Shown piece after piece: positions 1-64,000 of a stretch of 64,000 nt of DNA. The stretch comes from Lolium rigidum (lineage: Eukaryota; Streptophyta; Magnoliopsida; Poales; Poaceae), in NCBI RefSeq assembly GCF_022539505.1, contig NC_061512.1:248450510-248514509 (forward strand). Reading direction: 5' to 3'. Within the stretch, counting starts at the first letter, position 1. Each line of letters starts with the position of its first letter. Below the pieces are notes generated by a model that was given only the letters and a program-made list of their open reading frames with translations, was not told the DNA's origin and made no database searches. The position numbers and the translations under genes are program-made.

Positions 1-29
1 CGGGCCGCGCTGCAGCCGCCAAGCTCAAG

Positions 30-1214
30 GTGGCTGATGGGGAGTTGACGCGGCTGCGCCAGCTGGAGAAGAACCATCTCGCCGAGCTCGCCTCCCTTAG
101 GACGGCAGAGAGGGAGAAGGTGGATGATCTGAGCCGGCGGCTGGACGAGGTGGAGAGGCAGCGTCTTGCGCTTCAGAAGGAGGTCACCGCCAAGTCCACG
201 GAGGCGACGGCTGCGCCAAGCACTGGACGGACCTTATTGGCGCGATCGATCTCGGTTTTTCGGGTGAGTGTCTATGTTTCCTTCCCCTTTGCCGGCTTTC
301 GGCTGTCGGCTGCCAGCCTCCGTTGGTAGCCGGCTGCAGAAACTTATCTTTTTTCGCTATCTCCATCTTCGGGCTGGGGGCAGTCGGCTCGTGCCGGCTG
401 CCGCCAGTCTTTTTCTTTTATTCTTCGAAATCTCCATCTTCGGGCTGGGGGCAGTCGGCTCGTGCCGGCTGCCGCCAGTCCTACTTTAGAGCTTCGGAAT
501 CTCCATCTTCGGGCTGGGGGCAGTCGGCTCGTGCCGGCTGCCGCCAGTCTTACTTAGGACTTCGAAAATTTGCATTTTTCGGCTTATTTCGGCTTTTATG
601 ACTTCGACATGCTTCCTTCTTGCGGCGGCCTTCCCGGAGACGCGAGGATGCCGCCATGGCGGCCGTTGGCGATGCGCGCGAGGCCAGGGGGCGGGCGACT
701 GGCGAGGGCAGCTCAGAGAGCTTCACCATGGAGGACCACATGTCGTCCCTGGCTGCCCGCGTCGAGCCCATCACCAAGTTTGGCTGGGAGCTTCGGAAGG
801 CGGCTGAGGAGTTGGTCCCGATGCTGTGGCCCGACGTGGCGGCGCCGCAAGACATTTCCAGCCTCACTTCCTTGATTGAGCAGGCGCCGGATCGCTTCAT
901 CGACTGGAAGGGGTCTGCCACGCGTGCTGGCGCCGACATGGCGCTGTCTTTCGTCCTCTCCTGGTACAACGAGGTGGACCTGGGGCAGCTCGAGTATCGG
1001 CGAGCCGGCGTGGAGGAGGAGCTCTCGGCCGAACGAGAAGGCCGCCCGGCTTGCCCGAGCCAGCGCCATCGCCGACTTCGTCGACAAGCGCCTTTTCATC
1101 GCGGATCCGAACCCTCACTCTGATGAGGAGGAGGAGCTTGAAGACGAAGGGGTCGAGATGGATTCTCCGCCACCTGCTGTTGATCCGACTGGTCCTGCTC
1201 CAGCCGGTGCCTAG
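30..1214 (+). pseudogene. Antisense ORF of the gypsy element (coiled-coil protein, broken)
   Basis: Two open stretches lie antisense to pol, between integrase and the missing 3' LTR. The first (30 to about 230) encodes a charged heptad-like coiled coil rich in Leu, Glu and Arg. The second (about 620-1214) encodes a folded-looking segment with Trp-rich patches (around FGWELRKAAEELVP and LSFVLSWYNEVDLGQLEY), then an acidic tail ending at a stop at 1212-1214; a frame change near 1025-1045 is needed to reach the tail. Between the two parts, GGTGAGTG near 262 looks like a splice donor, and the gap holds three tandem repeats. Similar antisense genes are known from Tat-lineage elements; their function is not established. 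The product could also be unrelated captured sequence. Confidence 0.5.
359..550. repeat. Three tandem copies of a ~70-bp unit
   Basis: A nearly identical core of about 51 bp, starting ATCTCCATCTTCGGGCTGGG and ending GCCGCCAGTC, begins at 359, 430 and 499 (spacing 71 and 69 bp). The spacers differ slightly. It lies in the putative intron of the antisense ORF, near the 3' end of the gypsy element. Confidence 0.9.
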
Positions 1215-1692
1215 ACTTTCCTGTTTATGCAATTTCGCTTTTGCCAAGACAAGTTATTAAATCCCCGGAATGCCGGGTGCCTATGTAAAGACAATATTAT
1301 CGCCTTTTTTATTATGACGCACTTTAATGTGTTTGTTAATCATTTGTGTGCCGGCTTGCTTCCTTCCGACTTGTTCGCTTTTTCCCATCCGCCCCACTCT
1401 TTGGCTGTGCCCTTGCCGGTCGTACGTCCGACTTGCGGTCCGTCGCCGGATCAAGAGCGTGCCGGCCGGGTGAGGCCGATAGTATTTCGGTCGAACGAGT
1501 CGATTTCGACGGTCCGACACTTTTATGAAAGGTTGCAAGTCAACTCGCTTTTACTCTTTCCTTAGTCGTTTTTCGCGTGTTTGTTCCCTAGGCCTTACTC
1601 CCGCCAGCCGGACAGCCGGGTTGCGGTCGCAGCTGGTCGGAAGCCGGCTGTCGGAAATCAGATCACGTTACTAAGCCGTCGCGTGAAAGGGT

Positions 1693-2876
1693 TCAAGCCA
1701 ATTGGCGAAACGAAATAGAGTGCGCGAAAAACTTGTCGGAAACGGCGCTCTTGGCGCATGCTTTTTCATAGCTTACAAAAGGGATACAAGGGATACATAC
1801 ATTCCTGCTCTCAAGTGTAAAATGGTCGAAGCAACCCGACATTCCGGGGACGTTTTGTCTCCTCGTCGGTTTTGCTCGCCTTGTTCTTTTGGCCTCTTGG
1901 GCATCTATGAGATAGTAGGAATCATTGCCTACTGCCTTGCTCACGATGAAGGGACCCTCCCATGGGGATGCTAGTTTATGCTGTCCGGCTGTCCGTTGGA
2001 TCAGCCGGAGCACTAGGTCTCCTTCTCGGAATGCTAAGGACTTAACCTTCCGGCTGTGATAGCGACGGAGGCTTTGCTGGTATACGGCGGACCTAGACTC
2101 GGCCATCAGCCGGACCTCTTCAACCAGGTCGACTCCATCTTCGCGAGCTTCTTTGGCTTCAGCTTCTGTGTATAGCTTGATCCTTGGCGCGTCGTGCTCG
2201 ATGTCGGTCGGCGGGACGGCTTCGGCCCCGTATACGAGGAAGAAGGGCGTGAAGCCGGCGAGCGGTTGGGTGTTGTGCGCGAGGCTCCACAGCACGGCTG
2301 GGCAGCTCTTCAATCCAGCAGCCGGCTGAGCGCTCAAGCGGCTCCACCAGCCGAGGCCGGATGCCGGCTAGGATCAAGCCGTTTGCCTTCTCCACTTGGC
2401 CGTTGGTCTTCGGGTGTGCTACGGATGACAGGTCCATTCGGATCCCCATCTCCCCACAATAGCGCTTGAAAATGCCTCCGGCGAAGTTCTTTGCCGTTGT
2501 CGGTGATGATGCTATGCGGGTAGCCGTATCTCGCGATTATCTCCTTGAGGAATGTGACGGCTGTGGAGCCATCCAGCTTCTTGATCGGCTTGGCCTCGAT
2601 CCACTTAGTGAATTTATCAATCATCACCAAGAGATGCGTCATGCCGCCTCGGGCTGTCTTGAATGGGCCCACCATATCCAAGCCCCATACGGCAAACGGC
2701 CAGGTAATGGGGATGGTTTTTAGGGCGGAAGCCGGCGTTTGCCTTTGCTTTGCGAAGCGGCGGCAGCCGTTGCACTTCTTCACCAAGTCTTCGCGTCTAC
2801 GAGCGCGGTCGGCCGGTAAAAACCGTGCCGGAAAGCTTTGGCCACTATGGCTGTGGAGGAGGCGTGATGGCCGCAC
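1693..2876 (-). pseudogene. Gypsy integrase region, frameshifted
   Basis: The minus strand encodes the end of the zinc-binding domain (KKCNGCRRF) and then the retroviral-type integrase core. The first catalytic Asp is in WGLDMVGPF, the second in IITDNGKE, and the Glu in NGQVEKANG, but they sit in two different frames: a shift occurs near 2440-2470 and another near 2320. The last 214 codons (2337-1693) hold the C-terminal domain with FFLVYGAEAVPP and the REGDLVLR motif, ending in a stop at 1693-1695. The product would normally insert element cDNA into chromosomes; this copy is inactive. Confidence 0.85.
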
Positions 2877-4458
2877 TCTCCCTGGTGGATTTCCCGTAGG
2901 AGTTCAATCCCTTCAGCCGGCTCGACGCACCGCTGGAACACCCCACTTACGCTGCGTTTGTACAGCTCGTGGTTGATGATTGTATAGGCCTTGGCCCTTC
3001 TCTCAATCTGCCTAGCTTGAACCCTGTCATTGGGCAGCACACCATCGGTGAGGTAGGAGAGGAATTCTTGTGCCCATGATGGTACGCATTTTATTTCAAA
3101 CACGCTAACCACCAAGGCCTCCATCTTCGGAGCTTCCGGTTTCGACTGCGTGGTCGCCGGGTTCGGCTGTGAAGCCGGCGGGTTTGGTGATAAGCCCCCG
3201 AGTTTGGCCGAGAAGCCCCGCGTTGGACCGATAAGCCCCGGGTTCGGCTGAGAAGCCGGCGGGTTTGGCTGATAAGCCCCGACTTGGGCAATGAAGCCCC
3301 GGGTTCGGCTGAGAAGCCCCGGGTCAGCCGGCACGAATATGGAATCCGAGTCCGGTGACGGTATGATGGACGGTTTCTTGAGAATCGCCGGGGCAACGCC
3401 GGCGGAATGGCTCTGCCGGGTCGAGCCAATCTTGGATAGGGCATCTGCCGCCTCATTGTTTGCTCGTGGCACATGGTGGAATTCACAGCCATCGAAGAAG
3501 CCGGATAGCTGCTGGACGTGGAAGCGGTATGAGGCCATGTTGGCGTCCTTCGTGTCCCAGTCGCCCGATGCTTGCTGTATAACCAAGTCGGAGTCGCCGA
3601 AGCAGAGGATGCGACGCACGCCAATCTCCTTGGCCAGCTTCAGCCCATGGATGAGCGCTTCATACTCCGCCACATTGTTGGATGCGGCGAAGTGGATCTG
3701 CAGGACATAGTCCAGCCGATCTCCCTTGGGGGAAGTGACGACGATGCCGGCTCCCAAGCCGTTTCGCATCTTAGAGCCGTCGAAGTGCAGCTTCCAGTGC
3801 GTGGAGTCAGGCACAGGCGGCAGGTATTGCATCTCGGCCCAGTCGACGAAGAAGTCCGCGAGGATCTGCGACTTGATGGCTGTACGTGGCTCGTAGAGGA
3901 TGGTGTGGGCGGCTAGCTCCAGGGCCCACTTGGCAACCCGGCCGTTGGCATCCTTGCTGCCGATGATTTCCGCCAAGGGCGCTGTGGCCACCACCCTAAT
4001 GGGGTGCTCTTGGAAGTAGTGCTTGAGCTTCTTGGCCGCCATGTACACGCCGTAGGTGACCTTCCGGTAGTGGGGGTAGTTCCGCTCGACTGGGACAGCA
4101 CCTCGCTGAGATAGTAGACTGGGCGCTGAACCAGCTGCTCCCTGTTGGCTGCTTCTTTGCGCTCCACCACCAGGACAACGCTAACTACTCGGTTGGTGGC
4201 TGCGATGTACAACAGCATCGGCTCCATTGAACCTGGCGTTGCAAGGATTGGCGCGGTTGAGAGCACGCGCTTTAAGTCACGAAAGGCTTCATCCGCCTGC
4301 GGTGACCAGACGAACTTGTCCGCCTTCCTCATCAATTGATACAGGGGTAGTGCCTTCTCCCCAGCCGGGCCGACGAAGCGGCTCAAGGAGGCCGAGGCAT
4401 CCGGTGAACTTACGGACGTCCTTGAGGCACTGCGGCAGCTCCATCTTCTCAATGGCAC
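2780..4458 (-). pseudogene. Gypsy RNase H domains and linker to integrase
   Basis: A 422-codon frame (4048-2780) starts in the end of the first RNase H and continues through the plant-type second RNase H: FDGSKMRNGLGAG, then NNVAEYEALIHGL, GDSDLVIQQ and ANNEAADALS, the expected D-E-D-D pattern. A Pro/Asn-rich repetitive linker follows, then the integrase zinc-finger start (GECGHHASST). The frame 4458-3913 covers the preceding RT connection (SPQADEAFRDLK). The two overlap and are joined by a frameshift near 4050-4090. Confidence 0.82.
3160..3335. repeat. Degenerate short tandem repeats in the pol linker
   Basis: Variants of a roughly 27-bp unit of the type GATAAGCCCCGGGTTCGGCT follow one another here. 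On the minus strand they encode repeated SQPNPGL / PTRGFSA-like peptides between the second RNase H and integrase. The copies are imperfect. Confidence 0.7.
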
Positions 4459-5361
4459 CGATCTTCTCCGGGTTGGCTTCGATTCCTCGGCGAGAGACGA
4501 GGTAGCCCGAGAGTTGGCCGGCCGGCACGCCGAACGTGCACTTGGCCGGGTTGAGCTTCATCCGGAATCTTCGCTGATTGGTGAAGGTTTCTCTCAAGTC
4601 ATCAAGGAGGGTAGGCATCTCCTTGGTTTTTACAACGACATCATCCACGTATGCGTGAACATTTCTGCCGATTTGATCCTGCAAACACTTTTGCATGCAC
4701 CTTTGGTAGGTGGCGCTGCATTTTTCAAGCCGAATGGCATAGTCGTGTAGCGATAAGCCCCATACGGGGTAATGAACGAAGTCTTTATTTGATCGGCCGG
4801 ATTCAAAGGAATCGGTGGTAGCCCGAGTAGGCATCTAGGAAAGACAACAGTTCACGGCGGCGATCGGGTCTATAACTTGATCTATGCGCGGCGGGGGAAA
4901 GGGTCCTTCGGGCACGCCTTGTTGAGGCTGGTGTAGTCGATACACATGCGCCAGGAGCCGTTCTTCTTCAAAACCAGGACCGGGTTCGCCAACCAGTCCG
5001 GGTGCAGCACTTCCATGATGAAGCCGGCGGCTAGGAGCCGGGCAATTTCTTCACCGATGGCCTTCCTTCGTTCTTCGGCGAAGCGCCTGAGAGGCTGCTT
5101 CACCGGCTTGGCTTCGGGCCGGACGTGGAGGTGGTGCTCAGCCAACTCCCTCGGCACACCCGGCATGTCCCTTGGAGACCATGCGAAGATGTCCCGATTC
5201 TCACGGAGGAAGGCTGGTGAGCTCGCTTTCCTATTTGTCTGCTCAAGCCGGCACCGATGGTGACGTACTTGTCCGGCTGGGCCGGGTCGAGCAGGATCTT
5301 CTTGGTGTTGTCGGCCGGGCTGGAAGTGAGTCGTCCCAGCCGGGTTGCCCACAGCCGGCAT
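4289..5361 (-). pseudogene. Gypsy reverse transcriptase region, frameshifted
   Basis: The frame 5361-4882 holds the N-terminal RT region (FAWSPRDMPG, LLAAGFIMEV, VLVLKKNGSWRMCIDYTSLN). The frame 4834-4289 holds the palm with the catalytic YVDD box (HAYVDDVVVKT) and the thumb (LNPAKCTFGV, GYLVSRRGIEANP). The intervening 4835-4881 is frame-shifted, and FGL is damaged just before the YVDD segment. The family makes double-stranded DNA from element RNA in cytoplasmic particles; the breaks make this copy non-functional. Confidence 0.88.
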
Positions 5362-6085
5362 GTCCGCTGCGCGGCCTTAGCCAAGGCAATGGCGTCGTGG
5401 ATGAGCTGTTTCTCGGTGGCGATGACCGGCGTCCGGGCCATCTTGGAGCTCGCGTGGCGCAGTCCATGGAGCGGCGGTAGTCGCCGGCTACGGTGATGAC
5501 CCCCTTAGGGCCAGGTAGCTTCATCTTCAGGTACCCATAGTGGGGCACCGCCATGAACTTGGTCAGGGCCGGCCTGCCCAGGAGTGCGTGGTAGGGACTC
5601 ACGAGGTCCACCACCTCGAACTCGATGTTCTCCGTGCGGAAGTTGTCCGGCTTGCCGAACATGACCTCCAGGGTGATCCGGCCAATCGGTCGGCAGCGGT
5701 GGCCTGGCACGATGCCATGGAAGACGGTGGGGGTGGGGCGCAACTCGGCCTCCTGGATGCCCAGCTTGCGGGCGGTGTCGCGGTAGAGGATGTTGATGCT
5801 TGCTGCCCCGTCGATGAGGACACGCGAGAAGCGCACGCTGCGCCGGGTTGTGCCGAGGGTGGGGTCGAGGACCATGGCGTAGCTGCCCGGCTTTGGCAGG
5901 ACAGCCGGTGTGTCGCGGCGATCAAAAGTGATGGCCTGCTCTGACCGGTTTAGGTGCTGGGGGACCGGCGGCATGACCGCGTTGACTTCGAGGAACGGCG
6001 GCTGCTGGCTCGTCTTGTCCTCGGGCTCGGAGGTGAAGATGATGTAGGTGGCATCCTCAGCCAGGTACCGGCCGCCATGGTGCAC
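5243..6085 (-). pseudogene. Gypsy aspartic protease region
   Basis: A 280-codon frame contains VLIDGAASINILY, matching the retropepsin active-site loop of plant gypsy elements (usual form DGxS; the residue before the Ser is altered here), followed by LGIQEAELRPTPT and the ALLGRPAL flap-side motif. It runs out of frame at about 5400, before RT begins. It would cleave the Gag-Pol polyprotein. There is a frameshift against gag at about 6090. Confidence 0.8.
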
Positions 6086-6089
6086 TTGG

Positions 6090-8071
6090 TTAGCCTCGTG
6101 GTGCTCGAGGTTGTTGGCTTACGCGCGGCTTGGCCACCGGCCCGCCGGATGGTGGAGGTGGGGGTGGAGGCGGAAGGGGCTCGCCGCTCGTCAGCCGCTT
6201 CATGAAGTGGCAGTCGCGGGTGGAGTGGTTGGAGGGGTTCTTGCCGCTGTGGTACTTGCACGGCGAGTCGAGCATCTGCTCGAAGGTGTACTTCGGCTTC
6301 CGGGGCCGGTCCGTCCGCCTCGGCGCCGGCTTCCGCCGGCCCGTCGCGTGGTCTGACACGGCTGCCACGTGGGCGGAGCCGTACCGGCGGTCCGGCTGGT
6401 CGTTGTGCCTCTTGCCGCGGTAGTTGTCCCGCCGGCTGCCATGGTGGCCGCCCTCGGCCGGCTTGCTGTTGTCCCTCCTGGATGGAGCCGGCGAAATCTC
6501 AGCCGGCGTGCTGCTGGTTCCTTCAGCCAGCGCATACTTGTCTGCGATGGCCATCAAGGCAGCCATCGTCTTGGGTTCACTGCGGCGCAGCTTGTGCCAT
6601 AGCATGGTATTTTGCCGGCAGCCGGCCATGAAGAAGCCGACTGCCTGGATCTCGTGCACTCCCTCGCAGGAGTTGCGCATCTCGCACCAGCGCGTCAGGT
6701 ATGCACGGTCCGTCTTGTCTGCGCCCTGCTTGCACATCTCAAGCTGTTGGGGGCGACCCGGCCGGCGGTAGGTGCCGGTGAAGTTGCTGATGAAAGCCGC
6801 CTCGAAGTCGAGCCAGCCGTTGATGCTGCCGGCCGGCGGGTTGTTCAGCCAGGTGCGGGCGGAGCCGAGCAGCATGAGGGGGAGTAGCGCACGGCCCGGC
6901 GCTTGTTGCCCTTGGCGATGCCGACTGCGGTGGAGTAGTCCTGCAGCCAGTCCTCCGGCTTGGCCGTGCCGTCGTACTTGGGCGTGTCGCGGGGGAGCTG
7001 GAAGCCGTCAATCATGGGCTCGTTGATGATCCGCGGCCCGAAGCACTTGGGGCCGGCTGGCCCTTCTTCCTCCGCGATGCGGGATTCGACCAGCCGGTCG
7101 AGGCGATCTCTAGCGTCTGCCGGCTCGACGCGTGGGCCCAGCCGGGAGCGAGCCGGCTGGCGCTGGCCGCTGGCCTCTGGAGCCGCGCGATGCTTGATGG
7201 TGGATGGCCTCTCGTACTCGTACTCTTCGTCGTCGTGCCGGCTTGAAGGTGGCCGGCTGCGGCCGCTGTTGCCACTGGGCGGCCGGCTTGTGCGGCTGGA
7301 ACTCGCGTGGGTGTTCCGGCTGTCGGCTCGCCGGCTTGGTGCGGGGGAGGTGGACTCGGCCGTGTCCCTCGGACCGTCTCGGTCGTTGCCTGCAGCGCCA
7401 CGAGCATGAGAAGCTCTGGGGGCATGGGCGTACCTGGGGTCCTTGGTCAGCCGGTTGGCCGCCTTCGGCAGCTCGGTCACCCGCTCGGTTTGGCGGCGTA
7501 ACTCGCGCCTTCGAGGCGGTGCGGCTCTTCCGCGGCAGCTTCGGCCGCGAGCATGTTCTTGTCGGGGGTGTTGTAGATGGGTAGCTCCGTAGACGGAGCC
7601 GGCGATGCTGCGCCGTCCCGGGCGATCTCCGCGCCCGAGCCGCCTCCTCTGCGGCGGATCTGGCCGGCTCGGCTTGGGTTGTCGCCGGCGCGGCGTGAGG
7701 CCGTGGGCGCGGTTGAACTCGCGGCCGGGAGATCTCCCACCGGCGCTTTGCGGCAGCCAGCTCTTCGTTTGCTTGAGGAGGAGCTGGCGGTGCTCCTCCA
7801 GGTCCTTCTCGATGGTGGTGGGGTCGGCACCAGGCGTGAGCGGAGTGCTCAGCTTTGCCCGGACTTCCTCCAGCCGGGACGGTGGTGGCGGCGCCTTTGC
7901 GCCCGAGGCGGATGCGCCGGTCTCCTTGTTGCGCTCCAACTCAGGACCGCGGACGCGCGTGGACTTGCCTCCGGCGTCGTCGCCGGTGGCCATGACCTCC
8001 TGCATGATGCAAGGGCCGGTGGTGGTGGTGAGGCTGGCGCCGGCTCCAGGGGGAGGGCTTGCGCAGCGCAC
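6090..8071 (-). pseudogene. Gypsy gag region, frameshifted
   Basis: The frame 8071-6845 gives the N-terminal disordered Arg/Ser/Pro-rich part, and FQLPRDTPKYDGTAKPEDWL, the start of the retrotransposon gag domain. The frame 6875-6090 continues it (LLGSARTWLNNPPAGSINGW, FISNFTGTYRRPGRPQQL), then a basic tail with CKYHSGKNPSNHSTRDC, a zinc-knuckle-like Cys/His motif, and a poly-Pro run. The switch between the two frames is near 6870, and another shift is likely near 7740. Gag would form the particle shell. Confidence 0.85.
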
Positions 8072-8297
8072 GATCTCGCGCGGGTAGCGCGGTGGTGCGA
8101 CGGTGGCGACGTAGACGTCGAAGCCGCCGAGCCGATGATGTTGCCGCCGGCGGGGAATGGCCGGTCGGCGAAGCAGCCAGCGTTGTCGGCCGACGCGGTC
8201 GAGGAGCCGAATCTCCGGACCAAGCCTGAAGCGACCCTCTCGCCGGTGGTGGTGGTGAGGCCCGTCCGGATGGAGACACCGGCCGCGGACGCTGAAG

Positions 8298-8315
8298 GCC
8301 CCACGGTGGGCGCCA
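8298..8315 (-). other. Gypsy primer-binding site
   Basis: On the minus strand the bases TGGCGCCCACCGTGGGGC start two bases after the LTR end. TGGCGCC-type sites pair with tRNA 3' ends ending GGCGCCA; I do not assign the tRNA. Confidence 0.75.
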
Positions 8316-8317
8316 AA

Positions 8318-9202
8318 TGTCGTGGTATCGTCATGACATATGCCATAGGGTGGCTAATCGAAGTGGTTCCTAGTGGTCTCACGGCGGTATCCGGATGCGG
8401 GTATGGGCACGAGCGACACGGCGACGTACCCGGGTTCGAGGCCCTCCGATGGAGGTAACACCTCTACTCTCGCTATGAGTGTATATGATGATCACACAGT
8501 ACAATGGTGCTCCTTGAGCTGTATATCCGGCTGCTCCGGGAGGCTAAGGTAGACGAAGGTCTCTCTCACGGGGCAGCTCTAAAACTAGTGAATGAGAACG
8601 ATCGATCGTCCCCCGCACGAGGGGGTAGCCCGGCTTATATAGGCACCGGCACTTTACGGATAAGTCCCTAAGGTCTAGTGGCCAGCATGGCCGGCTTCGG
8701 CTCCCGTCCCTTCCCGAGGCGCCGACGCCGGGGAGCCGTTGAGCGTAGTGGCACGTCCCATCCGCCCGCTCGGGTCGGCGGCGTGGGAGGTGTTGTCGTT
8801 GTCGTCATCATGCTGCGCAGCGCGTACGGCTCGACGTACGCCATGATGGCCTGTCCGGCGCGTGGCACTCGCTGCTCTACGGTGCCCCGTACTTTACGGG
8901 AGATGAGGTCAGCGTGGACCTTTGAACCCGGCTCACCTACCCGGTTCCTTCCGGGGCAAGACTCGCCGGCCTCGAGTCGGTCCGAGGTACAAACCCCGGT
9001 CGGATATGGCTTGTAGAAGCCGGCCCAGCTACGGCGTTGAAGGCCGCAGCCAGGGCCGACTAGGACTTAGAGCCAGCCGGCTCCCGAGGCAGCCGGCCAC
9101 GGCTCCAGCCGGCTGCTCCTCAGCCGGCCTTTGCCGCGAGCCGGCCAACCTCAAGCCGGCTGCTCCGCGTCCATTGCCCTACCCGGGGTCTTCCCCCCGA
9201 CA
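8318..9202 (-). repeat. Gypsy 5' LTR (885 bp)
   Basis: On the minus strand the LTR begins TGTCGGGGGGAAGACCCC and ends ACCACGACA, so it has TG...CA ends with the TGTCG/CGACA inverted repeat. It is bounded by the primer-binding site on the inner side and by Ty1/copia coding sequence on the outer side. The outer ~110 bp hold six AGCCGGC heptamers. Confidence 0.9.
8634..8642 (-). promoter_or_regulatory. TATA box of the gypsy LTR
   Basis: The minus strand reads CTATATAAG inside the LTR, about 320 bp before the LTR's inner end, a suitable place for the U3 promoter. There is no experimental support. Confidence 0.55.
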
Positions 9203-12127
9203 CTCAGGTTCACCGGTTGAGGCAAAACCGCCATACCTGACCGTACCATCGGTACGTTGAAGCGGCCGAAAAACTCCGCTTTGTGAACGTGTGCGTGGCG
9301 CCCTCAGATTTGGAGCTGGCACAGCAGAAGCTACACCTGGGGCAGCCACAGAGGATCTGCGGTCAGGCGAATCAGCAGGAGCAGGCGCAGGTGAATCAGA
9401 GTCAGACGCAGGCGAATCTGCTGTCCCATCCTCCCTGTCGCCTGGCGCAGGTGGGCCGCTGGGACCTGGCGACGTGGCGCGTTCTGGACCGCAGGGGGCG
9501 TGTGTCGAGCTCGTGGCTCCTCGAGCCGCGGGAGGGGACGCGGTTTCGATCGGTTCGGCGTGCCGCGTGTCGCGCGCTGGTGGGGAGCGCGCAGACTCTG
9601 GTGTTGATTGCCCTGCAGGCGATCTCTCGGGATCGGTGCGGCCAGGAGAATCAGCCTGGGATCCCGTGCATGTCTCCGTTGGCTGTATATGCTGCATAAA
9701 ATGACGCCTTGGAACAAAATTTGCACGGTTAGGGTCAGTAAAAACGGGACTATTAGCCTGGCTATCTGAGGGTTCCCTCGTGTGATCTGAAGGATTCAAC
9801 AATTCGGAGGGAAGCAGTAGAATTTCTGATCTCAATCTAGCACCGGCATTAGGATTTAATTTGGAGAAGGGAAAAATTGATTCATCAAAAACGACATCTC
9901 GGGAGATATAAATTCTGCCAGTGGAAATATCAAGGCATTTAAACCCCTTGTGAAGATTACTGTAGCCCAAGAAGGCACATTCTTTTGAACGAAATTCCAA
10001 TTTCCTTGAATTGTATGGCCGAAGATTTGGCCAACATGAGCATCCAAAAATTCGGAGGGAGTTATAATCTGATTTGTCATGATACAAGCGATTCAAAGGA
10101 GTATCAAAGTTCTGAATTCTACTTGGCGTGCGATTTATAAGATAGGTGGCGGCTATGAATGCCTCATCCCAATATTTTAAGGGCATGGAGGCATGAGCAA
10201 GTAGAGAGAGACCTACTTCTACTATGTGACGATGTTTTCGTTCTGCCGAGCCATTTTGCTGGTGTGCATAAGGGCATGACACATGATGAGAGATGCCGAC
10301 TTGGTTAAAGAAGGAATTGAGTTTTTCATACTCTCCTCCCCAATCGGTTTGCATGGCTAGAATTTTCCTATTGAATTGTCTTTCAACAAGACTTTGAAAT
10401 TCATGGAATTTTTGGAACACTTCAGATTTGTGTTTAATCAAATAGATCCGAACAAATTTACTGAAATCATCGATAAAACTGACATAGTATTTCTTTCGTC
10501 CAACAAACTCAAGGGCAGGACCCCAAACATCCGAAAACACTAGCTCTAAGGGAGCACTAGATTCACTAAATGACTTATGATAGGGTAGTTGATGACTTTT
10601 GCCTTTCTGACAAGCATCACACACAGACTCTTCACTTGACTCACTTGAACAAGGAAGATTATTGCTACTGATAATTTTTTTGACTATGATCGATGACGGA
10701 TGACCTAAACGAGAGTGCCATCTCTCCGGGGACGGTTTGATGGCGCTGAAGACATGCTTTCTTGAGCTGGATGGAGTGGACGAAAGAGGGTAGAGACCTC
10801 GTCTACCCGGACCTTGGAGGAGCGTTTTCCTGGTTTCCCGATCCTTTATGAAAAAAGAGTAAGGGTGAATTTCGACAAAAGCATTATTATCAGCAGCAAG
10901 GCGACTAGCAGATAGTAAACTCTTGCTAGCTTGAGGGACATGAAGGATGTTTTTGAGGTATAGATCACGACCAGAGGTACTAACAACAGAATGACCAATG
11001 TGGCTAATGTCCATACCTGACCCGCTTGCAGTATAGACTTGATCATTGCCGTTGTACTTGTCGCGGATGGTCAGTTTGTGGAGATCTCCAGTGATATGAT
11101 CTGTTGCGCCAGAGTCAATGTGCCAATTGGACTGCCAATTGGTGTCCACCCCGTATGGAGAAGTGGTTGCAGCTCCGGCGCTCTTCTCCTCAACGCCGAC
11201 GAAGTCTGGGTTGTAGCGCTCCCAGCACTTGTGCGCCATGTGGCCAGTTTTGCCACACAGCTGACACTGGGGGCGTGGCCTGTTGCCAGTGCCACCGTTG
11301 TTGTTGCTGCGGGTGTTCCCGTTGTAGTTGGAGCCGTTGCTGCCGTTGCCGTAGTTGCCGCGGCCTCCATTGCCACGACCTTGTGGAGGGGGTGGAGGTG
11401 CACCTCGACCACCGCCACCACGTCCAAAGCCGCCTCCACGTCCACCACGGAAAGCAGTGTTGACGGAAGACTGGTTGCCTCCTCCATGGAGAAGGTCGAT
11501 GCGCGTCTCGTAGCTGAGAAGCTGCGAGTACAGCTCCGCGACGGTGACAGGTTCGACGCGGGAGCACATGGCGGAGACGATGGAGTTGTAGTCCGAGTCG
11601 AGCCCGGCGAGGACGTAGGAGACGATGTCTTCCTCGTCCAGCTTCTTGCCTGCAGCGGCCATCTCATCCGCCAGAGTTCGGATCTTGCCGAAGAATTCGG
11701 CAATGGTCATGTTGCCCTTCTGCAGATTGGCGAGGGCGATGCGCGTGTTGACGGTGCGGGCGCGCGTCTGCGATGTGAACATGCCTTGGATGGCCGCCCA
11801 CAACGTTGCCGAGGTAGTGTTGTTGACGACCTGTGTGGAGATCTCACGAGACAAGGTGGTCAGAAGAAAACACAGAAGTTGCTGGTCTTTTGCCAGCCAC
11901 GTAGCATAGGCAGGGTTTGCCTCTTTCTCTGTTTTGTCGCCATGGGTGACCTCGATCTCCTTGGCAGGCAGAGCCTGCTCGGTGTCGAGGAAGGGCTCCA
12001 TCTGAGCACCCCTGATGGCAGACATGACCTGAGCCTTCCATAGGACATGGTTACTCTTGGTCAGCTTCTCGGTGATGTTGTGGCCGAAGTTGGTTCCGGC
12101 GATGGGGTTGGTGGATGAGCTCGCCAT
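9203..12127 (-). CDS. Ty1/copia Gag-protease-integrase polyprotein, interrupted before RT
   Basis: The start is the ATG at 12127 (MASSSTNP); the upstream in-frame ATG at 12157 overlaps the primer-binding site. The frame runs 975 codons without a break. In order: UBN2-type gag (from about residue 20, KSNHVLWKAQVMSAIRG); a Gly/Asn-rich stretch with zinc knuckle CQLCGKTGHMAHKC; protease NWHIDSGATDHI; pre-integrase WHSRLGHPS; integrase core with FSDVWGPA, MQTDWGGEY and NGSAERKHRHIVE (D, D and E). It ends in a Ser/Pro-rich linker and RTRSQSG, normally just before RT. The gypsy LTR then adds a short nonsense tail. An unbroken frame suggests a relatively recent copia insertion. Confidence 0.9.
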
Positions 12128-12144
12128 GGATGTTGAGAGGACAA

Positions 12145-12156
12145 GCTCTGATACCA
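12145..12156 (-). other. Copia primer-binding site (initiator tRNA-Met)
   Basis: The minus strand reads TGGTATCAGAGC, the usual plant tRNA-iMet primer site, directly at the LTR's inner end. Confidence 0.93.
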
Positions 12157-12373
12157 TGTGGAAATTCTGTATAGAATGGTTTGAAGCGTGCCTTGGTACT
12201 CGGCCGCATTGCGTGTTATATAGAGGTCAAACGACCAGATAGATTTACATAGTTGTTACAGATTAGATTGATCAACAAGTAAAGATCTAGAACGGTTTAT
12301 CTACACCGTTAAGATCACAACAGATTACAACAACTTATCTCTACGAGATGTACTAGAAGCTTCATGTTTAACA
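12157..12373 (-). repeat. Copia 5' LTR (217 bp)
   Basis: On the minus strand it starts TGTTAAACATGAAGC and ends AATTTCCACA. The inner end touches the primer-binding site. A TATA-like CTATATAAC is present (plus strand about 12216-12224). The outer flank is GGCGG (12374-12378), the likely target duplication, whose partner is off-window. Confidence 0.88.
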
Positions 12374-12377
12374 GGCG

Positions 12378-12475
12378 GAGCCCGTACTAGCTTAGCCAGC
12401 GCGACCACGACGGGCGACGGCGGGAACAAGCAGGTATGCCGAGCCCCTACTAGCTTAGCCGGCACGACCACGACG
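12378..12475. repeat. Tandem pair of ~36-bp segments
   Basis: 12378-12413 and 12440-12475 share the form GAGCCCNTACTAGCTTAGCC followed by a shared CGACCACGACGG end, with three mismatches in 36 bp. The spacing is 62 bp. Confidence 0.8.
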
Positions 12476-12526
12476 GCGACGAATGAACAAGGAGCAGATA
12501 GCTAGGCAAAGCTCGTACCAGCTCGT

Positions 12527-13146
12527 AATCATAAGGGCGCCGAACGGTGATCCGCTCGCTAGCTAGCACGTCGCCATCCGGTCCAGGCTCAGAATCCGAC
12601 GCCGTGACTCGCGGGGGGCGGCGAGGAGGTCGCCCTCTTTGTAGCATTCCCGGAAGGAAAAATCTCTCCGAATCAAACATTTCCATGATCGTCGATGATG
12701 GCCTAGTGGCTAGTGGGGATCAAGTGATCAGTTGGTCCATGCAAACCCACCATGACGATCTTGGCCCAGCCCAACGATGGTTGAACCATCGATCTTTCAG
12801 CCTGCCTGGCTGCCCTAGATTCCTAGTCTTCTCCAAAAGGGGGAGGACCGGCGGAGGCATACATGTTTGGCGATTTGCAACCGGCCGGTACTGCTTCTAA
12901 CGAACGTACGGCAGACTCCATGAGCGCCACCGCTGCTTGTCGGTCGTTTCACTCACGTACAGCTGTGCATGCCGCTCGCCGACGAGAGACGGCGCCGCAG
13001 CAACAGCGGATCCAAGGCGAGCTAGGCAGGCCACGGCGACGGCGACGGCGAATTAGGCTCGTAGTGTAATCATAAGGGCGCTGAACAGGAACGCGCTAGA
13101 TAGCTGGCGCGTTGCCATCAGGTTCAGGTTCAAGTTCAGATCCGAC
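12527..13146. repeat. Direct repeat pair, ~75 bp, 540 bp apart
   Basis: 12527-12600 and 13069-13146 both run from AATCATAAGGGCGC to CAGAATCCGAC or CAGATCCGAC with scattered differences, indicating an old local duplication. No gene product is recognised in either copy. Confidence 0.7.
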
Positions 13147-15016
13147 ATGGCGAGGGACGCTGAGTGCGAAGGCAGTCGCCGATAGGGAGCACGCACCCGC
13201 GCCGGCACTGCTGCTCGCGATGTTGACGACTGAACCCGTACGCGCACGTCTCCGCGCGAGTTGGCGGGGAGACAGAGCCCGACGTCCGGACATGAGACTG
13301 AGAGAGATCCACGCGCCGGTACGTGCATTTCCCGCCGCTTTGCAGATCGTCCTCGTCTGCCATGCGCCCATGCTACTGCGGGCTGCGGCCGCCGCTTTGG
13401 CATTTTTCTTCAGTCGACTGAGAATGTTCTCAGCCGACTCCAATATCGTTGAATTACATCCTGATTTGTGCTGGTCATGAATTGTAACCCGAAAACCGTT
13501 CGATTGCTTTTAGATTCATACTAGTCATGAGTTGCAACCGAGAAAAAAATTTAGATGTTGGTTTGTTTCACCATCAATGTTGGCCATGAGTAGTTGCAAC
13601 TGATATTTGACAGAAAATTAAGTTAAATCTCAATCGACTGAGTATTAATCGCTCCCAACGAAAACATGGTATGGATCATCTATTAAGTTATCTCCAACAA
13701 TTAATATTTACATGATTTTAAATTAGTTGCTGTTAAAATAAGAATAAGAATAAATATGAGTAAGATAAGTCGATCATCTCGTGCAGCGAAGGAAATATCA
13801 TACTAAGAATCCACGCTTAGCTAAGACAATGCAAATATTTTCTCTCTCTCTCTCTCTTCCAACTCAGTGATTGTCCTACGTGGCATTGCTAATATAACAC
13901 CGATGCACATGCCCTAACGGACGAGAAGGTTTCCATCAAACAATTAACACTGGGTTGAGAAATAACTGCTTGTAAGTCGAATGAGGAGTAGCAACTCTGA
14001 GCATTAATATCGAGATACGAGGGAGATCAATTGTACACCGAAGGTCTCATAAGAGTTCGCATCTGGGTACTTTAGACCTCTCCTTTTCCCTCTACTCCAA
14101 AAAGTACCCACCACGCATCCCTTCTCCATCAGTATCCCTCGCCTTCGGTGGTCGGTTTCGGTGCAGGGAGGCAGGAGAATCATCAATGTTTATGCTTTCA
14201 AGTTGCCTTGGTCTAGTTTGTAAGGTTTGGGTTTCCTCATGTGAGGCGATAACATAGTGGAAAAGGTACCTATAACGACCATGCATCGACATCTCCGCAG
14301 GCCATGGTTCTGCAAGATTTGTTTCGTCGGTTGTACGTGGTTGTTAACATCAACCATGACGCTTCCACCTCAGTTCACGGTGGTGATGTTGGTTTTTTAA
14401 ATAAGTTAAGTAGTGGCGCTTTCGGCATCAATGTTGGTTGGGTATCTCTTTAGGTCAACTTTTTGTGGTTTGGGTCGTCCTCGACGACGTCTCATGCAAA
14501 TGTTCAGTGACCTCCCGACCACAATTACAACAACTCCGTGGCTCTGGCGTTGCGGAGAATTTGCGGTGTCGAGCTAGGCTCACGTTGCCTTGTTGAGTTT
14601 TTAGGTCAAATAAGGCGGCGAATTTTTGTTGGCCTATTTTTATTTTCGTCTTGGGTGTTCTTGTAATGGCCAGAGACAGGAACATTCGGAAAACTCGCCG
14701 GAGTTGTAGGTTACCGTTAGGGAACCAGCACCAAAGAATGACATGTGGTCATTCATGTTGGATCAGAGCATTGTAAGACGACATGGTAACGCAAGACATC
14801 CAATTGAGCACGGTACAAGGATTGACCGGACAAAGAAGAGGATTACCGTCGGATCTTGATCCAGTGGTCCAAAAGAATCGAGCTTTGTGGTTCCAGCCAA
14901 TCGCAACAATATGTTTTGATTCACAATGATATAATAGTACAAAGATAAATGAGCAGTGTGGACAGCTGCTGAAGCGATGGTACCATGCATACTATACGAG
15001 TGGATAGAGCAAAAGA

Positions 15017-15022
15017 TTTATT
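15017..15022 (-). terminator. Possible TAC1 polyadenylation signal
   Basis: The minus strand has AATAAA about 280 bases after the predicted last 3'UTR splice acceptor. Assignment to TAC1 is inferred from position only. Confidence 0.4.
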
Positions 15023-15300
15023 GATCTCGACACACGGACGACGACGAGACAGTACGGCACCACAGGGGACATGCAGTAGGAGAACATCTTACAGGACGGG
15101 ACACCTCAACTGTAGCTTTACACGCGAATCAATAAAATACTACGAGTAATAGTTATATAATTTAGGCGGGCTATTCTTCGTCACTGGTGAGCGAACAGGC
15201 AGCGGATCAAGGACCGGAACACATTGTCTGACCGAAACGTTGTGGTTGGATGCTTCTCTCGAGCAAAGGAATCCGGGGTACTGTAGGGATCCAAGGTATC

Positions 15301-16344
15301 CTGCAAAACCAAAACATATCTCAGTTAGCATATCGGTTGCTATCTGCAACTCTGCATACAGTTAAATTCCTACAGCTTCAACTGTTACGGCACCCGGGCA
15401 CCCGACAAATGGAAATAGAGAGCAAGAAAAAAAAAATTCAGTTACTGTGGATGAATTTCACTCAAAGTTTGTATACAGTGATGAGAATGTTTGCTTTGGC
15501 GAGTTGGTCCAATCGTAGTTTCAACCCATACATAAACTTTTACCTTGCCTGGCTAGTTGCGTGTCTGCTAGGAATTTTCAGCGCATGCTCGTCGTATTAG
15601 ACTTGCAGAGCTTTGCGCACGCAACTGGACAGCACCATGTGCTCATTTTGCCTAAGAAAGCTCCGGGACATGGCGGAGAGGTGATACCTGTTAGTACTAC
15701 CCCATGCCTTCTATTTTCTAGTTCCCAGGTGTTTGTTCAACTGGTGTCACTCTTCCCACCAGAGGAAGTTCCATGATAAGATTCAAAGATCATGATAAGA
15801 GTCAGGTTGCGAAGGGCTGTCGTCCAAACCCATAAGCACTCAAACTTACATTATTCTTTCTACTACTTAAACTATCATCAGCTTCATCGTAGGATTATTT
15901 TCGATTTTTCGTCAATAATTATGTTGTTTTTGTTTCTCACACTAATTGCTTCTGTTTGCTGACACTTTGACCAACTTCATATAGGCAATGACTCGCCTTA
16001 CTGAAGCCGACAAAATTGACACATTTTATCCCCACAAAAATGTTGCCACATGTAAGTCTGAACACACTCAGTTTCCATAGTTCAAATGTGATTTGTAGGT
16101 CATGGCTAGTTGTCAGACCCATCAACATAGTACCTATATTGACCAAGGGGACCCATCCTACACTAAAACTGCCGGAGAAACAGCATATTTTATTATAAAT
16201 ACTGGGATCCAAGGAAGAAAATCCAAGCAACCATGAAATGGTATGTAACTGTCCGTAAGACAACAGTCATGTTGATTTGATGATCCTTGAACATTGGTAT
16301 ATAATTCGAAGGTCAACTGAAATAAATTCAAGATAGTAGATTAC
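15301..16344 (-). other. Predicted intron in the TAC1 3' untranslated region
   Basis: Thirty bases after the TAC1 stop, CTG|GTAATC is a donor. The acceptor is TTTTGCAG|GATACC (AG at 15301-15302), preceded by a CTAAC branch site (15324-15328) and a pyrimidine tract. Rice TAC1 also has a 3'UTR intron, and a change of its AGGA acceptor junction to GGGA lowers expression (established). The AGGA form is present here. Confidence 0.6.
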
Positions 16345-16374
16345 CAGATAGAGATAACAAACTTGCCCGCAAGC

Positions 16375-17782
16375 TTAGGCATCAAGTAGTGGAGGTCCCT
16401 CTGCATTACTACGCCCATTGAGCTGCTCTGGGTGGATCTTCTTCCCCAACATCTTCCTCATGACCTACTTATTTACATAGATGACCAATACCATCAGATG
16501 ATGACAAGTTAGTGATTGTCTATTATCAAGATACTCTCCGGTAAAAGAAATGGGCAACAAATAAAACACTGCCCATGCAGTAAAGTGGTGAATTTGAACC
16601 ATTTGTAGCTTAGTAACAAACAGTGTAACACGGCAAGCTTAAATTTGCGGGTTGCAGACTCATTTGAGTACTGACTGATGTCTGTTGAACTTGAAATAAT
16701 GCAAATTGGTGTACAGTAGTGTTGGTAGTTTGGGTAAAAAGGAAAGAATGTTAGTCGTGGCAGCAGAGAAACTGAAGTCAATGCTTCCATAAAATGAGGA
16801 TACTTGCAACAGGTATAAGATAGGGACGAAGAAAGCCATACTCGACTTAATTTTCTGGTAGCCTTCAGTGGATCTGGCATTGGCTTTGTTGGCTTCTTTT
16901 GATGCATCTTATCCATACATAATGTAGCCCTTGAAGCTGATGCCCCAGCAATTATGACAGACTTCTGGTAACTTTTCTCCCCTGTATCACTTGATGAGAA
17001 TGTTTCTGCTGCAAATAGATCAGCAAGCGTAGTTCTCACTTTCTCCACCTTCTCTACCATCAGAAGTGGTTGTTCCTGGATTTTAGCAACATCCTCCACT
17101 TCAACTTCACACATCAAGATTTCTTCCTTTACAGAACATGTGAAGTTGTACTCGTTCGTCGACGATGAACGCATCTGGGCAGGTTCAACAGCAGGTTCCG
17201 GCTCACTTGGTGGCATAGCTGATGTGTCGTCTTTATCCCCACTCTTTTCCTCTTCGTACTTCTCTTGCTCCACCTTTTCTCTATCCATGCTGATGAACTC
17301 ATGTTGTTCATGACAGGCCTCAGCGCACAGGGAGTTCACGTTATGGCCAAGAGTCCCAATCGCAAGTATGCCATTAAGCAGCACATCACGAAGCAGCAGG
17401 GCTTCAGTGTCTTGCTCAGCCACACTCTCACGCACAGAGTCTTCTGTCTCCATGGCTGTTCCATTTTAAAAAAAAGTTGATGCCATAAGAATGAAATGTA
17501 TGATCACATAAAACGGAGGTAGCCTGACATGCTTACTCTTATTTTCATCAATGGTGCAGTACTCAACATTAGAATGCATCTTCCGATTCAGCCAATTGAA
17601 CACCTGGTGATGCCATAAGAACACGTAGATCATTAGCAATATCATCAAATACAAGAACACGACTTCAATCTTACACGCAGTTTAAGAGAAGCAGACACTG
17701 CAAAGACCTGTACTTTGCAGCATACACTATACACCGACAAATCGTGCATCAGCACGAGTTAACTGTATACCTTTAGGGCCAT
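16375..17782 (-). CDS. TAC1: TAC1, tiller angle control protein (IGT family)
   Basis: Four coding exons: 17782-17771 (MALK), 17603-17537, 17455-16842 and 16464-16375, with GT-AG introns of 167, 81 and 377 bp. They join in phase to 260 residues, close to the 259 I recall for rice TAC1. Exon 2 begins VFNWLNRKMHSNVEYC and exon 3 carries the family-defining IGT motif GILAIGTLG (residues 55-63). The C-terminus has KLSRV-MRKMLGKKIHPEQL and lacks the EAR-like tail that separates LAZY/DRO1 from TAC1. In rice, TAC1 widens the angle of tillers in the shoot base, and loss gives compact plants; the biochemical role is unsettled. No frameshift or premature stop is seen. The 3'UTR intron is listed separately. 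Confidence 0.95.
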
Positions 17783-20327
17783 CTCTCTAGAGCCAATCTG
17801 GAGTCAGAAGTGAAAGCCAGACAGTACCTCAGATCCTCAAATGCAAGGCATGGTTTTTATATACAGATACTAGTCTCATAATTGGATGGTCCAGGAGACA
17901 AGAGAATGGACTTTTGGTTGCAACTGCCTTGGCTTGACTTGAGTGAAGGAAATTCTTTCACAAAGGTAGATATGCACACTTGTGGCACTCTCATGGTAAA
18001 CAAAGGTCAATTTCACTAATCACACTGGGTAGTGAATGATTCAGAGATAATCCAACCACCAAACTGTGGCATAGTGCATGTGCATACTGGGGACCCACAG
18101 AAAGAATCGATGAGACCTAATTGGCCCCTGATATCATTCAAACTTCTAACGAAGTAGTCATCTCAGGGTCATAGGATGGACTGAGTAGGTGAGATTTCCT
18201 CACAGACAGGACTAGACCAGTATAGTTTTATTCTTTAACAGCTGACAAAACCCAGATTAAGAACGTGACAACAGAGTTAAATAGAAATTCATTAGTTAGT
18301 CAGATACTTGACATCTGTACAAATATTGTCATCATTCTAACTTTTCAAAGAGATGTAATCCTCATGCACTTTGTTCATATTCTCAAGATTATTACCGGTT
18401 GCAATGCCAAGAGAAGTGGCATGCAGATGCTTTCACTTGTGTCTTGGTGTATGGTGTGATTGTGAATTGTTTATAGAGCAGTAGACACCAATGGGCTGTG
18501 ATGGCCCAAGCAGTCAGATACTGGTAACAAGCAGAAATCCTGCAAGTTGGCAATCAGCAGGTACATGATATGGCATTTGAGGGCAATAGACAAGTATTGA
18601 GTCCCAGTGTAGAAATGCATAGGAAGCTAATGGCTGGCAGAGACATCTGCATGCAATTTGTTGGCAAAAGTTCAGCCGCAGGTCCCAAGTATTCTGCTTC
18701 CTTTCTAAAAATAATACTCCCACCGTCCCGAAAAGGGTGTCGCGGATTTGCCTAAATTTGGATGCATCAGATTTGTCTAAATTTGGATGTATCTATAAGC
18801 GTCTAGATACATCCAAATTTAGAAAAATCTATGACACCCTTTTAGATGTCAATACTAGTTTATTATGTTATATATTTTATAATTTCTCACTTATGTAATA
18901 TGTATCAATTTTCAATATTTTGCTGATGTTTTCGTGGCCTTTTTTCACAATCTGTTTGTCATATCAAGGCAATCTTGTTCTAAACACTGAGATGTTCAAC
19001 CTTGCATTTTTATTATTCAAATAAGCAAATTGAGAAAAATAATTGCAAAAGATTGGGCAAATTGTATGCTGAAGGAGGTCAGAAAATTTTAGGGATCAGC
19101 TTTGGAACAAAAATCTTTTCATAATACAATAACGAGAAGCAAACATACAGGTGGTTGTCATTAGCTTTCTCATCTCTAATCAGCCTGCCACATACAATGT
19201 ATCCAAAGATGTTTTTATGGCAGTCCACATGCGGCAGTTTGCTCCAAAACTAAAATGCAACGTAATCTACTAATCATCAAATTATCATACAAGAGATTAT
19301 GAGAAGATAACCTTGTCCGTATGACGGTTCATGAGGCGCTTTCCCTGCACAATCCCCCACCACCACCACCATTGAGTATGGTGCTGAGGCCTACATGTCT
19401 TCTTCACAATGCCAGCAAGTTCCAACTTTCATTAGTTTTTTTTTTTTTGAGAGAAACTTTCATTTGTTCAGGCTGTGTCCAAGACTCTTGATGAATGAAA
19501 ATAGCCCCAGGTACATGTCGCCAAATCTCAGAAGCAGAAACGTCTGTTCTACATCCATCCGTCTACAGTGCAAACCTTCAGGTGGACCCATATTTGCGAT
19601 GCAATAACATGGCACCTAGTTCCATCCGGCTTGGCGCTATACGAAACACCAGAATAATACTGTATGGAATTTCAGCACAGTTTAACAGCTAGTTGCTTCA
19701 CAGCAATCAAGAAATGGATGGAAGAACAGTAGTAGACAAGTACTGTCCAGAGAGCATTAAGCAATGTAGAATATCAGACACAACATACAGAAGAAAGATA
19801 TCACACAATGTTTCTTCTGCATCAGAATTTTAGAACAGTGGGCCATTATAAGGAGTAGCGAATTCTCTCTGCACAAGGATGAAGACTGATGCATGAGCAA
19901 TGCCAGGTTTTTTGTAGGTGAAAAATAGACATACCAGGTTGTGCAGCGTTTCCCGCTGGTGTGAAACAGACATCCCAAATCATTTGATTCAAAAGAAAAT
20001 CAAAACTTACCCTGGGTGCGAACAATCAATCATAAGGGAGAAACAAAAACAAATTATTGCATCCCACCCAGTCAATGATACAGAAAGAACACATACAGAG
20101 GAAGCAAACTTCAAGTACACCGTGGAGCTATGAGTTATCGGTTTCATATAAGACTTGAGAAACAAGACAAGATCCAGCTGCTAAACAGAAAGCATATTGA
20201 TGAATTTGAGGGAACTTTGGTTGCGCAGAGAAATATTTCCCATCATGAATCTAAGAAATCTGCAAAATTACATATCATCAACGGAGTAACCAATATAAAT
20301 GTTGATCTTACAGATTAATCACAGAAT
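17783..20327. other. TAC1 upstream region and downstream side of the next gene
   Basis: About 2.5 kb without a coding signal. It should include the TAC1 promoter (near 17.8-18.5 kb, minus strand), one Stowaway-type MITE (18717-18845) and the 3'UTR of the gene ending at 20328. A T-run at 19437-19449 is present. Confidence 0.55.
18717..18845. mobile_element. Stowaway-type MITE (decayed right end)
   Basis: The left end is TA|CTCCCACCGTCCCGAAAAGG. The two halves are complementary (ATTTGGATGTATCTATAAGC against CTAGATACATCCAAATTTAG). The right end (GACACCCTTTTAGATG) has lost the consensus. The TA duplication and CTCCC(T/A)CCG end are Stowaway hallmarks. Confidence 0.75.
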
Positions 20328-22315
20328 CTATTGTTTTCTTGTAGGGAATGGACTCAAAAATCTCATCTTAAAACAATAGTCCAGTGCAATAGCAGAAGGC
20401 AGAAATATGAAAATGCTCCCAACCACACTAACTGCACCATCAAGAGCTAGTGACAATAAGGCATCAGTGCTCAGCTCGAAGGGCCTCCCTGATTCCAGCA
20501 AAGCAAGACCTGCAAAAAATTCAGTTTCAGTAAAGAAAATAACCGTTGTAAGAAATGTTTGCTGAGAATTTTATACAAATGGCATCATCTATTTTTACCT
20601 CTAACAACAGCAAATGCAGCAGCAGCTCCCGTTTTAAGTTGGATATTATCCAGATCCCTCCTAACTGCATACCGGAATGTGACTCCAAACAACGCACAAC
20701 TTATGAGAACAACCGATGATCGAATAAACAGCTGGGGTAAACTCTGGACTTCATAGGAAGATATGGGCAAACTAGCCAGAACACCGATTATAGAGGAAAT
20801 TGCTGCAGCTTTTACAGACTCAAGTCTCTCGCTATTTTTGTCGATATCTTCTCCACTTGAAGTATCCCAAAAGCCTCGATCCTCAAGACTAGAAGTCAAA
20901 GAAAGTTGTGCCTCATTAATCATTTCTCTTGCCTGCTGCAATTCCCGCTGGGACTCTACAATCTTGTTCATGTAATCAAGCATTATAAACATATTACGAA
21001 GAAATGCACAGGGAGCACCAACCTATATAAAAAAGGCATGTCTTTCCTATGTCTATTGAAGGAAAGGTATTTTGATGATTGCAGAATTAAGCTATCATAT
21101 AAAGTTGATATCACAACTAACAATCACTCTGCCTTCATCACCATGGGACCACATGAACATGGCACATGGCACCACGACTTTATGATTGCTCAGAAGAAAT
21201 GGAAACATCTCATTTATCTCAGTTTACCAAACAAATCAGCATATTTGCAATGAGCTGTGCTTCCACAATGCCACTCAAGCTGGATATACATAACAGAGGA
21301 TGATGAATCGAGCAGGGTTACTGACATCTACGTGCTTGACAGGGTGTCTTGAAGACTTGAACCATGTAGAGGTGGAAAAGTCTACTGGTATAGAAATAGA
21401 AGGAAATATGATGCCCATCAGGCTTCTTAAACTCTCTAGAGTTAATGAATCCCACAAATAGCAGTTCTCTTGTCTGTGAAGCTTAAGCAGTAAACCTCAA
21501 ATTTTCTGCTGCTAGTCTATCTAGCACAGTACCGCCATCTGCATTGCTGCACGTAATACCTTTATAATCACACCTATTGCGTGCTCCTACTGTTTGGCTA
21601 ATTAGAGCGCATAATTCATCGTTGCTCGCGCTCGTCGGCGCCACAATAGTTCAAACACAAGATCGGCAACCACTATAAACATCGTAGTCGTAGGGACAGG
21701 GTAGACACACACAGTACTACCATATGGTCCATATCAACAGTGGTCTAGAATGGCGCCAGAAATAAGCAGCGGCGCACTGGTGGTGCGGGTTCGTGCTACG
21801 TATTGCCCACTGTGCGGCTTGCGTATGGGGGCTGGGCGCACGCACAGTACAGGCGCCATGAGTGACCTACGCAACGCGGGTGCATCACTGGCAGTGGTAC
21901 AGCCGAGCGAGCAAAACGCCGAACAGGTTACGTGCAGTACCAACTACCACCTGCAGTATGAACAACCAAGCCGCGGTTTTTGATGTACCTCGTCCCGGCG
22001 CTTCTGGAGGAGGCGGAGCTCGTCGCTGGCGAGGCGGGCTTCGGCCTCCTGGCGCTCGATGTCCGCGAGCGCGGCGCGGGCGAGCTCCACGCGGCGCTCG
22101 GCGGCCTCGACGCCGTCCAGCAGCGCCCGGTTCTCCTCGCGCCGCAGCAGCTCGTCCACCTTCTCCCCCACCGCCGAGCTCAGCCACTCCGCGCCCTCAC
22201 CGGGGGCGCATCTCCCGCGGACGCCTCGGTAGCCGACGCGACGGCGGCGTCGCGGGGCGGCGAGGGGAGGACTGGCGGGAAGGAGAGGGCGGAGGAGGAG
22301 CGCAGCTTGCTGCAT
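20328..22315 (-). CDS. Plastid-type membrane protein of unknown function, three exons
   Basis: Exons 22315-21989, 20962-20599 and 20509-20328 join in phase to 290 residues; introns are 1,026 and 89 bp. The N-terminus (about 40 residues, Ala/Arg/Pro-rich, few acids) looks like a chloroplast transit peptide. Residues about 45-135 form a charged helical segment, probably coiled coil. Four hydrophobic segments follow, at about 161-178, 184-209, 219-235 and 246-272, and the protein ends FLSPFPTRKQ. The acceptor of exon 2 (ACAAG) has a weak pyrimidine tract, so that junction is less certain, but phase is kept. I do not recognise the family; it looks like a conserved plant gene rather than a transposon. 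The 5' end is GC-rich, as is common for grass genes. Confidence 0.82.
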
Positions 22316-22601
22316 TGTGCTGCCGTGTGTGTTGCGCGGCGGCCGCGGGCTCTGTGGTCTGGATTGGAACAGGACGGCGAAGCAGCAACACTAGCGAGTG
22401 GAGTTTCGCCAACTGCCCGTGGGACCCACATAAGATTAGTTGGAAAAAATGAATTGGGAATATGGTTTCAATTTACTTACTGTTTGGAAATACAGCGGTT
22501 TCAAAAGGGAAATACAACAATCTACGACGATAGTCGATGCTATGTTCAGGATTGCTTGGAATGCAGCAGTTTCGCAGGAAACAGTTCAATTCCATCAAGA
22601 T

Positions 22602-22745
22602 CAACAACAACAACAACAACAACAACAACCAAGCCTTTCAATCCCAAACAAGTTGGGGTAGGCTAGAGTTGAAACCCATAAGATCTCGAAACCAAGTCAT
22701 GGTTCCGGAACGTGGATAGCTAACTTCCACGCACCCCTATTCATG
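22602..22745 (-). mobile_element. RTE-type LINE 3' tail fragment
   Basis: A (CAA)n run at 22602-22629 is followed by CCCAAACAAGTTGGGGTAGG, the widespread 3' end of plant RTE-like LINEs read backwards, since these end in TTG repeats. It is absent at the matching site of duplication copy 2 (near 24973), so it inserted in copy 1 after the duplication or was lost from copy 2. Confidence 0.6.
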
Positions 22746-24356
22746 GCGTCTATAATTTCACAGTAGACATACAACATGGCTATATGCAATTGTTACAGGA
22801 ATTGGCAGGTATTTTGTTTCTCTTCATACTCTGCTGTTCCTCTGTGCCGCCAGATACGCGCAACAGGAACGGAAAAGCAACAAAAGACCGGAAATGAGAC
22901 GGTGGCCAGATTTCTCAGCAGTCCGCAAGACCTTCAACAGCAGTATACTTGGTTGGCATTCAGCAGCGGCACAGCTGGTTAGGATCAACGACCTGGAAGT
23001 CAGTGAAGCAAACAGAGTTAGCTTGGAGTGGTAGAGTATATGGTTCATAACACATTCAGTGGATGGGCACACAAAATTGCTAGCTTGTGTATTTCATCAG
23101 CAGGCTTGAAGATTATGGCATGCATTTACTGATTACACAAATGCAAAGAGATGTGCTTGTTGAAAAGCAACTATCAATCCAAGTACTCGGACTTTATAAA
23201 AAGTCCAATTCAAGTAGCTAGAACAAGTGCTTCATCATTCTGAACCTAAATTTTATGGCTTCATGTAATAAGCTGAATATAGCTAGTAGAACAAGTACTC
23301 AGACTTCAGCAAGTGCTTGTTTGTCCTAGCAAAATGAAATGCAGGGCAATTTTGCACAAACACAAGTTTCAGTAACATATCTGTGCTGCACGATGTAAGG
23401 AAATTTTAACTTGCTTGAGTCCCTCTTATCTCATCAATGAGAGCATGGACTTGAATGGGGGTAATTGATCATGTACTTTGGACTTGTTCAAATCCCTCTT
23501 TATCAATGAGACTTCTAGTCCAGACTGTTCTGTGAAGTTTAGTCTCTGAGTTCACTTATGTTTCCGTCACGAATATAATTCTTGGTTTTAGGAGTAAAAA
23601 AACAAATATAGCCAGCAGGTACTTATGCCGTTTAATGTGCAATTATGATTGACCTTATTATCGTTGTAACAAAACTAACTGGGACAACCCTAGAGGATAA
23701 TAAAAAATAACAAACTGACAAAAGTAAGAAAGTAACTAGTCCAGTCTGAAAACAAGCAATCAAAAACAAGCAATCAAGGACTGCTATAACGTGTGGCAAG
23801 GAAAATAAGCGACTCAATCGGAAACTGGCACGTGGCCGTTTGTGAGTGCTGCGCAAAATCCAGACGTTCGCTGCGAGATCTGGACGATTGAGATCATGTC
23901 ACGCTGCCACGTTCGGGCAATATAATTTCCGATCAATGATGGGCTTATAGATGATACCGAGACAGAGTATTGCAGCAGTATTCATATGGTTAAACTCAGT
24001 TTTGCTTACAACTACGCAATATTCAACATTCTGCATAATTCTACAGGAGATGGCATATTCATATTATCATATATAATGAGACTATATCCATAAACTACTA
24101 GAAAAACGCTTCTGAACTCCTGGGTATAACTGGAATTTGATTTTCTTTTAAAAGGGCACGCCCAGTTCCTTGATATATTATACGATATGTGACCTTACTC
24201 ACTATTGCAGATGTCTCCAAGCAATAAGGCAACAGGGAGGCAAATTAAGCTCAATGCAATTACATCAAGGTCTTCAGCGACAGCAAGCTCAAGAATAAAA
24301 TTTACCTTTCTTTCATGTCAGCGTCAGAAGCTCTTCAGTGTTCTGGGTAACCTTCG

Positions 24357-24805
24357 TCAGGCTTGCATCAAGCTGGGGAAGACCCAAACCGGAGGTCTGA
24401 GAGGCGAATTGCTGTTCAGGGGCGGCGCGCCCGCATATTCGGCATAGCAGACATCACAAGTTCCATCAACCAACGAATACTCGTACCATTCGCCCAAGCG
24501 TCGCCCAGCTGCATATATGCAATCACCTCGGACCTCAAGGAAATCTGGACCGACGCAAGCCGCAAATCCATTGAAGCCGAGAAACAGCGTTCGTCCACCC
24601 AAGCTTGCTATCGTCGCCCACTTTCCCTCCATGGAGACCCACCGGAAAACTCGGTACATGACGGTTTCTGTGTGTTCCTCGCTGATAAGCAACACCTCGC
24701 CCTCGCACTCCCCGAGCATGAACCGCTCTCCTGCAGGCATGTTCTCCTCATCATCATACTCTCCTCCGAGAAACGACAGCTCCAGCGAAGTTTCTGATAG
24801 CTCTA
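24357..24805 (-). pseudogene. Truncated duplicate of the F-box/DUF295 gene (3' half)
   Basis: The minus strand encodes about 149 residues almost identical to the C-terminal part of the gene at 27504-28616, from ELSETSLELSF to the shared stop after FPSLMQA, with a one-codon insertion (GEYDDEEN) and a few substitutions. Upstream of 24805 the sequence is the duplicated 3' flank, so the F-box and the first 220 residues are missing. A longer open frame reaching 25211 is accidental. It is probably not translated. Confidence 0.9.
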
Positions 24806-25887
24806 CTATGAATTGGGAATATGGTTTCAATTTACTTACTGTTTGGAAATACAGCGGTTTCAAAAGGGAAATACAGCAATTTACTACATCTAAATCGATA
24901 CTATGTTCAGGATTGCTTCGAATGCAGCAGTTTCGCAGGAAACAGTTCAATTCCATCAAGATCAGAAGGAAAAAACATATCGCGTCTATAATTTCACAGT
25001 AGACATACAACATGGACATGCAATTGTTACAGGAATTGGCAAGGTATTTGCTTCTGCTGTTCCTCTGTGGCGCCAGATATGCGCAACAGGAAAGGAAAAG
25101 CAAGAAAAGACCGGCCATGAGACGGTGGCCAGATTTATCAGCATTCTGCAAGACCTTCAACAGCAGTATACTTGGTTGGCATTCAGCAGCGGCACAGCTG
25201 GTTAGGATCAACGACCTGGAAGTCAGTGAAGCAAACAGAGTTTAGCTTGGAGTGGTAGAGTATATGGTGCATAACACATTCAGTGGATGGCCACACAAAA
25301 TTGCTAGCTTGAGTATTTCATCAATGGGCTTGAAGATTATGGCATGCGTTTACTGATTACACAAATACAAAGAGATGTGCTTGTTGAAAAGCAACTAAAT
25401 CCAAGTACTCGGACTTCAAAAGAAAATCCAAGTAAGCTAGAACAAGTGCTTGAACATTCTGAACCTAAACTTTATGGCTTCATGTAATAAGCTGAATATA
25501 GCTAGAACAAGTACTCGGACTTCAACAAGTGCTTGTTTGTCCTAGCAAAATGAAATGCAGAGCAATTTTGCACAAACACAAGTTTCAGTTACCTATCTGC
25601 AGTTGTAAGGAAATTTAAACTTGCTTGAATCCCTCTTATCTCATCAATGAGAGCATGAGCCTTGAATGGAAATAGTTGAGCATGTACTTTGGACTTGTTC
25701 AAATTCCTCTTATCAATAAGGGGCTTCTAGTCGAGACTGATTTGTTAAGTTTAGTCTCTGAGTTCACTTATGTTTCTGTCACGAATATAACTTCTGGTTT
25801 TAGGAGTACAAAATAAATATAGACAGCGGGTACTTATGCCGTTTAACGTGCAATTATGACAGACCTTATTATCGATTTATCGTTGTA

Positions 25888-26916
25888 GCAAAACTAACTG
25901 GACAACCCTAGAGGATTTACAGGATTATAAAAAATAACAAACGGACAAAGTAAGAAAGTCACTAGTCCAATCTGAAAACAAGAAATCAAGGACCGCAGTG
26001 GGGCCCCTCAAATGTCAATGTCCACTACCAAAGGCAGCACAAAAGGTCTGCTCTGTCAACAACTTTTCTTGATGAATATGACCAGGTCCCTGAATATGCC
26101 CTAGGGGATGATCAGGAACAACATTCAAGTATCCCCATTCCCCAATGGAGAGGATGATGATTCAGACTTTCTTCAAGATGATGTTGATGTGACTGATGAT
26201 GATGAAGATCCAACTACTGCTGAACAAGATGGTGAAGACAACACAAATACTACCATGGATGAGTTCGATGATGGCTATTGAGATTTGAGGGTGGCCAGCC
26301 TTGCTTATAATTCCATTGTGTTTGGAACCTATTTTATCTTGTAACTTGTGAACCTAATTTAGTTTGTGTTCTGGTTGTGAACAACTAGACCTATTTATGT
26401 TTTGGACCTGGTTATGTAATATTAATGCACTCATGTTTGTCATCTTATTTTGCACTTGTACTCCCATTTACTCTCTGTTTTTTACCAATATTGATCTATT
26501 AAAGTATTAAGTCAAGTTTTAACACACCAATTTGTTCATCTTTATGAAGATTTCTATTGTGCAAGGAAGAAATGAGAAAAAATATGGAAGGAGTGGATGC
26601 TATGTGAGCTCAACAAACAGGAAATTCAAGGTATTTACCTATTTATGTCTACTCATGGCTGCCATATTATTCATCGCCATATTTGTGTAAAAATTAGTTA
26701 AGGTGTCGCCCGCTTCGCACTTTAAGCACCTAGGCGGCTAGATGCCCCCCCCCCCCCCCGTGCCTTAAACCGTATGGACGCCTTGAAAGCCATTGATTAT
26801 CATTTTAACAAAACTAACTGGACAGCCGTAGAAGATTTACAGGATTATAAAAAATAACAAACGGACAAAGTAAGAAAGTCACTAGTCCAATCTGAAAACA
26901 AGCAATCAAGGACCGC
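25888..26916. repeat. ~0.8-kb insertion flanked by 109-bp direct repeats
   Basis: 25888-25996 and 26808-26916 are nearly identical and both end AATCAAGGACCGC; duplication copy 1 has this segment once (about 23670-23795). The ~811 bp between holds an acidic open tail (Asp/Glu-rich, stop at 26278-26280) of the sort seen at the ends of hAT-like transposase genes, then AT-rich DNA, and a C homopolymer at 26743-26759. No clear terminal inverted repeats are visible. Confidence 0.65.
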
Positions 26917-27503
26917 CATAACGTGCGGCGAGAAAACGCACGACACAATCGGAAACTGGCACGTGGCCGTTTGTCAGTGCTGCGTAAAATCCAGCCGTTC
27001 GCTGCGAGATCTGGACGATTGAGATCATGTCGAGCTATATGGCAAGAATTGCCACGTTCGGGTAATATAATTTTCGATCAACGATGGGCCTTATAGATGA
27101 TACCGAGACAGAGTATTGCAGCAGTATTCATATATTCATATGGTTAAACTCAGTTTTGCTTACAACTACGCAATATTCAACATTCTGCATAATTCTACAA
27201 GAGATGGCATATTCATATTATCATATATAATGAGACAATATCCATAAACTACTAGAAAATTGCTTCTGAACTCCTCGGTACAACTGGAATCTGATTTTTT
27301 CTTAAAAGGGCATGCAACAGTTCCTTGATATATTACTCCATATGATATGTGACCTTACTATGTCTCCAAGCAATAAGGCAACAAAGAGGCAAAATAAGCT
27401 TGGTGCAATTGCATCAAGTTCCGACAGTAAGCTCAAGAATAAAATTTACCTTTCTTTCATGTCAGCATCATCAGAAGCTCTTGAGTGTTCCGGGTAACCT
27501 TCG

Positions 27504-28616
27504 TCAGGCTTGCATCAAGCTGGGGAAGACCCAAACCGGGGGTCTGAGAAGTGAATTGCTGTTCAGGGGCGGCGCGCCCGCATATTCGGCATAGCAGACA
27601 TCACAAGTTCCATCAACCAACGAATACTCGTACCATTCGCCCAAGCGTCGGCCAGCTGCATATATGCAATCACCTCGGACCTCAGGGAAATCTGGACCGA
27701 CGCAAGCCGCAAATCCATTGAAACCGAGAAACAGTGTTCGTCCACCCAAGCTTGCTATCGTCGCCCACTTCCCTTCCACGGAGACCCACCGGAAAACGCG
27801 GTACACAACCGTCTCCGCGTGCTCCTCGCTGATAAGCAACACCTCGCCCTCGCACTCCCCGAGCATGAACCGCTCTCCCGCCGGCATGTTCTCCTCGTCA
27901 TACTCTCCTCCGAGAAACGACAGCTCCAGCGAAGTTTCTGATAGCTCTAGGGTGGCAAGACGGAGGCGAACCAGCGCGTAGAGGGTGCCCGTAACGAAGA
28001 TCAAATCGTCGAGCACGTGGGGCGCATCGGCGGTGGCCACACGCCAGAGCACGTCCCCAGGGTGGCAATGCTGGACGATCCGCCTGCCGGGCAGGAAGAG
28101 CACGGCGAGGAGGCCGTCGGAGAGGATGACGCGGGAGAAGGGGGCAGGGACCTTGGGGAGGCGCTGCTGCTCGCCGGTGAAGAGGTGGAGGAGGAGGAGC
28201 CTCGGCGGGTACTGGGCGGCGGCGGTGGTGGCGGTGACGAGGAAGCCGTGCGCGTAGAGGAGGGTGTGGCGGGAGGGCGGCAGGTGATGGCCCCAGGGGA
28301 GGCGGAAGCGGTGGAGGCGGCGGACGCCGGGGTGGAAGAGCGCCTCGGCGAAGGAGGGGTAGAGGGAGACCAGGAGGAGAGGGGCCTGGGAGGCGAGGAG
28401 CGGCCGGGACGCCGGGAGGAGGGCGCGGTAGGTGCGGCAGGATGCGCGGAGGGAGAAGAAGTCCTCCAGCGAGGTGAGGCGACGGGCTATGTCCGGGAGG
28501 AGGTCCGGCGGAGGTGACGGTGTGTCGGCGGAGGCCGCGGGGGAGGAAGACGAAGAGGAGGCGCCGGCGGCGACCGCCGGTGGTTCGTGGTGACGCCGAC
28601 GCTTCTCCGTCGCCAT
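27504..28616 (-). CDS. F-box protein with DUF295 domain
   Basis: A single exon of 370 codons; the start MATEKRRRHH is the first ATG and a stop follows PSLMQA. Residues about 36-70 (PDLLPDIARRL, SLEDFFSLRASCRTYRALL) match the F-box, which binds SKP1 in SCF ubiquitin ligases. The rest resembles the DUF295/KIB beta-propeller-like region of plant F-box proteins, with VYRVFRWV, SLGGRTLFLG and GDCIYAAG. The substrate is unknown. These genes are numerous in grasses and often expand by local duplication, and a broken copy lies just downstream. The N-terminal third is very GC-rich and Pro/Ala-rich. Confidence 0.88.
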   Translation of the reverse strand: MATEKRRRHHEPPAVAAGASSSSSSPAASADTPSPPPDLLPDIARRLTSLEDFFSLRASCRTYRALLPASRPLLASQAPLLLVSLYPSFAEALFHPGVRRLHRFRLPWGHHLPPSRHTLLYAHGFLVTATTAAAQYPPRLLLLHLFTGEQQRLPKVPAPFSRVILSDGLLAVLFLPGRRIVQHCHPGDVLWRVATADAPHVLDDLIFVTGTLYALVRLRLATLELSETSLELSFLGGEYDEENMPAGERFMLGECEGEVLLISEEHAETVVYRVFRWVSVEGKWATIASLGGRTLFLGFNGFAACVGPDFPEVRGDCIYAAGRRLGEWYEYSLVDGTCDVCYAEYAGAPPLNSNSLLRPPVWVFPSLMQA

Positions 28617-29402
28617 TTCTCCTGTCTTTTTTCAGCTTTTTTTTGTTCTTTCCCGTGTCTAATTGACCAGTAGTAGAAAATAGCGAAGACTCTCCCACAC
28701 CGTCCAGTTATCATGGGCTGTGAGCCCGCAGCCCATGGCCCATGTAACTACTTTTAATACTCCTATTTGGTAGTGATCACTGCCACTCGATTCTCAAATA
28801 GTAGAAAAAATAATGTATACAAGAAACATGGATACACACCAGTTACAAACTCAGCTAAATTCCGTACACTATAAATTCAACTAAACTTCCTTCTGTTTAC
28901 ACAAAAAAAAGTACTGAACGCATTTCCAAAAAGAACAATAATTCACTTTTTTTTTGTTCAGAACCAACAGAGTCATGATTTATAAAGCAAGTATCACAAT
29001 ATACAGTTCCAGGTACTACAAGCATAATGTTATTCCTTACTACCTCCGTTTCAAGGAATAAGGCACACGCGTATTCCAAGACGAACTTTGACCATAAAAA
29101 TTAAGCAACAAAATCTTAATTATATTATATGTATATAGTATCGTTGGATTCGTATTGAAAAGTACTTTTTAATGATACTAATTTCATATAAACAATATTT
29201 ATCTATTTGAAGTAATTCTTGGTCAAACAAAAAGCTCGCAAAACGAGGGCGCCTTATTACTTGAAACGGAGGTAGTACTTCTTACACATGATGTACTCGT
29301 GCGAGTGGTAGAGCCAAAAATGTAATGCTCCAGTATCACTGGTGGGTTACAGTTCTCATGAACACAAGGGAAAAAATACAACAGCGAGATGGAACGAACA
29401 GG
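28617..29402. other. Intergenic region between F-box gene and VPS22
   Basis: It contains the F-box promoter side, a Stowaway MITE (29040-29275) and the end of VPS22. No other gene is visible. Confidence 0.6.
29040..29275. mobile_element. Stowaway MITE (236 bp)
   Basis: Terminal inverted repeats CTACCTCCGTTTCAAG and CTTGAAACGGAGGTAG are flanked by TA on both sides (29038-29039, 29276-29277). The interior is AT-rich and self-complementary. Confidence 0.93.
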
Positions 29403-32015
29403 TTATGACTTCCCTTCTGAACCGCCGGTGGTGTCCGAACTGAGGGTGACACAAGGGAACCAATATCTACGCTTGCCGTCCCTATGCCCGTCGTCGATCA
29501 TAGCAAGTCCCTCCTGGTTGTGGAACAAAGTTTCATGGGTTAGAAATCGCCGATGCCATACAAACAGCAAAGAGTTAGCATATTAGCTCCGCAAAATCAC
29601 AGTATTGTTGTCATTCCAGTGAATATTTAAGTGTTCCAACATAACTTGCATCAACACACAGCGGATTGTCTTCTATTTTGGCACGAGAATTGTCCATGTA
29701 GATTGCTACCGTAAAGTTTCGAGGGCATCAATTGTGCGAGAATTCAGAGGCGGTATTTACCTTCAGCAAAGTTTCGAGGGCATCAATTGCGCGGCCGGTA
29801 GACCATGAGAACTCCTTCTCAACTTGTTCTACAGTGACATAGCCTCTAGCCTGCATGTGAATGATGTTATAGCTAGAGCCTAGAGCAATATGCTAATTAT
29901 GGTATTGGTTACAGTTTAGACATTGAGAGAATGAAAGCTTCTATCAAACTATGTCTTGCTTGTCTGGCTCATTGCTGAAATAAGCTTGGGCAGAACTTTC
30001 ATCATATGGGAATTTGTGACTTTGAAGTTTGAACATATGTCAACTGATATGCTTGTATTGTAAGATTGTGTCAAAAGCACAAACCTGAGCTAGCTCAAGT
30101 ATCCCATTGTGATCTTTATTTAATTCCGTAGGAACTGATCGCACAAGTTTCTTCTTCCCAACAGAAAATACTTCAAAACCACTACCAAGGACCTGCAGGT
30201 TCACAAATAAGGATTAGAAGAACCACAAATTTATCCAAGTGTATCAAATAACACTGTACTGGGCTAAGATTGTCCAGTAGTTGAAGTGCAAACTGCAAAA
30301 TGATATGAAGCATCAATTCTAAAATCCTAAACATTTGATTCTTCAATACAAGCTAACAAACTTACCTTCAGCTTACTTATAGCACGTAAACAGTCATCTG
30401 CCGATAATGATGCAAGATCAGTTTTTCTCTTCTGGCAGAGAAGTTTGCGAAGTTCCAGCAAGTCAATCAAACCACCATTAAGCGATCTGGTTGCTATGCA
30501 TATGTCAACGATTTGAACACCTGCCAGAGTAGCCATGGCTGTTATGGAGAGCACACAACGTACAAAAGAAACTTGCAAGATCCAGAGAGCATCAAATGAA
30601 ACTTAAAGTATACTAACCCAATTCATAGTAGAAATCACCAATCCCTAAGAGCTCTGCCCAGACTCCTTTATTAGATGCCAGTGGATCCACCCCAACCTTT
30701 GCACACATTTCATGAAACTGCTGTCTGAAGACCGAATTTTTACGTATGTCACTCTGCGCTAGCACAATGTATACATAGCATTAGCGGTGGTGACACTGAA
30801 ATAAGCTCCCCCATTTGAAATTTATTGTTATCTGTTGTAGCACATGCAGATAATAATGCAAATACCACAACACTGGAATTAGAAGCCATGCAAAGAATGA
30901 GATCTAGAGAACTGGAGTATCAGCTATCACAAGAATATCAATCAATTGGCACCTAATTAATACCGGATGATACGAAATGAAGTACAGTGTCCAGACAGAT
31001 GTTTTGGCAAACACTATTTTACTTGGTTTGATAAGGAGAGGTTAAATGATTGCTGATCAATTGCTCAAAAGTCAAAACCAGGGGTACTATATGTCACTAA
31101 AATGGTAGAGATCAACAAACGAGGCTGCTGGCATGACATCACATCAAAATTTAGAATAAACAATAATGCGATTATAATCCATAAAGGCAGCTTATAGCTT
31201 CCTAAAGCTGCAGCAAAAATCTCAGGATGCAAATTCGATAAGGCTGTGCCATGGTGAAAAAAAATTTAAAATGACTGTTTTTTTGTTGACATATTTCTCA
31301 GTGATAGAATAAAAAGGAAATCACATCAGAGTATATCTGAGTTATTCCACATGCACAGAAAAAATTCACAGCAGCAAATTATGGTCGCTGGGTCCTGCAC
31401 TTAAAACCAAATTAGATGAACCATGCTCAGCTTTGGGTATATGCTGGGCCATGCACTTAAAAGCTAGTTAGGTTCCCCGTTTCAAAGTTTGATTGATAAC
31501 TTCAATTTCGTATGCAAGCAGTAACTATACTATTTTCAGGTTTGCCAAAAATAGCCATTCCATTTGTGATTGCGAGAATCCAATAGGTAGCAAATACAAA
31601 CAAGCACAACAGCTGATACAATCTAACCCCACGGTCGACGCCATTATTATCGTATCCACCACAGGTAGGTCGGAAAATTAGTCATTCAGTCTAAGTACCA
31701 TCAGCAATCGGTTCCCCTCAGCGTCAGGCATGCAAACAAAATACAGGGAGCAGCGAATCACCTTATGCTTGCGAGCGAATTCCTCGAGCTGCGACCTGAA
31801 GGTGGCGAGCTGCTCCTGCATGACATCCGTCCTGACCTTGGCCACATTCTCCCCAACCAGCCGGAACTTGTCCTGGAAGTTCCCAAGCACAACCGCATCT
31901 CAGGATTCAATAGAACAGAAAACCACGCGCCGTCTAGGCTAGTCGGTAGAGGAAATTCACGTACGCGAGTGGCCGCCGCGTTCTGAAGGCCGGCGATCCC
32001 CGGCCGCCGCCTCAT
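29403..32015 (-). CDS. VPS22: VPS22/SNF8, ESCRT-II subunit
   Basis: Seven exons: 32015-31965, 31872-31762, 30753-30618, 30520-30366, 30192-30085, 29850-29761 and 29513-29403. They join in phase to 253 residues, close to the ~250 expected. All introns are GT-AG; intron 2 is about 1 kb. The start [11 protein letters not shown], then [86 protein letters not shown] and RRYWFPC are characteristic. In eukaryotes VPS22 pairs with VPS36 and two VPS25 in ESCRT-II, which sorts ubiquitinated membrane proteins into multivesicular bodies; the two winged-helix domains lie in the middle and C-terminal parts. It appears intact. Confidence 0.96.
29713..29793. repeat. Short tandem duplication across the VPS22 exon 6/intron 6 boundary
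   Basis: AAAGTTTCGAGGGCATCAAT occurs at 29713 and again at 29768 (55-bp spacing). The second copy is exon 6; the first lies in the intron that follows on the minus strand. Confidence 0.85.
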
Positions 32016-33279
32016 GATTGCTCTTCCTCTTCCGCCCGGTGGCCGGAGGCGGCGCGGACAGGGGAGGCGGGGTTGGATGTTGGGGTGGGGGTCCTGAGCG
32101 AGGGCCGGCGTGGTGTGGTGGGGTGGGCAGGGGCGTGCGGCGGAGCCGGCGAGGGCGAGAGAAGCGGTGGAGGGACGAGCGGTGGCGGTGGCGTGCCGGA
32201 GACGGGAGGCCGGCCGTCGGCGAGGGAGAGTCAACGAGGGATAATGGGCTGGGCCGGCGAGTGGTGGGGAACAGAGAGGAGGATATGGATGAGTTTAAGG
32301 CCTAGGCTTCTACCTAAAAAAACGTTTTGGCCCAGTGGCTTGCAGCATTGCAGGACATAAAAACATGATATGGGGATCAAATTTTGGAGGGCTCCTATTT
32401 GACGCATTAAGCGTCGGCGAGCGCCGGTACGCACGCAGCAATGCCTTGTGGGCTCCACATCTTCTTCCCCGATTCAGTCAGTCCCCCGCTGCCACCGCCG
32501 GCCAGGCCGCCCGCAGCCGCCACCCGCGGCAGGCACCGTTGACGCGTTGCCTTGCCGCCCCGCCTTCCGCCACCGCATCCCACCACCGGTCCGCCGTTGC
32601 CCCTGGCCTCCCTCTAACCCTCCCTCCCCCCAACTTCAGCCGGCTCCCTGCACCCCGCACCCAGACCCTAAGATCCTACAGCCGACGAGCTCCCCGCACA
32701 TGCACCCCACCCACCCTAAGCCCTAAGTTCTCTTCCTCACCTCCGTCGGCGACGTCGCGGCGAGCCGCATCGTCCCCGGTGAGGTCCATCCCTCGCCTCT
32801 CCAGCGATGCCGCGGCTAGCCGCATCGTCCCCGTCGGCGACAAGGTCGATTCCGGCGTGTCTTCCTGCTCTCCGGCAGTTTCTTCCCTGCTGTCTCCGGC
32901 AACCATCCGCTCCTAACAGGCCAAGGCCCAACAACTCACCCACGCGGGCGTATCGAGGTAACAGATGCAGAAGGCGTCAAATAGGAATTGCCCAAATTTT
33001 GGAAGTTTGGTTGCTCACTTCATGTCCTCCTAGTGGCTAGCATGTGCAGTCAAAGCATTTCGGGGCAGTGGGAACGTTTGAGTTGATCATTTTCCCAGAC
33101 TTAGACAATAGAGAGCAAAAATATGCCTCGTTTTTTTTGCACGTGCGGAGAAACGTGGGGGGCATAACTCATATGCCCACTTTGCGGTCAGGCCACAAAC
33201 CGTCATCATGCACGGCCATTGCACGGTGATCACCGGCATTGTCATGCAAGCCATGGTCGTCCACTATGCGACCGCTCAT
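32016..33279. other. VPS22 upstream region, GC-rich then mixed
   Basis: 32016-32300 is likely VPS22 5'UTR and promoter. 32330-32930 is C-rich with a Pro/Ser/Arg-rich open stretch on the plus strand that has no recognisable domain; near-duplicate phrases (GAGCCGCATCGTCCCC and TAGCCGCATCGTCCCC) occur at about 32762 and 32817. I do not call a gene. Confidence 0.5.
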
Positions 33280-34858
33280 TGATACGTCTCCAACGTATCT
33301 ATAATTTCTTATGTTCCATGCTAGTTTTATGACAATACCTACATGTTTTGTTCACACTTTATGATGTTTTGATACATTTTCCGGCACTAGCCTATTAACA
33401 AGATGTCGAAGCGCCGGCTCTCGTTTTCTGCTGTTTTTGGTTTCAGAAATCCTACACAGGAAATATTCTCGGAATTGGACGAAACAAAAGCCCACGGTCT
33501 TATTTTCCACAGAGCCTTCCAGAACACCGAAGAGGAGAAGGAGAGGGGCCACGAGGCGGCCACCCCATAGGGCGGCGCGGCCCCACCTCTGGGCGCGCCT
33601 CTATGTGGGGTGGGCCCCTCGGGTGCCCCCTGCGCTGCCCCTTCGCCTACTTAATCCCTCCGTCGCGAAAACCCTAGTACCGAGAGCCACGATACGGAAA
33701 AAGTTCCAGAGACGCCGCCGCCGTCAATCCCATCTCGGGGATTCAGGAGATCGCCTCCGGCACCCTGCCGGAGAGGGGAATCATCACCGGAGGGCTCTAC
33801 ATCACCATGCCCGCCTCCGGAATGATGCGTGAGTAGTTCATCCTTGGACTATGGGTCCATAGCAGTAGCTAGATGGTTGTCTTCTCCTCTTGTGCTATCA
33901 TGATTAGATCTTGTGAGCTGCCTATCATGATCAGGATCATCTATTTGTAATGCTACATGTTGTGTTTGGTGGGATCCGATGAATATTGAATACTATGTCA
34001 AGTTGATTATTGATCTATCATATATGTGCTATTTATGTTCTTGCATGCTCTCCGTTGCTAGTAGAGACTCTGGCCAAGTTGATACTTGTAACTCCAAGAG
34101 GGAGTATTTATGCTCGATAGTGGGTTCATGCCTCCATTGAAACTGGGACAGTGACAGAAAGTTCTAAGGTTGTGGATGTGCTGTTGCCACTAGGGATAAA
34201 ACATCGACGCTTTGTCTAAGGATATTTGTGTTGATTACATTACGCACCATACTTAATGCAATTGTCTGTTGTTTGCAACTTAATACTGGAGGGGTGCGGA
34301 TGCTAACCTGAAGGTGGACTTTTTAGGCATAGATGCATGCTGGATGGCGGTCTATGTTATTTGTCGTAATGCTCTGATTAAATCTCATAGTAGTCATCAT
34401 GATATGTATATGAATCTCTATTCTGTCAATTGCCCACATGTAATTTGTTCACCCATCATGTTATTTATCTTATTGGAGAGACACCACTAGTGAACTGTGG
34501 ACCCCGGTCCTTTCTTTTACATCTGAAATACAATCTACTGCAATCTCTGTTATCTGTTGTTCTTCGCAAACAAACATCATTCTCCACACCATACGTTTAA
34601 TCTTTTGTTTTCAGCAAGCCGGTGAGATTGACAACCTCACTGTTAAGTTGGGGCAAAGTATTTTGATTGTGTTGTGCAGGTTCCACGTTGGCGCCGGAAT
34701 CCCTGGTGTTGCGCCGCACTACACTCCTCCACCAACAACCTTCACGTGGCCTTCATCTCCTACTGGTTCGATAACCTTGGTTTCTTTCTGAGGGAAAACT
34801 TACTGATGTGCGCATCACACCTTCCTCTTGGGGCGGACGTGTGCATCACGCGCCATCA
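33280..34858. mobile_element. Solo LTR, 1,579 bp, with 5-bp target duplication
   Basis: It begins TGATACGTCTCCAACG and ends CATCA, TG...CA type, and is flanked on both sides by CTCAT (33275-33279 and 34859-34863). There is no second LTR and no coding domain, so it is best read as a solo LTR left by recombination. The sequence resembles a common, highly repeated LTR of cool-season cereals; I cannot name the family or superfamily with confidence. Confidence 0.8.
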
Positions 34859-34863
34859 CTCAT

Positions 34864-35896
34864 CGCCATGACCGTGCATGGCAATGCCGGTCACGCATGA
34901 TCTTTCCCTTAACGTGAACAGTACTAGGACACGATGATTGTGGGATACGTCCCTTCTCTTGAACAGGAGGACGAGATCTCCAGTGAACTAGTACAACGAC
35001 CACAGATGTGCCATTCTAGGGGTGGTTGGGCATTTGGTGGTGCGGGAGGTCAGGTCGGGGGCGGAGCATAAAGCGCGGTTGGGATAGTGGGACACGGAGA
35101 AGCGTCGTGGCTCCTCGTACATGGTGTGCAAACGCCATGGCATGATGCTGACTATGTAGGTTTGGAGTCCTTATCAATGCCTCCTTTTGCAGATACATGA
35201 ATCATGGTTGATGGGAGTAATCAGAATCCTTCTTTTGTTGATAACTGAATGATGCTTAAGTTATACTACTGCAATTAGTAGGTCAACTGAATTATGGTTG
35301 ATGGGTGTAATTGGAACCCTGCTTTTGTGCGAGTGGAGTGTTTCCCCGGTGTGCAGTCTGGTTGAACTATGATGTTAAGTACGCTTTTAATGCTTAAGCA
35401 AGAATTGTTTCTGTTGTTTGTGTCATGATGTGATCAGTTTGTATTACGATGTTAGCTGAATTGTGTTATGTTTGCGTTATGCTGTGATGTGTTATGTTGC
35501 TACCATTTGATGGTAAGCTCACCAATGTTTGAATTGGGAATGGTGCTGACAACACACTTGTTTCTCTGCTGAGTTAAAACCGGAAACACCATTCATCCAA
35601 TCAACATGGGCTCTGTATATCTCTCTATACAATATGGGAAACTAAATAAGTCAACAACTAGGATTTTGGGTTGTTTCCCCAAGGCCAAGCCTCAGGGATA
35701 GACGTCCGAGGACCCAAAATGTGATGTTGGCTACCAATCGCACCCATAGTGAATTTGATATTTCTATTGATGTTGTTGGACCTGTTGCGAGTGTGACAAA
35801 TGCTTTGCAATTAAGTATGCCCTAATGTTAGTGACAGGTGGCAGTACTACGTGCCGTTGATGCGAAAAGGACCGTCGGAATCCGAAGACAAGCGCC
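34864..35896. other. Intergenic region, no gene seen
   Basis: No coding signal. A pair of ~43-bp related segments lies at 35200 and 35288 (both with ATGGTTGATGGG). This DNA lay upstream of the aldolase gene before the Mutator-like element inserted. Confidence 0.5.
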
Positions 35897-36673
35897 TCCC
35901 CGGCGGGCGATTTTGACAAAAATAACCCATTTGTGAAAGAAAAGCACAGACTGACCCTCTGGCCAAACTATTTCACTCATCTAACCCGACGGGCGATTTT
36001 GACAAAAATAACCCATTTGCGAAATAAAAGCATAGACTGTGACCCTCTGGCCAAACTATTTCACTCATCTAACCCTTTTGGGTGGCGTCCCTCCCATCGG
36101 CGCCACACCTCACTATGTGGCGCCTGTTCGAGCGGCGCCATTCGCCATCCGACAAGGCGCGGTCGACGCTGATGTGTGCTCGACTCTGACGTGGCAGGAT
36201 GTGTGGCGCCGCTCCCATCGGCGCCACACATTGAAAGTGTGGTGCCGATGGCAAGGGCGCCACACATCCACTTATGTGGCCGCGCGAGCCCGCCCCAGCC
36301 CGACCCAGCCATTCTCCTCTCTCTATTTCTTCTTCCCTCAAGAAAGGCGGCCGACTCTCTCTCCCCCCTCAAATCCCTACTTAAATCTCTTGGATTTCGT
36401 CAGATCTGCCCGTGGAGATCGTTCCCAACCCGTTCCTTGAGGTAATCTCCTCCGTTCCCCTTCTTTTCACCCATTGATTTTGTGTATTTGGTTGAATCTA
36501 CATGTGAAACCCTAGATGTGGATTTGGTTTATGTGAGGGTGGATGTGGATTTGGTTGGATGTTATGGTTGTTAAAGTAGGAGAAATGGTAGTGTTCTAGG
36601 TTGTATGGGTAGATTATGTTGATTATGGTAACTAATGAAGACATGTATGTATGTGTTGTTCACATTATGCTAG

Positions 36674-37284
36674 GGGGGTGGAAAGAATTGTTCATGTTCA
36701 TCATGTGGACAAGGATGCTTTCTTGAAGGGAAACCTAGAGCCGGAACCGGAAGAGGTTGACTTGGTGTTTGACCTTAGCCCTAAAGACATGTGAATGCAC
36801 ATGTAGGAGTCCATCTTTGCTTCATTTGGCTTGCTCCCACTTGCTCACAGTGACACACACTAGACGTGTGGACTACAATAACCCGCTCACTGTTCGGGAG
36901 TCCGAGTTCTCCATCGAAGCCACAAAGAGGACATGGGCTCCAAGGTTTTCTCCCTACTTGGACCAATCACAATGGCCGGAGTATCATGGAGTGCAAGTTT
37001 GGCCAGATCCGGAATGGAAGGTTGTGAAACGTGGAAGAAGAAAGACAAAGAGGTATCACGGAGATATGGATAGATGGGGTCATTCGGGAAACAAGTTATT
37101 CCAAGAGGCTCGCGAGCCAACTAATTGTGGATCATGCAATAGTAAGGGGCACAATAGAAGAAAATGTACAAACGGAAAGAAGTCAAAGGGCAATGATGCT
37201 AGCACAAGCCAACAAGCTTCAAATCAACCGCCAAGCCAACAACGTCCAAGCCAACAAACTCGAAGCCATGAAACTCCAAGCTAA
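36674..37284 (+). pseudogene. Mutator transposase (mudrA-like) remnant
   Basis: A short N-terminal-like stretch (RIVHVHHVDKDAFLKGNLEP) runs into a C-terminal part: a SWIM-like CSHLLTV, then YNNPLTVRESEF, and the zinc knuckle CGSCNSKGHNRRKC, ending in Ser/Gln-rich repeats with a stop at 37282-37284. The DDE catalytic domain that should lie between is missing, so the product could not cut DNA. AAGCCAACAA-type repeats continue to about 37430. Confidence 0.75.
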
Positions 37285-37607
37285 CAAGCTGCTTCACAAC
37301 AAGGTCCAAGCCAACAAGCTCCAAGCCAACAAGCCCTAAGGCGACAAGCTCTTAGCCAACAAACTCCAAGCCAACAAACCCCAAGGCAACAAGCCCCAAG
37401 ACATCAATCACAATGACGACAAGCTCCAAGGCAACCTAGGATTCATGTAGGGCTTAGTAGAGGTCTCCATGGTGGACGTCGGGGTGCTAGTATGCTAGGA
37501 TACCTAGCAGGGCCTTATCCGTATGTGTCTCCAATATATTAATTACATTGTACTTTCTATTTTCCTATTCCGTGACTAACTTTGGTTTTTCAATTTTGTT
37601 TTCAGGT

Positions 37608-38111
37608 ATGGCAACTCAACCCACCAAGGGGAAGGGGGCATGTGAGGGCAATGAGAAGGAGGAGTCCGTTTGGGAGGAGGCTGTGAGGACGGTGCGGAAG
37701 AGGGAGAAGGAAGAAGTTGCGAGGAAGGAGAAGGAGAAGCACGAGAAGAAGATGGCCGAGCGTGCCCGTATGCAAAGGGAGTATGAGGAATACCTATGGC
37801 GCGAGAAGAAGAGGAATGAGAAGCTCCAGGCCGAACGGGACCGTCTATGGAGGGAAAAATTCCAGAGGCATTGGCAACTTGCTCAAATAGCGAGGGAGAG
37901 GGCCAATAGGATGCACCTAGAGGAGGTGGCTAAGGAGGCTGAGCACATAAAGGAGGAAATAGCTCAAGCGGAAGCTTCAAAGACGGAGGAGCGCCACCAT
38001 TTCTTCGACTCGGTGGTTCAATTGGCTCGTGACATAAGGGAGAAGGAAGAACTGGCTAAACAATCTAAGAAGAAGAAGGCGAAGGGGGAGGGAGCCTTTG
38101 CCACGCAGTGA
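37608..38111 (+). CDS. Charged coiled-coil protein inside the Mutator-like element
   Basis: 167 codons starting MATQPTKGKG, directly after an acceptor-like TTTTCAGGT, and ending KKKKAKGEGAFATQ. It is almost entirely Glu/Lys/Arg-rich helix (VRKREKEEVARKEKEKHEKK and onward), a long single coiled coil with no catalytic motif. A donor-like GTATGTG at 37520 suggests it may be an exon spliced to the transposase remnant. The frame is uninterrupted, unlike the transposase. It could be an element accessory gene or a captured host gene. Confidence 0.6.
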   Translation: MATQPTKGKGACEGNEKEESVWEEAVRTVRKREKEEVARKEKEKHEKKMAERARMQREYEEYLWREKKRNEKLQAERDRLWREKFQRHWQLAQIARERANRMHLEEVAKEAEHIKEEIAQAEASKTEERHHFFDSVVQLARDIREKEELAKQSKKKKAKGEGAFATQ

Positions 38112-38443
38112 TGTCCGTTTGGCTATGTTCTTGTTGTCGAACCTTTATGTTGTTGAACCTTGATATTGTGTGAACCTTGATCTTCTTGAACCTTCATGTT
38201 GTCGAATCTTATTGTAATTCTAACCTTGATGTGTCGAACCTTATGTGTTATCTGAACAATTATGTTATTTTATACCTGTTGTGTGCAATGTTGTATTGAA
38301 AACTGTTGAATTAAGGTAGGAATTTTCATGGTTTAGCAGAATTCAACGTGTGGCGCCCTTGCCATGGACGCCACACTTCACGGTGGGCGCCACACATGTC
38401 AATTTATATGTCGAAAACATCCAGGGGCTCCGGACGCTTAGTC

Positions 38444-38523
38444 CTTAGCCGTTTTGGCGATCCTGTTTGTGTGGCGCCCTTGACGTCGTCGCCACACAAA
38501 CATGGTCGCCAAAACGGCTAAGT
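38444..38523. repeat. 34-bp inverted repeat with 12-nt loop
   Basis: 38444-38477 (CTTAGCCGTTTTGGCGATCC...) pairs with 38490-38523 (...GGTCGCCAAAACGGCTAAG) with three mismatches. It lies inside the right arm of the Mutator-like element. Confidence 0.85.
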
Positions 38524-38970
38524 CCCTGGAGAATTGTCTTACAGTATGTTTTAGGCAAACATTAATGCATGTGTGGCGCCGATGGGAGCGGCGCCACACA
38601 TCCTGCCACGTTAGAGTCGAGCACACATCAGCATCGACCGCACCACGTCGGATGGGCGAGTGACGCCGTTCGCACGGACGCCACACAATGAGGTGTGGCG
38701 TCGATGGGAGAGGCGGCACACAAAAAGGTTAGATGGGTGAAATAGTTTCAGCCAAGCTTTTGCAAAAGGATTATTTTTGTCAAAATCGCCTCCCGGCGCG
38801 GTCCAGCGTATCAAAGTCAATCCGAGCCAGATCCACGCGGCACGTGAGAAGTGACACCACACTCTGTCAGTCGTACAGCCCCACTCCCCGGCCGCCGCCA
38901 CCGGTCTCGTCCGTCGCAGATCCCATAACAATCAGCAAGCCGCCGCCGGCCCGCCACCGCTGAGGTCCAC

Positions 38971-39981
38971 ATGGCGACCTCAACCGCCGCCGCCACGTCC
39001 CTCTCCTACCACCCCCTGGCGCCGAAGCCCAAACCCAGAAGAACTCCACCCCGTCTCTCCCTCCTCCCCCGCAAGCCCTGCCGCGCCGCCAGCGCCATCT
39101 CCGCCTCCGCCGCGGCGGCCTCCGACTTCCTCGCCCCGGTCCCCTCCCTCAAGTCCCGCCTGGCCGCCGGAGACACCCTCTACGGCCTCTTCCTGCTCTC
39201 CTTCTCCCCCACCCTCGCCGAGATCGCGGGGCTCGCCGGCTACGACTACGTGGTCGTCGACATGGAGCACGGCCCGGGCGGCATCCCCGAGGCGCTCGCC
39301 TGCCTCCGCGCCCTCGACGCCGCCCGCACCCCCGCCGTGCTCCGCCTCCCGGAGGCCTGCCCCGTCTGGGCCAAGAAGGCGCTCGACCTGGGCCCCGCCG
39401 GCCTCATGCTCCCCGCCGTCGAGTCCCCCTCCGCCGCCGCCGAGGCCGTCTCCTACTGCCGCTACCCGCCCCGCGGCGTCCGCGGCGCCGCCTACCCCAT
39501 CGTCCGCGCGTCCGCGTACGGCCTCGACGACTCCTACGTCTCCCGCTGCGAGGACGACACGCTCATCATCTGCCAGGTCGAGACCGCCGCCGGCGTCGCG
39601 GAGGTCGAGGCCATCGCCGCTGTTGAAGGAGTCGACGTCGTCCAGATGGGCCCGCTCGACCTGTCGGCGAGCATGGGGTACCTGTGGGACCCCGGGAAAA
39701 GGAAGGTGCGTGCGACCCTGAGGGAGGCCGAGAAGAAGGTGCTGGAGGCCAGGAAGAAGAAGGATACCAATGCGGCTTTCCTGGGTGGGTTTGCGATGCC
39801 CAACGACCCACCGGAGCAGCTCAAGCTGAGGGGGTACAATATGGTGGCCGGAGCGGTGGACATTGGGTTGTTCCGGAAGGCGGCATTGGAGAATGTCAAG
39901 CGGTTCAGGGAGGCGTCGATGGAGATCGGTGAAGAGGACGACGAGGAGGACGAGAAGGAAGATGGATACTGGAGTGAGTGA
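38971..39981 (+). CDS. HpcH/HpaI aldolase-family protein, plastid-targeted
   Basis: A single exon of 336 codons. The first ~50 residues (MATSTAAATSLSYHP, Ala/Pro/Arg-rich) look like a chloroplast transit peptide. The catalytic domain follows, residues about 58-315: VVVDMEHGP (His100 as the likely base), VLRLPE (Arg125), QVET (Glu204) and GPLDLSASMG (Asp230), the metal-ligand positions of class II HpcH/HpaI pyruvate aldolases. The C-terminus is acidic (EEDDEEDEKEDG). The family cleaves or forms 2-keto-3-deoxy acids; the plant substrate is unknown to me. The start codon is 180 bp from the end of a Mutator-like element, which may have displaced promoter sequence. Confidence 0.93.
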   Translation: MATSTAAATSLSYHPLAPKPKPRRTPPRLSLLPRKPCRAASAISASAAAASDFLAPVPSLKSRLAAGDTLYGLFLLSFSPTLAEIAGLAGYDYVVVDMEHGPGGIPEALACLRALDAARTPAVLRLPEACPVWAKKALDLGPAGLMLPAVESPSAAAEAVSYCRYPPRGVRGAAYPIVRASAYGLDDSYVSRCEDDTLIICQVETAAGVAEVEAIAAVEGVDVVQMGPLDLSASMGYLWDPGKRKVRATLREAEKKVLEARKKKDTNAAFLGGFAMPNDPPEQLKLRGYNMVAGAVDIGLFRKAALENVKRFREASMEIGEEDDEEDEKEDGYWSE

Positions 39982-40159
39982 GCGAGCCACTGAGTTTAGC
40001 TCCGCGGGGAACTGGTGATGGCTTCTTTTGTTTCTGTTCTGAACTGAAACTTCAGGGGCTCCATTTCGTGTACTCTTGTTTAGTTGATTTGGTTTTCATG
40101 AAGCAAATCTGTTTGGGCACCTTTGTGTTCCCATTTGTAGGTGGTAACTGGTGAGCACC

Positions 40160-40165
40160 AATAAA
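40160..40165 (+). terminator. Polyadenylation signal of the aldolase-family gene
   Basis: AATAAA lies 179 bases after the stop codon in AT-rich sequence. Confidence 0.55.
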
Positions 40166-40553
40166 GAGTTGGATTTTACTGAAATGCTGCTGCATCCTTT
40201 TCTTTCATTTTATTTTGCACATTCAGAAAGATAGAAATTTGTATGAGCCAAACACAAGAAATTACTCATGGTAAGAGAAAAGCAATGGTAAGTTTTACTA
40301 AAGGATTGTTGATGACTTGTCTTTGTGGGGTCAGCGCAAGCTATATAGCCAGAGTCCAGATTGTCTATCTCAGCACTTGCTCAACCTCAACCACTGGTTC
40401 AGATATGCTGGCACATCCCATCCAGAACCATTTAGGTCCTTTGGACACTTCCACATCCAAAAATATCTCCTTCCAGTAACAGGATGCAGCCTTAGCAGTT
40501 AGGGGCTGAGCTCTCTCCTGGTTCTCTCCCAAGTTTTTGTTCTTCTTTATCTC

Positions 40554-43500
40554 ATGACCACGATGATTGCGGCTAGCTCCATAGTGAAAACCAACCTTCC
40601 TTGCTCGTCAAGGATATCCTCCTGCTCAGACTTCACATCTGGTCATTCTTGGCGCCCATTAGAGGCTGCAAAGCATTACCGGGCGCATGGCGTGCGCTCC
40701 CTGCGGATAACATGTGCTGCCACTAAGACTGCGAAATCCCCAGGTACTCGATGTGTTTGCTTCCTTTTATTTGATATGGACCTGTTAATTATTCTGTTGT
40801 GCATGATATTATCTTGCCATGTTCCCTTTTATTATTGCAGCTGAAGAAGAATGGAAGATCAAGCGACAACTCCTATTAGAGAAGCGGGTAATAACCATCA
40901 TTCTGACTGTTAACTATTCTTCCGTTAAACATATATGTAGTTGGCTACAAAATTCTTAGCTTACTTTTTATGAAGGGGGTTGAAGTAACACATTTATTTA
41001 TGAGTAGAAAAATTATAGATTTTGTGTGAAATAGGCCCTGTATTGGCATTTGTGGGGAATGATCTATCTATTCTTGTTGATTCATAAGTTAATTGGCTTA
41101 ATTTACTGTTGACTCAAGGTGACCCTTCTATGCTTAGCAGCCGTCATTTACATCAGAGGTGTTTCTGTTGCTTGATTTTGCAGGTACGTAGTGTTGATGT
41201 GAAGGAAGCACTGCGCCTTCAAAAGGAAAATGGCTTTGTAATTCTTGATGTCAGACCAGAAGCAGAGTTTAAACAGGTATCTTGCAGTTGTTGACTTGCT
41301 GTTTCAGGTTCTTGGGCTTATAGCGAACACTTTAACATTACCACTATCTTTTGTACAATTCATGAGTCAGAAACACTAACTGGAGCAAATTTTGTATGTG
41401 TCCGTGATCATGCACTGAATCATCAATACGATTTTGAATGCAATTCTACAATAACCGAACATGAGAATACGTTGTAATATATATGAAAAAAACAATCAGC
41501 TTGGGAATACCTGAAAGGATAGCAGTGATATAATCCTTTCTGATGATGTCTAAGAAATTAGCAAACCTTGTTTTGATATACTGTGCGGTGCTTAATATAA
41601 TGGAATGTTATATTTCAGTCTGGGTACTGGCACCATAGTTATGGATTTTATTTCTATGCAGGCTCACCCACCTGGTGCCGTTAATGTACAAATATACAGA
41701 TTAATAAAGGAGTGGACAGCATGGGATATTGCAAGGCGGGCAGCATTTGCATTCTTTGGCATATTTGCCGGAACAGAAGAGAATCCCGAGTTCATAAAAA
41801 GTAGGGTAGCAAGTTATGCACTTCTGTTTGATGCTTCCTCACCATTTATATGTAATATCAATCACATGCAGAGGCCACCTTTGTGTAGGTGTTGAAGAAA
41901 AACTTGGTAAAGATGCAAAGATAATTGTAGCATGTTCAGCAGGAGGAACAATGAAGCCAACACTGAATCTACCTGATGGGAAGCAATCAAGGTATATTAT
42001 GTTGCCCAAGCATTATTTACCGCTAAACTTGATTCCTTTCCACGGATTGTCAGTCTTTTCCTTATTGTCATGAAGGTTCTGTACTCCTTATACTGTTTAT
42101 TAATGTGTTTTGGCTTAAATAAAATTTGATGCATCTATCCTGAAATGGATGTTTTCTTTTTTTACTGTGTGTTTGTTTCAGCTATTTTCTTACTGTCGAC
42201 ACTGTAGATCTGATACGTTCTAGTGTTACCGTGTGGTTGTCAACTGGTCATGATTGATTTTCAACATTCACATATTATCCTGTCAACAACCATAGATGAT
42301 TCTTTGAGATACTAAGGTACATGATATTTACAACAATAACTGGTCCAATTACTCGAGCAATAAAATTAGCCAACATGAAAAAAATGCTATCTGTGGATGG
42401 GCTCTGGGCCCAGTGGTGGGAGCCCAGTGGCATCTTTGAGCTGATCCTAGTTCAAGTCCGAATTGGAATTCAGTGTCTCACATCTGCTGGTGTTCTGTAT
42501 ACTGTTTAGCTACAGTGTCCTATAGTGTTCTGTAGAAAATGTTATACATGGATGGATGTTAACAACATTGTCTCTACCTCTTTTTCTGCAAAATTCCAAA
42601 ATCTTTTGAGTATGTATAATTTAGCATACATGTTCTATAATGCGCATCCCCATGGGTAACCACGTATGTAGGGGTATAATCGGACTTTTCACAGCATAAG
42701 CAATAAGGAAGCCAAAATAAAAAAAATTGCAAGGTTGCAGGGTATGATTGATTAATTAATCTTTCCAAATCTAATCCTGGTTCGTTGGAACCATGTAAGC
42801 CCATACCCAGAACTCCGATTAAGAAAAAGATGGGACCGTGCATGTGCTTACGTTGAGCATATGCAATCATCCGAAAGACCAGACACAGTTTCAGAGTTTC
42901 CAGTCCATACCATACTGCACATCCACATGAAGCAAAGTTGAAGAGGTTAGTATTTGTAGAGTGCTCTCAGTGCTAGTTTAGGCCTTCTTCCCTCATTTCT
43001 GGATTTCTGTTATTCCATGATGAGTTAGGCCATTGAGATTTAGATATTTCAGGTTAAACCATAGTTGAGAACCATCAGTGTTGATCTCTTGCTTCTGCAA
43101 AACTATGAACTTGAACTTTTTAATAATCCATGCAAAATCATGATGACACTTGGAGAATTGCCATGCAGCTTTCATTGAGCATAGCTTCCAATCCGTGCCA
43201 TACTGCACATTAGTAGTTAATCTCAGCTAGTAGTTATGCTCTTCTTCGCCTTCTGGGTTGCTCTTGTTTCATGATGTGTTACAGAATTTTCAGGTAGGTA
43301 AATCAAAGTGGAAAACCAGCAGTGTTAATTCCATCTGCAAAGCTGTGAACTTAATAATTCATGCAAAATCATGGTGGCAGTTGGAGAATCGCCATGCAGC
43401 TTTCATTCATGTAGTTTGAATAGATGTCCTCGGATCATTTTCTTGTTCTGTAATTTCAACTTTAAGAAGAAACGTCTGAACTATCCACAAGAACTATCCA

Positions 43501-43680
43501 TAGCAGCATACCCGATGACGAAGTTTAACAGAATTCAATGGTTTCTTTGGCTCTGGCAGGTCTCTCATAGCAGCATACCTGCTGGTCCTAGACGGTTACA
43601 AGAATGTGTTCCATCTGGAGGGAGGACTGTACCAATGGTTCAAGGAAGACCTGCCAGCTGAAGCAGAGGAAGAAAACTGA
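40554..43680 (+). CDS. Rhodanese-like domain protein, chloroplast (STR10-like)
   Basis: Six exons: 40554-40743, 40841-40887, 41184-41276, 41662-41800, 41889-41991 and 43560-43680, all GT-AG and in phase, give 230 residues. The first ~55 residues are a transit-peptide-like Ser/Arg/His mix. The rhodanese fold covers about 80-225: [29 protein letters not shown], a hydrophobic insert ([14 protein letters not shown], about 132-146), then [10 protein letters not shown] with Cys172 in the active-site position, and HLEGGLYQW near the end. The loop lacks the Arg of classical CxxxxR sulfurtransferases, so sulfur transfer is uncertain. A second ATG at 40563 is an alternative start. Intron 5 is 1.57 kb and repetitive. 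Confidence 0.93.
42395..42500 (+). mobile_element. Possible tRNA-derived SINE fragment in intron 5 of the rhodanese gene
   Basis: TGGGCCCAGTGG (42405-42416) and AGTTCAAGTCC (42449-42459) resemble RNA polymerase III A and B boxes at a suitable spacing. No clear target duplication is seen. Confidence 0.35.
42880..43415. repeat. Diverged tandem duplication in intron 5 of the rhodanese gene
   Basis: 42900-43195 and about 43196-43415 share blocks in the same order: CCATACTGCACAT, CATGATG(A/T)GTTA, ATTTTCAGGT-like, AACCATCAGTGTT or AACCAGCAGTGTT, ATGCAAAATCATG and GCCATGCAGCTTTCATT. The unit is about 220-300 bp. Confidence 0.75.
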
Positions 43681-44072
43681 GCAGGGAAGGACCTCTCTGT
43701 TATTAGTTGCTACAACATTGTTGTTCATAGATGGAGTTGCAGTGAGTTGTAATGATGCTTTCCACGGATCAATTATGACTAGGTTTTTCCCCTTCTATTT
43801 CGCGATGAAAATGAAGTGCAAGGTGTAATATGTAGACCGAACTATACTGGTTTTGTAGGGAAAATGAGCTTCCCCAATTCAATGGCAGATCACACTGTCA
43901 CGGACGAAGAATTCCACCATTTCTTCTCGCACGCGTGTATACATATGCACACCAATCCAAGGTGTGATGTCTGTAACTTCTTTGCATTGAACAACGATTA
44001 ATCTTTACAATTAGCTGCAGTGTCTCGCAACACCATCAGGACGAACACAAGAAACCAACGGCTAGTCGTCGG
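43681..44072. other. Short gap between convergent rhodanese and Rab genes
   Basis: It holds the two 3'UTRs facing each other. No other feature is seen. Confidence 0.6.
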
Positions 44073-47000
44073 TCACGAGCAGGCGCACTGCGAGGAGGGG
44101 CTCTTCTTCATGGCGCTGGTCTCCATGATAGGGTCGTTCAAATCCACCGTGGTTCCCTTCAGCGACAGCACCACGCCCTCACCACCTCCGTCGCCGCCGT
44201 GGCGCTCCCGCCGCGCCTCGTCGAGCTGGAGCGCACGGCGGGAGACGACGGCGAAGACCTCCTCGAGGAGCGCCATGAAGGCGCGCTCCACGTTGTCTCC
44301 CGTCAGCGCTGACGCCTCCGAGAAGAAGAGCCCCTGCTCCTCCGCCAGCTGCGCGGCCTCGTCGGTGGTCACCTCGCGCGGGCGGTGCGCCGGCGCCAGG
44401 TCGGCCTTGTTGCCGACGAGGGAGACCACGGTGGAGCCGTCGGCGTGGGCGCGGAGCTCCTCCACCCACCGGGGCACGTGGTCGAACGTCGACCGCCGCG
44501 TCACGTCGTACACCACCATGGCGCCCAGCGCGCCGCGGTAGTAGGCGCTCGTCACCGCCCGGTACCTGCTCCCCACACGCGCGCACGGTTATATCAGTCA
44601 AAAACTTCTTTATGTGGAGAAATTCAGTTGAACATTTCATGTTTCATCTTATCAATGTGCTCAGATTTGTCATGTCAAAGAAGTGCTCAAATTTATTTGT
44701 GAAAAAATAAATCCTCTGGTTGGAACATAGCATGAATGGTATGAATAGAGTACACTGTCGCACTCGGACCCTGAGATTTCGTGCATTCAGTTTTCGTCCT
44801 AATTAAACCTCTCAGGCCTGTAGTAGATATTTTATGAGAGTTAGTGGAGATAATCCTCACGGGGATTATGTAAGGGGTGTGTCTAACGCAGTCGATTGAG
44901 GCTTAACTTATATCTCAGTCGAATTTATCAACATGTTTCGATGCGGGTCTAAACAAAGTATAAACAGCAGCGAACACAAATTTTCAAGCAGAAATAAAAT
45001 CTAACGATGAAGCACGTGACTGAGACATAAGATACATCTCAGCTAGCTGAAACTTAGTAATTCCGTTATGTAAAACTACTACCTTCACCCAATACCCTCA
45101 AATTCACCAGGTAGGGGTTGTGTATTCACTGTCGGACCGTCACCGCCATCAAAGGAGGGGCCGGTTTGGTTTGACCGGGCTAAATTGAGCTATTGGCCTA
45201 ATTAGTTCTGAGAATTTAATGCTTTAATGAATATTATGGGTCAAAATGCCTCACCGACAAAAATATAACATTTGCAACATAAATTTAACCCTTCACAATA
45301 GACAACTAAAATTATTGCAGTTGTGTGCCGGTGTGTGCGTAACAAACATCACACACACACTTGTAGCGTGTTGAAATACATAGATAACACAAAAATATAT
45401 TTTCATTGTTTAGTTATTTAGGTCAAACTTAGTAAGTTTAACTTTTGAATTTTTTATATATTTTGGAACTGAGTTAGAGTTGTTTCATAAGATTAAGCTT
45501 TGTTTTAGCCAAATTTGAAGTTATTGAACCAAAAGTTGACTTGGGGTCAAGGTCATGGTCTAAAGTAGTCTTTGACCATGCATATTACTCCTAAAAGTAA
45601 CAAATTCTACAATAAAACACCAGTTTAAAAAAGTATAGTTAGAATAGTTAGGCAAGAATGGTACTCCCTCCGTTCTAAAAAAGGATGTCACAAATTTGTC
45701 AAAATATGAATAGGTACATCCAAATTTAGATAAATCTACGACATTCTTTTTGTGACAGAGGGAGTATTATATTTTTCATAGATAACAGTTTTATATATGT
45801 ATTTATCTATTTTAACTTAAATATTCATGCAAAAAGTAACAATCAAGGCTGTGTAATAAAACATATGTTAAAAAACACCTATTTTAAAGCAGAAAATAAC
45901 ATTTAGCATGACGCTTCTATGAACATGGATACATTTTTTCTCATTCTCAAACTTGGCAAACACAAAATAGTTTTGGAAATTTATGAAAACTTCAAGCACT
46001 CGGAATTGGATGGAAAACTACCCTCGCAAGTTTCATAAATATAATATCACCATCTTTTACAGATGTGAAAAAAACATAGTTTTTGCGTAATTATTACCGT
46101 TCCCTCTATTTCGAAAAGGATATCGCACATTTATCTAAATTTGGATGTATTTATACACTAAATCAAACATGGTCATACATTGTTGGTTGAAAATAACAGT
46201 GGCAAGTTTCTACCAGGGTACAAACTTGTGTGAATGTTATCGAAAATTTTCAAACCTTACGTATATGACTTTAGCTAAATTTCGAAAAAATGAGAACAAA
46301 TGTACCCCTGTTCTAAAAATACGCTATAAACTATATACATAGGAACATCTAAACACACGTCAATCATGTAAAACCTACTATTCATTTAGTCTAAAATTCT
46401 CTACGTACTAACAAACAGGTGTCATTCTGGACACAAATTGTGCACGTATGACCATTCCACTAGGCTAAAGATTTTGCGAGCCTCTTCCTAGAAAGGAGGA
46501 AAAGGCAGATTTTTCCTTTCCCGGGATCACTTTCAGAGGACGGCGTGCTCTAGTGGACCGCAGAATCGTCCTTAGCAGCAGCAGAATCGACATGTGGCTG
46601 TCACATTTGAATGCGGGCGTAGCTTTCGCCTTGCTCCATGAAAGTTGGCTACCACTCAGCAACCCTCATCTTATCACCTTCCTCTTGCGTGCTGATCCGA
46701 TTAGGGATCATCGGCTTAAATACAATGGATGGTGAGGTGGACCGGCACCATGGATTGCCTGATCCCGAAGCAAGAGCTCCAAAATGTAATCGTACTTGGC
46801 GCTATGGTACCAATCCAATCATGTGGCGGAGAAACGCGGCTAGATACTACAGGATAGATGTACGCAACTAACTAAGCAAACTCTTTGTCCTTTGTGGCAC
46901 AAGAAACTCCATGTTGCAATCAGTCTTCGAAACTGTCGACCTATTGTTTGCTTGTTTGCATCGGCTTAGTGCTGAAACCGAATGTGACACATATGATTCT

Positions 47001-47501
47001 GAAGTAATGTATGCACTAATTAAGTAGGCAAGCATTCATCTTCAGTCATGTGATCAATGGTCGTATCTTTGACGCGGCAAAGCTCAACCAGTTCTCTGAG
47101 AACCTCGATGAAACCGTAGAAGGAAAGCGAACGACTAATATGTCTGAATATAGCCAATCGCAAAGCAGTGCGCGCGCCGGCGTGGTCGACGGGCATGCCC
47201 GGCCGGAGATGGGAAGGGAGCTAATGAAGGTGAAGGCTGCGTACCTCTCCTGGCCGGCGGTGTCCCAGATTTGGGCCTTGACGCGCTTGCGGTGGAGGGT
47301 GAGGGTTCGTGTCTGGAACTCGACGCCGATGGTGGACTTGGAGTCGAGGAAGAACTCGTCCTTGGCGAACCGCCCCAGCAGCTGCGTCTTGCCCACCGCC
47401 GAGTCGCCCACCACCACCACCTTGAACACGTAGTCGATCTCCCCCTCCTTCTCGCCTTCCCACCCCGCCGCCGCCTCCTCCTCCTTCCCCCGGGACACCA
47501 T
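44073..47501 (-). CDS. Rab GTPase, RABA4-like (Rab11 family)
   Basis: Two exons, 47501-47245 and 44565-44073, with a 2,679-bp intron, joined in phase to 249 residues. Nucleotide-binding motifs are complete: GDSAVGKT (32-39), switch I Thr57 in STIGVEF, WDTAGQE (79-85), NKAD (138-141) and EASAL (169-173). YYRGALGAM and [12 protein letters not shown] are typical of plant RABA4, which acts in trans-Golgi and tip-directed vesicle traffic. The C-terminus is CACS: two cysteines in CxC spacing plus one residue, rather than the CC seen in most RABA proteins; geranylgeranylation should still be possible. The intron contains two MITE sequences and a dispersed repeat. Confidence 0.93.
45664..45764. mobile_element. 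Stowaway MITE (101 bp)
   Basis: CTCCCTCCGTTCTAAAAAAG and CTTTTTGTGACAGAGGGAG ends are flanked by TA (45662-45663, 45765-45766). It lies in the Rab gene intron. Confidence 0.93.
46099..46160. mobile_element. Half of a Stowaway-type MITE
   Basis: GTTCCCTCTATTTCGAAAAG, followed by ATCTAAATTTGGATGTAT, matches one arm of the element seen at 18717; the other arm is absent. Confidence 0.6.
46580..46847. repeat. Dispersed repeat, copy 1
   Basis: About 268 bp from AGCAGAATCGACATG to CGGCTAGATAC. It matches 57141-57664 in order and orientation. It has no coding potential or terminal repeats that I can see, and lies in the Rab intron. Confidence 0.8.
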
Positions 47502-48328
47502 AGCTTGGGCCGAAGCCTTGATCGCTCTGCTCCTGGAGAGCTCCTGTCTGCCTTGATCACCTCAGCTCGATCGACCGCCCTTCTTCTTGTCTGTGTTTTC
47601 TTGATGAAGTTTTCGCCTCCAAATCTTAGGTAGCTAGGAGCTAGGATGTGGTGTGGCATGCAAGAGCGGGGCAGGGCATACAAGGCATGGCTCTATGGCG
47701 GCAACTTGGCGTGTCACCGATGCTTTTGAGGTTTTACTTTGTGCCTGCCGTCCCGGCAGCATACCAGCCTTTGTGTGACGGTGGGGCGTCTGTGCGTGTC
47801 CTGCTTTGCTCTGGAGGGAAGGGCTGCTGCTGCACAAAGGAGCCTTTGGTGTGTGCGTGGCCTTGTTTCTTTTCTTTGCGTCTTCTGCTTTAGACGTGCC
47901 TCCCTTTTCTCTGTGCGTGTTGCCTCTAATTGTTGCTTTTCTTGCAGTGCTCGAAAGCCAGGGGTAGCCGTGGTTTTGCTTGGAGCGGGCGTTCCTTCAC
48001 ATCTCCGTGTCCTGTGTCCACGGCAACATTGACATTCGCTAACTCCATCTTTATCATCTCCTAACGATTTCTTTTTTTCAAACAAAAATTTACTGTCTGA
48101 ATGGTTTCAGTCTGTGTGGGAGAAAACATGTTTGCAAAAACATGTTCAGATTTAGTCTACCATAACATCGAAACCAACAAAATGCTTGATTTATCATCTT
48201 TTTGTACTCCCTCCGGTCGGATTTAATCAACGCGGAGGGAGGCTCCCGTATGCATGTGTCAGGCAGTTAGCTGCGTCGATTAATTGCGACCAGAGGAGTA
48301 TTGATTTTCCAGTGGTGTGTCTCCTATT
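47502..48328. other. Upstream region of the Rab gene
   Basis: It includes the 5'UTR/promoter of the minus-strand Rab gene and a small MITE (48207-48298). No other gene is seen. Confidence 0.55.
48207..48298. mobile_element. Stowaway-like MITE (92 bp)
   Basis: The left end CTCCCTCCGGTCGGATTTAA is complementary to the right end AATTGCGACCAGAGGAG, with TA on both sides (48205-48206, 48299-48300). The inner arms also pair (ATTTAATCAACGC and GCGTCGATTAATT). Confidence 0.88.
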
Positions 48329-50070
48329 TTTGAACTTGATAACATTACCAATGGCATGAAAAGAGATCATATGTTCAAGAGTCTAAGAAACTCAAGCTAT
48401 ACTTTGTGTAAAGCTTGTTAACTAAAAAAATCACTCTTCCTTTATGAATTCTTCTTCTTGGTTCTTAAATAAATTTTGCTCTAGACGGAAGAAACCCTTT
48501 GTTCCCGGGCTTCCCATTTTAGCTATGGCTGCACCGGTGGCGGCCCTAGCACATGTCCCTCCTTTCTCCTTGACCCACAACCTAGGAATGACCCCTTCCA
48601 TGATGGCCTTGTGGCAACCTTAGCACCTACCCCTCTTCTCTGCTTGATGCACATATGAGAGTTACCTTATCCCAAGAAGCTCATGGTGGAGCGACCATAC
48701 TGATCCTTGCCTCGCGGTCGCATGCAAGCATACACGCACTGTTGCTCAATGTTGGGTCGCTGAAGTCGGTGGTGACTCTCAAGGTGAAGGAAAGGGGTGA
48801 GCGGCCATGTGTCTGATCCGACCGACGGAGGGCCCTAGACTTCAGCATGCCAGCGTATGCACACCGGATGTAGGTCGGCCAAAGACTGACATTTCTTTTC
48901 CTATGTTCGGGAAGTGTCTTACTTGTGCGGTCTACCATTGGCAATGTTGGAGTCCGATGTAGATGGGGTAGGGGCGTACCGATTCCTTCCCAACATTAGA
49001 CACATTGATGTTCACTTCTCTTCACCACCGATTCAATCATGTGTGTTTCGCGGCGGTACTTCTTAGGCCGCACTGGTGTGCGGTGTTGTGCTGCATCAAG
49101 ATAGCTCACACATAGGACTGCATGGTGGATGTTGTAGGTCGGTTTGCACGATGCGTAGTGACAACAACCAGATCCACGTTGTGTAATTGGCGCACCCTTT
49201 TGACAACTAGGGAAGTGGTCTAATGTGGGAAGACATACGTCCGCTAGTGCCACTTAGGCGTGGCATGGAGAACTTGATGGTCCAACTATCAGAAGAGCCA
49301 AAGTTGCTTCATTACCTTGTTGAAGGCGCTATCTCCTTGCCAACGTGCTGACCTTCAATGATTTGGTTTCAGCCACCATAATTAAAAAAACTTGTTCTAG
49401 CCGTTTAATCTGGCTGTGGCGAGACGGGGTGCGAGGGTGTGATTCCCTTCTTGAAGGCGTTGCCGCAGAATAAGTTGGCTTATTCATAAATTTATATCTT
49501 GTAAATGGTTTTGCCGTAAGTGTCTATGATTTGTACTATTTTTGTTCATGACTCTGACTTTGTTGCCTTTAATGAAGAACCCAGGGTTTTCAATCTCCTT
49601 TTCCGAAAAAGGATACTATATAACTTTTAGTAATGAGGGTAGTGAATAACTACTTGAAATATCACATGTGTGGTCAATCGATTGGCTGATATTTGTCTTA
49701 ATTGTATTTGTTGTGCGAGGTTGTTCTAAGTGGTATCAAGTTGTTGATGGGCGTGGAAACATGTAAAATTAAGTTTCGTAACTTTTTTTTTTAAATTTGA
49801 ATTTGGCTACATTACCAATAACATAAAAAGAGATGATGGGTTCAAGAATCTAAAATTTTGAAACTTTGTTTTCTGTTAAGCTTGTTGATAGAAAAGAAAA
49901 ATTGTTCTTTAGTTGCAAATTGTTGTTCTTGGGTCTCAAATTAATGTTTGTTGCTTTAATGATGGAGTCAGTGAGTTTGGGATGTGTAATGTTTCACTAT
50001 GGAACCAGTGAATCACAAACTGAAAATCATATGTTTGGAAAATCGGTTGATATTTGTCAAGCTGTATTTG
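48329..50070. repeat. Old duplication, one copy split by an insertion
   Basis: 48329-48480 plus 49618-49720 align in order with 49795-50070: shared blocks include CATTACCAATGGCATGAAAA or CATTACCAATAACATAAAAA, TTCAAGAGTCTAA or TTCAAGAATCTAA, and TTGATATTTGTC-like. The interruption 48481-49617 is absent from the second copy. Confidence 0.65.
48481..49617 (+). mobile_element. Retroposon-like insertion
   Basis: It is defined by its absence from the paired copy. The right end resembles a polyadenylated retroposon 3' end (TTTGTACTATTTTTGTTCATG, ending with a short A-run after TTTCCG). No intact reading frame is present. Confidence 0.45.
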
Positions 50071-51790
50071 TTTTTTTTTTTAGATAAAAGGCTTCGAGAG
50101 CCCAACTTTAAATTAATAAAACCCTCAAATGGCTAGGATTCAAAGGTGCAGAATACACAACCTTTAACAAGGTTAAAAGAGAAGGCAAAGCCCTAGAGGA
50201 ACTACAAACTCCGGGAGCCGCAGGCAGGGCCGAACAGCAGCAACAAGTCCTGGGTCGCCCCTACGAACCAGTACGGACTTGGTCGATGGGCAGGAATTAA
50301 CATGCGCCTCAAGCCTGCTCGACCTCTGTGGTGTAGGAAGCTGCAGCTAGGCACCCGGAACCGAACTCCACTCCACCCGGCAACGCTACCAAAGAACCAA
50401 CTTGCCAAGCCACGAAGAATTGCCGCAGACGGAAGGAGACATGGGCAACCAATGAAGTGGAGGAATCCCAACGTCAAAGGGATGAAGAACCGGCCCAATG
50501 ACCCCCACGTCGTGCTGCTGCCGGAGGAGGGACCTTTCCCTCCCCACCCAGGCTCGAGGGTGTCGTCCCATCGGCAATCGAAGAGGTTAGGCACCAAAAG
50601 ACTTGACCTTGCTGAAGAACGCCTCCTGACTTCGTCTTCGCCCCACTCGAAATGCACCACCCTCGTTGTCACCACACCTTCAGCCGCTCTGTCCCCTCAT
50701 CCCAAAGCGGCGCCTCCAAGGAGAAGAACGACGCAGGAGCGCCGTCGTAGCTTGGCCGCAGCCTAGGCTTTCACCTGGGATACAAGAGAAGAGAGTGGGA
50801 TAGTTCCCTCACCAGCCCTTCAACAAGGAGAACAACAGGACGTCATCATTGCTAGTGTGACTAGTAATAAAATATCCAAGGGCCTCGGAAACCACCCAGC
50901 CGCCTCGCGCGGACGCCGCTCGGGCAGTCCGAGGACCATCTGAGGCAGATCTGGCGCAGAGAAGCAGAACAATGGACATGACACGAAAGTAGACGTAACA
51001 AGCTATGCCGTGACAAGACTTCCACCAACTCCTCTTCGTCCTCACGGCCAAGAAGCCTAGCAAACACTATCAAGCGCCACCCACCTTCCGGTCGATTCCG
51101 CCACCCACCGTCCAGGGCCGCCGCCCCGGCATCCCAGCTCTGAGCACTAAAGAAATGAAAGGAAATGGGAGGTACCACCATCACACGAACCACCTACAAC
51201 GCCCCGGGGGCATTGGGCCTGAAGGGAGAGGGCTCCTCCCACAGATAAATCTGGAGCCCCCATGGCTACCAGCGCCGCCAGATCTGGGGCGGAAGGCGAT
51301 GGGCTCGAGAGGGCCCGAGCCTCCTAGCCCGAGATCTTGAGATGGCCAACCATGGCCGCACTGCCCATCACCCCACACGGACACCCCCCCCCCCCACACG
51401 AGCGGGAACACCGCCGGCCAAGCTTGACACCATGGACGCGCAGAAGAAGCCCACGCACGAGATGCTCCAGTCCACTCGCAATGAACAGAGCTGTCGAGCT
51501 CGCGCCACCCGCTGCAGCGCCCTCCGAGGGACGCCGTCGCCGCATCGCGCACGCCGATGACCATGAAGCCACCACACCGCCGTGCCCAACGCCAGCACCA
51601 TGCCCCGGCTGTTGCGGCCCGCACCGCCGCCACCACGCGAGGTGAGAAGAGGCCCCGCCGCGGCCAGCGCTGCCCGGGCTTCGCCCGACGACGCCCTCTG
51701 GTAGCAGCGAGGAGGAAGGGAGGTGATGGTAGGCGGCGGCTAGGGTTCCTCCTAGGTCCCTCGTGGGAGCGACCACGAGAGGGTACCGTT
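50071..51790 (-). mobile_element. LINE-like retroposon with poly(A) tail, minus strand
   Basis: A T-run at 50071-50081 followed by AGATAAAAGGCTTCGAGAGC is the reverse of a grass LINE 3' end (TTTATT-type terminus plus A tail). The body becomes very GC-rich towards 51.3-51.79 kb, like a 5' region, with broken frames only. The 5' boundary is uncertain; it meets a plus-strand LINE ORF2 near 51790. Confidence 0.5.
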
Positions 51791-53680
51791 TCCAAATCTC
51801 TTGCCGACGGTTTATCAGCATTAGTGAGAAAAGAAGTGGAAATTAATGGCATTACCCCCCTCAAGGTGTTCTGTGGAGCTCATGGTATTTCACATCTCCT
51901 TTTTCGGATGACACTTTGTTATTTTTTAAGGCTAACAGTGATCAAGCTTTGAGAGTTAAACACGCTACCCTTCGAAATGTTCTCTACTCTTCGGTGGTTC
52001 TTGCCTGCAGGACATACAAGCTCACATACACCAAATTCTTGATGTTGAGAATCAAGATTTTGAGGCCAAATATTTGGGTCTGCCCACACCGGATGGTACA
52101 ATGCATAAAGGGAAATTTGAAAGTATGCAATCGCTTCTAAGTAAAAGGTTGATTGAGTGGGGTGACGGTATTCTTGCACAGAGTGCTCACGAGATTCTTA
52201 TTAAGGCCATTGCCCAGGCTTTACCGACATATGTTATGGGTGTATTCAAGCTGCCGATGTCAGTATGCGACGATCTTACTCATCTGATCCGAAACTATTG
52301 GTGGGGTGCTGATCGTGGTAAGCGGAAAGCACACTGGCTAAATTGGAGTAAACTGAATCGTTCTAAGCAACAAGGAGGCCTTGGCTTTCGTGATATGAGA
52401 CTCTTCAATCAGGCCCTACTCGCTCGCCAGGCATGGCGCCTGATTGCTTTCCCTGAAAGTTTATGTGCGCGAGTCCTGAAGGCAAGATATTATCATAAGG
52501 GGTGACCTTACTGATACTGTGTTGTAACCCTTCTTCTGCCTGGACGGCTCTTGCACATGGTTTGAAACTACTGAAGCAAGGTATAATGACGTGTTGGAAA
52601 TGGCCAAATATTCGAGTGTGGAGGGATAATTGGATCCCTCGCCAAATTTATTGTAAAGTGTTAACACCAAGAAGGAACAGCCGCATTCGTAGTGTCTCTG
52701 AACTAATTGATGCTCATGGAAATTGGGATACATCTAAGGTTTGTCACACTTTCTCTCCCATAGATGCAGATCAGATTCTGAAAATTAAACCATCACAACG
52801 AGGTGATGGGGATGTGCTGGCTTGGCAAATGGAGAAATCGGGCATTTTTTCGGTTCGCAACGCGTATAAGCTAACCTTGCAAAATACGCCGAAGCAGTGT
52901 TCTTTTCCTTCTTTGAGCGTTTTGTTGGACGGCGCGAGCCCATGTTAGCCTAAAATTTGGAAATTATCCGTTCCTCCGAAAGTGAATTTTTTTGCATGGA
53001 AGGCAGCTTCAAATGCCCTTGCTACGCTATGCCGAGGTATGAGAGTTACTATGAGAGTTACGGGCATTTGTAATATTTGTGGTAAGGAGAAAGAGGATAC
53101 AACTCATGCACTATTTTCTTGTTTGCATGCTCGATAGCTATGGGAATCAATGAGAGATGTTTGGCTTCTCCCCTCTGAGGCAGACATGCAAGTCAATCCC
53201 CTTGCATGGTTCTCCACGGTTATTATCCAGGCATCTGCGCAAATGGTAGACAACATTCTTTTGGTGGCTTGGCGTGCATGTCATGCTCGCAATGAAGTCA
53301 CCCATGAGAAGCCTCTGCCCATCCATTGAATGCTCGAAAAGGTTCTCATGTAGCTATCTAAAATCTGTAAGAAATTCTAGAAAACTTTCGCCTGAAGCTA
53401 TTGTTAAAGGAAAGTGTGTTACACTTGTAGTTGCTGAACTGAGATCTTGTAGCAGACTGAAGAAACAATTGAATAAACCTCATGACTGGGTCAAGTTAAC
53501 AATTGATGGTTCTTACAAGGAGGATAACGGTACAACATGAGCGGGAATGGTTCTCCGAGACGATATGAGACATGTTACTTTCTCATCTTGTCGCAGCCTA
53601 GTGCTATGCGGGGATTTATTGGAAGCTAAAGTGTGTGCTTGCCTAGAAGGGATCAAACTGGCACTCCAATATAGCTAGTT
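51791..53680 (+). pseudogene. LINE ORF2 remnant: RT end, zf-RVT and RNase H
   Basis: It starts inside RT (LADGLSALVRKEVEINGI, HGISHLLF with the following ADD box lost by a frameshift) and continues with KYLGLPTPDG, VFKLPMSVCDDL, NYWWGADRGKRKAHWLNWSK and GGLGFRDMRLFNQALLARQAWRL. Then come the zinc-binding zf-RVT region (PPKVNFFAWKA, ICNICGKEKEDTTHALFSC) and an RNase H start (KLTIDGSYKEDNGTT). There are many stops and shifts (52503, 52946, 53139 and others). The first half of ORF2 is absent. Confidence 0.85.
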
Positions 53681-53689
53681 GCCCATAGT

Positions 53690-54460
53690 CATCGACACAT
53701 ATTGTGCCCAGATAGTGCCGGCGGTCCAAAATCGACATCCAGACCGGTCTTCCCTACTGCACTTAGTTGTTCTTCATCGGGAGCACCCGTCTATCAGTTG
53801 TTCTTCATCGGGAGCAACCGTTTCGCCTGCGCCAAGCCAATCTGGAAGTCGAAGGCACCTATGAAGTGCAGATTTTTTATGTGGCTTGTTGTTCACAGAC
53901 GATGCCTTACAGCAGATAACCTCCAGCGCCGAGGGTGGCCGCACACCCCTTGTGTGCTCTGTGCCAAATCGAAGATGAGGACTGCACGCACCTCTTTGTG
54001 CATTGTCGATTTACACAACAGATTTGGCACAATTTCAGGACATGGACGAAGGCCGACTTCCCTATTCCCGGAGAAGCTTTCAGGAATACCGAGGAGTGGT
54101 GGCTTGCAGCTAGAGGAAGAGCGCCCAAAAACTTGCGGCGTGACTTTGACACGGTCGTGATCCTTGTCCACTAGCGAGTTTGGATGGAGCGTAACGCAAG
54201 GATTTTCAGGCAAGAATTCTGCACGGTCGACAGGGTTCTGGAGCTCATCATCGAGGAGATCCATTCCTGGCGTGCTGCAGGCTGCACCGCCTCATTTTAG
54301 TTCAGTGTGTAGCCTGTTAGCTCTGGGTTTTTTGTCTTTTGTTAGCTAGCTGCTGTTTAGCTAGTTGCTGTCGCACTTCTGTGCGTTTCTCTATCCCCTT
54401 GTACACCTTGTACAAACAATTCTTTTCTTCTTAATAAAAGTTCGGCCATTGGCCCTTCGA
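53690..54460 (+). pseudogene. Second LINE fragment: zf-RVT domain and 3' end
   Basis: The plus strand encodes APMKCRFFMWLVVHRRCLTA, then PLCALCQIEDEDCTHLFVHC, the zf-RVT Cys/His motif, WHNFRTWTKADFPIPG, and after one stop VWMERNARIFR and IEEIHSWRAAGC. A TTTAGCTAG-rich 3'UTR with AATAAA (54433-54438) follows. It differs from the preceding LINE and is probably a separate element. Confidence 0.8.
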
Positions 54461-56055
54461 TCAAGAGGCAGGCGATCGACAACGCGGGCGAGGCCTTCAC
54501 CAGGGAGACGCGCGCACGGGCCGGTGACGCTCAGACACGCTCAAAGGTGAGGCCTTCGCACAGGCCGATGGCGCACGGACGCGCTCCGAGCTGGGCGTGG
54601 AGCTGAACTCTGAAAAATGGTTTCAGAGTAGATGTTAGTTTAGTCATTTCGTGCTGTACTTTCAGAGAAGATGGATGTTGGTTTCAGCGTAGAGTTTTAG
54701 CCATTCAGACTAATCTCATGAAGGATTTGATGTCAATAATAAACCTGTTTCAGTTAGATCTCCTCAACAAAACTCATCATCTGTAAACTTGGTGGTTTAT
54801 ACTGAACTTGGATTTGATGTCAATGTCATGCAATCTACAAAGGTTGATCTAAGGCGTAAAACCAGCAAACGATTCTAGCTCTAGTAATACAGCACAAGTC
54901 ATCGTTTTCTCTTGTCACTTGCTTGGATATGGGGATTCTTGTTGTTGTCTTCACTGGCTTGGAGGCGATTGCCAAGCTCAGTTCCTTCGACATACACACA
55001 AGATGTCAGTCTAATGGCAATCAAGTACTACCACACAACAGACATTCTTTTTAGTCAGTATCTGTCACCAAACTAATTTTTGAAATCATGGTCGCAGCCT
55101 GATTATATGAGTGGTGTAGAGACAAAAGTTTGCATGGCACTATGATGAGAATTAGCACAAATACTTAGCATATTGCCCTATTGTATCATCTGTAGCCTGG
55201 GACAAACAGCAATGTCAAGATGTACCTGCCATTTTGATTCAAGACGTACCTGCCAAGTTAGATATATCCTACTGTAAAACTAAGTAACTTCCACACAACA
55301 ATGACAAGTAACTTCCACACAGGGGAAATTGTGCACATATTCTGCAAACAACATTTTTTACCACTGTGGTAGACCATGGAAGACAATGCTTGAAACATCA
55401 GGACATAGTTAAGTTTGTGCTAAATAAGAGAGAAACACAGTTTAGATACTATCTGAAGATCAACAAGCAAAATCAAAAGGGCCAGTAGATATGATAAGCT
55501 ACCAAGCAAGGTCATCCTCCATCTTCAATAACTGAACACCATTCCATCTAGCAAGTCGATTCAGAAATACACAAAAACTTCAGACTACAATCCACAAGCC
55601 TGGGTATTGTGGTAGATGATTCGATAGTGCAAAAAAAATCATACATTTGCAGTGTTGAAACTCATACATTAGCAGCTTTGGGATAAATTTACAGAGGATA
55701 TGGCCATATAATTCTGAAACTCATACCAATTTACATCTTTTCTGAAATTTACAGACCTCGCAAGTTCTGATTCCTCAACACTACAACTCGACTGACTACA
55801 AAATCCGATCGATCTCGAGCATTTCAGTGACAGCCAAAAGGGGCCTGTGAGCAAGGATTCGTGAACAAAGGGGGTTATCATCAATTATCCCAAATGCTCT
55901 GGATGAATGAAAAACAACATCAAGATAAGAAGACACTAAAATGGAGGGAACAATATACACCTACCTCAGCAAAACAGAAGGGCCTTGCAACATTTAGTTT
56001 CTCCTCGGCATCAAGAAAGCAATTGAGTATTACTCACGGCAAAATTGATGAACCA
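54461..56055. other. Intergenic region, no gene recognised
   Basis: AT-rich with scattered stops in all frames. No splice-supported exon chain or terminal repeat was found. Confidence 0.5.
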
Positions 56056-56076
56056 ACACGAAAATACAAAGGAGAT

Positions 56077-56129
56077 TTTTTTTTTTCGAAATGGGGAAGA
56101 AAACCCCGGCTTCTGCATCATGATGATGC
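56077..56129 (-). mobile_element. Minimal 5'-truncated retroposon with 21-bp target duplication
   Basis: A 53-bp insert that starts with a T-run (a minus-strand poly(A) tail) and contains CCCCGGCTTCTGCATCATG is flanked by perfect 21-bp direct repeats at 56056-56076 and 56130-56150 (each starting ACACGAAAATACAAAGG). This is the mark of target-primed reverse transcription. Confidence 0.88.
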
Positions 56130-56354
56130 ACACGAAAATACAAAGGAGATGAGATCATATCACCCAGAAGTGTTAAGCATCAAACGAAAATACTTGCATT
56201 TTTTTTATTTTGTTGAATGGCAACACTGTAATCACCACAAATTAAAATATGCAATTTGGAACGTACGAAAATCCGCAGGTATTCAAAGCTGCTGTGTGTA
56301 ATTGTGAGTAGTCATAAATAATTATATAGAAATATTACTGAATGATGTCTTGTA

Positions 56355-56598
56355 CTCCCTCCATACTGGATTAATGGACAATCACGCATTTTGAGAAACA
56401 AGTTTGACTATAAATTTAGTCAACAAAATATGAAATATATGCCACAAAAATTATACCGTTGGATTCATATTCAAAAAATGTATCCAATAATATAATTGTT
56501 GTGATATATATTTTATATTTTGTTGACCAAATTAGTAGTCAAACTTGTTTCTCGCGGTGCATATTTGCTCAGCAATCCGGTATGGAGGTACTAGGGAG
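56355..56598. mobile_element. Stowaway-like MITE (244 bp)
   Basis: Ends CTCCCTCCATACTGGATTAA and GCAATCCGGTATGGAGGTAC...GGGAG are inverted copies, flanked by TA (56353-56354, 56599-56600). The right end has a 6-bp insertion. The inner arms pair (ACAAGTTTGACTA and TAGTCAAACTTGT). Confidence 0.9.
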
Positions 56599-57140
56599 TA
56601 AGTAACCTGCATGGCTGCATGTAAACCCAGATCCACACGAAAAAAGTTTCATGACAAACAAGTAACCTGCAAAAATAAAAACCAAACAAGTGTTAACTTA
56701 ATGCTACAACAATGGCATACTTGAAAATATGTAATATATGTTTCCGTCATCATCATTTATTTATCGAGATTCGTGCTTACCATGGTAAATGAAATATTCT
56801 TTTCTCTCTCCTCTTTTTATCCGAATCTCGAAGCCAAACGGATGGTGACGGAAACGTCCACACCATGCATGTAAGTACAAACGTATTTCCCCACATATTA
56901 TAGCATGCAACTTTTTTTTTTGACATGATAGCTTCTGAGCTGCAAGCCTGCAACAGACATGTTCCTGTAAGAGAATTACGCTCCAGCCAAATTTCTCTTG
57001 CGTGACTATGACCAGCGCATTTAGCTCATTCCTGTGCTGGGAGGCAACTGCACCACCAGAGAGCGTTGGCCACAAATCTGCCATCAATGTTGTGGCATTG
57101 GGTGTGAAACGCCTGCTGGCCGCTGGAGATGCCCTGCGGG

Positions 57141-57664
57141 AGCAGAATCGACATGAGGCTGCCACGTTTCAATGCAGGCGTAGCTTTCGCCCTGCGTCTT
57201 GAAAGTTGCCTATCATTCAGAACTGAGCAAACCTCATATTATCACCTTCTTTCTTGTGTGCTGATCCGATTAGGGGTCATCGACATAAATACAAGGGAGG
57301 ATGAGGTGGACCGGCACCAGGGGTCAACGACTTAAATGCAAGTGAAGTATGAGATGGACCGGCACCATCGATTGCCTAGTCCGGAAGCAAGGGCACCGGA
57401 ATGCAGTCGCACTGAGATCTGAGTGTTAGCTTAGTGGCAAGACTTGAGAGTACGCAGCCAATCTCCTGGGTTCGAATTCAAGAGGGACCGAATTAAACAG
57501 GGTGTTATCTAGCGCATATGACTTCGCTGCTTGAGAGGTTTTATAATCTAACAACGTATAGCGAAGGGAGGAAATCTTTCCCCGTTGGTCAACGTTGTAG
57601 AATGTAGTCGTACTTGGTGGAATGTACCAATCCAATCATGTGGAGGAGAAACAAGGCCAAATAC
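57141..57664. repeat. Dispersed repeat, copy 2, interrupted by a SINE
   Basis: It matches 46580-46847 from AGCAGAATCGACATG onward. Differences: a 47-bp tandem duplication (57273-57319 and 57320-57368) and a SINE with its target duplication (57399-57613). Confidence 0.82.
57413..57599 (+). mobile_element. tRNA-derived SINE (187 bp)
   Basis: The A box TAGCTTAGTGGC (57427-57438) and B box GGGTTCGAATTC (57468-57479) are 29 nt apart. It is flanked by 14-bp direct repeats GAATGCAGTCGCAC (57399-57412) and GAATGTAGTCGTAC (57600-57613), differing at two bases. The empty site is visible in the repeat copy at 46.8 kb. Confidence 0.85.
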
Positions 57665-60600
57665 GAGAGACAACAAACGAAGACCAAGCTCGTGTGGTCC
57701 TCTATTTTTAAAAATTCTATGATCATAGTTTAAAATTTCAAAAAATAACAAGAAAAATCTTTAATATAGCCAATGATATATGCACTGAATGTCTAAAATT
57801 TTAATGTGAAACTCTTTATATTCTAGGCTACATGAAAAATGATTTTCACACCATTTTAGGATACATCATTGGTTACATTTGATACGTTTTTCATTTAAAA
57901 AATTTAAAATATAATTTTGAATTAAGAACTAAATGACTACACGTAGCTCGGTCTCACTTTGTCCATTCTCAACCGGATACATGATAAATGTATGTACACA
58001 CAGTCTATATTTGCGGCTTAGTGAGAGTGAATATTTCACGACTAGTTGCACCCACATCTTATTATCGGTTTGTGCACTTTCAAGTTTTCGAAAAACATGT
58101 AATAAAGCAGGGACAAAGGTTACGTTGAATCTTCTGCATGTATAAAATATCGTTCCAAAATATGACCATATTTGACTTGTGGAAAAAAAAGACCAAAATA
58201 AATAGTATTCCATCACTATTTACACATCATTTGTCTTTTTTTGTGCAAGGCACACATTATGATATCTTTGTGTGATACTTCGCAGAAGCATATTATACAA
58301 CATATTATATGTCCTAGTCTTCCAGATTTATTTCACATTTTTTAAAACTTAAAAATATGACATCCTACGACAGGGTACGCGTGCAACTAGTTGCAACACT
58401 AGTAAGTTTGCACGTGCACGCACGTTAACTAATACAAATTAATAAAATCATAAAAAATATAAACTAAAATATAAAACACTCTATCAAATTTATATTAATT
58501 TGTAAATTATTTCAAAGATGAAATCTTGCTTGAGGAAAGGATGCAACTAAGGTATGGTCATGGTGGCGAGGCTTGATTCATGAGCAGAGATCATGCATAT
58601 CTCGGAGATGGCATCGACAAGATGTATACAATCAAATATTCAGAATGAGAAATATCTTTTTCTTCCAAGCAGACCATGTCATTGTCAGCTCACTCAGTTT
58701 GACTGAAAAGCATTTCTAAGAATGTTAAACAATGGCAATTTCATAAAGTGTAGCCGTGTTAAAACTTGCCCTCGGCAAGTGTATACCTTGTCTCTTGAGA
58801 TGTACCCAGGAGGATGACAAAATGGGACACTCAACAAAACCTGCACACCCGGAGAAGGGAAATGCAAAGCATTAAAGACAGAAGGAGATATTTCATATCC
58901 ATCTGACCATCTAACCACAATGTTAGAAGTTAGAACCATAGAGCAGGGCAAACAAGTTAATGTTTTACTAAAGACAAAAGTTTATACCAACAATTTCAAT
59001 GTAAAATAGCAATATCTTAATATGTAAAATTTATGCTAGAACTGTTGCATAAGCAGTTTGTATTGAGAAGAAAATTATAATGCTCAAACTGCACAGAGGA
59101 TTTGGAATTTAATCCGTTATGATGCACTACTGGAGGGTGTGACTGTAATTGGAAGAGGAAAATGCAAGACCTAGCATAGCAACATTCTTCATATGCTTAT
59201 ATATCTTCTGTGAAATATGAATAGCTCGTGTTCGGATGCTAGAAGGAACTATCAAGCATAATGTTGCCAAAATCCCGTTAATAAGTGGTGCTAAGAAAAC
59301 CATTCGGAAACTTTTACCAATGAATTAAAATGATTTAAATTAAGTACAGCGCCACATCTACTCCTGGATCTGGCAATAAGGAAAAAAGACTCATTTAATA
59401 CTCACGCATGTATGGAGAACTTAATAAGTTAACATTTTGTAGCACAAGAAGATGTAAGGAAAAAACTATAGTAAGGCAATACTATACCTCCAGCATTAGC
59501 AGAAACAAAGATGGAGAAAAAATATGTGCACTTTTATCTCAACTGAGACAGCTCCGCTAGAGCAAGAGTGTATCTAGGAGGGTTTCAACTAAAATTCACA
59601 TGCGGAGTAGCGAAGTAAATCAAATTTGTACTATAATTTAAGGAAAACCAAGCCGGTGACAGTGAAAGCTTTTTTTTTTCATAGTTGCTAGATATACTTA
59701 AAGACAAGCGTGCATACACAATCTACAGAACTGCACAAGAAGTGTTTGAGCTGTCGCCCAAAAGCGTATATTAACTCTTCTAGAGCAGTATACCAATGAG
59801 GCATGTTATATCTATCTAACACATACGCACATTTATGGAGTTTCAGCATCACCTCGTGTAAAACATAAGCTATGCTTAGGATATTCAGAAAAAAGTAACA
59901 GTGCCATCTTGTTCTTAGAGAACCTGAAAGAGATATATTTTCAAAGCAATCTACATTAGCACAAATATGAAAATAGAAAAGACATAGGTATTAGCAAATT
60001 CTAGGTACAACAGAATCCAATGCCTAGTTGTAGCATATTATGAAAGAACTATATCTCATTAGTCGAAATCACAGGTAAACTCCGGTATTTCCAGGGATAT
60101 TAAAATGTACACAACATCATCAAGTATTTTTTTAGATTAATCGCACTGACATAATTTCTTGAACCTAGTTTGCAGAAATATTTTGACTGTTGGTACGGCC
60201 CGCAAAAGTTATTTGCGAAGATGTGCGGCACACGGTAGTAGTTTAGGAAGATATCATAGGAGAAACATATGTTTGTCAAATGATAAAGCTCACATATCAA
60301 TGCCGGAGATAATAGGCTTTTTTTTGCTAGTTATGATCTTCTCAATCACGGTCTAGCTATATGAGTATGTATAAGGCACCAAGGTTGCCATGTGTTACCC
60401 CTCATTGCTATTATAAAGATCTCACCTTACCAGGATATATCAATCAAACGGAACCCCATTGATTTTCTGTTGTTGTGATTTTAGTTGTAAGCCATATTGT
60501 TGGTCCTTGAGTTCTTTCCTTGCACTGACTAAGATGCCTAGAATGTAGTCACAGAGGAGCAGGACAGGCCCATCGGGATGTCATGGACACGAAATCCTTC

Positions 60601-61500
60601 ACCATGAAGTCAGCTCATGGAACCCTCTTGATGTGGCCGCCCGCATATAGCAGCACCAAATGCTTCTTCACCATTAGGTGTACCACCAAACCGAGTAGGA
60701 CGCCATCTGCAGAACTGCAAAAGAAACGTATGAGTCAGGGAGGAATCCAACAATCTCTTCCTCGTGAGCAGGCAATTTGTTTGAAAGCAAAAGGAGAGCA
60801 GAAATCTAGTTCCCTAGCACAGTTCTATCTGTAATAAGTTAAACGATTGGAGAAGGGTTTCATCTGGGATATGAAGTGTCGGTAGATAGAGGCGAAGATA
60901 TGTAGTGCGGCGGCGCCATAGCCGACGCGGGCCGGAAAAGCCAGGCGGCGGTACAGGCCAGGAAACAGCCGAGGAGTCATGTGCGAGCGAGCTAGCGGTC
61001 ATAGAACGCGACCTGCTCAGGACTGGCGTGACTACGACGAATCCCCACGGCAGCAACCTCGTCGTGGCACGCTCCAACAGCTGCAGCGGACACCCCTCCT
61101 TCCGCAGCATCCCTGCCTTCTTGACCGCCCTACCGACGTCGGCAAGCCATCGTCTTATGGAAGATCGGAAGAGGAGCACCACACCAAGGTGTGATTTGAT
61201 TCAGCGAAATTTGATCCTGGAAAGGAAGATAAATCTGGAAAAGAGAGGATTTATCGGCATTAACCTTCACTTAAATGATTCGGTGGGATTTGATCCGCGG
61301 AATCAGGCCATGCAGGCAGGGATTCGGAGCTTCGGAGGCGGCGTCAGCGCGATTTGAGGAGGGGGATGGGGAGAACAAATGATTTTCGTTCGTTAGATAA
61401 AAGACTATGTAGTAGAGATGTATCTTTCCCGGCTTACCTCTGCAAACCTTGTCCACGAAAATCATGAGGATGCCGCTCTCCGTCTGACTGAGCCTAGATT
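57665..61500. other. Mostly AT-rich region; possible unrecognised minus-strand exons
   Basis: No gene can be named. On the minus strand an exon-like piece near 58850-58797 has a GTGTGCAG acceptor, 18 codons starting VLLSVPFCHPPGYISRDK, and a GTATAC donor. Another acceptor (TTTTGCAG) lies near 60717, and an Arg-rich frame starts at 61182. They could belong to one gene or be chance. Confidence 0.35.
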
Positions 61501-61531
61501 CTCATCTCAAAAAAAAAAAAAGCCTAGATTC

Positions 61532-61539
61532 TATAAAAT
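61532..61539 (+). promoter_or_regulatory. TATA box upstream of the GH5 gene
   Basis: TATAAAAT lies 93 bases before the ATG at 61632, after an A-run. The spacing is normal for a plant core promoter with a short 5'UTR. Confidence 0.5.
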
Positions 61540-61631
61540 GGCCAGCCCGGTAAACACCTCTACTGCGAACAACAACACGCTCACCGCGATTCATCCTCTA
61601 CTCTAGAGCAGTAGAGCGCTCAGCAGACGAG

Positions 61632-62441
61632 ATGCATCGTTCTATCCTTATTATCCCAGCGCTCCTGCTCCTGGCCGGTGCTGTCTCGGCCTGGCTTCCC
61701 CAGGAGCGCAACTTGGCTGCTTTCAACCAGACGGCTCGCTTCGAACAGCTTGGCAAGCGCTTCGAGCCGTCTCTGGCCAAGGCCAAGGGCATCAACAAAA
61801 TCAGGGGCGTTAATTTGGGCGGTATGTCTCGTTAAATTTATAAAAAATCCTGTGAAACCTTCTCGTCTCTGGCAAGAACTACTAACACACAATGGTTGGA
61901 ATTCTCAGGCTGGCTCATCTGTGAGCCGTGGATGATGCGTGATGAGTGGGACAACGTCATGGGTTGCAAGGGGGCTGCCTCGGAGTTCGACTGCATGCTG
62001 AAAAATTACGGTGGAAGCAAACGAGACGCAGGCAACGACAAGTTCGAGACTCACTGGAAGACTTGGATCAATCCCGCCAGCATCCAATCAGCCCACGATG
62101 TTGGCCTGAACACGATCCGTATTCCCATCGGGTACTGGTCTAACGTAGACATTGCCGACAAGGCCAGCGAGCCTTTTGCCGACGGCAACAGGATGCTCCC
62201 CTACCTGGACGCCGTCGTCCAAAAGGCCGCTGACCTTGGCATGTATGTCATCATCGATCTTCATGGGGCTCCACGCGGTCAGCAAGAGGACGTCTTTACC
62301 GGCCAGAACAACAAGCCGGCTGGTTTCTTCAACGACTACGACTTTGACCGCGCCCAGAAGTGGATGTCGTGGATGACCAAGCGCATCCACACAAACCTTG
62401 CCTACGCCACCAAGCTCACTCTATCCAATTATTCTAGATAG
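61632..62441 (+). CDS. Fungal-type GH5 beta-1,6-glucanase-like gene, 3'-truncated
   Basis: Two exons, 61632-61821 and 61909-62441, join in phase to 240 residues. Residues 1-20 (MHRSILIIPALLLLAGAVSA) are a secretion signal. RGVNLGGWLICEPWM, GLNTIRIPIGYW and YVIIDLHGAP are glycoside hydrolase family 5 motifs in the form seen in filamentous-fungal endo-beta-1,6-glucanases, enzymes acting on fungal wall beta-1,6-glucan; plants normally lack this class. The 87-bp intron has GTATGT, TACTAAC and CAG. The frame leaves homology after NLAYAT and stops nine codons later in a palindrome; fungal relatives are about 400 residues or more, and both catalytic glutamates would lie in the missing part. It is therefore probably inactive as a glucanase. 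Horizontal transfer from an endophyte lineage is the best explanation. Confidence 0.88.
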
Positions 62442-62447
62442 AGTGAG
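62415..62447. repeat. 11-bp perfect hairpin at the truncation point
   Basis: CTCACTCTATC (62415-62425) and GATAGAGTGAG (62437-62447) pair around an 11-nt loop. The hairpin supplies the last codons and stop of the truncated GH5 frame. Confidence 0.85.
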
Positions 62448-62512
62448 GCACGCAATTACTAGGATCGGCGGGCTCCCGAGAGGAGCCTGTCCAGGCGCAA
62501 TAAAAAAAGAAG

Positions 62513-62934
62513 AAAGTCCAATTCTCATCCTTGAACTTTTGGGAAAGTTCACTTTCAGTCCCAAAATTTATTTCTAGTCTAGAATGAACCTTGAACTCTC
62601 ATAATAATTCACTTTTCATCCCTTTGCAGTTGAGTTGAGCAAATTAGTGGCGCGGAAAAAAAATAGGGAACCAACAAAATTGGTTTAGAACTAGACCAAG
62701 CCCAAACTAGCTGAGATGTTAAACCAAACGTCACAATGGAAAAAACAACGAAACCCTTGGGTCCTGAACCAGTCTCTCGCTTGATTTCTCTCCCTTCTAA
62801 TTCACGTGAAGGGTTGCGCCACAAAGGACTAAAAGTGAATGATTCTGAGAGTTCAAGGTTCATTTTGAACCAGACGGAAGTTCTAGGACCAAAAGTGAAC
62901 TTTCAATAGAATTCAAGGACCAAAAGTGGACTTT
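62513..62934. mobile_element. MITE of ~422 bp, superfamily unassigned
   Basis: The left end AAAGTCCAATTCTCATCCTT and the reverse complement of the right end (AAAGTCCACTTTTGGTCCTT) form an inverted repeat that continues, with gaps, for about 50 bp (both include GAAAGTTCACTTT). It is non-coding. No convincing target duplication is visible. Confidence 0.7.
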
Positions 62935-62938
62935 GTTC

Positions 62939-64000
62939 ATGAAAATATTATCTCTGAACTATCAGGGTTTGGGGAACAACCCGACAGTTCCACCGCTTTT
63001 GGATCTTCGAACGCGTAGTGATCCCCGAGGTGGGTTTTTTGTCGGAGACCCACCTAGATGTATATCCGGCAGATTGTTTGCGAAGGCGTTTGAATATAGT
63101 CTTCAAAATTGTTAATCCGAGTGATGGAAGGACTGGTGGAGTTATGCTCTTGTGGAAAAAGGAAATAATTATCCAACAATTGTTCTCAGCTCCTAAATAT
63201 ATTGATGTAAAAGTGATTGAAGCTCCGGATAAAGTTTGGATACTTACATGTATGTATGGAGAACCGACGTGGGAAGACAAATATAAAATCATGGGACAAA
63301 ATTAGGGAGCTTCATTGTAACTCAAATCTCCCGTGGGATAGCATCGGTGACTTTAATGAAATTCTCTTCTCACATGAAAAAGAGGGGCAACCCCAAGGAT
63401 ATATGCAAGCTTTTTGAGATGCACTGGTGGACTGTGGTTTGGAAGACTTGGGGTTTTCAGGTGATGTTTTTACATCGAAGCGAGGTCGTATTAGACAGAG
63501 GCTCGATCATGCAATCGCTAATGGGCAATGGATGACTATGCACCCGGGGGCGGTTCTCCAGCACCTGGGGTATATCAAATCGGACCATCGCCCGATTTTG
63601 CTTGATACTGACTACCAAGCGGGGGTAGGACAACCGAAACTTGGGCCCCGCAGATTTGAGGCGAAGTGGCTGCACGAAAAGGGTTTTAGACAATTGGTCG
63701 AGAATGCCTAGGAAGCGTCAGGGGCTCCCGCGGCAGGCGTGCTAGATCTCTCCTGGCTAGGCTGCATGCAGCCATGCACGAGTGGGATAGTACGGTACTG
63801 GAGCAGCCAAAGAAGCGATTGTGTAAAGCTCAAAAAGATCTTGATGATGTCCTTAGTGGTCAGTTGACTGAGGAGAGTGAAAACAAAGCAAAGGAGTTAG
63901 CTAACCTGGTTGAAATTCTACTAGAACAAGAGGAAGTGTATTGGCCGCAAAGGTCCCAGGCTAATTGGATCCAACATTGGGACATAAATACTTCTTTCTT
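62939..64000 (+). pseudogene. LINE ORF2, endonuclease part (continues past window end)
   Basis: The ATG at 62939 starts MKILSLNYQGLGNN, the usual start of a plant L1-type ORF2. The AP-endonuclease-like domain follows: FLSETHLDVYPADCLRR, GGVMLLWKKEI, LTCMYGEPTWEDK, IGDFNEILF, FTSKRGRIRQRLDHA and the catalytic SDHRPI (about 63580-63597). At least three frame changes (near 63030, 63290 and 63400) and a stop at 63709-63711 show decay. RT would lie beyond the window. Confidence 0.85.

Follow-up and report, generated by a model that had tools for sequence, protein, structure and literature searches.

The closest described relatives of the gene analysed here belong to a family of glucanase genes (BGNL) found in grasses. 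Nuclear gene transfers from fungi to grasses are rare, and that of the glucanase was presented as the first one (PMC5567365). According to that report, the LpBGNL gene of Lolium perenne was acquired by transfer, carries one intron at a position conserved with the fungal gene, lies on distal linkage group 5 as supported by BAC and linkage evidence, and is expressed in leaf, root and flower (PMC5567365). The same text also records three haplotypes for each of two species of Dactylis, with a premature stop in two of the D. marina haplotypes. A second member, AsBGNL of Agrostis stolonifera, comes from another grass subtribe, has an intron position reported as conserved, is expressed in seedlings, and, in its authors' reading, may have come from Loliinae by a grass-to-grass transfer (Watanabe et al., 2021, PMC8432771). 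The terms copies, paralog, tandem, duplicat and pseudogene are absent from the main texts of both papers, and the literature searched, which covers few subscription journals or preprints, yielded no account of a multi-copy BGNL array and no paper joining Lolium rigidum, horizontal gene transfer and glucanase.

We analysed a stretch of 64,000 nucleotides of L. rigidum DNA (hereafter the window). Close to its 3' end, the window contains a two-exon gene starting with an ATG at 61632, whose joined exons remain open for 240 codons, with the exons, the 87-bp intron and the stop lying exactly where the initial annotation had put them (Table 1). The whole 240-aa product is 100% identical to 'probable glucan endo-1,6-beta-glucosidase B', a database entry from Lolium rigidum, and matches the Pfam Cellulase/GH5 profile (PF00150) with an E of 2.4e-11, covering profile positions 11-108 of 272 only. 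NCBIfam profiles gave no match for any of the three proteins tested. In the assembly, where the window spans C5:248,450,510-248,514,509, the gene is embedded at 248.5 of 271.4 Mb in the 271-Mb pseudochromosome C5 of a 2.44-Gb genome, about 33-37 kb from reading frames for KIB1-4 beta-propeller proteins, which we take to be a plant family.

The window gene is a member of the published grass BGNL family, whose source was a relative of Epichloe (LpBGNL 2017, AsBGNL 2021), and the fungus-to-grass transfer is therefore not new. What we add to it is an apparently enzyme-dead paralogue, a multi-copy array, and a propeptide-like segment present in the window copy only. Like LpBGNL, the window copy is fungus-derived, resides in a Lolium chromosome and has one intron; LpBGNL is placed on distal linkage group 5, whereas C5 is a contig number that may not correspond to that linkage group. 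Moreover, LpBGNL is described as complete and expressed, whereas the window copy lacks 206 codons and is part of a family of at least seven copies (PMC5567365).

The loss of the 206 codons is apparent from comparison with A3, an intact copy of the same family. The window frame tracks A3 up to AYAT (A3 residue 211, window base 62411), runs through 12 nucleotides of filler, and ends with SNYSR-stop, which aligns to the C-terminal SNYT-stop of A3, from A3 residue 418. In the assembly sequence, 206 codons of A3 are replaced by four in the window copy, and the frame is kept. We also considered a gene ending at 62411 and followed, after a 1.3-kb deletion, by unexplained filler and LINE sequence, and rejected it because, in the alignment of the C-terminus, the original stop region is still present and the deletion is internal. 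The filler forms an 11-nt perfect inverted repeat with the retained 3' end, a length reached by none of 20000 random 12-nt fillers. Snap-back templated end joining is a repair mechanism that leaves such fillers, and the inverted repeat looks like its product.

The in-frame loss leaves a 240-residue fragment without an active site. The deleted part includes A3 Glu220 (in NEP) and Glu342 (in GEWS), which we take to be the two acting glutamates of GH5 enzymes, the acid/base in NEP and the nucleophile in GEW; the window copy retains neither of these glutamates of an active GH5 endo-beta-1,6-glucanase. Counting strands of at least three residues in predicted structures of modest confidence (mean pLDDT 69.6 and 66.5, respectively), we found eight in the Epichloe festucae var. 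lolii protein P0121 and three in the window protein, which would thus have lost five of the eight predicted strands of a complete barrel. The initial annotation, which proposed either the transferred gene or a paralogous copy of it, overlooked the loss of the catalytic C-terminal part: the paralogue alternative is the right one, and the gene is an internally deleted copy and not a working glucanase gene. Judged from its coding sequence, the window copy is an enzyme-dead paralogue, unable to carry out glucanase chemistry, and we regard it as a pseudogene whose frame has stayed open.

It could be argued that the 240-aa product still has a role, perhaps as a decoy or regulator that is secreted and binds glucan but leaves it uncut, given that the in-frame deletion keeps the start, the signal-like N-terminus, the splice sites and the stop, and that the window-A3 comparison (Ks 0.159, Ka 0.023, 209 codons) gives a Ka/Ks of 0.14. 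We regard this as quite improbable: much of that ratio may predate the deletion, only three of the eight barrel strands are predicted to remain, and the chance that a deletion retains the frame is about 1/3. The window branch, moreover, carries about as many replacement as silent changes (6 and 7, making up 13 of the 28 codons that differ from A3, with three assigned to the A3 branch and 12 unplaced), although these are too few to tell constraint from neutrality, and three of the six replacement changes fall in a conversion-like tract discussed below.

Table 1. Location of the window gene, its parts, neighbouring elements and related copies in Lolium rigidum. Positions are those of the window except where Mb or a contig is given.
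Feature	Location	Strand	Remarks
TATAAAA, candidate TATA box	61532..61538	+	~100 bp 5' of ATG; putative promoter element
Exon 1	61632..61821	+	signal-peptide-like N-terminus and propeptide-like segment
60-nt, 20-codon segment (NQTARFEQLGKRFEPSLAKA)	61725..61784	+	limits imprecise by a few nt (short terminal repeat)
Intron, 87 bp	61822..61908	+	GT-AG (GTATGT...TCTCAG)
Exon 2, including stop codon (TAG)	61909..62441	+	N-terminal part of GH5 domain
12-nt filler at deletion junction	62412..62423	+	
Retained C-terminal codons SNYSR and stop	62424..62441	+	aligned to A3 SNYT
11-nt perfect inverted repeat	arms 62415-62425 and 62437-62447	.	joins filler to retained 3' end
5'-truncated LINE	62458..64000	+	runs past the window to about L034:3000; genome copies match 62458-62506
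Foldback (MITE-like) element	62509..62938	.	nested in LINE
Inverted segmental duplicate of C5:243,019,413-243,049,989	38792..62411	.	
Cluster A: A1, A2, A3	242.95-243.02 Mb of C5	-	
Cluster B: window copy (B1), B2, B3	248.51-248.59 Mb of C5	+	
Seventh copy	unplaced contig C486		three pieces, no matched N-terminus

Both the protein search and the phylogeny with Epichloe that the initial annotation had proposed point to a fungal source. Among the best 120 of 892 matches to the window protein, the entries from named organisms are two Lolium rigidum proteins and otherwise fungi, and native plant GH5 proteins, which had been named as the best matches that would speak against a fungal-type gene, are not among them. 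This search was confined to candidates of up to 420 aa, a limit that leaves Epichloe outside. A second search, starting from the Lolium protein P0002 and scoring the 7998 candidates that share most words with it, gave as best non-Lolium match among the best 120 of 356 the beta-1,6-glucanase of Epichloe festucae var. lolii (P0121), with 84% identity over 98%. In sequence, the solved structures that come closest are exo-beta-1,3-glucanases of yeast and fungi, and the beta-1,6 specificity of the family therefore rests on database names and papers.

We built a tree of 24 rows, comprising six Lolium sequences, 15 grouped as fungal (including the metagenome row P0015) and three metagenome proteins (P0006, P0009 and P0012) that we tentatively grouped with grasses. 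The grass rows and Epichloe form a clade with support 99/98, all other fungi remaining outside, and, measured by path, no other non-grass row is as near to the window copy as Epichloe festucae var. lolii, which is hence its closest non-plant relative in this tree. Within this clade, the window copy, A3 and P0006 group together with support 100/99, whereas the grass rows alone are recovered with 77/42. Two alternative topologies, each joining Epichloe to a different Lolium lineage, are both unrejected (p-AU 0.163 and 0.128). The root of the tree is approximate, because the three outgroup rows do not fall on one side of a branch.

P0006, encoded on a 1598-bp metagenome contig, is sister to the window copy (94/73) and 96% identical to it over 67% of the window copy; unlike the latter, this exon 2 product has both catalytic motifs, and its shared derived residues suggest a grass origin. 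The metagenome proteins P0009 and P0012 are 86-89% identical to the Epichloe protein and have no firm place among the grass copies; they possibly represent further grass lineages of the glucanase family.

The finding of a fungal-type gene within a plant assembly could in principle reflect fungal contamination or a chimeric contig. We consider this extremely improbable, as the genome harbours further copies that differ from one another, transposons lie both inside and beside the gene, the same chromosome has a matching duplicate block, the product is fully identical to a Lolium rigidum protein, and the gene of perennial ryegrass is backed by the published BAC and linkage evidence (PMC5567365).

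By searching the gene against its own genome, we obtained 16 matched pieces at E<=0.001, which we interpret as at least seven copies in L. rigidum. Six of them form two three-gene arrays in mirror-image order, separated by 5.5 Mb, and another is an unplaced wreck. Open two-exon frames are present in three copies, A3 (421 aa), A2 (414 aa) and B2 (414 aa), while B3 is frameshifted with a stop after 206 aa, and A1 is broken in exon 2 and has a 5' flank shifted by about 280 bp relative to A3 and A2. The intron lies at the same codon in all six copies that have exon 1, with a length of 87 bp in the window copy, 86 in A3, 235 in A2, 241 in B2, 979 in A1 and 1079 in B3. A TATAAA stretch aligns at the candidate TATA position in the window copy, A3, A2, B2 and B3, and not in A1.

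Compared with the 86-87 bp introns of A3 and the window copy, those of A1/B3 and A2/B2 (235-1079 bp) are long, and their starts resemble the ends of Stowaway-type MITEs. We also observed that A3 (C5:243018780-243020116), in spite of its intact 421-aa frame and an expected high rank, has no separate Lolium entry among the best 120 of 356 proteins, and may be unannotated in databases.

The relationship between the two arrays is one of inverted segmental duplication, which we observe as a co-linear chain of gapped pieces of at least 150 nt with 81-94% identity. The pairs tested across the clusters, window-A3 and A2-B2, agree in silent divergence, A1-B3 being outside the comparison. For A2-B2, we obtained a Ks of 0.1674 and a Ka of 0.0082 over 414 codons; at the codon level, the resulting Ka/Ks of 0.05 shows strong purifying selection on this pair, and A2 and B2 have therefore probably been working. 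Taking 6.5e-9 as the rate for grasses would put the inverted duplication at about 12 My ago, an estimate on which we do not rely.

The mirror-image order of the three copies in each cluster would also be expected if clusters A and B represented the two haplotypes of a single locus, both of them included in a pseudo-haploid assembly, all the more as L. rigidum is an outcrossing species. However, the silent divergence of 0.16-0.17 in both pairs tested is far above allelic level, and deletions and other breaks vary from copy to copy, which makes such a duplicated placement very unlikely.

Divergence between the two lineages that sit side by side in each array, A3/B1 and A1/A2/B2/B3, is larger, with Ks values of 0.29 for A3-A2, 0.34 for A3-B2 and 0.33 for window-A2. 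All of these exceed the 0.196 given between LpBGNL and E. festucae (PMC5567365, Table 2), and, together with the unrejected topologies that place Epichloe inside the grasses, they might indicate that at least two separate transfers from Epichloe-lineage donors founded the two lineages. We find this unlikely. The lineages are adjacent, a 60-nt loss is common to A3 and other copies, and they share a longer signal peptide, a 5' flank with the TATA box (from -65 to the ATG) and a 3' flank directly after the stop. Because the A3 and A2 lineages share these flanks, we favour one integration, followed by duplication, over several transfers.

The published silent distances themselves break the ultrametric rule whatever the number of transfers: 0.196 between L. 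perenne and E. festucae, 0.221 between F. ovina and E. festucae, and 0.333 between L. perenne and F. ovina (PMC5567365, Table 2). The distance between ryegrass and sheep fescue is thus larger than that of either grass to Epichloe, and no single clock gives that. By simple arithmetic, these tabulated values correspond to branches of about 0.15, 0.18 and 0.04, the grass ones being about four times longer than the fungal one, so that in any case the grass side must have changed faster. For another transferred gene, similar rates in grass and fungus are reported (PMC7670438). Given paralogues that differ by a Ks of 0.29-0.34 within a single genome, part of the published between-grass distance may come from paralogues compared as orthologues. 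As the tabulated distances fit no one clock, we dropped Ks both for dating and for counting transfers.

The 60-nt loss concerns a 20-codon propeptide-like segment of exon 1, which is kept in the window copy only and is absent from the five other copies with exon 1 (A1, A2, A3, B2 and B3). Epichloe and other fungal homologues carry it. In particular, P0121 has the segment NQTARFEQLGKRF as the window copy does, although, unlike the window copy, this fungal protein of 429 aa has both catalytic motifs (E235 and E350). The segment includes a dibasic KR, and either KR or RR occupies this site in 102 of the 108 homologues with a readable N-terminus (out of 185 proteins, two from Lolium being set aside and 75 failing the N-terminus filter). 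In fungi, such a dibasic site would be cut by Kex2. As a guess, the loss of the segment in plant copies might be an adaptation to plant secretion.

In the same tract, the window copy has Gln24 and Arg26 as in Epichloe, whereas A3, A2, B2 and B3 have Lys and His. This conflicts with the exon-2 tree, where A3 groups with the window copy at 100/99 and yet lacks the window-type exon 1 tract. The mosaic pattern suggests short-tract gene conversion, in which an A2-type copy was the donor and A3 the recipient, or the window copy received the tract from a copy without the loss. A fairly improbable variant is that the Epichloe gene entered grasses more than once, and that adjacent copies then traded stretches by conversion, one deletion spreading among them while the window copy kept its fungal N-terminus.

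We return to a single integration, and propose the following joint history, to which we give a probability of roughly 85%. A fungal gene would have integrated once and, by duplication, given rise to at least two old lineages that are now neighbours, A3/B1 and A1/A2/B2/B3, the second with a further division into A1/B3 and A2/B2. The array of three genes has an inverted duplicate on C5, at a distance of 5.5 Mb. The window copy lost its 206 codons in frame, probably by error-prone end joining with templated filler, and a LINE inserted just past its stop, the deletion and the insertion being ordered here by inference. The intact copies A3, A2 and B2 most likely encode a secreted enzyme cutting the beta-1,6-glucan of fungal walls, as suggested by their family and by the expression described for its published members (PMC5567365; PMC8432771).

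A multi-copy and partly decayed array implies that the published single-amplicon trees and dates may mix paralogues. The proposed Loliinae-to-Agrostidinae transfer may rest on mixed paralogues as well, and, because it is based on such a single-gene tree, the Agrostis claim needs rechecking with all copies. The array also provides a natural record of the domestication of a foreign gene, in which some copies are under selection and others are broken, introns have very unequal lengths, and the fungal-type dibasic propeptide segment has gone from five of the six exon-1 copies.

The LINE starts near 62458, about 16 bp beyond the stop of the window gene. Its downstream continuation (L034) matches RVT_1 (E 1.1e-17) and zf-RVT (E 1.4e-15), while Pfam gave no match on four short LINE frames inside the window. 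Several genome copies share sequence further upstream, and the element is therefore 5'-truncated; a TTACTAG repeated at both of its ends may be a target-site duplication. The arms of the foldback (62509-62624 and 62823-62938) are 77% complementary. The initial annotation was right to see a LINE and a MITE-like foldback, but not in having them bound the gene on both sides, since both are 3' of it and the foldback is inside the LINE. A candidate Helitron end near 62447-62462 (a hairpin plus CTAG) was ruled out, as genome copies carry LINE sequence there.

Elsewhere in the window, a 6.2-kb piece that shares 93% identity with cluster A carries a reading frame for an HpcH/HpaI aldolase (38929-39978, E 6.4e-49), at the end of the inverted duplicate farthest from the glucanase gene. 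At 22449-28631, repeats of some 1 kb in direct orientation with 88-89% identity, containing KIB1-4 beta-propeller frames on the minus strand, represent a local duplication of what is presumably a plant F-box-type gene. Finally, the minus strand at 9182-12226 carries a frame of a Copia-type retrotransposon, in which gag, integrase and SH3-like domains are present.
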